From Macrolepiota albuminosa (lineage: Eukaryota > Basidiomycota > Agaricomycetes > Agaricales > Agaricaceae), in the NCBI GenBank assembly GCA_027475525.1, contig JAMWFC010000005.1, forward strand, positions 930,001 through 994,000: a stretch of DNA of 64,000 nucleotides. Direction: 5' to 3'. The position numbers and the translations under genes are program-made. The notes beneath the pieces were generated by a model. It ran no database searches. It had not been told where the DNA came from and worked only from the letters and a program-made list of their open reading frames with translations. Shown in pieces: positions 1-64,000 of the stretch (position 1 is the stretch's first letter; every line of letters begins with the position of its first letter).

Positions 1-239
1 GTGCTGTGGACATACCCTGGTCTGATCAACTAGATTCATCCTAGCCATGAGTCTTTAGTATCAGTATGTCTACTGACAACAGTTCTCGCAGATATAACTT
101 TTGACACCTCTGGCCTGGTATTGTTATGCCAACAAGGGGGGCAGTACACAGGTTCAGACAGATACCCAAGAAGACTGGTTGAGTTGTCTCACCGGATGTC
201 TCGGATTTAGAGAACTGGGGTAAACCCAGTCCTGACAAG

Positions 240-2055
240 GTGGCCACCAGTTCCCCATTGTCCGATCCTAAAGATGACGATGATAGTTCCCCTTCTCAAA
301 AAAGGGAGAAAACCCACCTGGAGGGTGGAGGCCAATTGGCTGATAAGACAAGTCCGGTAGACCCAATAGGTCAGGACAATGATGACAAACCAGACATCGG
401 TTCAGGCGACCCCTTGGGAAAGAATGATGCCATGGGAGATAACCGGAACAAGGGTCAGGGAAGCAGAAATGGCTACTCACTGACTTAGGAACAAGCTGAT
501 GCAGTAGAATTAGCTCGTTGTCAGTTAACAGCAGAGCAGAGTAAATTAGTTTCTGACCAAACCAGAGCATTGAATATCCATCCTGAGAAGAAACAACCCC
601 CAGAAGCGGGTCCTTTGAATAGGAAAGAGAAAGGAGTGGATATCTGAGAATGGGAACAACTCAATATGGAAAATGAGTTAGAATTGGATCCTGAGGTTCA
701 GGAACAATTACTGAATCAGTATAAAAAACAACAGCAGCGAAACAAGGCTGACTCTTCAGATGAGGACATGGACTCTGACTACGAACCAGATGCAGAGGAA
801 TCCAGTAATGATGACTTGGATGGAGAATCTGATTCTGGCACTGAGATGAGATTCCCAAAAAGGAAACAGATAGCTGAGCTGGAATCACAACTCAAACAGT
901 TGAAAAAAGAACTGAGAAGAGAAAGGGAAAAGAAAGTTGGTAGATGTTCAGATTGTTGACCATCAGAAGCCCTATCCAACGAACTGGATGACCTGATCGG
1001 GAGAGTGACAACCCGTCAGTCAGAACCTAGGAAGGAAAAGTCTAAAAGAAGCACTGGGAAAGGGGACCCCAGCATGTACATTGGAGCAAACAGTGCATTG
1101 GGGCATGCATTCCAAAGAATCCAAGAGGACAGAGACTTGGATTCCAAATCTGACTCCTCACAGGGGTATAGCAGTAGTGAGGATGGGCCATGTCCTTCTT
1201 TCCAGGATGAACAGACAATATAAGAAATGAATGATAGGGGTCATCAACGTTAGCACAAAGAGAGAAGGGAAGCCTTTCAGACTCTTATCAAACCACCTTA
1301 TTAAGCACTTTTCTCATCCCAATCCAGGAAATCTGCCCATCTCATGTAGGTGGCTTTTTTTAACACTTCATCCCATTCAGAGGTTTCAGAGTTTAATCCC
1401 ATCAGGTACAATCATTTTTGAACCCCTTTTTGGAGGCCATTAAATAACTTGACCACTTTTTCTCAGTTACTAATGTGTCCAACCACAGTGAACAATTCCT
1501 CCAAACCAGCAGAATAGTCCTATATGGTGAGCTTCTCTTGAGTGTAGTTCTTGAGTGCTTCCTGCTGCTTACTGCGAAAGTCCAGGGGAAAGCATTCATT
1601 GAACAACCTGACAAAGAACCAATTCAGGAATCATTCCTCAGGTGCTCGTGATGCTACCTGAGAGTAGTAAGTCCAAGCTCGTCCTTTCAAGAAGCTGGAA
1701 ATAGTTAAAACATGGCGATCCCAAGGTACATAGCCAAATTTCAAGTATGAGGCGCTCTGCATCTATAAACTGCTGGAACAATCCCAGATCTGGCTCTCCA
1801 TTGTACTTCTCTGGAGGGTTTGAGAACTCCAATAGTAAAGGGGATAGCACCCCCCAGGGAAAATTTGATCAGCAAAGAGGATTTTCCAATAGCCACAAGG
1901 ATAAGGGAGGCCAACCTCATCTGAAAGGAGAAAACTCAAAGTTGAGTTCCTCAGGACAGTACCATTCATCTGCCAGGAACAATGGATCATCCAATAAAGA
2001 TAAGGCTGCCCAAATTCCTAATAGTAACAGCCTCCAGAATGAGGAAAACAAGTGA
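240..2055 (+). pseudogene. Element A gag remnant (acidic, coiled-coil segment)
   Basis: A chain of short + strand frames (240-488, 666-959, 1005-1223, 1747-2055) is broken by stops. The pieces are hydrophilic and rich in Asp/Glu/Ser/Lys. A predicted coiled coil lies near 850-945 (repeated Leu/Glu/Lys heptads). The position upstream of a CCHC knuckle and protease identifies it as retroelement Gag. No globular Gag domain was recognised with confidence. The stretch 1230-1740 is the most decayed, with stops in every frame. Confidence 0.6.
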
Positions 2056-2091
2056 AAACTCACTAAAGAGGAAGAAACCAAATACTGGGCA

Positions 2092-2760
2092 GTGAACAAA
2101 TGCTTCAACTGTGGAGGAGTGGGACATTATAGCCAGAATTGTCCTCCAGGGAAAACTACTAAATCATCATCATCAAAACCACCGGGAATGAAATTGTTCA
2201 GCATTCACGTATTTATAGAAGACTCAGTGTGGGGTGTTGAATTGATTGACATGACCAAGAGTATTCAAGTATTGATGGCCTCTTTTGATCTCGTATCCTC
2301 TGAGGAGGACAATTATGAGGTGGAGAGTGAGACCGGGACTAATATGACAGAAGACAGTCTCCTGGACTTGCAAATTGCATTGGAATCAGAGTACAAGGAA
2401 CCCCCCCTGCAACATGTGGTGTCCAACTCTGGGGAAGAGGAGGAGAAAGTTGACTTAGCTCCTCCCAGACCATTTGAAGAGGCATACCAATTTGAGGTGC
2501 CAAACATGGAAGAAAAACTATATCAGCTGTGGATAGAGGAGGCCTGCCAAGGCAAGCTGTCCCAATTAGAGGAGGCTGAGGCCCATAAACTGGAGTTTAT
2601 GTTAGAATTTATGCAACCTTACCCTGGCAACCCCAAGAACGTGTTGCAGTTTAGAAGGAGACAGTTTTTCTCTTATGGGATTATAATGGATAACTTGTGC
2701 CTATACAATCATGTAAGGAGAGGTGATCTAATCATATCTAAGGCATTAGTGGCACAATGA
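2092..2760 (+). pseudogene. Element A Gag zinc knuckle plus linker
   Basis: An open frame of 222 codons begins with a classical retroviral knuckle, CFNCGGVGHYSQNC (CX2CX4HX4C, 2101-2142), expected to bind element RNA during packaging. It is followed by an acidic linker and a segment rich in Leu/Phe/Arg (2600-2755) of unknown role, before the protease. The frame ends at a TGA in otherwise coding-like sequence, so the polyprotein is broken here. Identity as Gag C-terminus is firm; the linker domain is not recognised. Confidence 0.8.
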
Positions 2761-2963
2761 GACTTCAAATAGGGAGATGGTATGCTGACCTTCCTCGCTC
2801 TTCTAACTCTTGATTCAGAAATAAACTTCTGCATGATGTATGGGCCTGGAATGCCAAACAGGTTCTAGAGCTTGGAGCACCTTACCTGGGTTACCTGGGA
2901 AATGAGGAGCCTTGGAATGGGATGGTGGGAGGACGATTTGAAATATCTTGAGGAAAAAACAGG

Positions 2964-3929
2964 ATGTACGACATCCTAGACTGCCACATCATTTTCCAGG
3001 TGCAGATTCAAGAACATTATTTGAAAAACACTCACTTCGACATGGTATTCTGGTACCAGAAAAAGTTGAGAAGAGCCTTCAATGACTTAGAACGAGGTAT
3101 CTTTGGCTCCAAAAGAGACAATTTTTCTCATAGAGATAGAGATGACATTGCTCTTTTGTTGGAAGTGGGTGTCTGGCCCTTTGACAAGATGGATCGTGAC
3201 CTGGCTGACTTGGCCCACCTGTTTGCAGACTGGGACGGGTCTGATTCATGGAAACAGAAACCCAGCTTTATATTATGGAGTTGAATGGTCAGCAGGTAGA
3301 GGCCAGGATGTACCCAGCCCTGCAGCAGAACACAGTCAAGAACAAGGCTAATACTCAGCTGGTATCAAAACCCTTGGTTGTGGTGGCACACATAAATGAC
3401 CACCCAGTAAGAGCATTAGTAGATTCGGGGTCTCTCAGAAACTTTATGTCTACTACTCTCGCTGCCCAGCTAAAAGTGGATAGACATGAGTTATCTGAAG
3501 CCCCTACCTATCCAACTTGCAGTACAAGGCTCGAGGTCAAAGGTCAACTATGGGGTGTCAGCCCACTTTAGATATCAAAGGATCAACTGTGTACAATACT
3601 TTGATGTTATGAATTTGAATAGCTATAATTTTATACTAGGAACACCATGGCTATACCAACACCAAGTCACCATAGGCCTGAATCCACCTCATGTTGTGAT
3701 AGGAAGCAACACTCCTTGCCCAATAGAGGGCCTGGGGGTGACCAGACTGGCATTATGGGCAGTATTGATGAAGGAAGAATCCCTGGAGAAGGTTTGGGAG
3801 GAGCTGAGAAACTATGCAAAGCCTCTTTGCCAGCCAGCCAATGACACTCCCCTGCCACCACTGCAGGCAATAAATCATGACATTCCATTAATTGATGAGA
3901 GCAAAATATACCCTTGGAGACCCTCCTGA
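2964..3929 (+). pseudogene. Element A aspartic protease region
   Basis: The retropepsin active-site motif VDSGS (Asp codon 3422-3424) and a downstream FILGTPWL motif (around 3630) identify the protease that would cut Gag-Pol. The two halves lie in different frames (3248-3571 and 3486-3929), so a frameshift separates the catalytic triad from the second conserved motif. A short coding-like piece before it (3040-3280) is also out of frame. It is non-functional as it stands. Confidence 0.8.
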
Positions 3930-4009
3930 TGTCCCAAGGCTCTCAAGCCACAATGGAATGAAAAAAGGGCTGTATACATAAAAAGTGGCCACTAAAAAGT
4001 GACTATGGG

Positions 4010-5200
4010 ATTGAATGCAGTACCCATGATGTTTCTGAGAAAGCTGGAAAAGCCGGGAGATCCCCCCAGGCTGAGGGTCATAAAAGACTTGCACATGAGA
4101 AATGCAAACACTCTTCACTCCCAGATATAGAAGAGATACTAAAATGCACTGCCTGAGCGAAGTTTTGGTCCATCATAGATGGCCAGGATGTGTATGAGCA
4201 GATCTGTATTAACCCTGACCATGTCAGTCAGAAAACAATGACTATGCTGGACAGAAATATAGTCAGCTACATGATACAGCAGGGTGATTGTAATGCTCCT
4301 GCAACTTACCAAGTGCTGATGAATTACCTATTTGCCCTATACCTGGGCAAATTTATGGATGTTTATCTTGACAACATAGTTATCTATTCTGACATGCTAG
4401 AAGGCCACATCAACATGTTAAAATAGTGATAGATATCCTGAAGTAGGAAAAACTTTATCTTAGCAAATGAAAGTTGCAGTTTTTATATACAGACCTGAAA
4501 CTGCTGGGTCATGTAATAGACAAGGAGGGCATTCAGATAGACCCTGATAAGATCAATGCACTAGTGAAATAGAAGACACTAATAAATAGGGACTTAATTT
4601 GCAGGTTTCTGGATGCTGCTGGTTACCTGGCAGAGAACATAGACCATATACAGATGCCCATGAGTATACTTCATGCTATCACAGGGAATACGGTGCCGCT
4701 CCAATGAGACTATATCCATTAGCATGTGTTCGAGGACATAAAAAGGCTGGCACTCACCTGCTATGACTGTCATCAGAAACCACTGAACTATGAACAGGAT
4801 GCACTGCCTGTCAACATAGTGACAGATGGATGTATAATAGGAATCACTAGTGTTATCAGCCAGAGTGAGAACTGGAAGACAGCGAAGGTCGCTGCATTTT
4901 TTTCTGTGAAATTGAATGCTGCTCAGCAAAACTATCCTGTACATAAGATAGAGATGCTGGCTAGAGTGGAGACTATGCTACAACACTGGGACATTCTGCA
5001 AGGTGTAAGGTTTTGATAGTTCACAGAACACAAGAGACTTATTCACCTGTTGAACCAGAAAAATCTATCAGGTTGCCAGGCTAGGTGGCTGGAGAAGATT
5101 ACTGAATTTGATTACAAAGTAGAATATGTGCCAGGGACACAAAACATACTCTCAGATGCACTGTCAAGACTGTATTCAAATGAGCAACCAGGAACGGTGA
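4010..5200 (+). pseudogene. Element A reverse transcriptase/RNase H remnant
   Basis: The RT palm motif appears as YLDNIVIYS (around 4370-4395) where the family has YLDD, so a catalytic Asp is changed to Asn. Upstream RT motifs are eroded. RNase H-like sequence follows (4726-5016) and then the connection segment ending in LSDALSRL (about 5153). Stops at 4424, 4444, 4570 and 5014 break it. The frame is cut at 5200 by element B and continues at 29128 as the linker to integrase. Confidence 0.8.
5196..5200. repeat. Target-site duplication of element B, left copy
   Basis: GGTGA precedes the TGTCACGACC start of the B LTR. The same pentamer directly follows the ...CCTGACA end of the B 3' LTR at 29123-29127. 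Confidence 0.9.
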
Positions 5201-5643
5201 TGTCACGACCCCTCCCCTCCGGACCCACACCGGGACACCTCCGGAACACCCTCCGGGACCCTCCCTCCGACCCCACAGGACACGCCCCGCCATCAGCCGC
5301 CACCAGCCCCGATCAACGATCGGATCACGCGACTCGTTCCAGCCATCGCGCATCACACATCACGGCTCCATCCGCGCCAATTGATCGCGTGCCCCACATG
5401 CGCGATCCCGGTATGCAGCCCCTGCCGCTACTCAATGACCCCCGGAACCCATCCCAGACATCCTGGAACCCCGAGACCCGGCCCCGTAGTACTTATAGCA
5501 TAGTTCCCTGTTGTATTCGCTAGTCTTGATATTACATACACTGTTACTTTGCATTACTTGGATTGTTGCGTGCCCTCTATTTGACTGGTACGCATTGACT
5601 GGCACGCTTGACTGGCACGCTTGGATAATCGCGTGCTCTAAGA

Positions 5644-5797
5644 CTGGTACGCACTTTGCGACTTTAATTTACTAACTTGGTCTCGTCTTAGAACCTCCGG
5701 TTCACGACTCGACCCCCACCCTGGTACGCACTTTGCGACTTTAATTTACTAACTTGGTCTCGTCTTAGAACCTCCGGTTCACGACTCGACCCCCACC
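5644..5797. repeat. 77-bp adjacent duplication 1 (probable assembly artefact)
   Basis: Copies 5644-5720 and 5721-5797 are identical. The 3' LTR of the same element has this segment once. Confidence 0.9.
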
Positions 5798-5889
5798 TGA
5801 ACTCCCCCGTTACCCACCACCCAAAACCCCCGGACTAAGTCCCCTCTCCCGGGATTTCTCTGTCCACGTCTTTAACCCCGGAGTCCTAG

Positions 5890-6022
5890 TGTCATAACCC
5901 ACAGCATCATGACACTGGATACTGCTTAAATAGTGCCTGCAACATGTCAAGCCAGGCTTGACATTGTGGCCTTTTAGCCCAGTTGGTAGATCACTTCTAT
6001 TGCAGAAGTTGTGGTCATCACA
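5890..6022 (+). repeat. TRIM left terminal repeat
   Basis: 133 bp, differing from the right copy at a few bases (for example TGTCATAACCC versus TGTCATGACCC). It contains the near-perfect inverted repeat 5944-5964 (arms ATGTCAAGCC / GGCTTGACAT). Confidence 0.9.
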
Positions 6023-6056
6023 GAATGTCAAGCCTAAAAGGTCAAGCGTTCAACTC
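5975..6056 (+). promoter_or_regulatory. tRNA-like pol III A and B boxes in TRIM
   Basis: TAGCCCAGTTGG (5975-5986) matches the A-box consensus TRGCNNARYNGG. With flanks, TAGCCCAGTTGGTAGATCA is two changes away from a common tRNA 5' half. GTTCAACTC (6048-6056) matches the B-box consensus GWTCRANNC. The spacing (73 bp between box starts) is somewhat wide, and no full cloverleaf forms, though CCTTTTAG (about 5971-5978) can pair with CTAAAAGG (about 6034-6041). The A box lies in the terminal repeat and the B box just inside the element. Pol III use is inference. Confidence 0.5.
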
Positions 6057-6195
6057 CCTGAGTTGGCAGATTCTGGGTGGTCCAGAATTGTTGCATTGGG
6101 GTCTCTCTGAACAATTGGCTTACTGGCAGGGGTCAGGGGGCCTACTATTTAACAAGGCAGAATGCCAGGAGCTTGGACTAGAGACTGAGAGTCCT

Positions 6196-6331
6196 TGTGT
6201 TTCCCAGTTGGGCAGCTGACAGGCAGTCAGAAGGGGCCGACGGTACTTTCACAAGTCAGACCCTGTGTTTCCCAGTTGGGCAGCTGACAGGCAGTCAGAA
6301 GGGGCCGACGGTACTTTCACAGGCATCTCGA
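6196..6331 (+). repeat. 68-bp tandem repeat inside TRIM
   Basis: About 60 bp starting TGTGTTTCCCAGTTGG recurs 68 bp downstream (6196 and 6264). Unlike the widespread 77-bp duplications it has a different period and diverged edges, so it is probably real. Confidence 0.7.
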
Positions 6332-6357
6332 GGGCTCGATGCTTAAAGAGAGGGCAC

Positions 6358-6490
6358 TGTCATGACCCACAGCATCATGACACTGGATACTGCTTAAATA
6401 GTGCCTGCAACATGTCAAGCCAGGCTTGACATTGTGGCCTTTTAGCCCAGTTGGTAGATCACTTCTATTGCAGGAGTTGTGGTCATCACA
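6358..6490 (+). repeat. TRIM right terminal repeat
   Basis: 133 bp copy of 5890-6022, preceded by a purine tract and followed by the CCTAG target duplication. Confidence 0.9.
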
Positions 6491-6801
6491 CCTAGCCCCG
6501 GAGTTCCAGACACCCGAGTATCCGTGGGTCAAGTCCGCATTGTAAGGGCGACTGCTTTCCCGGAAAGCCCCCGACTCAGCAAAACCTGACATAATATCAA
6601 GACTCCCTCCTTACACCATTCTTGATGGCTACGTATACTCACACCTACTACCCCACGGGCTACCAGACCGACCCCTACGGGCGCCCGGTACCCAAGCATT
6701 ACTCCGTGCAGACCCCCCGCCCCGTCTATCCACCCCTTCCATACGAACCCCCGTACCTCCACCGCCATTGGGCCCCCGACCCATCCCTCTACGATCTGGG
6801 G

Positions 6802-6956
6802 CCCTCAGCCAGCTGGGCCCCTCCGCCCAACTTAGCCATGGCACGACCCGTGGAGGTCCCCTCGTACCGGAGCATCTCCCCTCAGCTAGCTGGGCCCCTC
6901 CGCCCAACTTAGCCATGGCACGACCCGTGGAGGTCCCCTCGTACCGGAGCATCTCC
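6802..6956. repeat. 77-bp adjacent duplication 2 (probable assembly artefact)
   Basis: Period 77 with a single C/T difference (6810 versus 6887). Confidence 0.85.
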
Positions 6957-7619
6957 GGGGGCCTGCCAGAGACCCCACCAGTACCCAGTGGACCTCGCCC
7001 GATCCCCCCCAGCGAGGGCCCCTTTGCACCCACCCCCTACTACGGCTACCAGCGCCCCGTCCCCCAACCCCGAGAACCCCGAGGACTCCCCTACCCCGAC
7101 TACCCCCCTCGTCACTACCCGGCCGCCGCTCCACCCGCTCGAACCCCTCCCTCACCAATAGGACGACGACGCCTCGAGGAGTATGAACGGCAACGGGACG
7201 AAGTACTCCGCTCCCTCAGGATTACGCTGGAGGACTTTGCTCAACGGACAAGGGCGCTGCTCACAGAATTCGGGCACGACGACTTCGAAGGCACTCCGGA
7301 GGAATGGGCTCATTGCTTGGTCGAATTCGGAGACCACCTCACACGATGAGAACTTCCGGAGCAAACTATGGTAAAGTATAGGCGCAATACGATCCTTCGA
7401 GAAGAATTGCAACAGCTGCTCGACGAAGTCCACGTGTCCCCCTCCCCTCGACCCCTCAACAACCCCGCGGACCCAGGTCGCTCGATCCACGTTCGACGGG
7501 AACCCCCGGAGCTGGCCCCGGCAGCCCTGACAGCCCCCGCGGACCCCACTCCAGAACAACAACAACGGGAAGAGCGACAAAATGCCTCAGCCATATTGCG
7601 GTCCCTCAACCCGACTGGG

Positions 7620-7773
7620 GGCCTCTTCGATCAACCCGCTGCCCGCACAGTAGGCTTGTCAACTCGCCGCAGGGCTAACTCCGTTCCTAGTACCTTGGCC
7701 TCTTCGATCAACCCGCTGCCCGCACAGTAGGCTTGTCAACTCGCCGCAGGGCTAACTCCGTTCCTAGTACCTT
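7620..7773. repeat. 77-bp adjacent duplication 3 (probable assembly artefact)
   Basis: Copies 7620-7696 and 7697-7773 are identical. The second overlaps the first copy of the next duplication. Confidence 0.9.
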
Positions 7774-7890
7774 CGAGACCTGGGGACAGCCCCAAAGACC
7801 CCTGGAACCCCTCCAACTCGCCGCAGGGCTAACTCCGTTCCTAGTACCTTCGAGACCTGGGGACAGCCCCAAAGACCCCTGGAACCCCTC
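7737..7890. repeat. 77-bp adjacent duplication 4 (probable assembly artefact)
   Basis: Period 77, chained to the previous one as expected for two consecutive unmerged graph nodes. Confidence 0.9.
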
Positions 7891-9634
7891 CCACGAACAG
7901 ACAACGCCCGACCCCCGGCCCCGGCGAACCCCGGTAGACCACGCGCGGACACCCCTAGCACAGACGACACGCTGTGCTACATCGACGAGCTCACGCGTGG
8001 CAACAACGAATCCCATCCCACGCCCGCGCCCCGGTACCGCCCCCTACGTCAGCCCCGGTTCCTCCAGAACGCAACTTCCGCCACGATCCGCCACCCCACT
8101 TCGACCTACAAAACCTCCCGCGACCCCCGATGCAAGCACGACCCTCCTGGGTTGAACGCCCCCCGCGCAACCTGGCACCCGACCCAGCACCCGGCCCCCC
8201 TCTGCCCGACCCGACACTGCTGAACCCTCCCCGACCACCTCCGCCACCCCCAGTCGAACCTCAAGGACGACCCCCAGGGCCCCCACCTCCACCACCCCCT
8301 GCGTGGAGACCCGGGCCTCCTCCCGGCAGGAATAAACCCCCCTGAGATAACGGACCCCCCAGGCGTGGACCCCCAGGTGAGCCGCCTGGAGGAGGCCCTC
8401 CAGGCGGGTGGGGTCCCGCCCTTGGTGCTTTTCCTCCTCAAGGAAGGAGGGGTAATCACTATTACTACTATTACAATGCTGGCCCCCCTCTCCGCAACGC
8501 TGCCAGACCGAACGACGCTCGCGACGCCCTTGCCCACGAAGGACGACTGGACATTCAAAAGCCCGACGCTTTCACGGGCCGGGACCCCCAAAAATGGCGT
8601 ACCTTCCTCACTCAGTGTCTCAATACATTTCAGGCAAAGCCGCTCACATTTCAGGTTGACAGCTCCCGGGTGGCCTTTGCCGCATCGTACCTCCAGGGGA
8701 TCGCCTTCGACCACTACACGGCCCTCATCTAGTTTGACCCCAACAACCCGGCACTCGCTCGCTGGCAGGCTTTCGTCGACGAGTTCTCCGGGAAGTTCGG
8801 AATCTACGACACCGTGGCCGAGGCCGAGGACAACCTCTTCAACCTCTGGATGCGCTCGGAAGAACGTTTCACCACCTTTATCGTACATTTTGAGAAGGAA
8901 GCTTACAAAACAGGTTGGAACTATAGCGCCCTCCGGTACGCCCTCCACCGCGCCTTGCCACAACGCATCAAGGACATCCTTTGACTCGCCTCAAAACAAC
9001 CCTCCTATGACGGATACAAGGCCCTCGTCATGCAGATCGACCAATGCTACTGGGAAGACCACAGCGAGTATTCGAATTTCCGACCTCCCTGGAACCCTAG
9101 AGGAGGACCCCCTTGGCCCTCCGGCGAAACCCCCAACCCCCAAAGTCGAAACCCCGGTCCTCCCACGTTCCCTGGTGGTCAACCCCCGGTGAGTCGCGGC
9201 CCGCCCAATGCTAACCCTGGCAGCGGCGTCCGCCCCCAGGCCCAGCTTAACGCCGCCATGGCCGCCCACGACCCGGGCAACGTGCCAAGTTCCGAGGAAC
9301 CCCCGGAAGACCCCAAAGACTTCGACTTCGACAACGAACGGGACAAAGAGGCCCTCTGGGCCAACCGGCTTCAAAAGAAGGGATGGCCCTGGATCGAAGT
9401 CCCGACGGATGTGCAGGAACGACGGAGAAGGGAGGGTGTCTGCATACTCTGTGGTGAGAAAGACCATTTCATCTCCGAGTGCCTCAAACGACAGGTCATG
9501 GGACGTGCCACCTGGACCTTCGAAGGGGAGGATGCCACCTACGAGTATTCGGAAAACGACCCAGCGATTTAGACCCGGAAGATGCCCTAAATCGCGGAAT
9601 CGATCCCGACGTCTTCTCCGCCCCGGTCTTACAC

Positions 9635-9788
9635 CTTCGCTCCACAACACTCATACAGGACACCCTCACGGCCTACCTACCCTCCCACTCCTCGCACTCC
9701 CTCCTCCTCAACTTCGCTCCACAACACTCATACAGGACACCCTCACGGCCTACCTACCCTCCCACTCCTCGCACTCCCTCCTCCTCAA
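9635..9788. repeat. 77-bp adjacent duplication 5 (probable assembly artefact)
   Basis: Period 77, at the Gag/protease junction. Confidence 0.9.
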
Positions 9789-9789
9789 A

Positions 9790-10580
9790 ACCCGCCTCAC
9801 CCCCTCTGGAACCCCCCTCAACACCCTTGTTGACAGTGGCGCCACCGACAACTTCATCAACGAAGCATGGTCCACCCTCGCCCCGGAACCCGCTCAGCGA
9901 CTCCCGGTTCCGGTACGGCTCTGCCTCTTTGACGGGGACGCCTCTACGGCGGGAGACATCACTCATTTTGTGCGTATGCCCGTTACCTTCGCCAACAGAC
10001 AGACTCACACCCTCCAGATGTTGATAACCAAACTCCACTCTTCCGCACCCCTGGTCCTAGGGCTCCCGTGGCTCCAAGACACCAATCCCCGCATCGATTG
10101 GCAACATCTCACCCTTCGACTGACCCGGGACCCGACGCCCGACGACCAGCAACTCCCCTTCGACATCCCCCACTCTCCGGACCCTACTCCGAAGGACGGG
10201 CCTCCACCACCCCCTGGACTCCAGTCCCGTTCATCCTGATCCTTCGTCGTCAATGCCAGGCTGGACGGCGCCCCAGGACCAGTATCGGCCCTCATTAACA
10301 GCGGAGCCACCGGAATCTTCATCAGCGACGCTCTCGACCTCCCCCACGACCTCCTCGACCAGCCCCTCTGCCTGCAACGCCTCGACAGCACCCCCTCCTC
10401 TTCCGGCCCCATCCAGAGGTCTCACTCGGGACGCGTAACCCTGGACAACGACTACAAGTTCACCTCCGACTTCCTGGTCACGCGACTTCACGAATTGACC
10501 CCAATGGTGCTGGGACTACTCTGGCTGCGCGACACAAATCCCGACATCGATTGGAGGACGCTCACCATGACCTTTCCGGG
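9790..10580 (+). pseudogene. Element B tandem retropepsin-like domains
   Basis: The first domain has the active-site motif VDSGATDNF (Asp codon 9832-9834) and ends LVLGLPWLQDTNPRIDW (about 10050-10110). A second, diverged copy of the whole fold follows in the same frame, with INSGATGIF (Asn codon 10297-10299) and MVLGLLWLRDTNPDIDW (about 10503-10555). The catalytic Asp is thus replaced by Asn in copy 2. An in-frame TGA (10237-10239) separates them, probably from CGA. The two domains are clearly different in sequence, so this is an old domain duplication and not an assembly duplicate. Confidence 0.8.
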
Positions 10581-10974
10581 ACCCGAAGACCACCCCTCGA
10601 CCACCGTGCACCTCCGGGCCCTAGAGAACGAACCGACGCCCGACACCCCCGGGACGACTGCTGCGCCCCCCACGCCCGTCCGAGACCGCAAGGCCCCCGA
10701 TCGACCCCCAAACATTCCTTGGAACAAGTACAAAGGGCCAAACTACCCCTGCCGGTCTCAGACACGCGTCACACCTGCTCCAGCCAATGCCTCCGCGACC
10801 CCAAACGACCTGAGCACACTCGACATTAGGATCATTGGGGCCGCCCCCTTCGCCCACCTCATGAGGGATGGAACCCCCACGTTTCAGCTGCACACCTCGC
10901 CTTCTCTCCCGGAAGAACATCTACGAGGGGATGCTATTCCCCCAGAAAAGAAAACCGAGGAGCAGATCCTCTGA

Positions 10975-12044
10975 GAAGTAGTTCCCCCGGAGTATCACGA
11001 GTTCGCTGACATATTCTTCGAAGGAGATGCCAAAGAGATTCCCCCTCACCGCCCCTATGATCACACCATCGACCTCGAGGAAGGAACCACCCCCCCTTTC
11101 GGTAAGGTCTACAACATGTCGGAGGTCGAACTCCGGGCCCTCAAGGACTACCTCGACGAAATGCTCGGTAAGGGATTCATCCGACCCTCTGCCTCTGCCG
11201 CCAGAGCCCCGGTTCTATTCGCCAAGAAGAAGGACGGCTCGCTCCGGCTCTGCGTCGACTACCGGGGACTCAATAAGATCACCAAGAAGAACCGCTACCC
11301 GCTCCCGCTCATTGGCGATCTGGTCGATCGACTCCGCAGTGCCAAGGTTTACACGAAAATCGACCTCCGCTCCGGTTACAACAACGTCCGCATCGCCCCG
11401 GGACACGAGTGGAAAACCACGTTCCGCACGCGGTATGGTCTGTTTGAGTACCTTGTGATGCCTTTCAGAATGACTAACTCCCCTGCCACGTTCCAATACT
11501 TCATGAACGACATCTTCCACGACATGAGCGACGTCTTCGTGATCGTCTACCTGGACGACATCCTCATTTATTCCGACTCACCGGAGGATCACCAGAAGCA
11601 TGTCTGGCAAGTCCTCGAACGCCTCCGGGAGCACAACCTCCACGCCAAGCCCAAGAAGTGTTCATTCCATACGGAAGAGGTTGAGTATCTTGGCGTCATC
11701 GTATCTCTGAACAGCGTTCGCATGGACCCCCACAAGGTTGAGGCCATCGTCAACTGGCCGCAGCCCTGGAACGTCAAGAAAGTACAATCTTTCCTGGGTT
11801 TTGCTAACTTCTACCGGAGGCCATCGTCAACTGGCCGCAGCCCTGGAACGTCAAGAAAGTACAATCTTTCCTGGGTTTTGCTAACTTCTACCGGAGGTTC
11901 ATAGATAACTACTCTGGTATCACGAAACCCCTCAACCGGCTCACGCGCAAGGACGTCGCCTGGAACTGGGACAGTAAGTGCCAGAGTGTCTTTAACCTGC
12001 TCAAGGAGGCTTTCACGACCGCCCCCGTACTCCGGCACTACGAC
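10975..12044 (+). pseudogene. Element B reverse transcriptase
   Basis: All core RT motifs are visible: [20 protein letters not shown] (about 11212-11272), the primer grip/template region, and the catalytic YLDDILIYS (about 11548-11575). It would copy element RNA into DNA. Pol continues in the same frame as the protease after a TGA at 10972-10974. A 77-bp duplication (11740-11893) shifts frame in the thumb; skipping one copy joins [11 protein letters not shown] to [12 protein letters not shown]. The frame is cut at 12044-12048 by element C and resumes at 23892. Confidence 0.9.
11740..11893. repeat. 77-bp adjacent duplication 6 (probable assembly artefact)
   Basis: Identical copies. Removing one restores the RT frame of element B. 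Confidence 0.9.
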
Positions 12045-12048
12045 CCAA
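12045..12048. repeat. Probable 4-bp target duplication of element C, left
   Basis: CCAA here and CCGA at 23892-23895. Reading ...GAC CCG ACC CTC... across the site restores the RT-RNase H frame, which supports a 4-bp duplication with one G-to-A change. Confidence 0.6.
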
Positions 12049-12994
12049 TGATAGGACCCTATACAGGTTAGGCGCATCAACGGCAGGCTCGGCACCGGCT
12101 CCGGAAACCTTGCCGCACTCGTTCCGAACTTAGCGCACGCGTTCTACCTATTTTAAGCCACTTCTGACGGCCGCGCACGGCAAGAAGCAGATCCAATCAG
12201 TGATAGCGCCGACGGCAGCAGGAATGACAACTGACAGATGGCATCAGTCACTGATGACAGCGCTTAGCGAGAAGCTTGATGATCTATCAAAAACTGACGG
12301 ACAGCTTGGCGTTTGACCTTGGCGTCTGACACCGCTTACCGTCTCGATTTGGCGCCCAACGTCGCTTAGGTGTTCTGACAGACAGAAGGGTGATGGATTG
12401 ATGGTTTAGCACCGCGATCTGCCGCCTGGTGGCGCCAAGGGTCCTCAAAGGACGGTAGGGATCGGAAACCGTTGGAGCAGCCCCTTTGAAATTTTCCAGT
12501 TTACCGCACTCTGGCGTCATTAGCCACTGGCGACGGCAAACTCATTGTAGTATAAAAGTACTTACCGACTTGTACATAGAGGAGAACAATAGACCACAGT
12601 TTCCCCGCTTACTTCAGTCTCCCTTACGCTCAAGAGCTCATTTACGCTACGGTCGGCAACGTCAAAACTCATCGGCAGTTGCAGACGTTCGCCAACACTC
12701 GACATACTCGCGCCTTGCAACTACGGCAGGCATTATCGACGCTTAGACTTCGCTAAGCATATCGTGCTCTTGCCGTTCACATTGCCGTGTTCACTTACCG
12801 CATTTTCCTTAGGCGCTTTACCTTAGCGCTTGACACCTGCCGACCCCGTTACCGACTTTCCTCATTTTCATAGGCGCGTTCTCTGGGACCTGCCCGGGAC
12901 TCCTCATATTACTTTTAGCGCGCCCAACGCAAGCTCTTGGTCCGGCAACACTTTTTGTTACATTTGTTGCTGACCAAAACTTTGGGCGTCATCA
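12049..12994 (+). repeat. Element C 5' LTR
   Basis: 946 bp, TGATAGG...GTCATCA, ends being perfect inverted TGAT/ATCA. It matches 22946-23891 base for base as far as I compared. A GTAGTATAAAAGTA stretch (about 12545-12558) is a plausible TATA element. Confidence 0.95.
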
Positions 12995-12997
12995 AAT

Positions 12998-13015
12998 TGG
13001 AGCCCACCGCGAGGG
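12998..13015 (+). other. Element C primer-binding site
   Basis: TGGAGCCCACCGCGAGGG starts 3 bp after the 5' LTR. TGG is the expected complement of the tRNA CCA end. The priming tRNA was not identified. Confidence 0.6.
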
Positions 13016-14049
13016 ATCTCTAGGGCAGAATTCCGCCAGAAACCCGTCTCCAGCGTAGGCGCCGCCTGCTAGACCAGTCGGCAGAAGGCATAGCTCCTTC
13101 CCACCCATCAACCCCACAACCACCTGGTGCCTTACCGGGTCTCTCTCTAGCCCAGGAACTACAGAACGCCACTGTAGATGCTTTTCCTGATCTCTTCCCG
13201 CATTCCCTCGATTATAGTGCCGACGACCCCTTAGCGTCGCCCTTTACCGTACCGCAGTCAATCACTCCCATTACTCCGCTAACGCCTCTTTCTCAACTCA
13301 TTTCGCTTACCCCGTCGCCAATCTCCAGAACTCCTTCCCCACTACCGCTAACCGAACTCGCCAACACAGTCGCCATGGAACAACAAGTCCAACGCATGCC
13401 GCCACGCAACCACTTCTCGGCACCGAAATGGGACGAGACCAAGCCACGGGAGCTCTCCCAGTATTTCAAAGAGTTGGAGTATTTGTTCAGAGACTGTAAC
13501 ATTACCGACCACACGCAGATGAAGGAGTACGCGGCAAGATACGTATCGTATGACACGGCAGAGACATGGACAGGTTTAACCGAGTTTGCCGCCTTTGTTC
13601 CTGCCGCCCCGCCAGCTCCAGCTCAAGGCGCTTCGTACGAGGACTGGAAAACGGCAGTGATCCAGTTGTACCCTGGCGCAGAAGAGGCTACCCGATACAC
13701 GGTAAACGAGCTGCAGAAACTAGTACAGGAATCTTTCGACAACGGCACTTCTTCTCTTGGCGCATTCTCCACGTATTACCGCGAGTTCCAGAAAATCGCT
13801 AGGTGGCTTCTGCAGAACGGCAAGCTCTATATTAACGAGGAGCGTCGCCTATTTCAGCAGGGCATCCCGACTTCACTGTGGACGCGTATTGCTCGTCGCC
13901 TAGAGATAGTTCATCAGGCTCATCACCCAGACGAGCCCTATAACGTTGCCGACGTCTTTGAAGCCGGTAAATGGGTTCTCAAGGGAACGGACACTGGCGT
14001 TGGACTGCAGCGCGCTAGGACGAGCCCACCACCTGAGCGAACTAACGGT

Positions 14050-14203
14050 ATCATTCCCATCCCGCCTCCTGCTGCCGACTTCGTTAAGAAGGAGGAGCTC
14101 AATGCTGCTATTACCGCCGCTGTCGCATCATTCCCATCCCGCCTCCTGCTGCCGACTTCGTTAAGAAGGAGGAGCTCAATGCTGCTATTACCGCCGCTGT
14201 CGC
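14050..14203. repeat. 77-bp adjacent duplication 7 (probable assembly artefact)
   Basis: Period 77, in element C gag. Confidence 0.9.
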
Positions 14204-14293
14204 TCCGCTATGACACGTATTGAAACTATGATCACCACCAACCTCACGGCTAACCGACCCGCTAACGTACCCGCACCTGGCCCTTGCCACTTT

Positions 14294-14447
14294 TGTGGGG
14301 AAATCGGCCACACTATGACTCGAGGACGCTGCGCTACCCTCGAGAATTATATTCGGCAAGGAAGAATTCGTGTGGGGAAATCGGCCACACTATGACTCGA
14401 GGACGCTGCGCTACCCTCGAGAATTATATTCGGCAAGGAAGAATTCG
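14294..14447. repeat. 77-bp adjacent duplication 8 (probable assembly artefact)
   Basis: Period 77. Copies 14294-14370 and 14371-14447 overlap the zinc knuckle. Confidence 0.9.
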
Positions 14448-15064
14448 AAGGGCTATCGATGGCAAGATAGTTCTTACCTCTGGCGCCACCATTCCCAACT
14501 ACCCCGACAAGAAGTCCTTCCAGGAGAGAATTGATGAATGGCATAGGCGCAACCCAGGACAAATCGTTACCGGCACGCTATCTGGCAACGCCAACCCCGA
14601 CCCCGAACAGGCGACCCAACAGCAAATGATCCACGAGGTCTTACACTTCGACAGCGTTGGCGACCGCCCTACTTTCTCGCGGGAAGAACGTATCGCCAAG
14701 CTGCAACAGGAGTTGGATTCGCTGAAGAACCAGGTCTTTGATGGGGTTGAAGTTAAGCAGCCCAAACAACCTCTTAAAGGATACAAGCCGATGCCTCCCG
14801 CTAGCAAATTACCGACGCCTGCTCCTGCCGCACCGCCTGCTACTACCCCTGCTCCTGCTCCAGAACCCTCGTCGTCCGCTACCGCTCCCGAACCACCTTT
14901 GCCGCCTTTACATCCCTATTCTGGGATTCCCGACCGTTATCACGCTCCCGCACAACGAAACTTTGCCGCTCCCGAGAAACGTCCTGAGGGTGGCTACCGA
15001 CCTACAGCGCCAATTTTCGACATCGAAAAATCAAACCACGTTTTTAGCCGCATCATGAAAACCG

Positions 15065-15218
15065 CCGTCACCTTGTCAGTTGAAGAACTTTGCAGTATTG
15101 CTCCCGACGTTCGCAATCAGGTCAAGACAGCAGTTACTCCTCCGTCACCTTGTCAGTTGAAGAACTTTGCAGTATTGCTCCCGACGTTCGCAATCAGGTC
15201 AAGACAGCAGTTACTCCT
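15065..15218. repeat. 77-bp adjacent duplication 9 (probable assembly artefact)
   Basis: Period 77, between element C gag and protease. Confidence 0.9.
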
Positions 15219-15265
15219 CGACGACCTTGGCGACAGCCGTTGCCGAGGTTGATGAACTCGACGAT

Positions 15266-15419
15266 GCGCTTCCTGGTTTCTCTGTTACCATCGACTCTCC
15301 CGACACTGAAGACACTCCTGCCGACCCTATCGCTAACGCCACGCGCTTCCTGGTTTCTCTGTTACCATCGACTCTCCCGACACTGAAGACACTCCTGCCG
15401 ACCCTATCGCTAACGCCAC
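15266..15419. repeat. 77-bp adjacent duplication 10 (probable assembly artefact)
   Basis: Period 77, just upstream of the element C protease. Confidence 0.9.
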
Positions 15420-15587
15420 TCTGTGGACCCAGTAGAGACCTACCTTAGGTCTGTGGACCATGGAGAGGACCCAGCAATTCTTACCGTCGCTCAAGAATCG
15501 CACGCTATCCGCTCGGTAGCGCTAACCGTAGACAACAAGCACGAAGTAGAGGCAATCGTGGATAGCGGGTCTCAGATTATTTCTATG

Positions 15588-15741
15588 GCAGCAGAAGTCG
15601 CTAACGATTTAGGCCTTATTTACGACCCTACGGTGATACTAAACATGCAGAGCGCTAACGGTACGCAGCAGAAGTCGCTAACGATTTAGGCCTTATTTAC
15701 GACCCTACGGTGATACTAAACATGCAGAGCGCTAACGGTAC
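15588..15741. repeat. 77-bp adjacent duplication 11 (probable assembly artefact)
   Basis: Period 77, inside the element C protease. Confidence 0.9.
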
Positions 15742-15869
15742 GTGGACAGATCCCTAGGCCTCGCCAAGAATGTGCCGTGCACCCTTGGCGACATTACATT
15801 TTACCTTCAGATACACATCTTACGCTCCCCAGCATACGACTTATTACTCGGCAGACCTTTCGACGTCTT

Positions 15870-16023
15870 GGCGCGATCAGTCGTCAAGACAGTTACCGAC
15901 GAGGAAACGACCCTCACAATTAGCGACCCCAATTCCGGAATCCGACGGCGCGATCAGTCGTCAAGACAGTTACCGACGAGGAAACGACCCTCACAATTAG
16001 CGACCCCAATTCCGGAATCCGAC
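15870..16023. repeat. 77-bp adjacent duplication 12 (probable assembly artefact)
   Basis: Period 77, inside the element C protease. Confidence 0.9.
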
Positions 16024-16578
16024 GACGGTGCCAACGTTCCCTAGGGACAACGAAAAGGCGCCCTCGCTAAGCCCCGGAGTTTACCGACCAACACGCCAAC
16101 GAACGACCCCACAGGTGTTTTCACAGACCATCGAGGAGGTGATTGGCGACGATCACGGAGATGTGGCGCTAACGCTGGAATATGACCATTCAACTGGTCT
16201 TGTAAATGTTATGTCTACTGCTTTTCTTGCCGAAGACGTTTTAACTACTTTACCCGCTACCGACGCAGAGATTTCCCAGAAAAATCAAAACATTACCGAC
16301 TCCTCTCTTGCCTACTTGTACCTTACCGCTTCCGAGTCTTTTCAAAATATTGCGTCTACCGATACTTATCTCACTACTCTTCCTGGAGCCTCGTCTCCTG
16401 CCGTTCTTGGACTTGCCGCTCCTCAGGCTACAGTTCCCCTTTCCACCTCTGTATATAACCAAGCTAACGCTCCCAAAAGGAAAGGGGTACAAGTCAAAAA
16501 GAAATATAAGCCAGTTGCGCTTAAAACAAAACCCATCGCTACGCACTCTCCCGAGACTTTCAGAATCGAGCGCCAGAT

Positions 16579-16732
16579 CATTGGCGACCCTCTTGCCGAC
16601 ATACCGACCTTATCACCGAATCCGCCACCCTTTCAGCCCACAGGACGTTTTACCACATTGGCGACCCTCTTGCCGACATACCGACCTTATCACCGAATCC
16701 GCCACCCTTTCAGCCCACAGGACGTTTTACCA
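16579..16732. repeat. 77-bp adjacent duplication 13 (probable assembly artefact)
   Basis: Period 77, in the protease-RT linker. Confidence 0.9.
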
Positions 16733-17132
16733 TGGAGTGCCAGCAGCAGTTCGCCAAGGAGCACGACACAGGATTTTTGACCAAGATGAGTTGAACGTCC
16801 TTACCGATCTCGTCGCTAAGCAAGACAAAGCCTTTGCTTGGGAGGACTCAGAACGCGGCAGTCTACGTACAGATTTCTTCCCGCCTGTCGTCATCCCGAC
16901 TATCCCTCATGTGCCGTGGACTGAGCACAACCGACCGCTACCGCCTGGAATCGAAGCCGAGGTCTGCCAAATTATTAGGACCAAGATACAGGCTGGCATC
17001 TACGAGCCCTCAAACAGTTCTTACCGCTCCCGTTGGTTCTGTGTCCTCAAAAAGAACGGCAATCTACGCATAGTTCACAGTCTTGAGCCGCTGAATAGAG
17101 TTACCATACGACACTCTGGCGTACCGCCTTTC

Positions 17133-17286
17133 CCTGATCACGTTGCCGAGTCCTTTGCCGGGCGCATTTGTGGCGCCACCCTTGACCTCTATGTTGGCTA
17201 CGACGAACGCCTGATCACGTTGCCGAGTCCTTTGCCGGGCGCATTTGTGGCGCCACCCTTGACCTCTATGTTGGCTACGACGAACG
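17133..17286. repeat. 77-bp adjacent duplication 14 (probable assembly artefact)
   Basis: Period 77, inside the element C RT. Confidence 0.9.
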
Positions 17287-18296
17287 CTGATACACCCTCT
17301 TCCCGGGATCTCACTACTTTTCAAACTCCGTTTGGCGCCTTGCGCCTAGTCACCTTACCGATGGGCTGGACAAACTCAGTCCCCATATTCCATGACGACA
17401 TCACTTTCATCCTCCAACCCGAGATACCGCATAACGTCCTTAGCTTCATCGACGACGTTGGCGTCAAAGGCCCCAAAGACTGGCGACTCGTAAACGGCTT
17501 ACCGGCGACCCATCCCGACAACTCCAATATTCGCTTAGCGCTATGGGACTTTTTCCAGCTGCTCAATCGAGTTCTCCAACGTATGAAGTATAGCGGTGGT
17601 ACGTTTAGCGGTCACAAACTCCTCCTTTGCGCGCCAAGGTTCAAAATACTTGGTCACATCTGCACTCCCGACGGTCGCGTTCCCGACAAGTCTCGCTTAG
17701 CACTCTTGGAGCGCTGGGGTCCTTGCCGCGACTTATCTGAAGTTCGCGCCTTTCTTGGTACTGTTGGCGTTCTTAGAATATTCGTCAAGAACTTTGCCCA
17801 TCGCGCACATACCCTTAACCGACTCACCCGCGCTAACGAGCCCTTCGAATTTGGGCCAGACCAGGTCACTGCCCAACGAGATTTAGTAAAAGCCCTACAA
17901 GACGCCAAACCCTTAGTTCCAATCGACTATAGCTCTGCCGACCCAGTTATCTTGGTGGTGGATACCTCGTACATTGCCGTTGGCTACTTCTTGTGCCAGT
18001 GCCTTAGCAACAATCGGAAACAGCGACGCTACAACCGCTTTGGGTCTATCACGCTAAACGACAGAGAGTCTCGCTACAGCCAGCCTAAGCTAGAACTCTA
18101 TGGGCTCTTCAAAGCCTTCCGGTCGCTAAAGATGTATTTGATTGGCGTGCGGAATCTGATTGTTGAAGTCGACGCTAGGTACATCAAAGGCATGCTGCAG
18201 AATCCCGATATCCAGCCATCCGCTAGCATGAATCGGTGGGTAGTCGCTATCCTCATGTTTCACTTTGAGCTGGTACACGTCAAGAGTTCTTTCCAC

Positions 18297-18450
18297 GGAC
18301 CAGATGGACTCTCTAGGCGACCACGGCAGCCTGGCGACCCGGCAGTGGACCCACAGGCTGATAGCGATTTCGAGGACCAGATGGACTCTCTAGGCGACCA
18401 CGGCAGCCTGGCGACCCGGCAGTGGACCCACAGGCTGATAGCGATTTCGA
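18297..18450. repeat. 77-bp adjacent duplication 15 (probable assembly artefact)
   Basis: Period 77, after the element C RNase H. Confidence 0.9.
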
Positions 18451-20092
18451 GGATTGGATCGACCGACTACATGGTTTCGTGCACCTCATACAACAGCCTA
18501 TCCCCTTACTACGACGGCAACAGCCTACCAGCATCCTGTTACATCCCATCGTCCCTTACCGCCCCGAGACCTTTAGCGCACCTCTCACGTTCTATACGGC
18601 AAGCATCCTTAAACAAGACTTGCCGCCAATAAAAGTCGTACAGGAACCCCAGTCGCTAAGAGAAGACAGCAGAAACCTGACCTACGATGCCGTTCCCCGA
18701 TCCGCCAAGGCAAAGGCGGAAGACAGTCGCTTGTTACTCGTTGAACAATGGCTACAAGACCTTAAGCGACCCCCAGACCTTACCGACGAACAATACGCGA
18801 CCTTTATCCGTTATGCCACCCGCTTCTTCTTTACCGACAACCGACTTTGGCGACGAAATCGAGATGGCGCCCACAAGCTGATCATCAAGCCAGAAGGTCG
18901 CTTACGAGTCTTGCGCGCCATGCATGACGAGCTAGGCCATAGAGGTCTGTACGCTACCCGAGCTTCTCTGTTAGAACGATTCTGGTGGCCACACGCTAGT
19001 GCCGACGTCGCTTGGTACATTAGGACTTGCCACCTCTGCCAGATTCAACAGACACGCCAAGTGCTCATACCGCCAACCGTTGCCACGCCAGCTCCCCTCT
19101 TCAGCAAAATCTACGTCGACACCATGCACATGCCCAAATCTGGTCGCTACAAGTACATCATTCAAGGTCGTTGCTCGCTAATCCACTGGCCTGAATTTCG
19201 AATGCTCCAAAGAGAAAATACCGACGCGGTCGCCAAGTGGCTATTTGAGGACGTCATCTGCCGTTGGGGAGCGCTAAGAGAAATCGTTACGGATAACGGT
19301 GCGCCCATTATCAAAGCGCTAACCTATCTCGCCAAGAAGTACAACATTCACCACATTCGAGTATCTGGCTACAACAAGCGCGCCAATGGCCTGGTAGAGA
19401 GACCACACTTTGACGTCCGGCAAGCGCTCTTCAAGGCGGTCGATGGCGACGAGGCTCGTTGGAGTGAAGCGACGTATTCAGTATTTTGGTCGGAAAGAGT
19501 TACTATTCGTAAGCGCATGGGTTGCTCTCCCTACTACGCGGCTACTGGCACCCATCCTTTACTCCCTGCCGACATTATAGAAGCGACCTATCTTCAGCCA
19601 GCACCCAATAGTATCTTAGCGACTACCGACCTTATCGCCAGACGAGCCATTGATCTCCAACGAAGGAAAGAAGATTTAGAGCGACTCCACGAGGTAGTTT
19701 TTAGCGCCCGTCGCCAAGCAGCCCTACGATTCGAAACCGAGCATAGCGCTACCATCAAAGATTACAACTTCCCGAGAGGAGCGCTAGTGCTTTTGCGCAA
19801 CTCCAAAATCGAGACCTCATACAATAAGAAAATGCGCCCGCGCTATCTAGGACCCTTGGTAGTTATCTCTCGTAACCGTGGAGGCGCTTACGTGCTCTGT
19901 GAATTAGATGGTTCAGTACTACATCGACCTGTTGCCGCTTTTCGCCTACTGCCATACCTCGCTAGAGAACAAATCGACTTGCCGCTGAAAGCGCTAGATA
20001 TTGACACCGCCAAGCTACGAGAACTTGAAGAAACCGAATTATTGGACGATGATGACTTGCCGACTTTAGTTGAAGAAGAAGAAATTGACTAG
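18422..20092 (+). CDS. Element C integrase (C-terminal part of Pol)
   Basis: An uninterrupted frame of more than 500 codons carries the HHCC zinc-binding module (HDELGHRGLYATRASLLERF...CHLC, about 18927-19040). The DDE core has YVDTMHM (about 19111), VTDNGAP (about 19286) and GLVERP (about 19388). It would join element cDNA to host DNA. The tail (19830-20092) has the LGPLVVI strand of the GPY/F module and then an acidic end; no chromodomain is seen, unlike element B. It is part of the Pol polyprotein, not a free-standing gene. The first visible codons derive from the 77-bp duplicate. Confidence 0.9.
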   Translation: MDPQADSDFEDWIDRLHGFVHLIQQPIPLLRRQQPTSILLHPIVPYRPETFSAPLTFYTASILKQDLPPIKVVQEPQSLREDSRNLTYDAVPRSAKAKAEDSRLLLVEQWLQDLKRPPDLTDEQYATFIRYATRFFFTDNRLWRRNRDGAHKLIIKPEGRLRVLRAMHDELGHRGLYATRASLLERFWWPHASADVAWYIRTCHLCQIQQTRQVLIPPTVATPAPLFSKIYVDTMHMPKSGRYKYIIQGRCSLIHWPEFRMLQRENTDAVAKWLFEDVICRWGALREIVTDNGAPIIKALTYLAKKYNIHHIRVSGYNKRANGLVERPHFDVRQALFKAVDGDEARWSEATYSVFWSERVTIRKRMGCSPYYAATGTHPLLPADIIEATYLQPAPNSILATTDLIARRAIDLQRRKEDLERLHEVVFSARRQAALRFETEHSATIKDYNFPRGALVLLRNSKIETSYNKKMRPRYLGPLVVISRNRGGAYVLCELDGSVLHRPVAAFRLLPYLAREQIDLPLKALDIDTAKLRELEETELLDDDDLPTLVEEEEID

Positions 20093-20518
20093 AAAAGAAT
20101 ATATTGATAAGCTCTTATTTTCTATTACTTACTTTACTTATCTTTCTTGCCGTTACTTATTATACTATATTCAACAGACATTTCTTTACATAGTCAAGTC
20201 GCAGCGCTAGCGTATCGCTAACGCTTAGCGCCTTGCGCAACTCTCGCCAAGGGTTTTTCGCTATGATGATCTACTGAGCGTTTCCCTTTTCCTCAAAATT
20301 TGCCTAAGTCCCTCACATACTATTGCTTTTGCTAAAACTTACCTTAGAATACTTGCCGCTTGCCTTCTCGTTGCTTTGCTTTCTTTGCTTTTTGCGGCCG
20401 CGCTAACTCAGATTAGGAACTTATCCTTTCACTTCAAAACGAGGCGGCAAGATCAATAAATTTCAGACAGGAACAAACAAAATATATATATACGACGGCC
20501 TATCTACCCTAAGGTCCG
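20093..20518. other. Spacer between integrase and antisense gene of element C
   Basis: AT-richer non-coding stretch holding the 3' ends of two convergent transcripts. No gene seen. Confidence 0.5.
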
Positions 20519-22776
20519 TCAGTCTTCGTTCTCGGGAAGCGACATGGAGTCGTCGAGCGGCAAGGAGTCGTTGAAAGGCAGGAGGTCGCCAACCTGAACA
20601 TGGTTGAGGGCTTGCCATTCTAGCGCCTCGTTGCAGTCGGCTTGGTATTCCTCCAGAGTCTCCATGCTGCGGGTTAGATTGGCGTACCGGAGTCGCGAGG
20701 CCATAATTTGTTGACGAGCGCATTCGCGCTCACGACCCAGTACCGCACGCATACTTGCCGCACGGGCTCCCAGCTGCTCGATAACTTGAGGAGGGTACAG
20801 TGCCACCACTGGATAAACCAAGTCCTCCCCCAGCCACTCGTACGAGTCGCCAGTGACTCTGGGCTGAGGCTGGGGGGTCCACGACAAGGAACCACTCGAG
20901 CTCGTCCAGAGCTGCGTCGCCAAGTCGCCTTCACTTACCCAGGGGGCGGCAGGCTCCACCGTCGGTAACTCCTGGGACTCGCCAGGGCCGTCCCGCAAAG
21001 TCTCCTCCAACTCCCCCTCAGCATCCTCATTGCCGCCCTCTTCCTCCTCGCGGCTTGGCGACCCTTCCCTTTTCTCCTTCTCCCCTGCTATCTCCTCTGC
21101 GCCAGCGGGCTCTCCCATCACGACATTACCTTCATCGCCCGGGGCGCCAGCAGTCGAAACGTCGGCAGGCACGTTCTCAGGCAAGACGAGAGGGGATAGT
21201 AGGCGGCTGGGGCCAGCCTCACCGCTAACGGGAGGGAGGCGACTGGCGGCAAGGGCCTCTCCAAGCTCCCTCATTTCCGTGTCCTCAGCAGTTGGAGAGG
21301 AGGGGGGCGACTCGATGCGTACGCGCTTGGCCTTACCCTTGCCCTTGCTTGGGGAGGAGGCCTTGCGCTTTTCTTGGCGCTCGCCAGCGCCGCGCTTGCC
21401 GACCGATTCCGATTCATCTCCTTGACGCGTCGGCAGCGCCAAGGAGGACTTGCTGATCTTCGCCGCTCTCCCAGCGGCAACCTCGCTACGTTCCCTCTCC
21501 ACAAACTCCCTCGCCCGCTTGACCAAAACCGCCCGGGAAAAGGTCTTCTCGACAAAGACATCAGGCGCGCCGCCACGTTCACGACTCTTGGCGCCGTCGA
21601 TCGTACAGGCACGCTTGAGAGTGCCGCAGCGGTAACATGGTTGGGCGCCAGTGGGGAACCAGCAACTTTCGGGGTCGTTGTCGGCCCAGCATTTGTCACA
21701 CTACCCATGCTTGAGAACAAAAGTCATACGAAAAAGGCTAAGACAACTTACCGCTCCATGAGAATCTTTGAACTCCTGGCGCGTCGCCAGGGAAGCTGTG
21801 CGCTTGTTCTTCATTTCCGGCAGCTCCACTCCTCCCTCAATACCCTCGTCCATTACGACGTCATCCCGGCGCGGCAAGAGCAAACCCTTCAACTCCTTGT
21901 CGTCGAAAGTTGTCTGGCTAGGGAGCTGGGAGAGAGTCAGCAGAGAGTCGGCAAAGAATTACTACGGCATACCTCGTATTGAGGGCCCTTCCCCTTGCGA
22001 GACTAGCAAAAGTCACAGTCGGTAAGGAGAGACGCCAACACCAGGAAACTCACCTTTTTCTTCAAAGCCTTGCCAGGCTTTGAAGGTGAACCCTGTGTGC
22101 CTGCCGGCAGTGTGGGGCTCTGAACACTGCCGGCGCGAGACCCCTTGCTAGAACCCTCGGCAACAGACTCCTTCTTTTGCTCCTTGGCGAGCTCGGCCCT
22201 TGCCACCGCCAAGGAGTGTGCGGCAGCGGCAGCGGCAGCCTCCTCCTGCTCTTGCTCGATCTGCAATCGAGCAAGGGGCTCTAGTACCTCTTGCTTGCTA
22301 CGAGGGGATAGTTCAGTCCATAGCTAAGGAAGGAAAGGTCAGGAGATACTCACTCGGTTGCCGACGCGCTTACGGTCATCGGCAACGCGCCAGAAAGAAT
22401 GTCCTCCAACTCATCTTTGATGGTGGGGACGGGGGGAGGCGCCTAGGTAGCAATTAGCTAAGCGACACGCCAGGCGACAAAAGCAACTTACGAAACGGGA
22501 GAAAGGCGCCAACCACTCAGCGCCACGATTGTCGACATACCGGGCGCGGCACCACTCCCGCACCTCGATTTCGCGATCCCACCCTACGCCAAGGACTCTC
22601 ACCTCATACCATCACTCCAGTAACTTCATCACGCCAACCACAAGATTTTGAGACGCCTCGGCGCCAACGCCCTCGATATGGCGGATGAAACGGTTGGCCT
22701 TAGCAATGTAAGCGTACGCGGCTTCTTGAGCAGCCTGAGATGGGACGGGGGGCGGAGTTGGAATACGGAAAGACAT
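20519..22776 (-). CDS. Antisense spliced gene of element C: six-cysteine (Zn2Cys6-like) protein
   Basis: Six exons fit on the - strand with GT-AG junctions that keep phase: 22776-22492, 22442-22354, 22297-22054, 22002-21973, 21925-21752, 21700-20519 (about 667 codons). The last exon opens exactly on the first cysteine of CX2CX8CX8CX2CX6C (ending CYRCGTLKRAC), close to a fungal Zn2Cys6 DNA-binding cluster. Then come basic KRKA/KGKGKAKR patches, a Ser/Pro/Glu-rich disordered region and a helical, coiled-coil-like C-terminus. Exon 3 has an Ala/Glu helix. One in-frame TGA (22612-22614) in exon 1 is either a C-to-T nonsense change or an unrecognised intron. Element B carries a counterpart at 26419-28121. 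Function unknown; regulator of the element or of silencing is inference. Confidence 0.7.
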
Positions 22777-22930
22777 ATTTTTTTATTTGAGCGCCAGGAA
22801 AAAGATGGGAGAAGAAACGAAGTCCAAACTCACGCGCCAGGACTATAAACAAAATCTCAAGAACGCACGGACCACCTGTCACAAAAGCGGTAACGGTAGC
22901 CTTATTTGGTGACTGAGGACAGTCAATTTT

Positions 22931-22945
22931 TCAGTTGGGGGGAGA
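22931..22945 (+). other. Element C polypurine tract
   Basis: CAGTTGGGGGGAGA directly abuts the 3' LTR start, as expected for plus-strand priming. Confidence 0.7.
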
Positions 22946-23891
22946 TGATAGGACCCTATACAGGTTAGGCGCATCAACGGCAGGCTCGGCACCGGCTCCG
23001 GAAACCTTGCCGCACTCGTTCCGAACTTAGCGCACGCGTTCTACCTATTTTAAGCCACTTCTGACGGCCGCGCACGGCAAGAAGCAGATCCAATCAGTGA
23101 TAGCGCCGACGGCAGCAGGAATGACAACTGACAGATGGCATCAGTCACTGATGACAGCGCTTAGCGAGAAGCTTGATGATCTATCAAAAACTGACGGACA
23201 GCTTGGCGTTTGACCTTGGCGTCTGACACCGCTTACCGTCTCGATTTGGCGCCCAACGTCGCTTAGGTGTTCTGACAGACAGAAGGGTGATGGATTGATG
23301 GTTTAGCACCGCGATCTGCCGCCTGGTGGCGCCAAGGGTCCTCAAAGGACGGTAGGGATCGGAAACCGTTGGAGCAGCCCCTTTGAAATTTTCCAGTTTA
23401 CCGCACTCTGGCGTCATTAGCCACTGGCGACGGCAAACTCATTGTAGTATAAAAGTACTTACCGACTTGTACATAGAGGAGAACAATAGACCACAGTTTC
23501 CCCGCTTACTTCAGTCTCCCTTACGCTCAAGAGCTCATTTACGCTACGGTCGGCAACGTCAAAACTCATCGGCAGTTGCAGACGTTCGCCAACACTCGAC
23601 ATACTCGCGCCTTGCAACTACGGCAGGCATTATCGACGCTTAGACTTCGCTAAGCATATCGTGCTCTTGCCGTTCACATTGCCGTGTTCACTTACCGCAT
23701 TTTCCTTAGGCGCTTTACCTTAGCGCTTGACACCTGCCGACCCCGTTACCGACTTTCCTCATTTTCATAGGCGCGTTCTCTGGGACCTGCCCGGGACTCC
23801 TCATATTACTTTTAGCGCGCCCAACGCAAGCTCTTGGTCCGGCAACACTTTTTGTTACATTTGTTGCTGACCAAAACTTTGGGCGTCATCA
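22946..23891 (+). repeat. Element C 3' LTR
   Basis: 946 bp copy of the 5' LTR, followed by CCGA and the resumed element B frame. Confidence 0.95.
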
Positions 23892-24298
23892 CCGACCCTC
23901 CCGATTATCCTGGAATGCGACGCTTCCGACTATGCCATCGCCGGGATTCTCTCGCAGATGGAACCTGACGGAGGGGAGCCCCGGCCAATTGCCTTCTACA
24001 CCCGGTCTATGATCGACACCGAGCTCAACTACAACATCTACGACAAGGAGCTCCTCGCCATCATCGAAGCCTTCAAGCAATGGCGAGCCTACCTCGAAGG
24101 AGCCCGGCACCGGATTCAGATCTACTTGGATCACAACAACCTGCAGTACTTCACCACAACCAAGCAGCTTAGTCAACGGCAGGCCCGATGGTCTGAGGTC
24201 CTCTCAGAATACGACTTCACGATTCAGTACCGCCTGGGACGACTCGGAGCTAAACCCAATGCCCTCATCCGTCGTCCGGACGTCTACCCCAAGAAGTC

Positions 24299-24452
24299 AT
24301 TTGAGGCGGAACGCAATGCGTTCAATCATCGCGTGGTGATCCCTCCCGAACATTTGAATGCCGTACTGATCTTAAATTTGAGGCGGAACGCAATGCGTTC
24401 AATCATCGCGTGGTGATCCCTCCCGAACATTTGAATGCCGTACTGATCTTAA
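24299..24452. repeat. 77-bp adjacent duplication 16 (probable assembly artefact)
   Basis: Period 77, after the element B RNase H. Confidence 0.9.
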
Positions 24453-24561
24453 ACAATGAAGGGACCCTGAGTCAGATCCGCCGCGCCCCCCGAGACAAGT
24501 ACTTCACTGACCACGACCCCCGCAACCCTCCCGACGGAACTGACCAGGACCCCGCCTTCTC

Positions 24562-24715
24562 TTTGTCCCCCGACAAAAAACTCCTCCTCCGGGACGGCCA
24601 CATCTACGTCCCGGATCACGCCCGACTCCGCTACGACGTTTGTCCCCCGACAAAAAACTCCTCCTCCGGGACGGCCACATCTACGTCCCGGATCACGCCC
24701 GACTCCGCTACGACG
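24562..24715. repeat. 77-bp adjacent duplication 17 (probable assembly artefact)
   Basis: Period 77. Taking one copy joins LRYDV to LRQHHDYKLRGHPG in the integrase zinc module. Confidence 0.9.
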
Positions 24716-25507
24716 TCCTCCGTCAACACCATGATTACAAGCTCCGGGGACACCCTGGGATACATAAGACTCTCCAGCTGATCTCTCGGACTTACTTTTG
24801 GCCAGGGTTGAAGAAGGACGTGACCCGCTACATTCGATCATGTGAACCCTGCCTCCAGGCCAAGGTCCCCCGACACTGACCATACGGACTCCTGAAACCC
24901 CTGCCAGTCGGACGACGCCCCTGGTCCTCCATATCTCTGGACCACATCGTCAAACTCCCGGAATCTGAAGAGTTCGATGCCATTCTCGTCGTTGTGTGTA
25001 GGCTAACCAAACAGGGCATCTTCCTACCCTGCCACACCACGGACACCGCCCCGGACTTTGCCCGGCTGTTCCTCGAACACGTCTTTGCCAAACATGGACT
25101 CCCGGACGACATCGTCTCCGACCGTGGCCCTCTCTTCATGTCCAAGTTTTGGACTTCCCTGTGTAAGGCACTTGAAGTAAAGACTAACCTCTCTACCGCC
25201 TACCACCCCAAAACTGACGGCCAAACCGAAAGGGTCAACCAGTCTCTCGAGCAGTACCTCCGACTGTACGTCAACTACTTGCAGGACGACTGGCGCGCCG
25301 AGCTCCCCCTGGCCGAGTTCACCTACAACAACACGCCGCACTCTGCCACCGGGGTGTCCCCTTTCTTTGCCAACAAGGGATACCACCCTCGACTGACACT
25401 CTTGCTCTGGGACATCCCGTCGCACGCCGCCCACGAGGTCGCCCGGGATCTCCAATCCCTTCACGAGTTTCTCCAGGAAGAGATCGACACCGCGAACCGG
25501 GCCTATA

Positions 25508-25661
25508 TGAAACACGCCGACCGGAAACGGGAAGACACCCCTGACTGGACCCCCAGGACAAAGGTATGGTTAGATCGACGACACTGAAACACGCCGACCG
25601 GAAACGGGAAGACACCCCTGACTGGACCCCCAGGACAAAGGTATGGTTAGATCGACGACAC
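25508..25661. repeat. 77-bp adjacent duplication 18 (probable assembly artefact)
   Basis: Period 77, in the element B integrase C-terminus. Confidence 0.9.
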
Positions 25662-25722
25662 CTCCGCACCCGCCGGCCCTCCCCAAAACTCGATCACAAG
25701 CGTCTGGGCCCGTTCAAAATAT

Positions 25723-25876
25723 TGAAGAAGGTCTCATCTCACGCCTACAAGATCGAGCTCCCCCCGGGACTAAAAGGTCTGCACCCGGTATTCCACGTCT
25801 GAAGAAGGTCTCATCTCACGCCTACAAGATCGAGCTCCCCCCGGGACTAAAAGGTCTGCACCCGGTATTCCACGTT
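25723..25876. repeat. 77-bp adjacent duplication 19 (probable assembly artefact)
   Basis: Period 77, just before the chromodomain. Confidence 0.9.
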
Positions 25877-26418
25877 CGCCTCCTGGAACGACACCCCCCA
25901 GATCCCTTCCCCGAACGACGCCCTGAGCCCCCTCCCCCAGTCGAGGTCGAGGACGAGTACCACTACGAAGTTGAAGACATCCTCGACTCCTGGAACATTC
26001 GTGGACGACCCCACTTCTTCGTACGGTGGAAGGGGTACGGCCCGGAAGACAACACTTGGGAACCGCGCGGAAACCTCGAAGGCGCCCTCGACAAACTCCG
26101 GGACTTCCAACAATGGCACCCGAGAAACGACCTTCCTGGGCGCAGGACTCACAGACGGCAGTAGTGGGCGTAACCCCCGCCTCTGGGCTCAGCAGGGATT
26201 CAACTCCCACGTATATTTTCTACCTTCCCCTTCTGGATTTTACTCTCCTTTAGTACTTTTTTCACAGTAACGCCCCAGATTCTGGGCAAGGTACTCTTTC
26301 TCATTTCCTTGCCACTTTACTTACACCATTTTGAGTACGACGACCAAGTATATACATTTTGCTACAAGTACAATATTTCACAAGCCCGTAGACAAGCCAA
26401 GACAAGAACCAACAAAAA

Positions 26419-28121
26419 CTACCGACCCTCGCTCCCTCCCTCCCTGGGCCAGCCTCGAAACCCCTTCCCCATCCCCTCCGGACCGTGCTCCCGCAATACT
26501 TCCTCGGCCAACTGTTTCCAGGACGGGAGCGACTCACCCTCGTCCAGAACTCTCTCAAACCAGGAGCCGGGGGCGGGCACGTTCCTCCGCCGGTATGCCG
26601 ACACCACCTGCCCCAGCAAGTCGAGGCCCCATTCTACCCCGGGAGTTGTCACCTCAGGGCGCTGCCCCTCCTGCAGCGCCGCGAGTGCCGCGGCCGCCCC
26701 GTCCAAGAGTAAGCGGTGCTCTCGGGCCCAGCCTGGAAATGTCAGTGGAGAATCGAACCTGAGGATAGGGGGACTCACTTAACGAGGCCATACGGGCCAC
26801 CACCACATCCTGGCGTAGGGCCTCCGCCAACCCCTCACCCCCCGGAAGTCCCACTCTCTGCCCGAGCCTTGCCCTCAGAGCCTCTAGCTCGGCCTCCGCT
26901 TCCCTCCGGACGACCCTAGCCTCCTCCAGGTTCCGGACCATCGCCTCCCGACCCTCCTCCAGATCCCACCCGGCCGCCACCTCCTCCCTCGCCCCCTCCC
27001 CGTGGCCCCCCTGCTTTGGCTCCTGCAGGGCCCCGACTTCGCCAGCCTGGAGTCCCCCGGACAGGGGGGAGAATGTTGCTGGGGACAGGCACGGGGATGA
27101 AACCAGAGATGGGGTCTCCAGGAGCAAGCATGCCCTCTTGGAGGGCCCTGGAGAAGGGCTAGGCGACGCCCGCCGTTTTCCCTTGTCTGGGCACCCCTCA
27201 GGTTGCTCCCGCCCTGGGGCACCAGACCGGGTCACCCGGCGCGTGATCAAGACCACGGGCCGGCCCCGGCCACCCACCCGGACAAACCCCCGCCCTCCCG
27301 CCCCACCCCCAGGGGCCTCCCCCAGCGCCTCCTCCTGAACCGCCGCCGCCCCCGCGACCCAATCCCTCTCCTCCACTCCCATCCTCCAGGTGATCCCTCC
27401 CAACAGCCAACCCTGCTCCTGCGAAACGCAATATGCCCTCCAAAGGGCCGAAACGGAACATCGCTCGTGATTGAGGCGACAGGCCTCGCACACGGAAGTG
27501 TTGCGCCGGGACGAGGCGGACGGGACCTCGAACGAGCACATCACTGAACGACGTGTGCAGTGGAGACACTAGGACGGATTAGCTGCAGGACCAGAGGTAT
27601 GAAGTCACTTACCGGCCCGTTGCTGATACACCAGGCATGGAGAGGCAGGCCCCGGGGCCTCACCAGCGCCCCCTCGAAGGCCTCCTGCGTCGTGCTGGCC
27701 CACTCAACGCGCTGGGCCTCCGGGACCTCGGAAATGGCCCCCACCGCCATCCTGGAGCAACGGAAACGAGGGGCGACCAGTCTAGGGCGAGGAGGGGAAG
27801 GGGGACGGGGGGGATGCACGGTCATCTGCGCAAAAGTGGGCACGGAACGACTGGCACCTGAAGGACCCCCGGGACCTGCACCAGGGACAGGCTCTGGGAG
27901 CCGGCTGGGACCCGCCTCCGGGGCAGTAATGATGTGTTGTTCTGAAAAGGGAAGGTCAGTAATGACAAACGGGCGGCGCGGGAAGCACTCACGTTGTTGC
28001 GCGAGAGCCGCTATGCGCTCCCAGTCCAGGCACGCTCGGTACCGCGTGTCCCGGGCCTCCCAGGCCATGAGGGGCGCGACCTCGTTAGTTTGGGGGGGCG
28101 TCGGGGAATGGGTTGGCGTAC
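26419..28121 (-). CDS. Antisense spliced gene of element B: six-cysteine (Zn2Cys6-like) protein, 5' end lost in gap
   Basis: Phase-consistent exons on the - strand are 28121-27993 (partial), 27941-27613, 27568-26779 and 26732-26419, with GTGAGT/GTAAGT donors. Exon 27568 begins on the first cysteine of CX2CX6CX15CX2CX6C (CLHC...CEACRLNHERC), the canonical spacing of half-clusters in Zn2Cys6 proteins. A Pro/Gly/Arg-rich region, a strong Glu/Arg/Leu coiled coil (about 26990-26800) and a helical C-terminal domain follow. The intron directly before the first cysteine has the same position and phase as in element C's antisense gene. The start codon lies in or beyond the N gap. Function unknown. Confidence 0.65.
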
Positions 28122-28221
28122 NNNNNNNNNNNNNNNNNNNNNNNNNNNNNNNNNNNNNNNNNNNNNNNNNNNNNNNNNNNNNNNNNNNNNNNNNNNNNNN
28201 NNNNNNNNNNNNNNNNNNNNN
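28122..28221. other. Assembly gap (100 N)
   Basis: Exactly 100 Ns, the conventional length for a gap of unknown size. It interrupts the 5' part of element B's antisense gene. Confidence 1.
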
Positions 28222-28590
28222 TACTCTCGTATTGACGATCAGAGAATCAGTTTCAATGGGCCCCAACCCATTGATGAAATGAGGCGAGAATTTGTGGAGC
28301 GTGCACAGAACAGCTGTCGAAGTAAGCTCGGGAGCGATATCAGCAGTAGAGAGGAGCCGCGGGGGGTGGAGTCGGATAGACGGACTGGAGGGCAGGGCCC
28401 TCGGGATGTCAGATCCCACAGCCCCAGGGGACCGATGACTCGGCCTGTGCAGGCTTTTTCGACGTTCATCCCCGCCGAGGGACGCAACAAGACACCTGGG
28501 ATGAATGAGGCCACCAAGGCCTACACCGATACCATGTATCGAAGACTAGTGAGCATAATCGATGACGCAGTCGGGGTTGTGCTGCGATTA
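28222..28590 (+). other. Orphan coding-like segment between gap and truncated LTR
   Basis: A + strand frame is open from the gap to the LTR junction and reads like protein (Arg/Glu/Asp-rich, then TMYRRLVSIIDDAVGVV near 28535). The - strand is also open across 28419-28222. I do not recognise either. It may be unrelated sequence mis-joined by the scaffolder, since the B 3' LTR starts abruptly after it. Confidence 0.35.
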
Positions 28591-29122
28591 CCTCTCCATC
28601 CGCGCCAATTGATCGCATGCCCCACACGTGCGATCCCAGTATGCAGCCCCTGCCGCTACTCAATGACCCCCGGAACCCATCCCAGACATCCTGGAACCCC
28701 GAGACCCGGCCCCGTAGTACTTATAGCATAGCTCCCTGTTGTATTCGGTAGTCTTGATATTACATACACTGTTACTTGCTTTACTTGGATTGTTGCGTGC
28801 CCTCTATTTGACTGGTACGCATTGACTGGCACGCTTGGATATTCGCGTGCTCTAAGACTGGTACGCACTTTGCGACTTTAATTTACTAACTTGGTCTTGT
28901 CTTAGAACCTCCGGTTCACGACTCGACCCCCACCCGAACTCCCCCATTACCCACCACCCAAAACCCCCGGACAAAGTCCCCTCTCCCGGGATTTCCCTGT
29001 CCATGTCTTGAACCCCGGAGTCCTAGCCCCGGAGTTCCAGACACCCGAGTATCCGTGGGTCAAGTCCGCATTGTAAGGGCGACTGCTTTCCCGGAAAGCC
29101 CCCGACTCAGCGGAACCTGACA
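28591..29122 (+). repeat. Element B 3' LTR, missing about 165 bp at its start
   Basis: It matches 5366-6591 of the 5' LTR (without TRIM and 77-bp duplicate) and ends CCTGACA before GGTGA. The first 165 bp present in both other LTR copies are absent. Confidence 0.9.
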
Positions 29123-29127
29123 GGTGA
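29123..29127. repeat. Target-site duplication of element B, right copy
   Basis: GGTGA, equal to 5196-5200. Confidence 0.9.
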
Positions 29128-30960
29128 GGACAAAAAGTGAGTATACTTACCATGACATTATTGATGATGACAGTTTAGAAGAGCATCTGATATTGATGGC
29201 AGTCCTCATTGGGGAGGAGGGGCAAAATGCAGGCCTTTCAGATGTTGTTGCAAGCGAGCCTGTCAGGAGGATAGCCCAGCAGTGTGAGGCAGAATCTGCA
29301 GAGACTGGACGTCCTGAGACTGCTGCTGAATTTGCAGCATGGACAGCTCAGAATTTTGTTCTCAGAGGCCCTCGAAAATGAAAGGAGGGTGAGGGTATGA
29401 TGAACAATAGAGCCAGAAAACTGACAATTAAACTGCCAGCAAAATGAAAGAAGGAAGGTTTATCTAAGGCAGATGCATCGGCACATTTGGAGTATGGAAA
29501 TATACCTGAAATATGTAAAAAGACCCCCAAAATAGAACGAGAAGCCAACAAAGAGCTAGCAAGACGGTTGCAGCTCTTAGCAGATCAGACCAAGGAAATG
29601 ACCCTAGTATCTCTAGAAGAATTACTAAATAGAGGACAGGATCTGTCAGACTTAATGGCAGAATTGAAAGGAAGGTACAAGGAGGACAAGATGCTCCAAA
29701 AGATAATAGAGACACCTAAGGCCTATAAAAACTTTGAAGTCACAGAGGACGGGATCATATATATCAAGACTGATAGGGGAAAGTTACTCTGCATTCCTGA
29801 AGTAATTGTAAGAGGGAGAAACCTCTGCAAGATTGTAATAGCAGAGGTGCACTTTCTCTTGGCACACTTAGGGGCATGAAAGACTCTTCTGTACTTACAG
29901 GATCATGTCTGGTGGAAAACCATGGTGCATAATGTTCACAAGTACTTTACTACATGTATGACATGTAAGAGAAGCAAACCCTTCAACCAGAAGCCCTACA
30001 GGCTATTACACCCTCTCAAAGTCCCATTGCAATCTTGAAAGGTGATCGGAATGGATTTTGTAGGCCTGCTATCAGAATCTAAGGACAAAAATGTAGTATA
30101 CGACTTGATAGTAGTAATAATTGACTTACTAACAGTTATGGTTCATCTGGTAGCTGCTAGAACAAACTACACAGCCAGACAAGTTGCCGAGTTAGTGTTT
30201 GCAGAAGTTTATAGGCTCCATGGATTGTCAAGAGCCATAGTCAGCGATAGAGACTCTTATTTCACCAGTACATTTTGGATGCACCTGCATCAGTTAATTG
30301 GAATGCAGCTATGCATGTTGTCAACATATTATCTGCAATCTGATGGAGCTATGGAAAGAGCAAACCAAACCATTGTTCAGATAATTAGGCAATGTGTGAG
30401 ACCAACACAGAAGGACTGGGTCTTGAAGTTATCTGCAATTGAGTTTGCCATAAATTTAGCCTGATCAGAAACAATGGGATATGCACTCTTCTTCCTAAAC
30501 TCAGAAAGATTGCTATGACCATTGGTGTGAAAATTGGCTCCACCCACGGAGTACTCAGGAGTAAGAGTCTTTATGCAGAGACTAAGAATTGCCATCATGA
30601 TGGCTCATGACTGTATATTGGCAGCAAGGGTTAAACAGACTCAGGATGCCAACAGACATCGCCAGCCTTGTCCATTCAAGAAGGGTGACCTAGTCAATGA
30701 TGATAAGTTATTCTCTGGTAGACTGGATGAACAGATTACTAGTACAGATACTGAAGATGGGCTGCCAAACACATTGTAGCACATAAGAAGACCAGGACAA
30801 ATGCTATGTTCGAAGTAATCTGGATGGCAGGAGATAAATCCTGGTTGACATGTGACCAGACTAAGGAACTGAATCTATTGGATGCATATCTCAAATTAGT
30901 AGGGATAGAGAAAATAGATCAGTTGACCAACGGCTCTGGGAAGCCTCCACAGCAATGACC
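29128..30960 (+). pseudogene. Element A, 3' part: integrase remnant
   Basis: Sequence continues element A after B: a linker frame (29128-29381), then the HHCC module (HFLLAHLG...CMTCKRS, about 29850-29970). The integrase core follows with IGMDFVGLL, IVSDRDSYF and DGAMERANQT (30042-30464), giving D, D and E. A C-terminal piece (30534-30779) has the GDLV motif. Stops at 29877, 30037 and 30462 among others make it non-functional. No LTR of element A was identified downstream. Confidence 0.85.
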
Positions 30961-31112
30961 CACAGACCTATTTAGAATATATAGTTTCTGTTGAGATAAA
31001 TACATGCCTGGAGGCCTTGATTATGTGGCTATCAACCTTTTCCCCTCTCACCTCCTATAACCATATCACATCTCTTCAGCTCAATGCCACTTGCTTCTCT
31101 GTGACTGCAGAC

Positions 31113-31714
31113 ATGGATCTCCCTAGGCGTCAAGGATCCAAACATCATGCAGCATCAAAGGGAAAGGCAGATCAGCACCCCTGTGTAGAACAGGACCCGG
31201 ACACCCTTATCATTACCTTTTAGGACAAGACAAGGCTCTTCTTAGCCTCCGTGTGTTTGCATCTCTTGCAACTTTTGTTGATAATGCAATTTGATAGCCA
31301 CGTCCATTTGACTTGTGGGAATCCTGCATATGTCAAGCCAGCTGAGTATGAAGAAGTCGCAAGCTGGTTGAATTCAGCTCATCCCAATGAGTGTGAGTTT
31401 CATTTGGCAACATGGAAGACCGACAAAAACTGGTGGAGTTACAGACATCCGTCCTTCCTCCCTGGCTATTTACCCACCACTTTTGTGGACCCTTGTCTGA
31501 AGAAGCTAGTAGAGTCAGGCTTCATCACCAAAAATGGTGATATGGATCAACAGACTTATGAGGACACCCTTTGCACATGGAGAGCCCCATCCGGTCTAAA
31601 GGTTCAGAGCACTAAACATTACCATGCTTAGCAGGCAATGAAGAAGACCAGCCAGTTACCAGGAGCTCTGCTATATAATCACTCCTTACCAATTAGTTTG
31701 GGTATGTCATACAG
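31113..31714 (+). pseudogene. Unrecognised decayed ORF downstream of element A pol, part 1
   Basis: Two near-continuous + frames (31113-31223; 31251-31631) read like a soluble protein rich in Trp/Tyr/His (WKTDKNWWSYRHPSFLPGYL near 31415). They contain a stop and precede a solo LTR insertion at 31715. Coding-like sequence resumes after the LTR at 32647. It could be a third ORF of element A or a host gene fragment; I do not recognise it. Confidence 0.4.
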
Positions 31715-32646
31715 TGTGGTAGAGGGGAAGGGGTTATTGATAGAATCAAATGGGAAGGGAAGTTGAGTAAGTGAATTGGAATTTACAACAAAAATGACAG
31801 ACATGAGTAGAATAATGAGAGAATATCTGGGTAAGTGTACAATGAAAAACAACATGGTCAGATTAGGAAATTGGTGGTACAAATGAAGCAAGGGGAAAAT
31901 AGAGTTATTAGAATTATGAGACCGACCAATGGTCAAAAATGAAATTTGAGAGGGATCGACAATGTTGGGAGATTCTGGGAGAAGATCGTCAATTCCAAGG
32001 ATATGTACAATAAGTATATAAGAGAAGAAAAACATACCAATGAATAGGTTTCTACACCTCATATTTTCTGGTCTTGAGCTAAGCTTGTTTTGTGCATCTC
32101 GAATATTGTCTTGTTGTTGTCTAGTCTGGTCTTGAGTCTAGTCTTGCTTGGCTTTGTTCTGTCTTCATTGACGTCTGATCCAATGTTAAACACTGCGTGC
32201 TCACTGTCTTCAGTAGCGTACTTGGATCCTCTCAGCTTCTTGGTGTTACTGCTTCTCTGTCTCAGCTCTGTTCTGATATTTGATCAGTTGATTTGGCATC
32301 TCTGCTTCTGCTTCTGCTTCTGCTCTCTGGCAAATTGATTTCTTTGGGTTCTACCTACCACTTAGTTTTGTTGTTTTTGACGCTTTACTTTCTCTTGCTT
32401 GGGTCTTCTACTACAGCTCTCTCTCTCTCTCTCTGTCTACTTGATTACTCTCAAGCTCTCTGGTGTTCTGATTTGTCTTTGCAGAACGTTGGATTACATA
32501 TTGCTGTCTCACTACAACAAACGATACTCTATGTCCGCACGCACTCCATCATTTTTCTTATCTAATCTGACCTCTACCCTTGCCCTCCACTTTCAGCTCA
32601 TTCAACTTTGTATCCAATCCATCAGGTACTCCATCGCACTTTCACA
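31715..32646 (+). mobile_element. Solo LTR of the element D family (orientation opposite to D)
   Basis: The segment is the reverse complement in layout of D's LTRs. TGTGGTAGAGGGG... at the start and ...CCATCAGGTACTCCATC...TTTCACA at the end align in length with D's ends. The internal block around 31990-32070 matches the D LTR block around 42200-42320 inverted. Flanks ACAG (31711-31714) and ACGG (32647-32650) suggest a 4-bp target duplication with one transition. Divergence from D's LTRs is considerable, so it is old. Confidence 0.8.
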
Positions 32647-33140
32647 ACGGATACTCCAATTGCCATGGCACCCACACGTGGCTCAACGATTACAATGACC
32701 AGCGTTCTGTCTTGCCTGTTATATGCAGTGAGGAATCGATGCTCTATCAAACCTGAGAAGTACCCCACCATCATGATAATGAACAGCATGATTATATAAT
32801 CTACAACTGCACTCCTCCCTATAATTCGGATAATCTTGAGGAGCAAATGAAATTGTTGAAGGAATTACCCAAGACTTCTGCAGCAAAATCCCGATCATTA
32901 GTCCCTGCTAAGAAATCTTGTCCCCGTACCACTGCCAATCCCCTTCACACCACAACTGAATCAAGGGTCCCTATAGTGGAGAGTGAGCATGGATTGGCTG
33001 GTGTGATTATGAAGGATGGCACCCAGATTGATCCCAAGCTGGCATAAGCTGAGCTGACGGATTATGTAGACAAGGAGGACATCATGCCCGCCAACAAGCA
33101 GCAAGGCGATGCAGATGCAGAAGGAGAGGAAGAATGATGT
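32647..33140 (+). pseudogene. Unrecognised decayed ORF, part 2 (after the solo LTR)
   Basis: Frame fragments resume after the solo LTR. The clearest is 32847-33047, Lys/Ser/Pro-rich with GVIMKDGTQIDPKLA. A coding-like tail with several Asp/Glu (DYVDKEDIMPANKQQGDADAE) runs to a TGA at about 33136. With 31113-31714 it may form one ORF split by the LTR. Confidence 0.4.
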
Positions 33141-33376
33141 GTAATGAGGTTACCCCCCAATAAGGTTCAACCCTTACAAAGTTTTCTTATTTCCTCCTTT
33201 TGTTTGCTTTAACTTTTGAACGCAACTGTTTAGTAGAGACGCCCCCTCCTATGGTTTGTCTGAAGGGCATATGTAGCGGAGTCATGACTGATACACACAG
33301 AGGTCACATCTGACTACAGTAGGTCCTTTAATTATTGACCTGCTCTTACTCATTAGTGGAGGGAGAGAACATAAAC
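33141..33376. other. Non-coding spacer left of element D
   Basis: No gene or repeat recognised. It may hold element A 3' untranslated sequence. Confidence 0.4.
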
Positions 33377-33380
33377 TCAT

Positions 33381-34284
33381 TGTAGATGTGGGTTGGGCTA
33401 CCTGATGGATCGGTAACATAGTCGAAAGAGTCGGGAGTAGAGGGTAAGGGTAGAAGTCGAAGTAGATAAGAAAAATGTGATGGTGAGACGTAGCCATGAA
33501 GTAGCGTTCATCGTAATGCAGTGAAGTTCATGGCCAAAGTTGAACAAACTCCAGTAAGACGAGAGAAACTTAGTAACAATGGACACAAGAAAGAGAGAGT
33601 AACAGAAGCTCAGCAAGTCTGGAATGAAGAGGTCAATGGAACAAGATGCCCAAGAAGTTTAGAAGCCGAGAAGCAAAACGGAAGCAGAGATGCCAGAACA
33701 ATCGATCAATCTGATAACAGAACTGGGACAGACAAGAATGAAGCTGAGGCCGAGAAGCGAGATCACCGAGAAGCTGAGTACGCTGCCAAAGATAGCAAGC
33801 ACACGACATTTGACGTTGGATCAAACATCAATGAAGCCAGAAGTATGCTGAGCAAGACAATATTCAAGACCAGACCAGACGACAACAAAACACAATAACA
33901 ATACACATGAAACAAGCTAGCTCAGGACCGGAGAATGTGGGGTATAGAAACCTGCTATTCATATATTTTTTCTTCCCTTTTATACCTATTGTACATGTTC
34001 TAGGAACCAACAATCTACTCCTAAGTCTGTCCACATTGTTGATTCTCCTCCAAATTTTGTTTTTGACCATTGGTTGGTCTCATAATATTAGAACCTTAAT
34101 TTCTTATGCTTTTCCTGTTCCTCTAACTATCCAATTTGTCCACCTCAACTTTCCATCATAGACCTGTACATGCCCCTCCTGATTACCTACTCATATGCCC
34201 TCTGTTACCAACATCAATTCTTCAGCCTGCATCAAACCCCCATTCCAATCTACGTCTCTCAGTAGACCTCATCTCCCTACCACA
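33381..34284 (-). repeat. Element D 3' LTR (left in window)
   Basis: 904 bp. On the + strand it starts TGTAGATGTGGGTTGGGC and ends CTACCACA. It is a direct repeat of 41682-42580 with scattered substitutions. Confidence 0.9.
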
Positions 34285-34600
34285 GACTGCCATCATTTTA
34301 AACAATGATTTCATTGTCAAGGGCGCCCATTCCCTCCATAGGCAGCCATTCAATATTCAAATAAGCCAGCAGCGTCACGATCTCTCCATGCAAATCCCCA
34401 ATTGTAATCTCCTCATCTCCACGCACCTCTACCTTTGACATACTCCAATTCTGAAAGCTTTTTGACTCATCCTGATTAGTACTCAATCCCTTCACCAACT
34501 GAACAGTCTTGATGGTCTGAAACTCCTTCCTAAAGTAGAAAATCTTCATCCTATTTGCCACTACTGATTCCTTTCTGACCGTCCTGTCAAGTTCACACAG

Positions 34601-35857
34601 TTAATAAGTAGAATCTTGCAGCCTGCAGTCCACGATGAATAGTCCTGACCATCTGAGAGCAAATTTGTGACCCTTCTGACCCTCTAGCCAGGTTTTGTGT
34701 AGCAACACCCAGGTTCCATCCTCAAATTCCCCACTTGACAGTAGTCGACTAAACTTGTTGTTGAATGCAGCCACCACTTTCTCCCTCGCCTTCTTCTGAT
34801 GCTCCAAAGCGACAACCAACTTTTCATCCCTCCTAACCAATTGTTTCATTCTAATAGCTAGCAAGTCTTCCATCGACCAAACCTGATCCAAATATAAACC
34901 TTCCCACATTATGTCAGCGATGTCAAAGGCAAAGAACAGGTTACAACCGTATAACAAAAAGTAAGGTGTATATCCAGTCGTCCACAAAGTGGTAGTTCTC
35001 ATTGCCAGCAGACCGGCTTCCACAAACAGCAGCCATTTTTTTGAATCTTGTCTGCACACCTTTATGATTGAGTTGCACAACGTTTTATGAGCTTGTTCGG
35101 CGATTCCGTTCCCTTCAGGATGATATGGCGATGAAACTATAACCGTTATCCTGTACTGTCAATAAATGTACTCAGCTGCCCCAAGAAATTCTTTCTCTCC
35201 ATCGGTGATAAACGCAGGGATATGTCCAAAACGGCAGATGATTTCTTCGTACATGAACTTCCCCCAGGCAATGAAATCAGCTCTCTTTGAAGCTCTAGCT
35301 TCCAGCCACCCTATGGCTGGTTCCATCCCTTGTAAAAAATACTTCTTTCCTCCATGTCCCTGTCCCATGTGAACCATATCCAAACAGAAGTATTGTAACA
35401 TGGCTGCACTCCAAGTTGGTGATAGCGCTACCTTTGGTCTTGTTCTTGATTGGAGTTGACATATGTTACAAGAATGCATAAAATACGCAACATTGTTGTA
35501 CAAGTTTGGCCAATAAAATCTGTCAGACAGTGTTTTGTACATTGCATCTTGGCCTCTGTGTCCTGCCTCGTTGTGAGCTTCCGCAACCAATTCCACCTGT
35601 CTCTCCTTACTCTCCACCACCAGCCTCAGAAGCTTACCCTTCACCAAATTAAGCCACAGCTTTTTCTCATACAGAAAATATCTTTTAGACATTTTGATGA
35701 AGGCTTTTTGTTCTTTTTCCGTCCTGCACCTCCTTGGCATAGCCAACGTTGACAAATACTCCTTGATGTCTGCCCATATACCTTCTGGTTTCTCATTCTT
35801 CATCCCAAATTCATGCTTTGCACACAAAGGTTCCTCCATTCCCCCTTCATACCCCAA
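34601..35857 (-). pseudogene. Element D integrase
   Basis: Read from 35857 down, it has an HHCC module (HNEAGHRGQDAMYKTLSDRF...CNICQ, about 35580-35455), then CLDMVHM (about 35375), FITDGEKEF (about 35195) and, after a frame break near 35158, EGNGIAEQAHK (about 35115-35085) for the DDE triad. The C-terminal part runs to a stop at 34601 (KFALRWSGLFIV). One stop or frameshift at 35159 separates the second Asp from the Glu. Confidence 0.85.
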
Positions 35858-35869
35858 TCTCCACGTGTA

Positions 35870-36943
35870 CTAAGTTATGCCGAATAAAACCACCTCTTGT
35901 CCCCACCAATACTCCAATTCCACTTCTTGTTCCCACCTCTTCTTACAAAAGTCTTGACCTAAGAAAACAAAAGAATTGGCAGCGTGGGATAGAGTTCCAT
36001 TAACCAGAGGTACTGTAAGCACTTCTCTGCATGATACGTTGAAACTCTCATCGTTCTCAAGATTTTCTTCTTCCTTTGAAACCCCAAATAAGGCCATGTA
36101 AAAAGTGGTTGCACTTGTCACAAAAGTCGTGTACGGAGTCCTCAGAGTCCTCCTAATATGCTCCATCATTCCCTTCATTGTTTCTGTGTTCCACCCAAAA
36201 GCTGATGATCCTCTCACCAACCATGATAACTCTCCAGTCGCAGAACTTCTCATCAATGTGCTTTTACTCACCAATTTATCCAAAAAATTCTCTGAATCTG
36301 AGTCCTCTGAATTGTCATCTGCCTTCCTTTGTCTCAAAAGCCCATCCAGTCCTTGATGAGATTGAGCGAGCACATGATTCAATAAAAAGTCGAAGAGAGA
36401 AATATAGAGAATCCAGCAAGTCATCGGGGCGTTCGGAAGGTCTGGGTTTTGTATCATCTTGACCAGAAACTTTGCATCCACATCCACTCTAAAGAATACC
36501 CCCCACACTCGGTGTTGCAGCACTTTGAGTGCTTGAAAAAGGCTGTACAATTCACATTTCGGCTGCAAATATCTTGATTCTGTGTTGTTAAACGTGCAAG
36601 AACCAAACAATGCTGGCTTCTTTTTGTGCCCCCTGTATTGCTGTAAAATCCATCCTGCCCCATTTTTGCACAAGTCTACTTCCAACACAATCAATCCATT
36701 TACATCTCCGTCTCTAAAGTTGCTTAGCTTTGAATGTCTTCTCACGTCCTCGTATTCAATAACAATAAAGACTGGTGCCAATGTTATTAGGCTCTTGATA
36801 GAGTCCATCGCCTGCAACTCCTCGTCACCAAAATAAAATTCTCTATCCAATCTCCTCATCAGCATTGTCAAGGGTTTTGCCACCAACAAAAAGTTCTTGA
36901 TCCACTTTCATCCCACCTCTGCAGTCCCTAGGAATGATCTGAC
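35870..36943 (-). pseudogene. Element D RT thumb, RNase H and linker
   Basis: The frame continues the RT after the solo LTR (VRSFLGTAEVG at about 36940-36910). It runs through LVAKPLTMLMRRL, an RNase H-like region (SRYLQPKCELYSLFQAL near 36570) and the conserved tail HQGLDGLLRQR (about 36350), to a stop at 35870. Similarity to element C's RNase H is evident in motif order and spacing. A stop at about 36907 interrupts the join. Confidence 0.8.
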
Positions 36944-36948
36944 GTCAT

Positions 36949-37690
36949 TGTCATGACCCCTCCCCTCCAGATCCACCCTGGGACACCCCCGGAACACCAT
37001 CTGGGACCCTCCCTCCAACCCCACAGGACACGCCCTGCCATCACGACTACCGACACCGCCATCATGCGCATCAAGAACCGCCATCAGCTGCCACCAGGCC
37101 TGATCAATGATCAGATCACGTGACTCACTTCTGGCCATCATGCATTACGCATTACAGCTCCCTCCATGCCAATTGATCGTGCACCCCACATGCGCGATCC
37201 AAGTATACAGTCCCTGCCCGCTACTCAATGACTCCCGGAACCCATCCCAGACACCCCGGAACCCTGAGACCCGGTCCCATAGTACTTATAGCGTAGTTCC
37301 CCGTTGTATTCGCTAGTCTTGATATTAACTTGGATAACTTAAATTGTTGCGTGCCCTTTGCTTGATTGGTATGCCCTGACTGGCACGCTTTGACTGGCAC
37401 ACTTGAATAACCACGTGCTCCAAAGTTTGGTACGTACTTCGCGACTTGTAATTTGCTAACCCGGTCTTGTCTTAGAACCTCCGGATTACGACTCAACCCC
37501 CACCCAACCCCCAGCTACCCACAACCCAAAACCCCCAGACCAAGTCCCCTCTTCCGGGATTACCCCTGTCCACGTCTTGAACCCCAGAGTCCTAGCCCCA
37601 GAGTTCCAGACACCTGAGTATCCATAGATCAAGTCCGCATTGTAAGGGCGTTGCTTTCCCAGAAAGCCCCCAACTCAGCGGAACCTGACA
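36949..37690 (+). mobile_element. Solo LTR of element B family inside element D pol
   Basis: 742 bp, TGTCATGACCCC...CCTGACA, clearly related to the B LTRs over its length. GTCAT flanks both ends (36944-36948 and 37691-37695). Removing the LTR and one GTCAT rejoins D's frame as ...EDVHD-VRSFLGT..., which proves insertion followed by LTR-LTR recombination. It carries neither the TRIM nor the 77-bp duplicate. Confidence 0.95.
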
Positions 37691-38400
37691 GTCATGAACA
37701 TCTTCTGGCACAGGCCACTTCTCCACCCTTGTCACCAATCCACATTCCAAATGCCACCTATCCATCAACACCACCGTTCCCACAATGTTAAGCATTGGTG
37801 TAGCCAAAATCAACTTCTTTTCCGAAGCTGTAATCCCCACCTCTATAAATCAAGCGAAGAATTGATCCAGTATTGTTGCGTATTCATAAATCGTCTGCCT
37901 GATTCCTGGAGCTACCTCTTCTCCCCCATACCACGACTTTGGCCCTATTATACCCACATCATCTACAAACCCATTACCGTTTGGTGGCCGTGCTTCCTTC
38001 TCCTCCTTAATAGTATGGTCCACACACTTTTGAAATTCTGGAAAGGAATTTGTTGCCCCTTGCGGCAACATTGTGCCTCTCCTAGCTTCCAGTATACATC
38101 CAAACGTCATCAATGGCCTTGACACCTTCACTAACTTCCTGCCATTGTATCCCACAAATAAGTTGCATAACCCATAAACTCCCCTTCCCACAAACCCCTC
38201 AGCAAAGTCGTCAACCCTGGGTGGCAAGGTGGTGTCCCTTACTGTAACCTTATTTAATTCCTGAACGTCCTGTACTATCCTGATACCGTTCTTCTTTGTG
38301 ACAGCAAAAATCCTTGACCGATACAATGCAGTCGAAGGCTCAAATTTTCCCACCTTCTCCTGCTCCAACAATGCCTCCCTTACTTGTTCCTCTATTGCTT
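37691..38400 (-). pseudogene. Element D reverse transcriptase
   Basis: Read from about 38400 down: SRIFAVTKKNGIRIVQDVQEL, then the palm with catalytic FVDDVGIIGP (about 37970-37940), and the thumb to the solo LTR junction at 37695. The F-x-D-D motif matches element C rather than the YLDD of elements A and B. The frame has a stop at about 37850 and the N-terminal side (38400-39080) is open only in pieces, so the enzyme is not complete. Confidence 0.85.
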
Positions 38401-39082
38401 TAGGAATTCAAATTGGTTGCTAAACCCACAGAGTGTGCTCAATGACCAGAATTTCATAATCATCGAAATACTTGTGCGAGAACGTGCCTTGTTCTGAATC
38501 ATCGAAAGCCAAGGCATCTTTCCTCCTTACTAAGATGTACACCAGCAAATCAATCTCTTGTGGACTTAGGAACCCTTGTGGCACCCTTCCAAGGGATGTT
38601 ATCTAACCTCTCCTTTGTTAACTTTGACGTCGGAACAAAGTCCTCCAAACATGGTGGGTCCAAGGGCAAGGGCGCTGGTTCCTCGATTATTACCAGTCAA
38701 AATGTTTGTCCCTCTGAATTTGGCATATAGCTGGGAACTGGGCAAACTTTTTGATCTACAGGTTTGTATTTCCTCCTTCGTTGAAGAACATTTGCTGACC
38801 ATATCTCATCCCCTTCTCTGATTTCATCTACTTCAAAAACTCTCTTCGTCCACGGTGTTGATTGAGGTGCAAGTGGCAGTGGGGACAAATATGCCACCCT
38901 TCTTAACAAATCATCATAACTCTCCAGCAGATCTCTTTCCTCCCACCTGTCATTGTCTCCTCTCTCCTCCCTAACTCCTTCCTTGTCCTCAACCTCATAA
39001 CTCCCAACCATAGTGTATAAACTCTCCCCAAGGCATGAAATAGATGCAAGCTGATGTACAGGCCTTGGTCCCGCATCCTCAT
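38401..39082 (-). pseudogene. Element D protease-RT linker
   Basis: Short - strand frames (39011-38697, 38802-38599) rich in Glu/Asp with PLPLAPQSTPWTKRVFEVDE-type sequence connect protease and RT. No domain recognised. Confidence 0.5.
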
Positions 39083-40168
39083 TTAGTGTCCTGCCTCATC
39101 TTCCTCCACATCTTCTACTGTTGGATGCCGTCTACACTTCATATGCCCCATCACCTCCAATGACTCCCTGTTCCTTACTTCATTTGGTGCCGTCAAAGGT
39201 ACCAACAGTGTCACTCGATCCCCTTGATACCCATCCTGCCAGACCCTCATTGTCATATCTCCCGACCGATCATATTGAATGCATGCTGTGTACCACTGTA
39301 ACCATGGCTGTCCAAGGATCACATCTCCTGTACCCTCAGATCCTCTAACCGCTCTGTTGATGAAAAAATGGTGGTCAAACACGTGGCCTCCTATCTTTAT
39401 CGACACGTCTCTTGCACACCCTTTTAACCTAACTGGGTCTCCATGAATTCCCTTCAACGACCATCTCGTTCCGTCCAGGTCCAGTGATAACTGAGTTTTT
39501 TTGTATAAGTAGCCAGGGCAAAGGTTCAGCTTGGATCCAGTATCCACCATAAACACAGTTCTTATCCCTCCAAATGTTTCTTTGAACTTCCCTGTCACCA
39601 TCACAAATAGTGGAACTGGACACTTATGCAACTTAACGGCCAAAGCATATCTTACTTTGATTGCGTCTTCCATTATTACGTTTGTGTTGCAGTCTACATG
39701 TACCTTCAACCCGACAAATTCTGACTCTCTTCCCTTCTCTGCACTCACTCCCTCTGTTCTTAGTTCCGCACATCCACAAGGACACAAGTCTTCATCAAAC
39801 ATCTCCACCTTATTCACCACAACCATCTTATCTGTGTATTCTCGGCGAGTCTTTGTCATGTTGGCCATTCGTTTTTTGAATTCCGGCGAGCACCTTAAAA
39901 ATTGTCCAACTGTCATCGTAACCATTGTTTCGTCCAATAGCCTCGCCTCTACAGCAGTCAAGTCCACCTTCTCCTGAACTGTCAACAAGTGATACATTGG
40001 ATGTCCTTTCCCACCTCCTTCCTCCTTCTCTTTCTTTTCTGTTCCTCCTCTCGTATTTTGCGCTGGTGGCAACAAGTGTTGTGGTGCTCTCAATTTGTAA
40101 GGTCTAGGTGCAGTACTCTTCTTACTTCCATCTATCTCTTTTCCTTTCTTCTCAATGTCCTTTTTCAA
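39083..40168 (-). pseudogene. Element D protease with N-terminal extension
   Basis: An open frame of 361 codons. An N-terminal Lys-rich part is followed by a helical domain (HPMYHLLTVQEKVDLTAVE near 39990) resembling the domain that precedes protease in many basidiomycete gag-pol proteins (a DUF4100-type region, from memory). The retropepsin motif is FMVDTGSKLNL (about 39540) with DTG rather than DSG, and DVILGQPWLQ near 39310. This is the longest intact frame in D. Confidence 0.8.
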
Positions 40169-40222
40169 TTTTTTTGCCGAGTCAGGAATGCTTGGCTTTG
40201 CTGGAATTTTTATCGTCAGACC

Positions 40223-41610
40223 TCACTTCGTTGAATCGTGACAAATGTCCTCTTTTTGTGTATGAATGGCTGGATTCACTACAGTTCTCCAAGCTGGCGT
40301 CAACTCCACCATCTCTACCGCAAATGCCTCCCTTGTCAACATGTCTTTACCATCAAGTTGAAGCTCCATAAAGCTCGTCAATACCATGTGCGGGGGAACG
40401 TCTCTTCTGTCATCCCTTCTATCAACCATCTTCCTCTTAGTTTCCATCCTTCTCAACTTCATCTCCCAAATCCTCTGCACCATGCCTCCCGCGTCTCTTG
40501 TTGGCGGCAGTAAGTCCTTCCCATCCATCAAAACCAAATGACCTTGCTTATTGTATCGAATCAGTTCTTCTTCAAGAAGTTTATGCGTTAGAGGACAGTT
40601 GTTGTATCCGTATGCATGCTCCTCTGGGCATTGATATCCTCCCATTCCGCATCTCCTGCCTAATGTTGGTCCACCACTTGTTGTGCCACTCTGCACTCTA
40701 AACTCTTCCACCATTGTCAACCATAACTGATCCAACCCCTTCACGAGTTTGTCTATCGATACTGGTTGTTCTGGAATCACCTTCACAGAAGATACTGGTC
40801 CATCAACCTTCGAAGCTTTTTTCCTCATTCTCTTCTCAGCCTTCCATTCCTTCCTTTCCGACTCTCTGTCCAAACCATCTGACTCCTCCTCATTTTCCGG
40901 CATTATGATTGGGACCCTCGCATTATTTATGCTCAAGACATCAAATTCCGCCAACAACCATTTCATTTGATCTTCGATCATTGGTGGGTTTGTCGTCCTC
41001 TTGTTTTCTGTCGGCACCTTCCTACTAATCCTCAACCTCAGGTCATCTCGAATTTCTCTATAGAAGCACCAATCAAGGTCATGTTCTGTAATACACCTTG
41101 GTGCTTGCATCAAGGGAACCAAAAGTTGTTTAAACTGCCTGTAGTACTCTTCCACTTCATGCTTCAAGGTAATGCTCCCCTCCATCCCGAGTTTTGTTGT
41201 CCAAGCCCAAAACGACTCCAAATTCACCACTGACTCTGAGTCATTCATTCCATACAAGTCGATCATCATTGTCCTCAACGCTACCCAATCATCTGCTCCT
41301 AACTCCGGCATGTTCTTGATCACTCTCTTCACTTTCCTTGAACAATAATGGAACACATAGCCCAGCAACTGTGAATGAATGACCCTCACCTGTCCACATG
41401 CTGTTCTAACGAATTCAAAAAGTTCTGAACCTGATTGCCATCAAAGTACAGTGTGTGACGATTGTGTGGTGCAGGCATGGGTACCGCATTGTTACAACCT
41501 CCATTCCCAACCGAAGATTGAACACCAAGAGAAGTCTGAACACCAACAGAGGTCTGCACACCGGCAGATGCCTGGCTTGACGACTCTGATCCTTCATCCA
41601 TTTTTCCCAA
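40223..41610 (-). pseudogene. Element D Gag
   Basis: ATG at 41610 opens a Ser/Gln/Val-rich N-terminus (GVQTSVGVQTSLGVQSSVG, a degenerate repeat) and the Gag start YFDGNQVQNFLNSLEQH. A frameshift near 41390 moves the frame to 41389-40223, a 388-codon Gag core of alternating helices with a Lys/Arg/Glu patch. A Cys/His motif CGMGGYQCPEEHAYGYNNC (about 40665-40610) stands in for the zinc knuckle. Confidence 0.8.
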
Positions 41611-41662
41611 CTCACAACTTTTTTCACCTCATTAATTCGATTTCAACATGCCAATATAATCC

Positions 41663-41678
41663 CCTGTCTCGGTCACCA
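41663..41678 (-). other. Element D primer-binding site
   Basis: On the - strand TGGTGACCGAGACAGG starts 3 bp inside the 5' LTR end, beginning with the TGG expected opposite a tRNA CCA end. Confidence 0.65.
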
Positions 41679-41681
41679 ATC

Positions 41682-42580
41682 TGTAGACATGGGTTGGGCT
41701 ACCTAATGGATTGGTAACGTAGTCGAAAGAGTCGGGAGTAGAGGGTAAGGGTAGAAGTCGAAGTAGATAAGAAAAATGTGATGGTGAGACGTAGCTGTAA
41801 AGTAGTGTTCATCGTAATGCGGTGAAGTTCGTGGCCAAAGTTGAACAAACTCCAGTAAGACTGAGAGAAACTCAGTAACAATGGACATGAGAAAGAGAGA
41901 GTAATAGAAGCTCAGTGAGTCTGGAATGAAGAGGTCAATAGAACGAGACGCCCAAGAAGTTTAGAAGCTGAGAAGCCGAACAGAAGCAAAGATGCCAAAA
42001 CAATCGATCAATCTAATAACAGAACCAGGACAGACAAGAATGAAGCTGAGGCCAAGAAGCGAGATCACCAAGAAGCCAAGTACGCTGCCAAAGATAGCGA
42101 GCATGTGACGTTTGACGTCGGATCAAACGTCAATGAAGCCAGAAGTATGCCAAGCAAGACGATATCCAGACCAGACGACAACGAAACACAATGACAATAT
42201 GCATGAAACAAGCTAGCTCAAGACCGGAGAATGTGGGGTATAGAAACCTGCTATTCATATATTTTTTCTTCCCTTTTATACCTATTGTACATGTTCTAGG
42301 AATCAATGATCTACTCCTAAGTCTGTCCACATTGTTGATTCTCCCCCAAATTTCGTTTTTGACCATCGGTCGGTCTCATAATGTTAGAACCTTAATTTCT
42401 TATGCTTTTCCTGTTCCTCTAACTACCCAATTCGTCCACCTCAACTTTCCGTCGTAGACCTGTACATGCCCCTCCCGATCACCTACTTGTATGCCCTCTG
42501 TTACCAACATCAATTCTCCAGCCCACGTCAAACTCCCATTCCAATCTACGTCTCTCAGTAGACCTCATCTCCCTACCACA
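41682..42580 (-). repeat. Element D 5' LTR (right in window)
   Basis: 899 bp partner of 33381-34284. Confidence 0.9.
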
Positions 42581-42584
42581 CCAT

Positions 42585-43751
42585 TCATCTCCCCCCCATG
42601 GCATAAGACAGCCAAGGAACAGCTCCCACAGCTAACAATTGTGGGCACACCAAAGGGGAGCAAGAAAGCAAAGGAAGCCAAATGGCATAACGAGGTAATA
42701 GAAGTGCTGATGAGGGACAAGATGTGGGTGATAGTATACTCAGACGGATCACAGCACAAAGGGGAGAGAAACACCAAGATGACAGGATGGGGGATTGTAG
42801 GATACCACAAGGGCAAGGAGGTGTTTACAGAGAGGGGAGGACTGGGACACAACGCCGAGGTATATGACGCAGAGCTAACAGGCATTGCCAGAGCGATGAA
42901 ATCAGCAACCGAATTCACAGACAGATACAAACAAATAAAACACATACACGTATATGCCGACAACACTGCAGCGGTAACATCTGCCTATGAACCAAAACCG
43001 AAACCGGAGCAACTCCAAATGGTGCGGACAACACAAGCAGTTGACAGTTTCCTGGAGGGAGACAAGGAAAAGACAGTAAGTATAGAATGGTGCCCCGGAC
43101 ACAAAGACATAGCCAAGAATGAAAGGGCTGATGAAGAGGCCAAAGCAGGGACCGAAATCTGGACACAAAACTATGTAACGCTCACAAATGCTAAGAGAAG
43201 GACGAAGGAGAAGACCCTCGAAAAATGGGAAGAAGAATGGCAGAAGTCACCGCCATCAGGGGGCTTCACAGTCGCAAACAGGCTGAAACCCAGGTGGAAA
43301 CCGAGAGCACGTAGCACATACCCTGAGAGGGGTATTCAGCAGGCTCATGCAATGTCAAACAAAACATGCCTTCCTAGGTGAGTACTATGCTAGATTCATT
43401 GCTAACAAGACGACTAGATGTACATGCAGGGCACGCTTCCAAACACAGGAACATATGATAAGGGATTGCTCCAAATATGAAGAGCACAGAGACATATTGG
43501 AGGCGGCAGACCCTCAAATGGAGCTGGGAATCCTACTTGGCACCAAGAAAGGCCTGGAGGCCATGGCAAAGTTCCTAGCCAAGACGGGAGCCTTCACCAA
43601 GACAGAAAAGATCTGTGAAGACAGAACAAAGCCAGAAGAAGACGATGAAGAAAACGATGAGGATGAAGAGAGGTGGTGGACACGGATGGAGGCAAGGGCA
43701 GAAGGAGAGCGGGGACAGGAGGGATGGAGAGTGGAGATGGAGGGACGATGA
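42585..43751 (+). pseudogene. LINE (non-LTR retrotransposon) 3' part: RNase H and terminal zinc knuckle
   Basis: The frame starts at the element D LTR edge and carries an RNase HI domain with VYSDGSQ, AELTGI, VYADNTAAV and NERADEEAK, supplying the D, E, D, D metal ligands (about 42736-43140). After a one-base frameshift near 43320 it continues to CTCRARFQTQEHMIRDC (CX1CX8HX4C, about 43423-43473). That cysteine-histidine box, typical of LINE Pol ends, is followed by an acidic tail. RT and upstream parts are missing. Without the RT the clade (Tad1/I-like) is a guess. No poly-A or target duplication found. Confidence 0.85.
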
Positions 43752-44099
43752 AGACGTGAAGAGGTTAAAGGGCAGAACCAAGATACAAGATTAGGGGAGG
43801 CGAGGCAAGGACCTACACACCATGGGTGGTCGCGACAACCCGCATACACGTCTACACAGCAAGAACAGAGGAATCCAATTTCATGAAGCACCCCAATACC
43901 TGACCTCACCCAACACCCGAGTTCTTACTGACAGTAATACGCGATGTAACCCTTGCCCAACGTTCACGCCACCTGAAAGTCTGCAAGAACAGTTCCAATA
44001 CCCAAACACCATGCAAAACAAACACCGCCTGTGGCACAAAGTTCTCCTAGTTATATTCCCTGACTCTCTTACATAAGTAATGAGAAGAGGGTTATGTCC
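43752..44099. other. Non-coding stretch after the LINE fragment
   Basis: Probably LINE 3' untranslated sequence. No gene seen. Confidence 0.4.
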
Positions 44100-44770
44100 T
44101 GACGAATAGTCTTCGTCCTGCCAAAGGCACTTTGGTCACGTGCATCACGTGCTCCGTCAAGCTTTGGCTTTGCTTTCCTGCACACATGCGAATAGTCTTC
44201 GTCCTGCCAAAGGCACTTTTGAGGTCACGTGCATTACGTGCATCATCAAGCTTTGGCTTTGTTTCCTGCACACATGCGAATAGTCTTCGTCCTGCCAAAG
44301 GCACTTTTGATCTTCGTCCTGCCAAAGGCACTTTTGAGGTCACGTGCATCACGTGCATCATCAAGCTTTGGCTTTGTTACTATGTTACTATTAGATATCT
44401 ACCTACGCTAACATGTAGCTATGATCGCGTCTGTTACAACGGATCACGGTAGACCTAGCCGGGCTAAATAAGACTTCTAACTACTTAAAGGGCAAGTGGG
44501 GTAGCATCAAAACCCCGGGGGGAAAGCTTGCCACCACTGCGATCGAAATACACTTCGCTGCGCACTTGGTATACTAACAAGAGATCGACGCCTCCCTCGC
44601 CACCAGGCGCTGTGTTTCCTGCACATGCAAATAGTCTTCGTCCTGCCAAAGGCACTTTTGAGGTCATGTGCATCACGTGCTCCATCAAGCTTTGGCTTTG
44701 TTTCCTGCACACATGCGAATAGTCTTTGTCCTGCCAAAGGCACTTTGAGGTCACGTGCATCACATGCAAC
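44100..44770 (+). repeat. Interrupted array of an approximately 88-bp repeat with CACGTG motifs
   Basis: The unit (GAATAGTCTTCGTCCTGCC...AAGCTTTGGCTTTG...CACACATGC) occurs about three times at 44103-44375, including a 29-bp partial, and twice at 44629-44770, around a 250 bp unique interior. Units differ by point changes. Most contain one or two CACGTG-type palindromes (GGTCACGTGCATCACGTGC). The period is not 77, so it is not the assembly artefact. Confidence 0.8.
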
Positions 44771-45107
44771 ATTTTTGTTTTAATAAAAAAATAAATATTT
44801 TGTTTTTATGACAAATAAACTTCTCATATAATAAATAAATTTTCTTTATTTTTTATGTTTATCTTTTAATGAAATTTGCACACATTGATCTTAAATGTCC
44901 TCCATTAGATATTGAATATTATACAGATTATTATTATTTTTTTATTATTCTAAATTCTATTTCAATCAGCCTAGTCTATTGTTGATTAGCTTTTTATATT
45001 TCAAAATATTATATCTTTATCTAAATTTCTAAATGATGTGATTAGTCAGTTCTGACTAAGGCTGACAAAGAATTTGTTTAAATGTTGATATAAAATGCTA
45101 AGAAAAT

Positions 45108-45375
45108 CCAAGAAAAATCACCAAAAAAATCAGGAGAAATTCAAAAGCTACTAATACACTGATTTTAGTTTTTTTTTTTGAGATTTATAAATGCTTAAAA
45201 AATCCAAAAAGTTCAAGAAAAATTCAATTGCTTTGTTTTTCAGTAGATATTAGTAGAAGAAATTCTAGCAAAATTACTGAAAAATCAGAGAAAATTCAAA
45301 GGCTACTGATACACTAATTGATATTTATAAATGGTTAAAAAAATCTGAAAAATTCAAAAAAATTTCAATTTAGCT
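45108..45375. repeat. Degenerate tandem repeat, period about 165 bp
   Basis: A block with GAGAAATTCAAAAGCTACT...ATACACTGATT, then TTATAAATGCTTAAAAAATCC, recurs as GAGAAAATTCAAAGGCTACTGATACACTAATT, then TTATAAATGGTTAAAAAAATC. Confidence 0.55.
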
Positions 45376-45409
45376 TACAATAATACTTTGAGAGTTGAAA
45401 AAAACTGGA

Positions 45410-45535
45410 ATTAAGCACTGAGTTGTAAAAACCAAGGCTTTAACTAAACAAAATAAGGTTGAGGCTAGGATTAAGCACTAAGTTCTCTATATATACTTGA
45501 AGTTTTAACTGAATAAAGTGAGATTTGAGTAGAGG
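45410..45535. repeat. Degenerate tandem repeat, period about 60-65 bp
   Basis: ATTAAGCACTGAGTT...TTTAACTAAACAAAATAAGGTT recurs as ATTAAGCACTAAGTT...TTTAACTGAATAAAGTGAGATT. Confidence 0.5.
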
Positions 45536-45551
45536 CTTAGTTGGAGGGGGT

Positions 45552-45570
45552 TTGGAGGCAGAGCCTCCAA
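45552..45570. repeat. Perfect hairpin in AT-rich block
   Basis: TTGGAGGC AGA GCCTCCAA: 8-bp arms, 3-nt loop. It is a GC-rich island in AT-rich surroundings. Confidence 0.7.
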
Positions 45571-47337
45571 TAAGCTACAAAATTCATGCTAAAAGCACAA
45601 ATTATAGCTTATCAATTTTAATATTATAACTTTAAAATAATTTTTTAAAAAAACTCTTCATATTTTACTTTTGCAGTTGCAATTTTCTTGCTATTTTAAA
45701 TTTGATTCTATTTATTCAAGCATGACTAAACTATTGTTATCAGCTTTTGCACATGAAATACTTTATTTATGCTTTGTACTTTTGCTCAAATTTACATATA
45801 TATTTTATACTATAATTATAAGCGAATTATTCTTCTTGTATTTTTCTATAAGTCTATTTATTTACTTTTAAAACTAGAATATAATTATTATTTATTATTT
45901 ATTGTTACTTTTTTTTTGAAATAAATATTTTAAATTTTTTTTTTGATTGTATCATTATGAACACCATAGATAACATACTGATAAGCAGCCTCTACAGGTC
46001 AGGATATTTATATTACCAGGGCAGAAATGCATTTATATACAAATGCCAGAATTTTTTTGAAAAACAGTATGGAACTCAATAATTTTCATAATACCCACTA
46101 AACCTTCCCAGATGTGGCTGAATCCAGGCATCCCATAGTAAATACCTGGTTGGAAGACATGGTTTAAACCTATAACCTTCTGCTGCATTTGTCAATATAA
46201 GTTATTTAAGAGGTATGGACTTGAGTAGTATTATTGCTGATGATGCCAACTATGGATGCACTAGATGTTATGCAGTACAATGCCATCTCCAGTGCTTGGC
46301 ATGCATAGTTGTGAGGAGTTCTGACAAAGTGCTGGTATGCTCAAGCAAATGGGATAAAATAATATACTAGAGCAAACTGTAAGTGCCAAAGTTTAGGCAA
46401 AAATATAGATAGTGCAATGCAATGTGCCCATAAATGGTACTGTAAATGATAAAAATGAGATAGACAATGCTAGCACCCAACTTAGTAACAAAGTTAGGTC
46501 AAGCTAGCGTGATTTGAACACTAAGTATAACTGGGTGCTTAAAGTGTTATAATTCATTGTTATGTACATGTTAAGTAGCTATCTTTTATACTATGCACTA
46601 TTTTTTAAAATAAGTCCATTTGCAGTGCTACTATTTAGTGCCTCTTCTTGTAGCTATAGGTAATGGCTATTTGTCAATGGCAACCTACAGCACATGGATG
46701 ATGGTGATCAACAGCATTACAGCCTATTGGCCAATGGCAACTCTAAAACTATTTAGAAATTGTATGAGTCTGCTTACTTTTTAATGTAATTCTGATTGGC
46801 CAGGCCACTCTGAGGTATGGTCAGAAAATTCTCAACAAATGCTATGAGTGTTAATTCCAGCATTAAACATTGTATCCTCTTCTGATAGATTTAAATGTCA
46901 GATTTGAGTGCATCCTGTCTCGTTGTCATTGATTTTTTAGACTTTTAATTAAGGTGTCTTGTCAAATGGCGCTGCCTACTGCTAACCCTTTTAGGTATTG
47001 ATTGGAGTATGGTCAGAGTCACCTTCCTGCCATTATACTAGCACTATAAGTCCTGAGTCTCCTAAATCCTTGAAGTCAAAGGATAGTGTGTGCTGGGAAG
47101 CTAATAAGTGGTGATTGAAAATGAAAAGCCTGTAATAGGGCACCAAAGCCAGAGCAGTCCTGTGTTCAAACAGGTCACTAGAGTCTTCAGTATGCTAAAT
47201 GTTGGTAGGCCTTTAGTATTTCTTGATGTGCTCAGTTTAAGTAGGAGCCTATTCCTGCTATATTATGCATCCTCCTGTGTCTTAGATCTTTTCAATTTAA
47301 ATAAAACATTAAAAGACTTGAAAATTAATTTAAATAG

Positions 47338-47519
47338 ACAATTGCACAAATAAAGCCAGAAAGCTCTAGGCTTTGAAGGTCAGGAAAGGCAAACTCTGGC
47401 TTATATAAGCAGTTTGTATGCAGTATTGAAGAGGCTATACTTGTCTGAATGATAGCTAAAGAACCAGTGCATTTCAAAAACTGAAAGTAGTACTAATAGA
47501 TAGTATTGAAAGAATAAAA
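47338..47519 (+). repeat. Dispersed direct repeat, copy 1
   Basis: From ACAATTGCACAAATAAA through GGCTTATATAAGCAGT to ACTAATAGATAGTATTGAAAG. It matches 48726-48889 with substitutions and indels. The pair could be worn terminal repeats of a roughly 1.5 kb element. Confidence 0.6.
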
Positions 47520-48725
47520 GAGGAAAGAAGAAAATAAATGAAGAAAAAGGAAGAAATAAAGATTAAATAAAGAAGATAAAAGGAGTTTTTTAACAGTCTA
47601 TATGTTATTTTCTGAAGTTATTTTGTATTTAATAGTTGCTTTGCAAAAATGGTCTTGAGTCTTGTAGAGCACTCTAGTGCCAGTATATATACAGCCAAGG
47701 AGGTAATATGCTGAGTGAAGCTGCTGGTAAAAAAACATATGTAGGTATAGAATTGCAGTCATTATTGCAAGATTTAAGAATAAATATTTACAAGTATCTA
47801 TAATTATTAAGTTATTATTAGATTCTATGAGTTCAATTTCCAACAATATTGTTGATATATACTTTGATACTTTAGATCTCCTTCTGCCAGCTATGTGACT
47901 GAGCTGTAGCCTTCAGAGGTTGTCTTTACATATTACTTCAGACATATTATAGCATGATATGTTTTATTTTTAAGCTGTGTATTGCATTTTTCTCTTATCA
48001 TATTTATCAGATTACAGTCTTATTGAAGAGAGTTTCAGTTGCAATATATTATATTTTTATTAGGCTAATAGATAATAATATTAATAAGTAAAAAAGCATC
48101 TTCATTGCCATTATATAGAATTTCAGAATAGTCAATTTCCAGAACATGATTTTGTTGAAGCATATTTTACTGCTATTATAGCAAAAAAGTTTCTTGGTTG
48201 GTTTTGGAACTGCAATTATCTCTAAAGTAAAAAAAACAATAATATATATTCATGTAAAAATATATGTAAATATCAATTAAATCAAATAGTAGCACAAGCT
48301 GCAAGAATTCTTTGTCGGTAAAGAAGTCCTAATCTTGCCTACTCCCACATATTGTAAGAGTGACCTCTAGAGGCTATGGCTCAGTTACACAGCTAGCAGA
48401 AAGAGATTCAAAGTATATTAGAATATATACTAATAATATCAAAATAACTACTCATCTGGCAGAAGAAGATTTAAAGAAAACAAGTCTAGGAATTTTCTAT
48501 GCTAGGATTGATGCTTCTAAGGTCTCTGAAGCATGGAAAACAACAACCACCACCATGCTATCCCACTTGCTCATTTTTCATATACTACTTACTAGGTCTA
48601 TCAAGGCATATCCTTACAGATTTGTCCTTAGCTATTGATTTAGCAGAGATAGATAACAGAATAGTAACATAGTAACAACTGTAGAGGACAACAAAACCTT
48701 AAAAACTCAAAAATTGCCTAAACAA

Positions 48726-48889
48726 ACAATTGCACAAATAAAAAGTGAACTCTGGCAAACTCTGGCTTATATAAGCAGTCTATATGTGGTTGTGGTGTTG
48801 AAGAGCTCATACTTGTCTAAATGATAGCTAAAGAATCGGAGCACTTCAAAGGCTAAAAATAGTACTAATAGATAGTGTTGAAAGAATAG
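48726..48889 (+). repeat. Dispersed direct repeat, copy 2
   Basis: Diverged copy of 47338-47519, same orientation, offset about 1.39 kb. Confidence 0.6.
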
Positions 48890-49660
48890 AAACAATAAAG
48901 TGAAAGAATTACAGAAGAAATAAAATAAATAAGTAAAAGAAGAGTGAAGAAATAAGAAGTAACATCTGTGGAACTCCTTCCACAGAGCCAGTGAGCACTG
49001 ATGACAAGCAGGAGTTGAGTAAGCTTAGAGCTTGAATTCTGTCTGATAGTATCTATATGCATACAGATGACAATGTTGTGACTTTTGAAGAGCTTGTCCC
49101 TAATCCTGAAACAAGGTATGCTTTATTTGCATATATACTTTGATCATGCTCTAATCTTACTTTATTTCCTCTAGGCAACCTGAGAAAAAAGAAGTTTATC
49201 CAGGTTCTTTTCATGTAAGCCATTTAGTGGAAGCCACTGTTATATTTTGCACAGTCAAAGTGGAATGCAAGAATGCTCTATTTGTTCATTTAGATAAACT
49301 TTTGCTTGTTGCCAAGACTGCAACTCAGATGCATGTTTTTTTTTTTGCTTTTTTCATTATTTTTTTACCTAACAATGCATGCCAGTTGCTGAATAATAGG
49401 ATAGCACAACTTTAAATAGCAGTGTCTTCTCAACCATCTCACATATCTCACAAGAGAAACTTGCGAGAAGATCCAGATGACTTTCCTACTCATCACATCA
49501 AACACACTGTGGTTGATAGTGGAGATGCTCTGCAACCTCTTATTATAGAGGCTGACTGGAAAGCACACTGCTTTTTTTTATGCTAGCTGAACAAAATACA
49601 ATGCATTGCTTTTAAATTTTATTTGTTAATAAATTTCAACTGTTTTATACTATTTATTGT

Positions 49661-49976
49661 TTCATGAGTCGGGGATTGGCGCACACGTGCGCCGCTATAT
49701 TGGAGTAGAATACATGTGTTACTTTACCCCCGCCTCTTAGCCCAGCAGTGTGGCTTGCCGGCGGTTAAAATCAAGTTCATTCATTCTTACTCATTAGTTA
49801 TGATTACCAAATTATCCGTTATTTCACCTTAGTATAAAAGGCCTAGTAGATCGTGTATTAGGCAGCTTTCACAATAATGATTACCAAATTATCCGTTATT
49901 TCACCTTAGTATAAAAGGCCTAGTAGATCGTGTATTAGGCAGCTTTCACAATATTAGGACTTACACCAGTTCTATC
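49661..49976. other. Junction back to normal base composition, possible tRNA-related SINE scrap
   Basis: Base composition changes at about 49670. TTAGCCCAGCAGTGTGG followed 20 bp later by GGTTAAAATC resembles worn A and B boxes of a tRNA-derived SINE (about 49736-49780). Evidence is thin. The rest holds the duplication at 49800. Confidence 0.25.
49800..49953. repeat. 77-bp adjacent duplication 20 (probable assembly artefact)
   Basis: Copies 49800-49876 and 49877-49953 identical. Confidence 0.9.
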
Positions 49977-50347
49977 TGTTGGGAGACATTCCACTAAGCC
50001 ACAGTGGCTTAGTGGAGTGTCTCCCAACATAAAGTAAACCTGACCCATCCGGTCGGTGGATACCCCCCTCTGTCCTAGGAATGCCAGGCTCGGTAGCCAC
50101 GTGCTAGTGATGTTTCTCCCAACCCTTATCAAATTTCGGGCTCAAAGGCTTCATGCCAGGATATTGCCCCTATCAGGGATCGATCCGCCGCCTTCTGGGT
50201 CGGTCGGGTTTACTTTATGTTGGGAGACATTCCACTAAGCCACAGTGGCTTAGGGATCGATCCGCCGCCTTCTGGGTCGGTCGGGTTTACTTTATGTTGG
50301 GAGACATTCCACTAAGCCACAGTGGCTTAGTGGAATGTCTCCCAACA
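49977..50347. mobile_element. Palindromic-end TIR element (MITE-like), copy 1
   Basis: It begins TGTTGGGAG and ends CTCCCAACA. Each terminus is a 53-bp palindrome (26-bp arms, 1-nt centre), and the inverted repeats extend further inward through TAAAGTAAACC(C/T)GACC, giving TIRs of about 69 bp. CTATC flanks both sides (49972-49976, 50348-50352). It has no coding capacity. True length is about 294 bp after removing a 77-bp duplicate at 50175. TGT...ACA ends with a 5-bp duplication do not fix the superfamily. Confidence 0.85.
50175..50328. repeat. 77-bp adjacent duplication 21 (probable assembly artefact)
   Basis: Inside MITE copy 1, at the same junction as in copy 2. Confidence 0.9.
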
Positions 50348-50616
50348 CTATCGTGAAGTTCTAATCCTGTGTGACGAAACTCTGCTCTATTGAGTAGACT
50401 TCCGTTACAGCCACGTGTCTTGCTTTCTATATATATCTGTTACAATAGATCAACAAAAATTGACCTCTAAGGCAACTGGTAGACGGGCACCCAGCTGAGC
50501 CTTCATGCACGACCATTCAGAAGTCATGGTCGCAATCGGTCCAGAGTGATTTCGCCCCATGTACGTGTGACCAAAAGATCTTAAGGATACAATCTATCTA
50601 TTAAGGGATCAAGGAA

Positions 50617-52043
50617 TCAATGTTGCATCAATCCTTCCTGCGCAACCACTAATCCATGTAATCGATGAGCCAACTCAAATTCGAGGTGTTCACGGCCATC
50701 TTCACCACCCCAGATATCCGTTCTGGAAAGGTCCATTCTCCCATCTCCAAGTGCATCTTCATAATCCCAGCTAGGTTCACCGACACCTTTCATGTTCTTC
50801 AGGACCCCTTGGAAAAAATGGTCCCGAAAAAGGTCATCAAGAGGGCGTATGGTAGGATCAGTGATGTGTCCAAGTCTGAGAGTCTTTCCAGCAACGTCTT
50901 CATAGCCAGCGACAAACGGAACAATGATATAGCCACGCTGTAAAAATTGTTATGAGACACAAATTCATGTAGATCAATGGAATAACACGCACATCAGGAT
51001 TGACAGCAAGCTGGTAGTCATCCCATGCATTATGCAGGTCAGAGCGCAGAAGCATCATGTTTTGAAGCGAGTCAATCTTAGTAGATCCCCCCATTTCCTC
51101 AAGGGGAGCAGAGTCCGTGATACGGCTGGGATAACCTTTCTTATTCCACTGTACATGTTCTCCAATTTGAGACCTTATGGGATTGAGGATCATGAAAAGA
51201 ACACACCTCTACAACATGTGCCCGTGGAAAGATATGAGCAGATGCAAAGCGCTCATACTGCTGGTCTTGAACTCTTTCACCTGATATGAGACAAAAATCA
51301 TCCCGTGCGCGCACGCGTCTTCGGTAATGTTCTCCCTACATATCAATCACTTAGATGTGGGAAAAGTCATTTGTGATGTGAGCGTACTCTGGTGGCAGTG
51401 TTAGATATGGTAGGATGGCGCGGCCGAGTACGTTGACTGATTAGATTGACTCTGATAGGACTGCCACCTGCGGAGAAGTGTGAGAGATAAGATAGTAAAC
51501 AGACCAATAGATAAGCATATACTCGGTGAAAGGATAATGTAGTTCCCTGATTCTGGTACTCCTGGACCAGGGGAACAAAGAGGTCCTTGTCCATGCGACA
51601 TGTCCTTATTGAATCTGAAGATGGCCCAAGGGGGAGTAGAAGTACAGATGATACTCGTGAGACAATCGTGAAATTGTTCCCAATTGATGAGGCCATAGTT
51701 GTAGAATCCTGAGATCGATAATGAAACAAACATCAGAATAGGGAAACACTTCAGTAGTCGGCAAATGCTTACTCGATACAAGGTTACCTTCAGAATCTCG
51801 CAGGAAGACTTTATAATCATCATTTGGATTATAGGGTGTCGTTTCTCTCTCGGTTCTTTCTTCAATCCACCTAGTTTTCCTATGTTCCCACTTGATGTGC
51901 CATCTTTCGAGCAGTAATCCTGCGGCTTCTTCATCGGTCATCCCGTCCCTAGACTCCATTACAAAATCTCTGGCGACCGCATGCTCATCCAACATGAAAT
52001 TCGGTGGGATTTCTGAATTAGGGTCAACGGTGATAGTGATCAT
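50617..52043 (-). CDS. HNH-nuclease-domain protein (fungal HNH_2-like)
   Basis: Six exons on the - strand with phase-consistent GT-AG introns: 52043-51773, 51708-51523, 51467-51388, 51335-51207, 51148-50993, 50937-50617, coding 380 residues. Exon 4 gives RARDDFCLISGE and SAHIFPRAHVVE; exon 5 gives LQNMMLLRSDLHNAWDDYQLAV. Together these are the two halves of the HNH module found in many fungal proteins of unknown role (AHIFP...LLRSDLH). Introns are 51-70 bp. The start was chosen at the ATG opening exon 1. It may bind or cut nucleic acid in the nucleus, but activity is unproven in the family. It is flanked on both sides by the same MITE. Confidence 0.85.
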
Positions 52044-52300
52044 AATAGGCGACCTTTTGAAATAGGATTTATACGTTCTTGAGTTGATGAATGGGTTATT
52101 CTGGCAAACAAAGACTGAAAAAACAAGGCGAGACTAATTTGAGCGCGTCGATGAGACGTGACGGTGGTTGCGAATAGAAAGGAGTTTTAACTTCGTGACG
52201 TCAGATGCCCCGACTAGTCACAGTTACTACACTGCAGCTTTATGTTTGAGCAGCCGCAGCAAGTGGACGTGTCGCTCATAGGCATACAAACAAGTAGTGG

Positions 52301-52561
52301 TTGATGGATTCGACAGTGAGCCTCAGGCAGCGCGGGCAGATGGAGATTCATATATTCATATTCAACCCGTCTGATCCGGAAGAGATGCTGGTTCAGTGGG
52401 ACGTGTCCCGTCCTCAGCTGGGTGAGCAGGGCGAGATCCCGAATGAATCTGAGGTAATACTTGGATGGGAGGGGTATTGTCGAGTTTTTGTGGCTTTGAC
52501 ACTTGAAAATCTGTCTCCGTATATATATCCTCTGCGTGATGTGCCATTACAAGACCTGTAG
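52301..52561 (+). CDS. Hypothetical short ORF (86 codons)
   Basis: Acidic, open frame with good-looking composition (FIFNPSDPEEMLVQWDV) and no recognised domain. It could be an exon of an unrecognised gene or chance. No partner exon found within 500 bp. Confidence 0.25.
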   Translation: MMDSTVSLRQRGQMEIHIFIFNPSDPEEMLVQWDVSRPQLGEQGEIPNESEVILGWEGYCRVFVALTLENLSPYIYPLRDVPLQDL

Positions 52562-52694
52562 AAATTGGCGGAAGCTGCTGAAAAGTACCAAGTTTTTAGG
52601 GTGATGCACATCTGCAAACTTCAAATGATCTATGTAAAAGTTGTTTCTCTAGCTCTTGCCAACAGCACAGTTGCGGCATAGTGCCAGAGTTCGG

Positions 52695-52848
52695 AATGGT
52701 TGGCCGAGAACAGTAGAGCTCAAGGTTTCTGTTTTCCTTTTTCGTGCAAGGCTTGCACTCTCATCGCCATCAATGGTTGGCCGAGAACAGTAGAGCTCAA
52801 GGTTTCTGTTTTCCTTTTTCGTGCAAGGCTTGCACTCTCATCGCCATC
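52695..52848. repeat. 77-bp adjacent duplication 22 (probable assembly artefact)
   Basis: Period 77 in non-coding sequence between the HNH gene and MITE copy 2. Confidence 0.9.
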
Positions 52849-53066
52849 CTCTTTGCACTGCTGAGCGCTCTGTCGCTTCACCACCGTCAGCTTATAGATT
52901 TTGTCCTTTGGCCATCACAGTCTATAGCCTTCGTTGTCACAAGCATCACTACTTGCAAAGTATGACACCTACCGTTTTGATGAGTTTGCGAACTCATTGT
53001 TCATCTATCACTGCAAATTCACTACCTAGTTTCAGAAAGAACAAAGTCGCATTCTTCCGTGAACCC

Positions 53067-53436
53067 TGTTGGGAGACATTCCACTAAGCCACAGTGGCTT
53101 AGTGGAATGTCTCCCAACATAAAGTAAACCCGACCCATCCGGTCGGTGGATACCCCCCTCTGTCCTAGGAATGCCAGGCTCGGTAGCCACGTGCTAGTGA
53201 TGTTTCTCCCAACCCTTATCAAATTCGGGCTCAAAGGCTTCATGCCAGGATATTGCCCCTATCAGGGATCGATCCGCCGCCTTCTGGGTCGGTCGGGTTT
53301 ACTTTATGTTGGGAGACATTCCACTAAGCCACAGTGGCTTAGGGATCGATCCGCCGCCTTCTGGGTCGGTCGGGTTTACTTTATGTTGGGAGACATTCCA
53401 CTAAGCCACAGTGGCTTAGTGGAATGTCTCCCAACA
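53067..53436. mobile_element. Palindromic-end TIR element (MITE-like), copy 2
   Basis: 370 bp, same orientation and about 99 percent like copy 1 by eye (one indel at TCAAATT, a few substitutions). AACCC flanks both sides (53062-53066 and 53437-53441), so it is an independent insertion. It carries the same 77-bp duplicate (53264). Confidence 0.85.
53264..53417. repeat. 77-bp adjacent duplication 23 (probable assembly artefact)
   Basis: Inside MITE copy 2, with breakpoints identical to those in copy 1. Confidence 0.9.
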
Positions 53437-53441
53437 AACCC

Positions 53442-54909
53442 TCCCTCGGCTCCCTGTTTTTTGAATTTACTCTTTATTATTATTAAGTAAACAGTCTAAA
53501 AAAATGGAAGGTCGCCTCGGCGGCTGATACGCGCTCAAACTAATACAAACCAATGAGCTGCTTTTCTCAACTTAACAAGTGAAAAAAGGTTGTACCGGTT
53601 TTCCGAGAGGGCTCGCAGAGCCGGTCTCGGTCGCAGAGTTAGGATTTTTGTACCTGCTGTGACGGCTACGTGACAGTAAGCTAAGGGTAGTGGTGGGTGG
53701 GTAACGCGTAAAGTAATTGGACAAGTATTCAAAACGCTGTCAACTAGAAACCAATCTTATGAGATAAATTGTCCCTTCCTTCAGCTATGTAAACTCACCT
53801 AGAGAGCAATCGTCGAGGTGGTTGTCCCTGCCGGGCTCATGTCTCGGATTGCTCTCTAAGTGTGGAGATCACGTGTGTTGCGCGATTTGAAGCTCTCATT
53901 ATTCTGATGTTTTTGATATCTCCAGAACCTTCAGTGCTCAACACTCTGAACTTGTACCAAAAAAGCTCAAATCGTGTACATAAAATTTTTGATGTTAAGT
54001 TCCAAGGGTGGGCAGATAAGTAGCACGATTCGATTGCTTTTATGCCGTGTCAAGCATGCTGCAGTAAATGACTTAAAATTTATACCCGTCGAGGTCTTGT
54101 TCTGCTACTGTCGGTTCTACCTCCTTGTGTTCGTCTGAATCCTCATGCTAATGCATTTTTTTCTCATTATGGCTAAGAGCTACCACCCCCCAAGTCTTTT
54201 TAAGTTTCATTGTTGTGCTGCTGTATTAGGTCCCTTCCTAGCAGATCGCCCATTCATCTGTGCCATCATGAAGTGCCATGGTGATAGTCAACTCCATAGT
54301 AACATAGTTGATCCTTCACTGCAGCGCTCATGTACTAAGAGTAACATGAAGTGTCATGATCCTCTTGCAAAGGTTTCAATTGATGCTCTTTAAAGATAGA
54401 CAAAGAACCTGTATCACAAGCGACAGCATTTCACTGCTCACCCGCCTTGTCTCCAGCACAGGTTTCTAGTAACGATCCTTCGAACAAAGTATAGCTGATG
54501 ACAATGCCTATTGGCACTCGTGCATACTTGCATGCATGATTTGAGCATATCCGCAAGGCAGGCTCCAGACTGAATATACTGGCATAACAAACAATGTGTC
54601 GGAAATTGATACTGTGGGTGTTATGATACAAATTGAAAGGATAAATACTACCTGCGTCGATTAGATAACCACATCCATGGACACCCCTGTGGCTTGCAGG
54701 AATCAAGTTGCGATCATGAAAACCACGCATGGGTTCCCAGTGGCTCACGTAGACGTTTTCCTGGACAGTTGTGATGATACTGTCGAGATGCGAAGTCCAG
54801 GTCGATCAAGAAGCAGGAAGTGGAAGGATTCGGGAGAAGAGAATCTTATTGGAGCTGATCTAATTGAATTTGATTGTCTTGGCTACAGCGCAGCTTTCCT
54901 CTTCATTCC
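53442..54909. other. Intergenic region without recognised gene
   Basis: Short ORFs only (for example 54145-54393 +, 54431-54748 -), none with motifs. Contains a hairpin at 53800-53858. Confidence 0.5.
53800..53858. repeat. Inverted repeat with 12-bp arms
   Basis: TAGAGAGCAATC (53800-53811) and GATTGCTCTCTA (53847-53858), 35-nt loop. Possibly a small foldback element or an RNA hairpin. Confidence 0.6.
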
Positions 54910-56523
54910 ATGTCTGGGTGGAATGACAGACCCAATTCGATGCGCCGAATGTCTGGCCAGCTAGGTGGTGGTCGTCGCCGGTGGCTCCTCTGTGGCCTCG
55001 TAGTCCTCATCATCTTCTTCATCACTCATCCTGCAAGCATCACCATGCCCAGTCATTCCCCTACAATCACCACTGAAGCCACCCAAGACGCTGAAACCAC
55101 TGAAACCACTCAATCTACCAAACCCACTGAAGCCAATGAAGCCAAGAGGAAGTGGGCTGTTCCTCCGACCTTAGAGAAGCTGAGACAATGGGAGCATGAT
55201 CTTCCGCAACATAACCTCGACTTGCCCTATCCAGAAGGTAAAGATGGTCGCTACGTCAAGTTCTCGAACCAAGTGAAGGGGCTGGGCTGGAATAATGCTT
55301 TCAATGAAATGTGCGTGCATTCGTCTCTATCCCTGATCATAGTATTTACATTTGCACAGTTTAATGAACACACATCTTGCATACGAGTCAAAGCGGGCAT
55401 ATGTGTTTCAGCCGTTTGTCTGGAAACAGGAGCACTACCCGTGGCCGCCGGAGGTCTACCGGAAGAATGAATCCCCCCCTCATACTCCTCTCAATGCTAT
55501 TATATCCGGACCGTCTGCGGGCGGTCCTTGGGACGTGGGTGATGATGCTCCGCGTTCTATATCCGAAGAGTGGTTTGATGTCGTGTGCCCACGAAAGGAA
55601 CGACGTATCATCAACACACGTGAAGTTAAACCCATAATTGGCTGGGCAGATGGCATTGACACGTTCAACTATTGGAAAAAGATACTTCTCAACGCGCCCG
55701 AGCGCTGTATAGAGATTGAGTCGCACGAAGAGGACTTTTATCCCCAGACTTTCGACCTGTGGCTCTGGGGTAATACACGTGTCCTTTCTCTGTGGCCCAT
55801 GTTTTCCCAATCACCTACTTCTCGCCTCCTCGAACCTTCCCCCATTGTCCTATCAGCTGTCGAAAGAAATGCATATCTATTCAACTCCCGTGGACCCCGT
55901 TCAAAGCACCCAGTCTCCCGCAGTCCCTACGACCGCATGCTTGCCATTCATGCCCGCCGTGGAGATTTCAAAGAGGCCTGCTTGCAACTCGCAAAATGGA
56001 ACTCGACATTCTATAGCTGGAACTTACTTGAAGATCTTCCTGACGCTTTCACGCCTCCGCCAGGCGGGAAAAAAGGTGAAAACACACCCGAAAACATTGA
56101 AAAGTACCTGGAACACTGCTTCCCACAATTTGACGACATAGTAGCAAAAGTCCGGGACTCGCGGTACGATTATCTGCGACAGTCAAAAACGGGCTACAAA
56201 ACACTCGATGTGCTTTACCTGTTGACAAACGCGGAGGGTGAATGGCTTGACCAGCTCAAGACAACTCTTAAAGAAGATGGCTGGCATACCATCGTTACAA
56301 GTAAGGATTTGGAGCTCGATCAAGAGCAGACTGAGGTGAACATGTCTGTTGACATGGAGATTGCACGAAGGGCAGCAGTGTTTGTTGGTAATGGGGTAGG
56401 TGTCTTCACTCTTCTTGTCAAGATTTGCCTGATGCTATTATGCAGTGGTCCTCCTTTACGAGTAACATCGTTCACAAGAGATTGGTAGATGGAAAAGAGC
56501 CTATCAGTTGTCGTTTCTACTGA
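54910..56523 (+). CDS. Type II membrane glycosyltransferase-like protein (O-fucosyltransferase-like)
   Basis: Exons 54910-55310, 55360-56395 and 56446-56523 (introns 49 and 50 bp) give 504 residues in frame. A basic patch RRMSGQLGGGRRR precedes one membrane segment (WLLCGLVVLIIFF), then a Ser/Thr-rich stem, as in Golgi type II enzymes. The lumenal part has KFSNQVKGLGWNNAFNEI, the LAIHARRGDF motif (HxRxGD, used by fucosyltransferases to bind GDP-fucose) and a C-terminal FVGNGWSSFTSNIV. Such genes are common in Agaricomycetes. An upstream in-frame ATG at 54874 is an alternative start. Donor and substrate are inferred. Confidence 0.8.
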
Positions 56524-56708
56524 TTGAATGAACCCGGGTTCGTTCAGTCCTGCTATCTATGTACTTGATGCAAGCGTGAAGCTATCCGTAATTTTCCATA
56601 TGTATTGTGTTTATGGTTGATATTGCAACGGGATGATATTATCCCCGGAGAACGAATCCCACGTGTATCTTAGTCTATACCACACACTCCTTTTCATCTT
56701 CGTGACCA

Positions 56709-58077
56709 ATGGATTATGATCGCAAGTCCAATGTATCCTCTTTCTATGAAGGCCGCAAAGGCTCATTAGATGCTCTCAATGCCAATTTCCCGGCTACAAC
56801 GACAACTGGACGGCCCCGAGACGATGTTTCGTCGTTCTACAATCCTGAGCAGGTTCCTCGCAGTAGCTTGGACCCACTCAATGGCCCTCGCACAAGTACT
56901 GCTGGATACAACAGAGGTTCTTTCTTCCATGCAGGCAGAGAGGAACCTTTGAAAGGCGGCTCGGACGAGGAAGAGGAAGCCGGGAACCGTGTTGGCGAAG
57001 CGATCTGGGATGTGTATGCAGATTTCAATAACACCGGACCTCGGTATAGCAGTGCGTTTGGCCAGACGGAGAAAGGGTGCGGAGCATGGCCTGCTAGTGA
57101 CGAGATGCTGACAGACTCCGTCAAGTTATCAACAGCTGCCCCCCTCAACGCCGAAACAAGAGGACGATAATACAGGTGCGAGTGCGGTCGAGATGGTGAC
57201 GGTTCCAGCGCTTGGACCAGAGTGGGGTCGCTCAGAAATGCGAGATATGACCAAAGCAGGTCGACGAGAAAAAAAAGCGGACGCACGTCGCGAGAAATTC
57301 GTTGCATGGAACAGAGGGGAGCGTGGAATCTGCGGCAAATATTTTACAAGAAAGACACTTGTCATCACGGTATTTTGTCTCTGTGCTATGTGAGCATTGG
57401 TGTTTTGTTATCTCATTCTTGTTCTCATATCTGCTACTCTAGTGTTGCCATTATCCTTGGATTTACCATTCCCCGAGTACCCGCATTCTCTTTTGATAAT
57501 GATACCCCCTTGAAACCAGCATCGGGAGACTGGAATAATTCCGTACCCACATACTTCAATAGGGCTCCTGCCAACTTTTCCTTACCCGCGTTCGCCTCTC
57601 TCCAGGTTAACACAGACAATAATTATGTACCGATTCATTTCAAGTCTCTCAAGGCAAGCGTCTATGATCTGCAAACTTCCAGGCTCGTTGGCGTTGGCGA
57701 CTGGGGTTCTCACTCCCTTCCAGCCAAGTCATTTCCGGACATTCTCGTCCCCCTCAACTTCACCTATGTCGCGTCGAATTCGTCAGACCAGACATGTACG
57801 TTGTATGACTTAGACAACAGCCTTATTTTATCATCTTCTGTAGGGATGAATTGGTATAACGCATGCAAAAGCAAAACTCTTTTCAACAACGGGCAGCGTG
57901 ACCGTATGTCTCCTGCAATTTTTCTGATTTCTTCTCGCTTGCTCAGGGTTTCCATTAGCCCTCAAGTTCCGCCTTGTTCTCGACATGAATATCCTTGGCC
58001 TTCCAACTTCACACCAAACATCAATGGAGGTGTCTGATGCCTCATGCCCTATCGAACTCGACCCGCAACATAGTTAA
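56709..58077 (+). CDS. Single-pass membrane protein with LEA2/NDR1-like extracellular domain
   Basis: Exons 56709-57389, 57443-57903 and 57947-58077 fit with introns of 53 and 43 bp. The N-terminus is cytosolic and disordered with a repeated SSFY motif (VSSFYEGRKGS, VSSFYNPEQ). Then a basic segment (KAGRREKKADARREK) leads into one membrane span (TLVITVFCLCAIVAIILGFTI). The outer domain has several N-glycosylation sites (NNSV, NFSL, NFTY, NSSD). Exon 1 needs a one-base correction in the C6 run at 57139-57144 to join ...LSTAA to PSTPKQEDD. This is either a sequencing error or a real frameshift. The LEA2-like assignment is from overall layout and is tentative. Confidence 0.65.
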
Positions 58078-59335
58078 ACATCTAATCTCCATCGGACTTT
58101 ATTGACTCTGCACACTCGCGCACTATCACATGCTCTCCCTTTAGCACATTAACATTTATCATAATATTTGTTGCATCTCTCTCGTTTGAATCCGTTCTTC
58201 CCATATCCTGCACAAAATCCTGTACTATTTTCGATATGTCTATGGACTAAAATTATTTCATGTTTGTCAGTGGTCGGATTTTTTTCAGTATTTCCCGAGA
58301 GTTTCTTGTTGCAATTGGTCTTCTCGGCTACATATCTCGCTACATATCTCACAACATCTTAAGTATCAGGGATAGACACTGAGTCATGTGCGCTGAAATC
58401 ATTTCGACCCTAAAGGAAGGCATGTCGAAGCCAACGAGAGGATGAGCCGAACAACAATTCTTCGCCGCGTATAGCCTCGCCGATCAACTAGGTTGAGAAC
58501 CGTTGCTCCGAGGTTAAGCTATAGACTCTCGGTCCTCCATCCTGTTGAAGGGTTTCAATAATTTATATTCAGAATTCGTAATTCTATAGTCTTTTGACTC
58601 ATCCCACTTATACCAGTCTTGCATATTGAACACGAGTGAATGTCCTTTCAAATTGTGGTGCCCCTTTTGTCGACTCAAGCTTTGTCTGGGCTCTTCGCAA
58701 ACAATCCGGGGATAAAGATCAAGATGATGAGTAAAAAAGCAGTTATAGAGTTTATACAGTTTGGTTCTCATGTGCTAGTCGATAGCATAATGGATACTGG
58801 AACTGCATGGTTGCAATAATCGGCACCAGCATGGAGGCAATTCAAGGACTCTAGGACATCTTCTTCGTCCTCGCTCTTTATACGCCGGTAAACGTTTCTT
58901 CACTTGCTGCAGTTGAATTCTATGTCATTCCCACATCTTCTTCGTCCTCGCTCTTTATACGCCGGTAAACGTTTCTTCACTTGCTGCAGTTGAATTCTAT
59001 GTCATTCCCTGAACTGCCATAAAGATGGTTCCATTCATACTACAGCCCTGAGCAACGCCATCCACGCCTTACTCGACTCTCCAGTTCGAACATGACTAAC
59101 TCGGGACCATATGGTCAACTGCATCGTGAGTCGCTTTGCTACATCACAAAAAAAAATAATCATACATTCAGAAGTACGAGATTAACTACCTTTTTTCAAC
59201 GTATATCAATGTATAAGCGGGCGACAATAATAGTGAACTGCAGAACTCTGATCTTCCTCTCCACAAAAATATGGAATCTGCCGACAGGGATGCGCCACCA
59301 GTATTGCAGGAAATCAGGAGTTCAAACATCACCGA
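58078..59335. other. Intergenic region
   Basis: No gene recognised. Contains the duplication at 58856. Confidence 0.5.
58856..59009. repeat. 77-bp adjacent duplication 24 (probable assembly artefact)
   Basis: Period 77 in intergenic sequence. Confidence 0.9.
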
Positions 59336-59739
59336 CTAAGGCGCGGCACATAGATTGCTGGTGGAGGTTCTAGAAAAGTGAAATCATGGCTACGTTTGAA
59401 TAGGAAGAATTCTTATATACCTTGAATGGGCTGCATTAAACGAATAAACGAAAGATTGTTTGACCTCCGGCTTGGACGAACCGTCAACTGGAACACAGTG
59501 TACCAACACCATTTCTACGTCCTTTACGGGACACAACGGAACAGTATCCCAAGCCTGTCGTGATAGCCATTTTCTCGACATTGATTGCCGCCGAAGCCGA
59601 TGGAAAGTCATAGACAAGACGCATGCAGTGGAAATTGACAGTAGAATGGCGATCACTAAAACCGGAAAACTCGGGGTTAGACATGTAAAATGAGGAACAA
59701 GGTTTACTCACGCGCAAGGAGGACGTCAGAATCTGCCAT
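59336..59739 (-). CDS. Possible small spliced membrane protein
   Basis: Exons 59739-59712, 59655-59421 and 59369-59336 with GTGAGT/TTTTAG and GTATAT/TTCTAG junctions give 98 residues: MADSDVLLALIAILLSIS... (one hydrophobic segment), a basic stretch and an end ...NLCAAP. Without the second intron it ends at 59390. No family recognised. The terminal CAAP looks like a CaaX box, but the protein is unlike known pheromone precursors. Confidence 0.3.
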
Positions 59740-61500
59740 AGAATCTCTTTTGTTAAAAATCATTGTCACTTCCAGAAAATGAGCAGCCAAGCAGAATCGT
59801 CCGAAGAATGTAACTTGAGAAATCCGTATCCAAGTAAGATAGTCCTCTTTCAATGTTTATATATTTATAAACGTTTTGAGCTGTGTGAAGCTTTGTCATG
59901 AAAGCAGGGGTGAGAAGCATCGATGAACACTTTCGGAAACCGTTGGTCACCATATAGAGAATCGCTGTGAGATACATAGAAGGGACCAGCTGAGTAAATG
60001 TGGCTACTGTAGACGCCTTGGCAAATCCTCACAGCTGTTTGTCAGGGGGCAGTATCCTGACAGGATAACTTCTGTGATGGAAGTCGACTTGGCGGTGCTC
60101 TTTCGGCAATAGATAGCTAGAACTGGAAGTGATGAACGTTGATGTAGCGGTTTGGGTTCCCGCTATGGAATGACTGGAACGGTACCAGAGCCTCCTCCAC
60201 TCTGAGTAACGGGTCACAGTATAATAACGACCTTTGTTCCAAAGGGACAGGTAGTCCAACTGATTCGTCAAAGTGCAATTCTGACGTGTTCCATTTTAGG
60301 CAACGTTTGAACTCCGATCGTAGCACGTCGCACTATTGTTGCAGCCAGGCACTTTTCTCTCATACGGACACCGAGTAAATCAATCACCACTGTCTGAGAT
60401 AACGGAGAACTTCATACCGTTGGGACCAGACTGAGAAAAGTATTATGCTTCTTGTTCTTCTAGTTGGGTTGTTACTATATTATGTCAAGTTGACCCGGTT
60501 GGCTGGTAGCCCTGAGCGCTCGCTGGCTGTCACCCGTATTATAATTTCAAACCAACGGAATATTTAGCACTTATCTCGAGATAAGCGCTCTTTTTCTTCC
60601 GCTCTAAGTTTCAGAGATACCCAGCGATCCCAAAGTGCTAAAGCGTAGAAAATAAACAGGAATACAACGAAAAGGGGTCCTTTAATTAAGATTTCCAATC
60701 TTTGAGAACTAAAAGTCTGCACAATCTGTGCATACGTACTGAATCATTCAAGAGTGGAGAAGTCGGGATCCTTTTGCCATTGTGAGAAGAAAACACGATC
60801 ATTTGATCTTTCAGGCTTGTTCAGCCGTGACAATCTGCACAAGGGATATATATACAATCTCACAGCACTCACACAGCACCTGGCACCTGGATCTATTGCT
60901 AACTGCGAATGTCTATCAACCTGCGTCATGTATGTGACAGTATTGAAGACTGTTTGACTGGACTATCAATCTACACAGCAGCAATCGAAGATTGGATCCG
61001 TGGGATAGTGATATACCCTTTAGTTGATCAGAAGACAGTTTTTGTTGAACCAGTTACTTCAGCTTTGAAGCGTACCGTAATCGTTGCTATGATTATTGCA
61101 ACATAAACTACAGCATTTACTTTGTCTGTTTCAAGAATCATTGCTTTGACCCGGCTTCACGATTTGACTGATCTGCAAACCAGCCTACTTGGCAGTTTGG
61201 TTATAAACAATCACTAACGTAGAGATAAGAGCGCTAAGAAGTGGGAAGGCAGAAATGAAGAACAATCAATTGGTAATAGATCGTAAATATGATGAGGATC
61301 AACTTCGAGAGTTCGCCAAGGGATGGGTAAAGAAAACAAATGAGTGGAGCTTGTCGATGCGGGAAGGTTGATTGAGCTTTGCAGAGGGCCAAAGACGAAT
61401 CATTGCTATCGTTGGGGAAATCGAAGGGTATTGCGAGATTGAGGGTATGTAAAAAGTCCATGAAGGTTGTTGGTATACGGGATGACTCGCGTCGCTCCGA
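59740..61500. other. Intergenic region, weak ORFs only
   Basis: Minus-strand frames 59977-59753 and 60326-60029 have some protein-like composition but no consistent splice chain or motif that I can support. Confidence 0.4.
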
Positions 61501-61503
61501 ACG

Positions 61504-62190
61504 TCACGAGTGGCTTGAGCGAGTGCTACTGATTGAATCGATGACGAGAAAGGGCATATTGCTGACGCCAATTGACCGGAGAATGTGTGATATATCCATG
61601 CTCGAATAATCGAGTGGATAGCGGACAGACCGAAGAGTAGGTGGTTGTAATACCAGTGATTGAGGGACAGATCTCTCCTGGTTGGAGAGCTCTTCCAGCT
61701 CAAGTCCTGGCATGATGCCAAGCGAAATACCTCTTTCAATGTCGGTATCAGGGCCCGCGTTCCTCCCAATGCGGAAAGTCCTTAGCGCAATGAGCGAAGG
61801 AGCGCCTACTCGTAGGTGATTACGCCAAACTCTAGCAAAATCAAGGGCCGGGAGAAATGGACGATGTATCCATGGATTTTCATTAGGAAAATGCAACAGT
61901 GATGACGAGTGCAAGTGTTCATGGACGGAGCATACTCGATAATATACGTCGATGATGATCAAGCTCAAGCCTGATAGAAAGATAAATTACAAGCAAACGA
62001 GTGAAAATTGACATCTAGACTGAATCAACCCACCGGAAATTGAGATACAAATCACTGCTAAAACCCAGCCGTCCATGCTGACGAGTGAAGGGGAAGATGT
62101 CAAAGGGATGTACTCGTGAGAGAAGTGGTTTGCCGTTCGCTGGACATATCTCTTGAATCTGCAGCACAGGTTTATAAATCACAGGTGTGG
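61504..62190 (-). pseudogene. Possible eroded or unresolved multi-exon gene
   Basis: Two protein-like segments lie in order on the - strand: PLLSRVHPFDIFPFTRQHGRL (about 62140-62045) and SSLLHFPNENPWIHRPFLPAL...GPDTDIERGISLG (about 61910-61700). A GTGGGT...TATCAG intron between them is plausible, but the phases I tried do not fit. The flanking 77-bp duplication at 62135 complicates the 5' end. Product not recognised. Confidence 0.3.
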
Positions 62191-62288
62191 AATATTTTGC
62201 ACAGCGTTTGTGTTCGCTGGACATATCTCTTGAATCTGCAGCACAGGTTTATAAATCACAGGTGTGGAATATTTTGCACAGCGTTTGT
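62135..62288. repeat. 77-bp adjacent duplication 25 (probable assembly artefact)
   Basis: Copies 62135-62211 and 62212-62288 identical. Confidence 0.9.
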
Positions 62289-62375
62289 AACCTTCTGCAG
62301 TGTCAGAGAGGCACGAGGGATTTGGGGGCAGTTACAGATGATGAAACCGGCTCGGGGCGGGCAGACAAGAGAAAG

Positions 62376-62529
62376 GATAGGGGTTAATGCAACGCAGAGG
62401 ATGAGTGTCAGAAAGTACAAATATAATATCCGTTTCCAAAAACATGTCTTGTGATAGGGGTTAATGCAACGCAGAGGATGAGTGTCAGAAAGTACAAATA
62501 TAATATCCGTTTCCAAAAACATGTCTTGT
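62376..62529. repeat. 77-bp adjacent duplication 26 (probable assembly artefact)
   Basis: Copies 62376-62452 and 62453-62529 identical. Confidence 0.9.
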
Positions 62530-62906
62530 GATGTTTCTCACCAAAACCAAGAAACAAACAAGAGTCAACATGGCGCGCTCAGTTTCAAGTCAAAGTGCAT
62601 CAACTCCAGCATCGTATTTCCCCAAGGTCACAAACTGACGGACAGGAAATCGGGTGGAGTGGCTTGGCCGTGGTCCATAGGATTTATAACCTAACAGAGA
62701 ACCAGACATAGCAGTACGGAAGATGCAGATGGGGCAGATAACATGAAGAGCAACAGAGTAGAAAGAAGCTTCTCAGTCGGCAGGGATGAGCTTTAGGGAG
62801 AGGGGTATCGTCAACGCGATCACGTGAGTACGCGCGTTGTTGATCCAAGTTTGACTCGGAGGTTTGTTCTCTGCCACTGCGTTCATCATTTGCTTCGTTC
62901 AAGGCG

Positions 62907-64000
62907 ATGAGAGAACAGACCCGAGGACTCGACCTCAGCATACACGGCGATGAGCTCGAGAGGCATAGAATCGAGCTCGAGCAGAACCTTCAGAACACCG
63001 AGATTTCGTTACGGTTGTCAACGCCTAGCGAGGATGAATTCGAGGAGCCTTCCAGTGTTGAATATCCTAGGCATAACTCTGGTCCAGGAGGATTTGCTTC
63101 CTTTGAGATCCCATCAAGGCACCACTATGATGGCGAGACACAGAGTCAGATTCACCCGTGGTCATTCCAGACGTACGACGATGAAGAGGGTATCAATCCT
63201 TATGCTACCGGGGGCTCGCTGTCCACGGCAGCACATCATGCCAGTGCGCTCACTCTGAGTGCGGGACTAGGCGGGGGTCGTACGGGAAGGCGAGATATCA
63301 GTATCAGCGGGGCGGAGTACGACCCCGACCGACCACTGAAGGACATGATCGCTAGCATGGACCCAAAACTCAGTATGTTCGACATGGAGCCTTCCCGCTC
63401 GAGATATCTGGTACCCTTGACTGTCATAATGGTTTGATTTATTTCGCTGAATTTTGATCTAGGGTGATCCGCTCGTCGTGGAGAGCACCGCTGAGCTGGA
63501 TCGCATGCTGCAGTCGGGACATGTGCCACCCGTCGCATCCCCTCTTCCACCGTCTTCTTCTGACTCAGACTCCGAATCAAGCCATGATAATCGAAATCCC
63601 TCCACACGCCCTAAACTTGCTGACTCACTCCGTCGTGTGTCTTTCTCTCCACAGCGACCGAGGAGTAACCCAGGGTCGCCCCGTATCGCTTCGAGACAAC
63701 CTCGCAGTACAAATCAAAATGAAATCACACCGCGAGTCGAAAAAAAGAGGACCGATACCTATGCTACTCCTCGGCCGCAGGTACGCCTCCGGCCCCCAAC
63801 GCCTACAAAGACTAGTTTTGTTTCACAATCACAATCACAATCGCAATTTACCAAACTTGCGCGGGGTATCACACGTGAGATTCAACACGCGCAGCGCGGC
63901 GAGGCGTCCAAATATGCCGAGCGCAATCCCTTTGACGCTCCGGCAGGCCATGCATCTGCGAAGCCGCAGCAGCAGACGCCCGCTCGCCCATCAGCAATGA
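62907..64000 (+). CDS. N-terminal part of a probable Cep57/Ppc89-like centrosome/spindle-pole protein (runs off window)
   Basis: Exon 1 (62907-63410) and exon 2 (63463 to at least 64000), with a 52-bp intron, read in one frame. The N-terminus (LDLSIHGDELERHRIELEQNL) is a helix; acidic/Ser-rich disordered sequence follows with STAAHHASALTLSAGLGG and RRDISISGAEYDPDRPL, then a Gln/Ser run (SQSQSQSQ) and GITREIQHAQRGEASKYAERN. From memory this layout matches basidiomycete proteins annotated with a Cep57 microtubule-binding domain, which would lie downstream of the window. Gene is firm, name is tentative. Confidence 0.6.

What the first reader, a model, noticed from the sequence alone, without database searches (positions are those of the whole stretch)
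20519..28121. Two nested retrotransposons of different lineages each carry a spliced antisense gene for a six-cysteine protein
Between integrase and 3' LTR, on the strand opposite to gag-pol, element C (complement 20519-22776, six exons) and element B (complement 26419-28121, at least four exons) encode proteins of the same plan. The order is low-complexity N-terminus, six-cysteine Zn2Cys6-like cluster, disordered Ser/Pro/Arg region, helical coiled-coil end. B is a chromovirus with YLDD; C is an F-x-D-D element without chromodomain. Seen: exons, cysteines, position. Known: Zn2Cys6 clusters bind DNA in fungal regulators. Inferred: a mobile-element-borne regulator acting on the LTRs, on host silencing or on target choice, either ancestral to both lineages or exchanged between them. 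I know of no description of such a module, though a literature search is needed.
Basis: partly seen in the sequence, partly recalled or inferred. Interest (0 to 1): 0.88.

Follow-up and report, generated by a model that had tools for sequence, protein, structure and literature searches.

The report
Spliced antisense genes inside fungal retrotransposons
Two families of jumping elements in a probably mushroom-type fungus carry, on the strand opposite to their own replication genes, an intron-containing gene that natural selection has kept and that copies of one family appear to swap among themselves, which suggests a helper protein that serves the element.

Summary
In detail: both antisense genes are there and are genes. 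The window's main exon of C gives 126 matches in the genome (105 places after merging) and that of B 130. In 30 of 30 best C and 30 of 30 best B copies the element's own integrase or chromodomain end lies behind the gene on the opposite strand. Splice sites are kept in most copies. Pooled dN/dS is 0.17 (C) and 0.35 (B), and 0.03 and 0.14 in the cysteine cluster. 22 Termitomyces proteins are homologous to C's. New here: C elements with near-identical integrase carry strongly diverged versions of the gene (median synonymous divergence 1.11 against 0.26), so it behaves as an exchanged module. A further version lies near other integrases. Not supported: a shared family for B and C, or Zn2Cys6 membership. 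Antisense accessory genes at this position are known in plants and in Botrytis Boty (PMC7264820), so this is a new variant of a known kind. The regulatory function is inferred; no transcript data were available.

The parts
5366..5889 (+). 5' LTR of element B (part recognised; holds a 77-bp tandem duplication)
   Evidence: 93.5-95.9% to 28594-29026
10975..11904 (+). element B reverse transcriptase frame, YLDD at 11548
   Evidence: PF00078 E 1.5e-39; motif
12048..12994 (+). 5' LTR of element C, nested in B
   Evidence: 947 bp identical to 22945-23891
16245..18632 (+). element C pol frame with FIDD at 17445 and RNase H
   Evidence: PF17917 E 6.6e-12; motif
18365..20092 (+). element C integrase frame, no chromodomain found
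   Evidence: PF17921 E 9.5e-16
20519..21700 (-). C antisense gene, exon 6: six-cysteine cluster, disordered middle with basic stretch, long C-terminal helix, stop TGA
   Evidence: helix pLDDT 84-98 in blocks of ten
21752..21925 (-). C antisense gene, exon 5
21973..22002 (-). C antisense gene, exon 4
22054..22323 (-). C antisense gene, exon 3
   Evidence: LWTELSP junction shared with Termitomyces P0003
22374..22442 (-). C antisense gene, exon 2
22492..22776 (-). C antisense gene, exon 1 with start codon; this copy has TGA at 22614-22612
22777..22944 (-). leader between LTR and start codon, probable antisense promoter region (inferred)
   Evidence: 93-100% identical in L009-L038; TATA-like TTTATAG
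22945..23891 (+). 3' LTR of element C
23871..24416 (+). frame holding element B RNase H, resumed after the C insertion
   Evidence: PF17917 E 1.9e-35
24880..26164 (+). element B integrase core and chromodomain (frames broken by 77-bp duplications)
   Evidence: PF00665 E 2.3e-6 (28.2 bits, below its cut-off of 32.6), PF00385 E 3.9e-12
26419..26732 (-). B antisense gene, exon 4, stop TAG
26779..27568 (-). B antisense gene, exon 3: six-cysteine cluster, basic stretch, helix
27613..27941 (-). B antisense gene, exon 2
27993..28121 (-). B antisense gene, exon 1, start lost in the N gap 28122-28221
28594..29123 (+). 3' LTR of element B

Best explanation
These are accessory genes of the retrotransposons. 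Shown: a multi-exon gene lies between integrase and 3' LTR, convergent with gag-pol, is kept in the copies examined, and is held by purifying selection, most strongly on a six-cysteine cluster. Shown within the C family: copies with almost the same integrase, and where read the same exon 1, leader and LTR, carry strongly diverged versions of exons 2-6. So this part has been exchanged between element lineages by recombination, or else has diverged far faster than the rest. Inferred: the antisense direction lets the element keep introns, because the replicating RNA is the gag-pol strand and cannot be spliced at the antisense junctions. Inferred: transcription starts near the 3' LTR edge, and the spliced mRNA makes a nuclear protein (basic stretches beside Ser/Pro-rich regions) that binds nucleic acid or chromatin through a zinc-held cysteine cluster and dimerises by its C-terminal helix. 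Most likely it acts in trans on expression or silencing of the element's own family, a regulatory role like that suggested for plant Grande and Retand antisense proteins.
For: Copies and frames. Position and strand: 30 of 30 C and 30 of 30 B copies; 57 of 76 C-type integrases have a convergent antisense gene within reach. Splicing: intron 5 of C has GT-AG in 30 of 30 with lengths 48-51 bar one; intron 2 of B has GT-AG in 26 of 30 by a strict pattern; intron 3 of B has a GTGAG donor in 21 of the 21 copies, out of 30, that could be read. Selection. Homologues in Termitomyces with the same exon joins. Exchange: dS median 1.11 in the gene against 0.26 in the integrase over 28 pairs of 8 copies; in three copies exon 1, leader and LTR are 89-93% identical over 1.2-1.4 kb while exons 2-6 fall to about 70-82% where they align. 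Further version: 10 pairs with an integrase found, 10 convergent.
Against: No transcript data. The cysteine cluster was not folded with confidence (block means 34-44), and no Pfam family matches above its cut-off and no solved structure convincingly. Where read, leader and LTR do not follow the gene version: L072 keeps the leader at 94% with a diverged gene, while L030 and L031 have LTRs at 74-76% with a gene at 84-92%. This does not favour a protein matched to its own LTR. The window's young C copy (identical LTRs) has a stop in exon 1, so the protein may not be needed in cis. 19 of 76 C-type integrases had no gene in the capped searches. C intron 2 diverges less than exon 1 (0.076 against 0.099) and keeps its length in 29 of 30 copies.
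Confidence: 0.6

Rival explanations
1. The protein is a life-cycle helper rather than a transcription regulator: a nucleic-acid chaperone, nuclear import factor or partner of integrase for target choice.
For: It sits beside integrase in the 60 copies looked at and has basic stretches and a C-terminal helix. No chromodomain was found in C, so C could need another targeting partner.
Against: B has both a chromodomain and the antisense gene, so the gene is no simple substitute for it. The integrase stays nearly constant while the antisense protein varies, which is unlike a fitted partner pair.
Confidence: 0.2
2. The antisense RNA itself is the active part: it pairs with gag-pol RNA and feeds RNA interference or limits copy number; the protein is secondary.
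For: The two genes converge, so the gag-pol RNA, if it ends in the 3' LTR, covers the antisense gene. PMC7264820 discusses dsRNA as one option for such genes.
Against: An RNA role does not predict dN/dS of 0.03-0.17, conserved splice sites or fixed cysteines.
Confidence: 0.1
3. A host gene was captured as cargo and now rides along without serving the element.
For: Introns and the Zn2Cys6-like cluster look like a host gene. B's cluster scores just under the Pfam Zn_clus cut-off.
Against: Presence beside the element's own integrase in the 60 loci read and selection between copies argue for use by the element. The database search for C listed only Termitomyces proteins, 22 of them; whether any is a single-copy host gene was not tested.
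Confidence: 0.07
4. The frames are chance products of composition, or shadows of a coding sense strand.
For: Long open frames occur on both strands here.
Against: Codon-position rates, dN/dS by frame, conserved introns and cross-genus homologues.
Confidence: 0.01

Closest known systems
Boty / brtn of Botrytis cinerea (Zhao et al. 2011; the paper itself not read, seen through PMC7264820 section 5 and passages of PMC8365987, PMC4227169 and PMC5987419)
   Same: Fungal LTR element with an extra gene antisense to gag-pol between pol and 3' LTR
   Different: Ascomycetes; the Boty-like pol has a chromodomain (PMC4227169 passage), as B does and C does not. The brtn sequence was not held here, so homology is untested. 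No introns, cysteine cluster or version exchange were mentioned in what I read.
Plant Retand / Grande gene23 / RIRE2 antisense ORFs (passages of PMC11963269 and PMC7264820, section 5 of the latter)
   Different: Most Retand elements there encode the TRP28 domain (PF04195), not a cysteine cluster. The word 'intron' occurs in neither main text, though PMC7264820 asks for a search for antisense and spliced transcripts. Plant elements.
Fungal Zn(II)2Cys6 regulators (PF00172)
   Same: Six cysteines in two CxxC-x6-C halves in B; second half of C similar
   Different: C does not match the family; B's window cluster stays below the cut-off; linker of 15 in B and x8 in the first half of C; cluster in mid-protein; no fungal transcription factor domain found by Pfam
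HTLV HBZ antisense gene (named in PMC11963269 passages)
   Same: Antisense gene for a nuclear regulator in a retro-element
   Different: bZIP protein (recalled) of an animal retrovirus; no sequence relation tested

Membership tests
[quoted passage not shown]
   30 of 30 C and 30 of 30 B copies beside integrase or chromodomain on the other strand; matching LTR within 1.5 kb in the expected direction in 29 of 30 (C; L029 has it inverted) and 28 of 30 (B)
Antisense accessory ORF between pol and 3' LTR (aORF-3R) | present in most copies and conserved like other element proteins | tested here: met
   for C, 57 of 76 integrases with a gene found, 19 not resolved; for B the reverse test from chromodomains was not done
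Antisense accessory ORF between pol and 3' LTR (aORF-3R) | own antisense transcript | not testable with these tools
   no RNA data held
Zn(II)2Cys6 (PF00172) | profile score over the curated cut-off | tested here: not met
   B window cluster 17.5 of 21 bits, 10 of 12 members match, best E 0.0024; C none of 9
Zn(II)2Cys6 (PF00172) | spacing C-x2-C-x6-C-x5-12-C-x2-C-x6-8-C (recalled) | tested here: not met
   B linker x15; C first half x8
Zn(II)2Cys6 (PF00172) | binuclear zinc fold | tested here: inconclusive
   cluster pLDDT block means 34-44 in both models
Boty brtn family | sequence homology to BRTN | not testable with these tools
   BRTN sequence not held; no hit of that name
Plant TRP28 (PF04195) antisense proteins | TRP28 domain | tested here: not met
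   no such match
One common family for the B and C antisense proteins | detectable sequence homology | tested here: not met
   hhalign probability 2% and 0.2%
One common family for the B and C antisense proteins | shared intron position | tested here: met
   phase-0 intron directly before the first Cys in both

The most novel reading that the evidence does not exclude
The antisense gene is a swappable specificity module: elements with one replication backbone keep several old versions of a cysteine-cluster regulator and trade them by recombination, as temperate phages trade repressors (analogy recalled), so that a new version escapes silencing or cross-regulation set up against the resident ones. 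Versions may be older than the split from Termitomyces.
Probability: 0.22. Interest if true: 0.87.

Novelty: new variant of a known kind. Interest (0 to 1): 0.65.

Why it matters
Antisense accessory genes of LTR elements are known but their use is not. Here is a fungal case with over a hundred matches for each family, several introns, a sharply conserved cysteine cluster, and different versions on one backbone. That gives natural contrasts (same pol, different antisense protein) for asking what such proteins do. It also suggests how antisense placement lets a retro-element carry an intron-bearing gene through an RNA stage. The Termitomyces homologues are listed in databases as hypothetical proteins.

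Tried and rejected
Chance or shadow frames: rejected by the frame-by-frame dN/dS. Common family of B and C: no signal by profile comparison. Structure route: low-confidence models; the C model gave no useful PDB match, the B model was not searched. Sequence search of PDB: only chance-level matches or none. Wider homologues of B: one protein, P0023, from a contig of 1,466 bases, and none with a chosen region. Does every Gypsy lineage here have such a gene? Element D in the window (LTRs 33381-34284 and 41682-42580, integrase match down to 34520) leaves about 236 bp between integrase and LTR, so no room for one. Gene context of the Termitomyces proteins could not be read: no fungal genome collection is held. 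Literature: the listings showed no description of a basidiomycete case; the papers looked into (passages only, and section 5 of PMC7264820) were PMC11963269, PMC7264820, PMC8365987, PMC4227169, PMC5987419 and PMC2864245. [quoted passage not shown] orientation was not stated in the passage, and 'antisense' does not occur in its text.
Full report
What the window is. The window lies at 930001-994000 of contig C126 in an unnamed 100.1-Mb genome. The homologues of C found by database search are all Termitomyces proteins (22 of 22), so the host is probably an agaric; this is inference. Element B, a chromovirus with YLDD, runs from about 5.37 to 29.12 kb and is split by element C, whose LTRs (12048-12994 and 22945-23891) are identical over 947 bp. 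C has FIDD, and no chromodomain was found in its integrase frame.

Are the antisense genes real? The main exon of C gives 126 matches, 105 places after merging split rows, and that of B 130; both are lower bounds by the tool's own note. Of the 30 best loci of each, 29 of 30 C and 22 of 30 B have no stop in the matched exon. Behind the gene, on the other strand, the C-type integrase is found in 30 of 30 C loci and the chromodomain end in 30 of 30 B loci. The matching LTR lies within 1.5 kb on the other side and in the expected direction in 29 of 30 (in L029 it is inverted and the 5' exons are disrupted) and 28 of 30. These loci were chosen by the antisense gene. The reverse test starts from 76 C-type integrases: 28 have a close version behind them, 24 a second version, and 5 another match, in all 57 of 76. 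The other 19 were not resolved by capped searches. The scripts looked for convergent pairs; same-strand neighbours were looked for only, and none was found. The reverse test was not done for B.

Splicing. In 30 C copies the last intron has GT and AG in 30 of 30, with lengths of 48-51 in all but one. The other introns keep GT in 28, 29, 22 and 29 and AG in 29 of 30 each; the low count for intron 3 comes mainly from 7 rows with AG in that column, which I take for a shift in the alignment. Exons 1-5 have one length in 27, 28, 25, 29 and 29 of 30 copies; six of the other 12 lengths are longer by exactly 77. Four of the five introns diverge more from the window copy (0.147-0.293) than the exons do (0.068-0.110), but intron 2 does not (0.076). 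B intron 2 has GT-AG in 26 of 30 by a strict pattern. B intron 3 has a GTGAG donor in 21 of the 21 copies, out of 30, that the script could read. Termitomyces proteins in public records join exons at the same points, for example before LWTELSP and before CDKC. The direction explains why introns persist: the RNA that is reverse transcribed is the gag-pol strand, on which antisense introns are not introns (inference).

Selection. Over 8 C copies (28 pairs) pooled dN/dS is 0.171, and 0.029 in the first 45 codons with the cysteines. Over 15 B copies (105 pairs) it is 0.345 and 0.136. The other frames give 1.1-2.1, apart from the frame that mirrors the wobble positions (0.30 and 0.51). The copies were chosen for divergence and open frames, so decayed copies are left out.

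The proteins. Both have six cysteines, then a basic and Ser/Pro-rich disordered part, then a helix. For C the C-terminal helix (residues 304-365) is predicted with block means of 84-98; in both proteins the cluster itself is not folded with confidence. C has in addition an N-terminal region shared with Termitomyces. B's cluster is close to the fungal Zn2Cys6 profile (10 of 12 members match; the window's scores 17.5 bits against a cut-off of 21); C's is not. Profile comparison finds no relation between B and C. Both do have a phase-0 intron directly before the first cysteine, so a very old common origin stays possible.

Copies of C share the backbone but not the gene. Integrase DNA is 92-97% identical to the window's in the 35 other copies where it was covered, the leader 93-100% where covered, but parts of the antisense gene fall to 64-82% in the divergent ones. 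For 28 pairs of 8 copies the median synonymous divergence is 1.11 in the gene (range 0.28-1.62) and 0.26 in the integrase (0.16-0.39); the two closest pairs have similar values in both (0.28 and 0.23, 0.32 and 0.29). The values between these extremes form a range rather than two clean groups, so more than one exchange, or partial ones, would be needed. In three copies with a divergent gene, exon 1, leader and LTR are 89-93% identical over 1.2-1.4 kb. One of them, whose integrase is 99% identical at protein level, has 47% identity over residues 55-393 and 83% over the first 84; its version gives 107 matches. A third, more distant version was seen near integrases at 3.8-4.5 kb: 10 pairs were found and 10 are convergent, while 65 of the 75 genes compared had no integrase among the 57 of 150 rows used. 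These integrases are not among the 76, but whether they form a pol lineage of their own was not tested. The simplest reading is recombination between element lineages that swaps exons 2-6. Faster divergence of that part alone is less likely, because synonymous sites differ too, but it is not excluded. B shows a similar trend: integrase 91-97%, exons 2-3 down to 69-72%; its LTRs, at 81-94%, also vary. A tree of the C-terminal part puts some Termitomyces proteins with this genome's versions and others outside (support 100/99), with a warning about long branches, so the versions may predate the split of the hosts.

Against the reading. The window's C copy, although its LTRs are identical, has a stop in exon 1, so the gene may be supplied in trans or be dispensable. 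Leader and LTR do not follow the gene version in the copies read, which speaks against a tight protein-LTR match. There is no expression evidence. Whether the element needs the protein is untested.

What is known. [quoted passage not shown] passages of PMC8365987, PMC4227169 and PMC5987419 mention brtn. So the architecture is known. New here, as far as I could see, are the probable basidiomycete setting, the several conserved introns, the cysteine cluster under strong selection, and the exchange of versions, in two pol lineages and perhaps a third. My nine answered searches of the open library listed no such description; subscription papers are largely missing from it.

Verdict. Observation confirmed, interpretation partly supported: a new variant of a known kind of accessory gene, with a bold but untested case for a swappable regulator.

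Noticed in passing
window 5644, 7620, 7737, 9635, 11740, 14050, 14294, 15065, 15266, 15588, 15870, 16579, 17133, 18297, 24299, 24562, 25508, 25723, 49800, 50175, 52695, 53264, 58856, 62135, 62376: 25 perfect or near-perfect tandem duplications of exactly 77 bp, each able to shift a reading frame; extra lengths of 77 also occur in other copies (exons and introns). Most likely an assembly artefact of k-mer size 77 (inference), so gag-pol frameshifts here should not be read as decay.
   Followed up: partly
window 33381-42580: Element D, minus strand, a relative of C by DUF4100 and integrase (28%), with LTRs 91.6% alike and no room for an antisense gene between integrase and LTR: a natural lineage without the module.
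   Followed up: partly
window 14266-15249 and 39083-41440: Pfam DUF4100 (PF13352) matches in the gag/protease region of element D and, weakly and below cut-off, of C; this family of unknown function may be a gag-linked domain of fungal Gypsy elements.
   Followed up: no
L040-L068 exon 3: B copies show many Arg to Trp, Cys, Gln or His differences, the pattern expected of CpG decay, which suggests cytosine methylation of this family (not counted).
   Followed up: no
L079 1253-1618: An open frame of 122 aa with no Pfam match behind the third version of the antisense gene, in the long spacer before the integrase.
   Followed up: no
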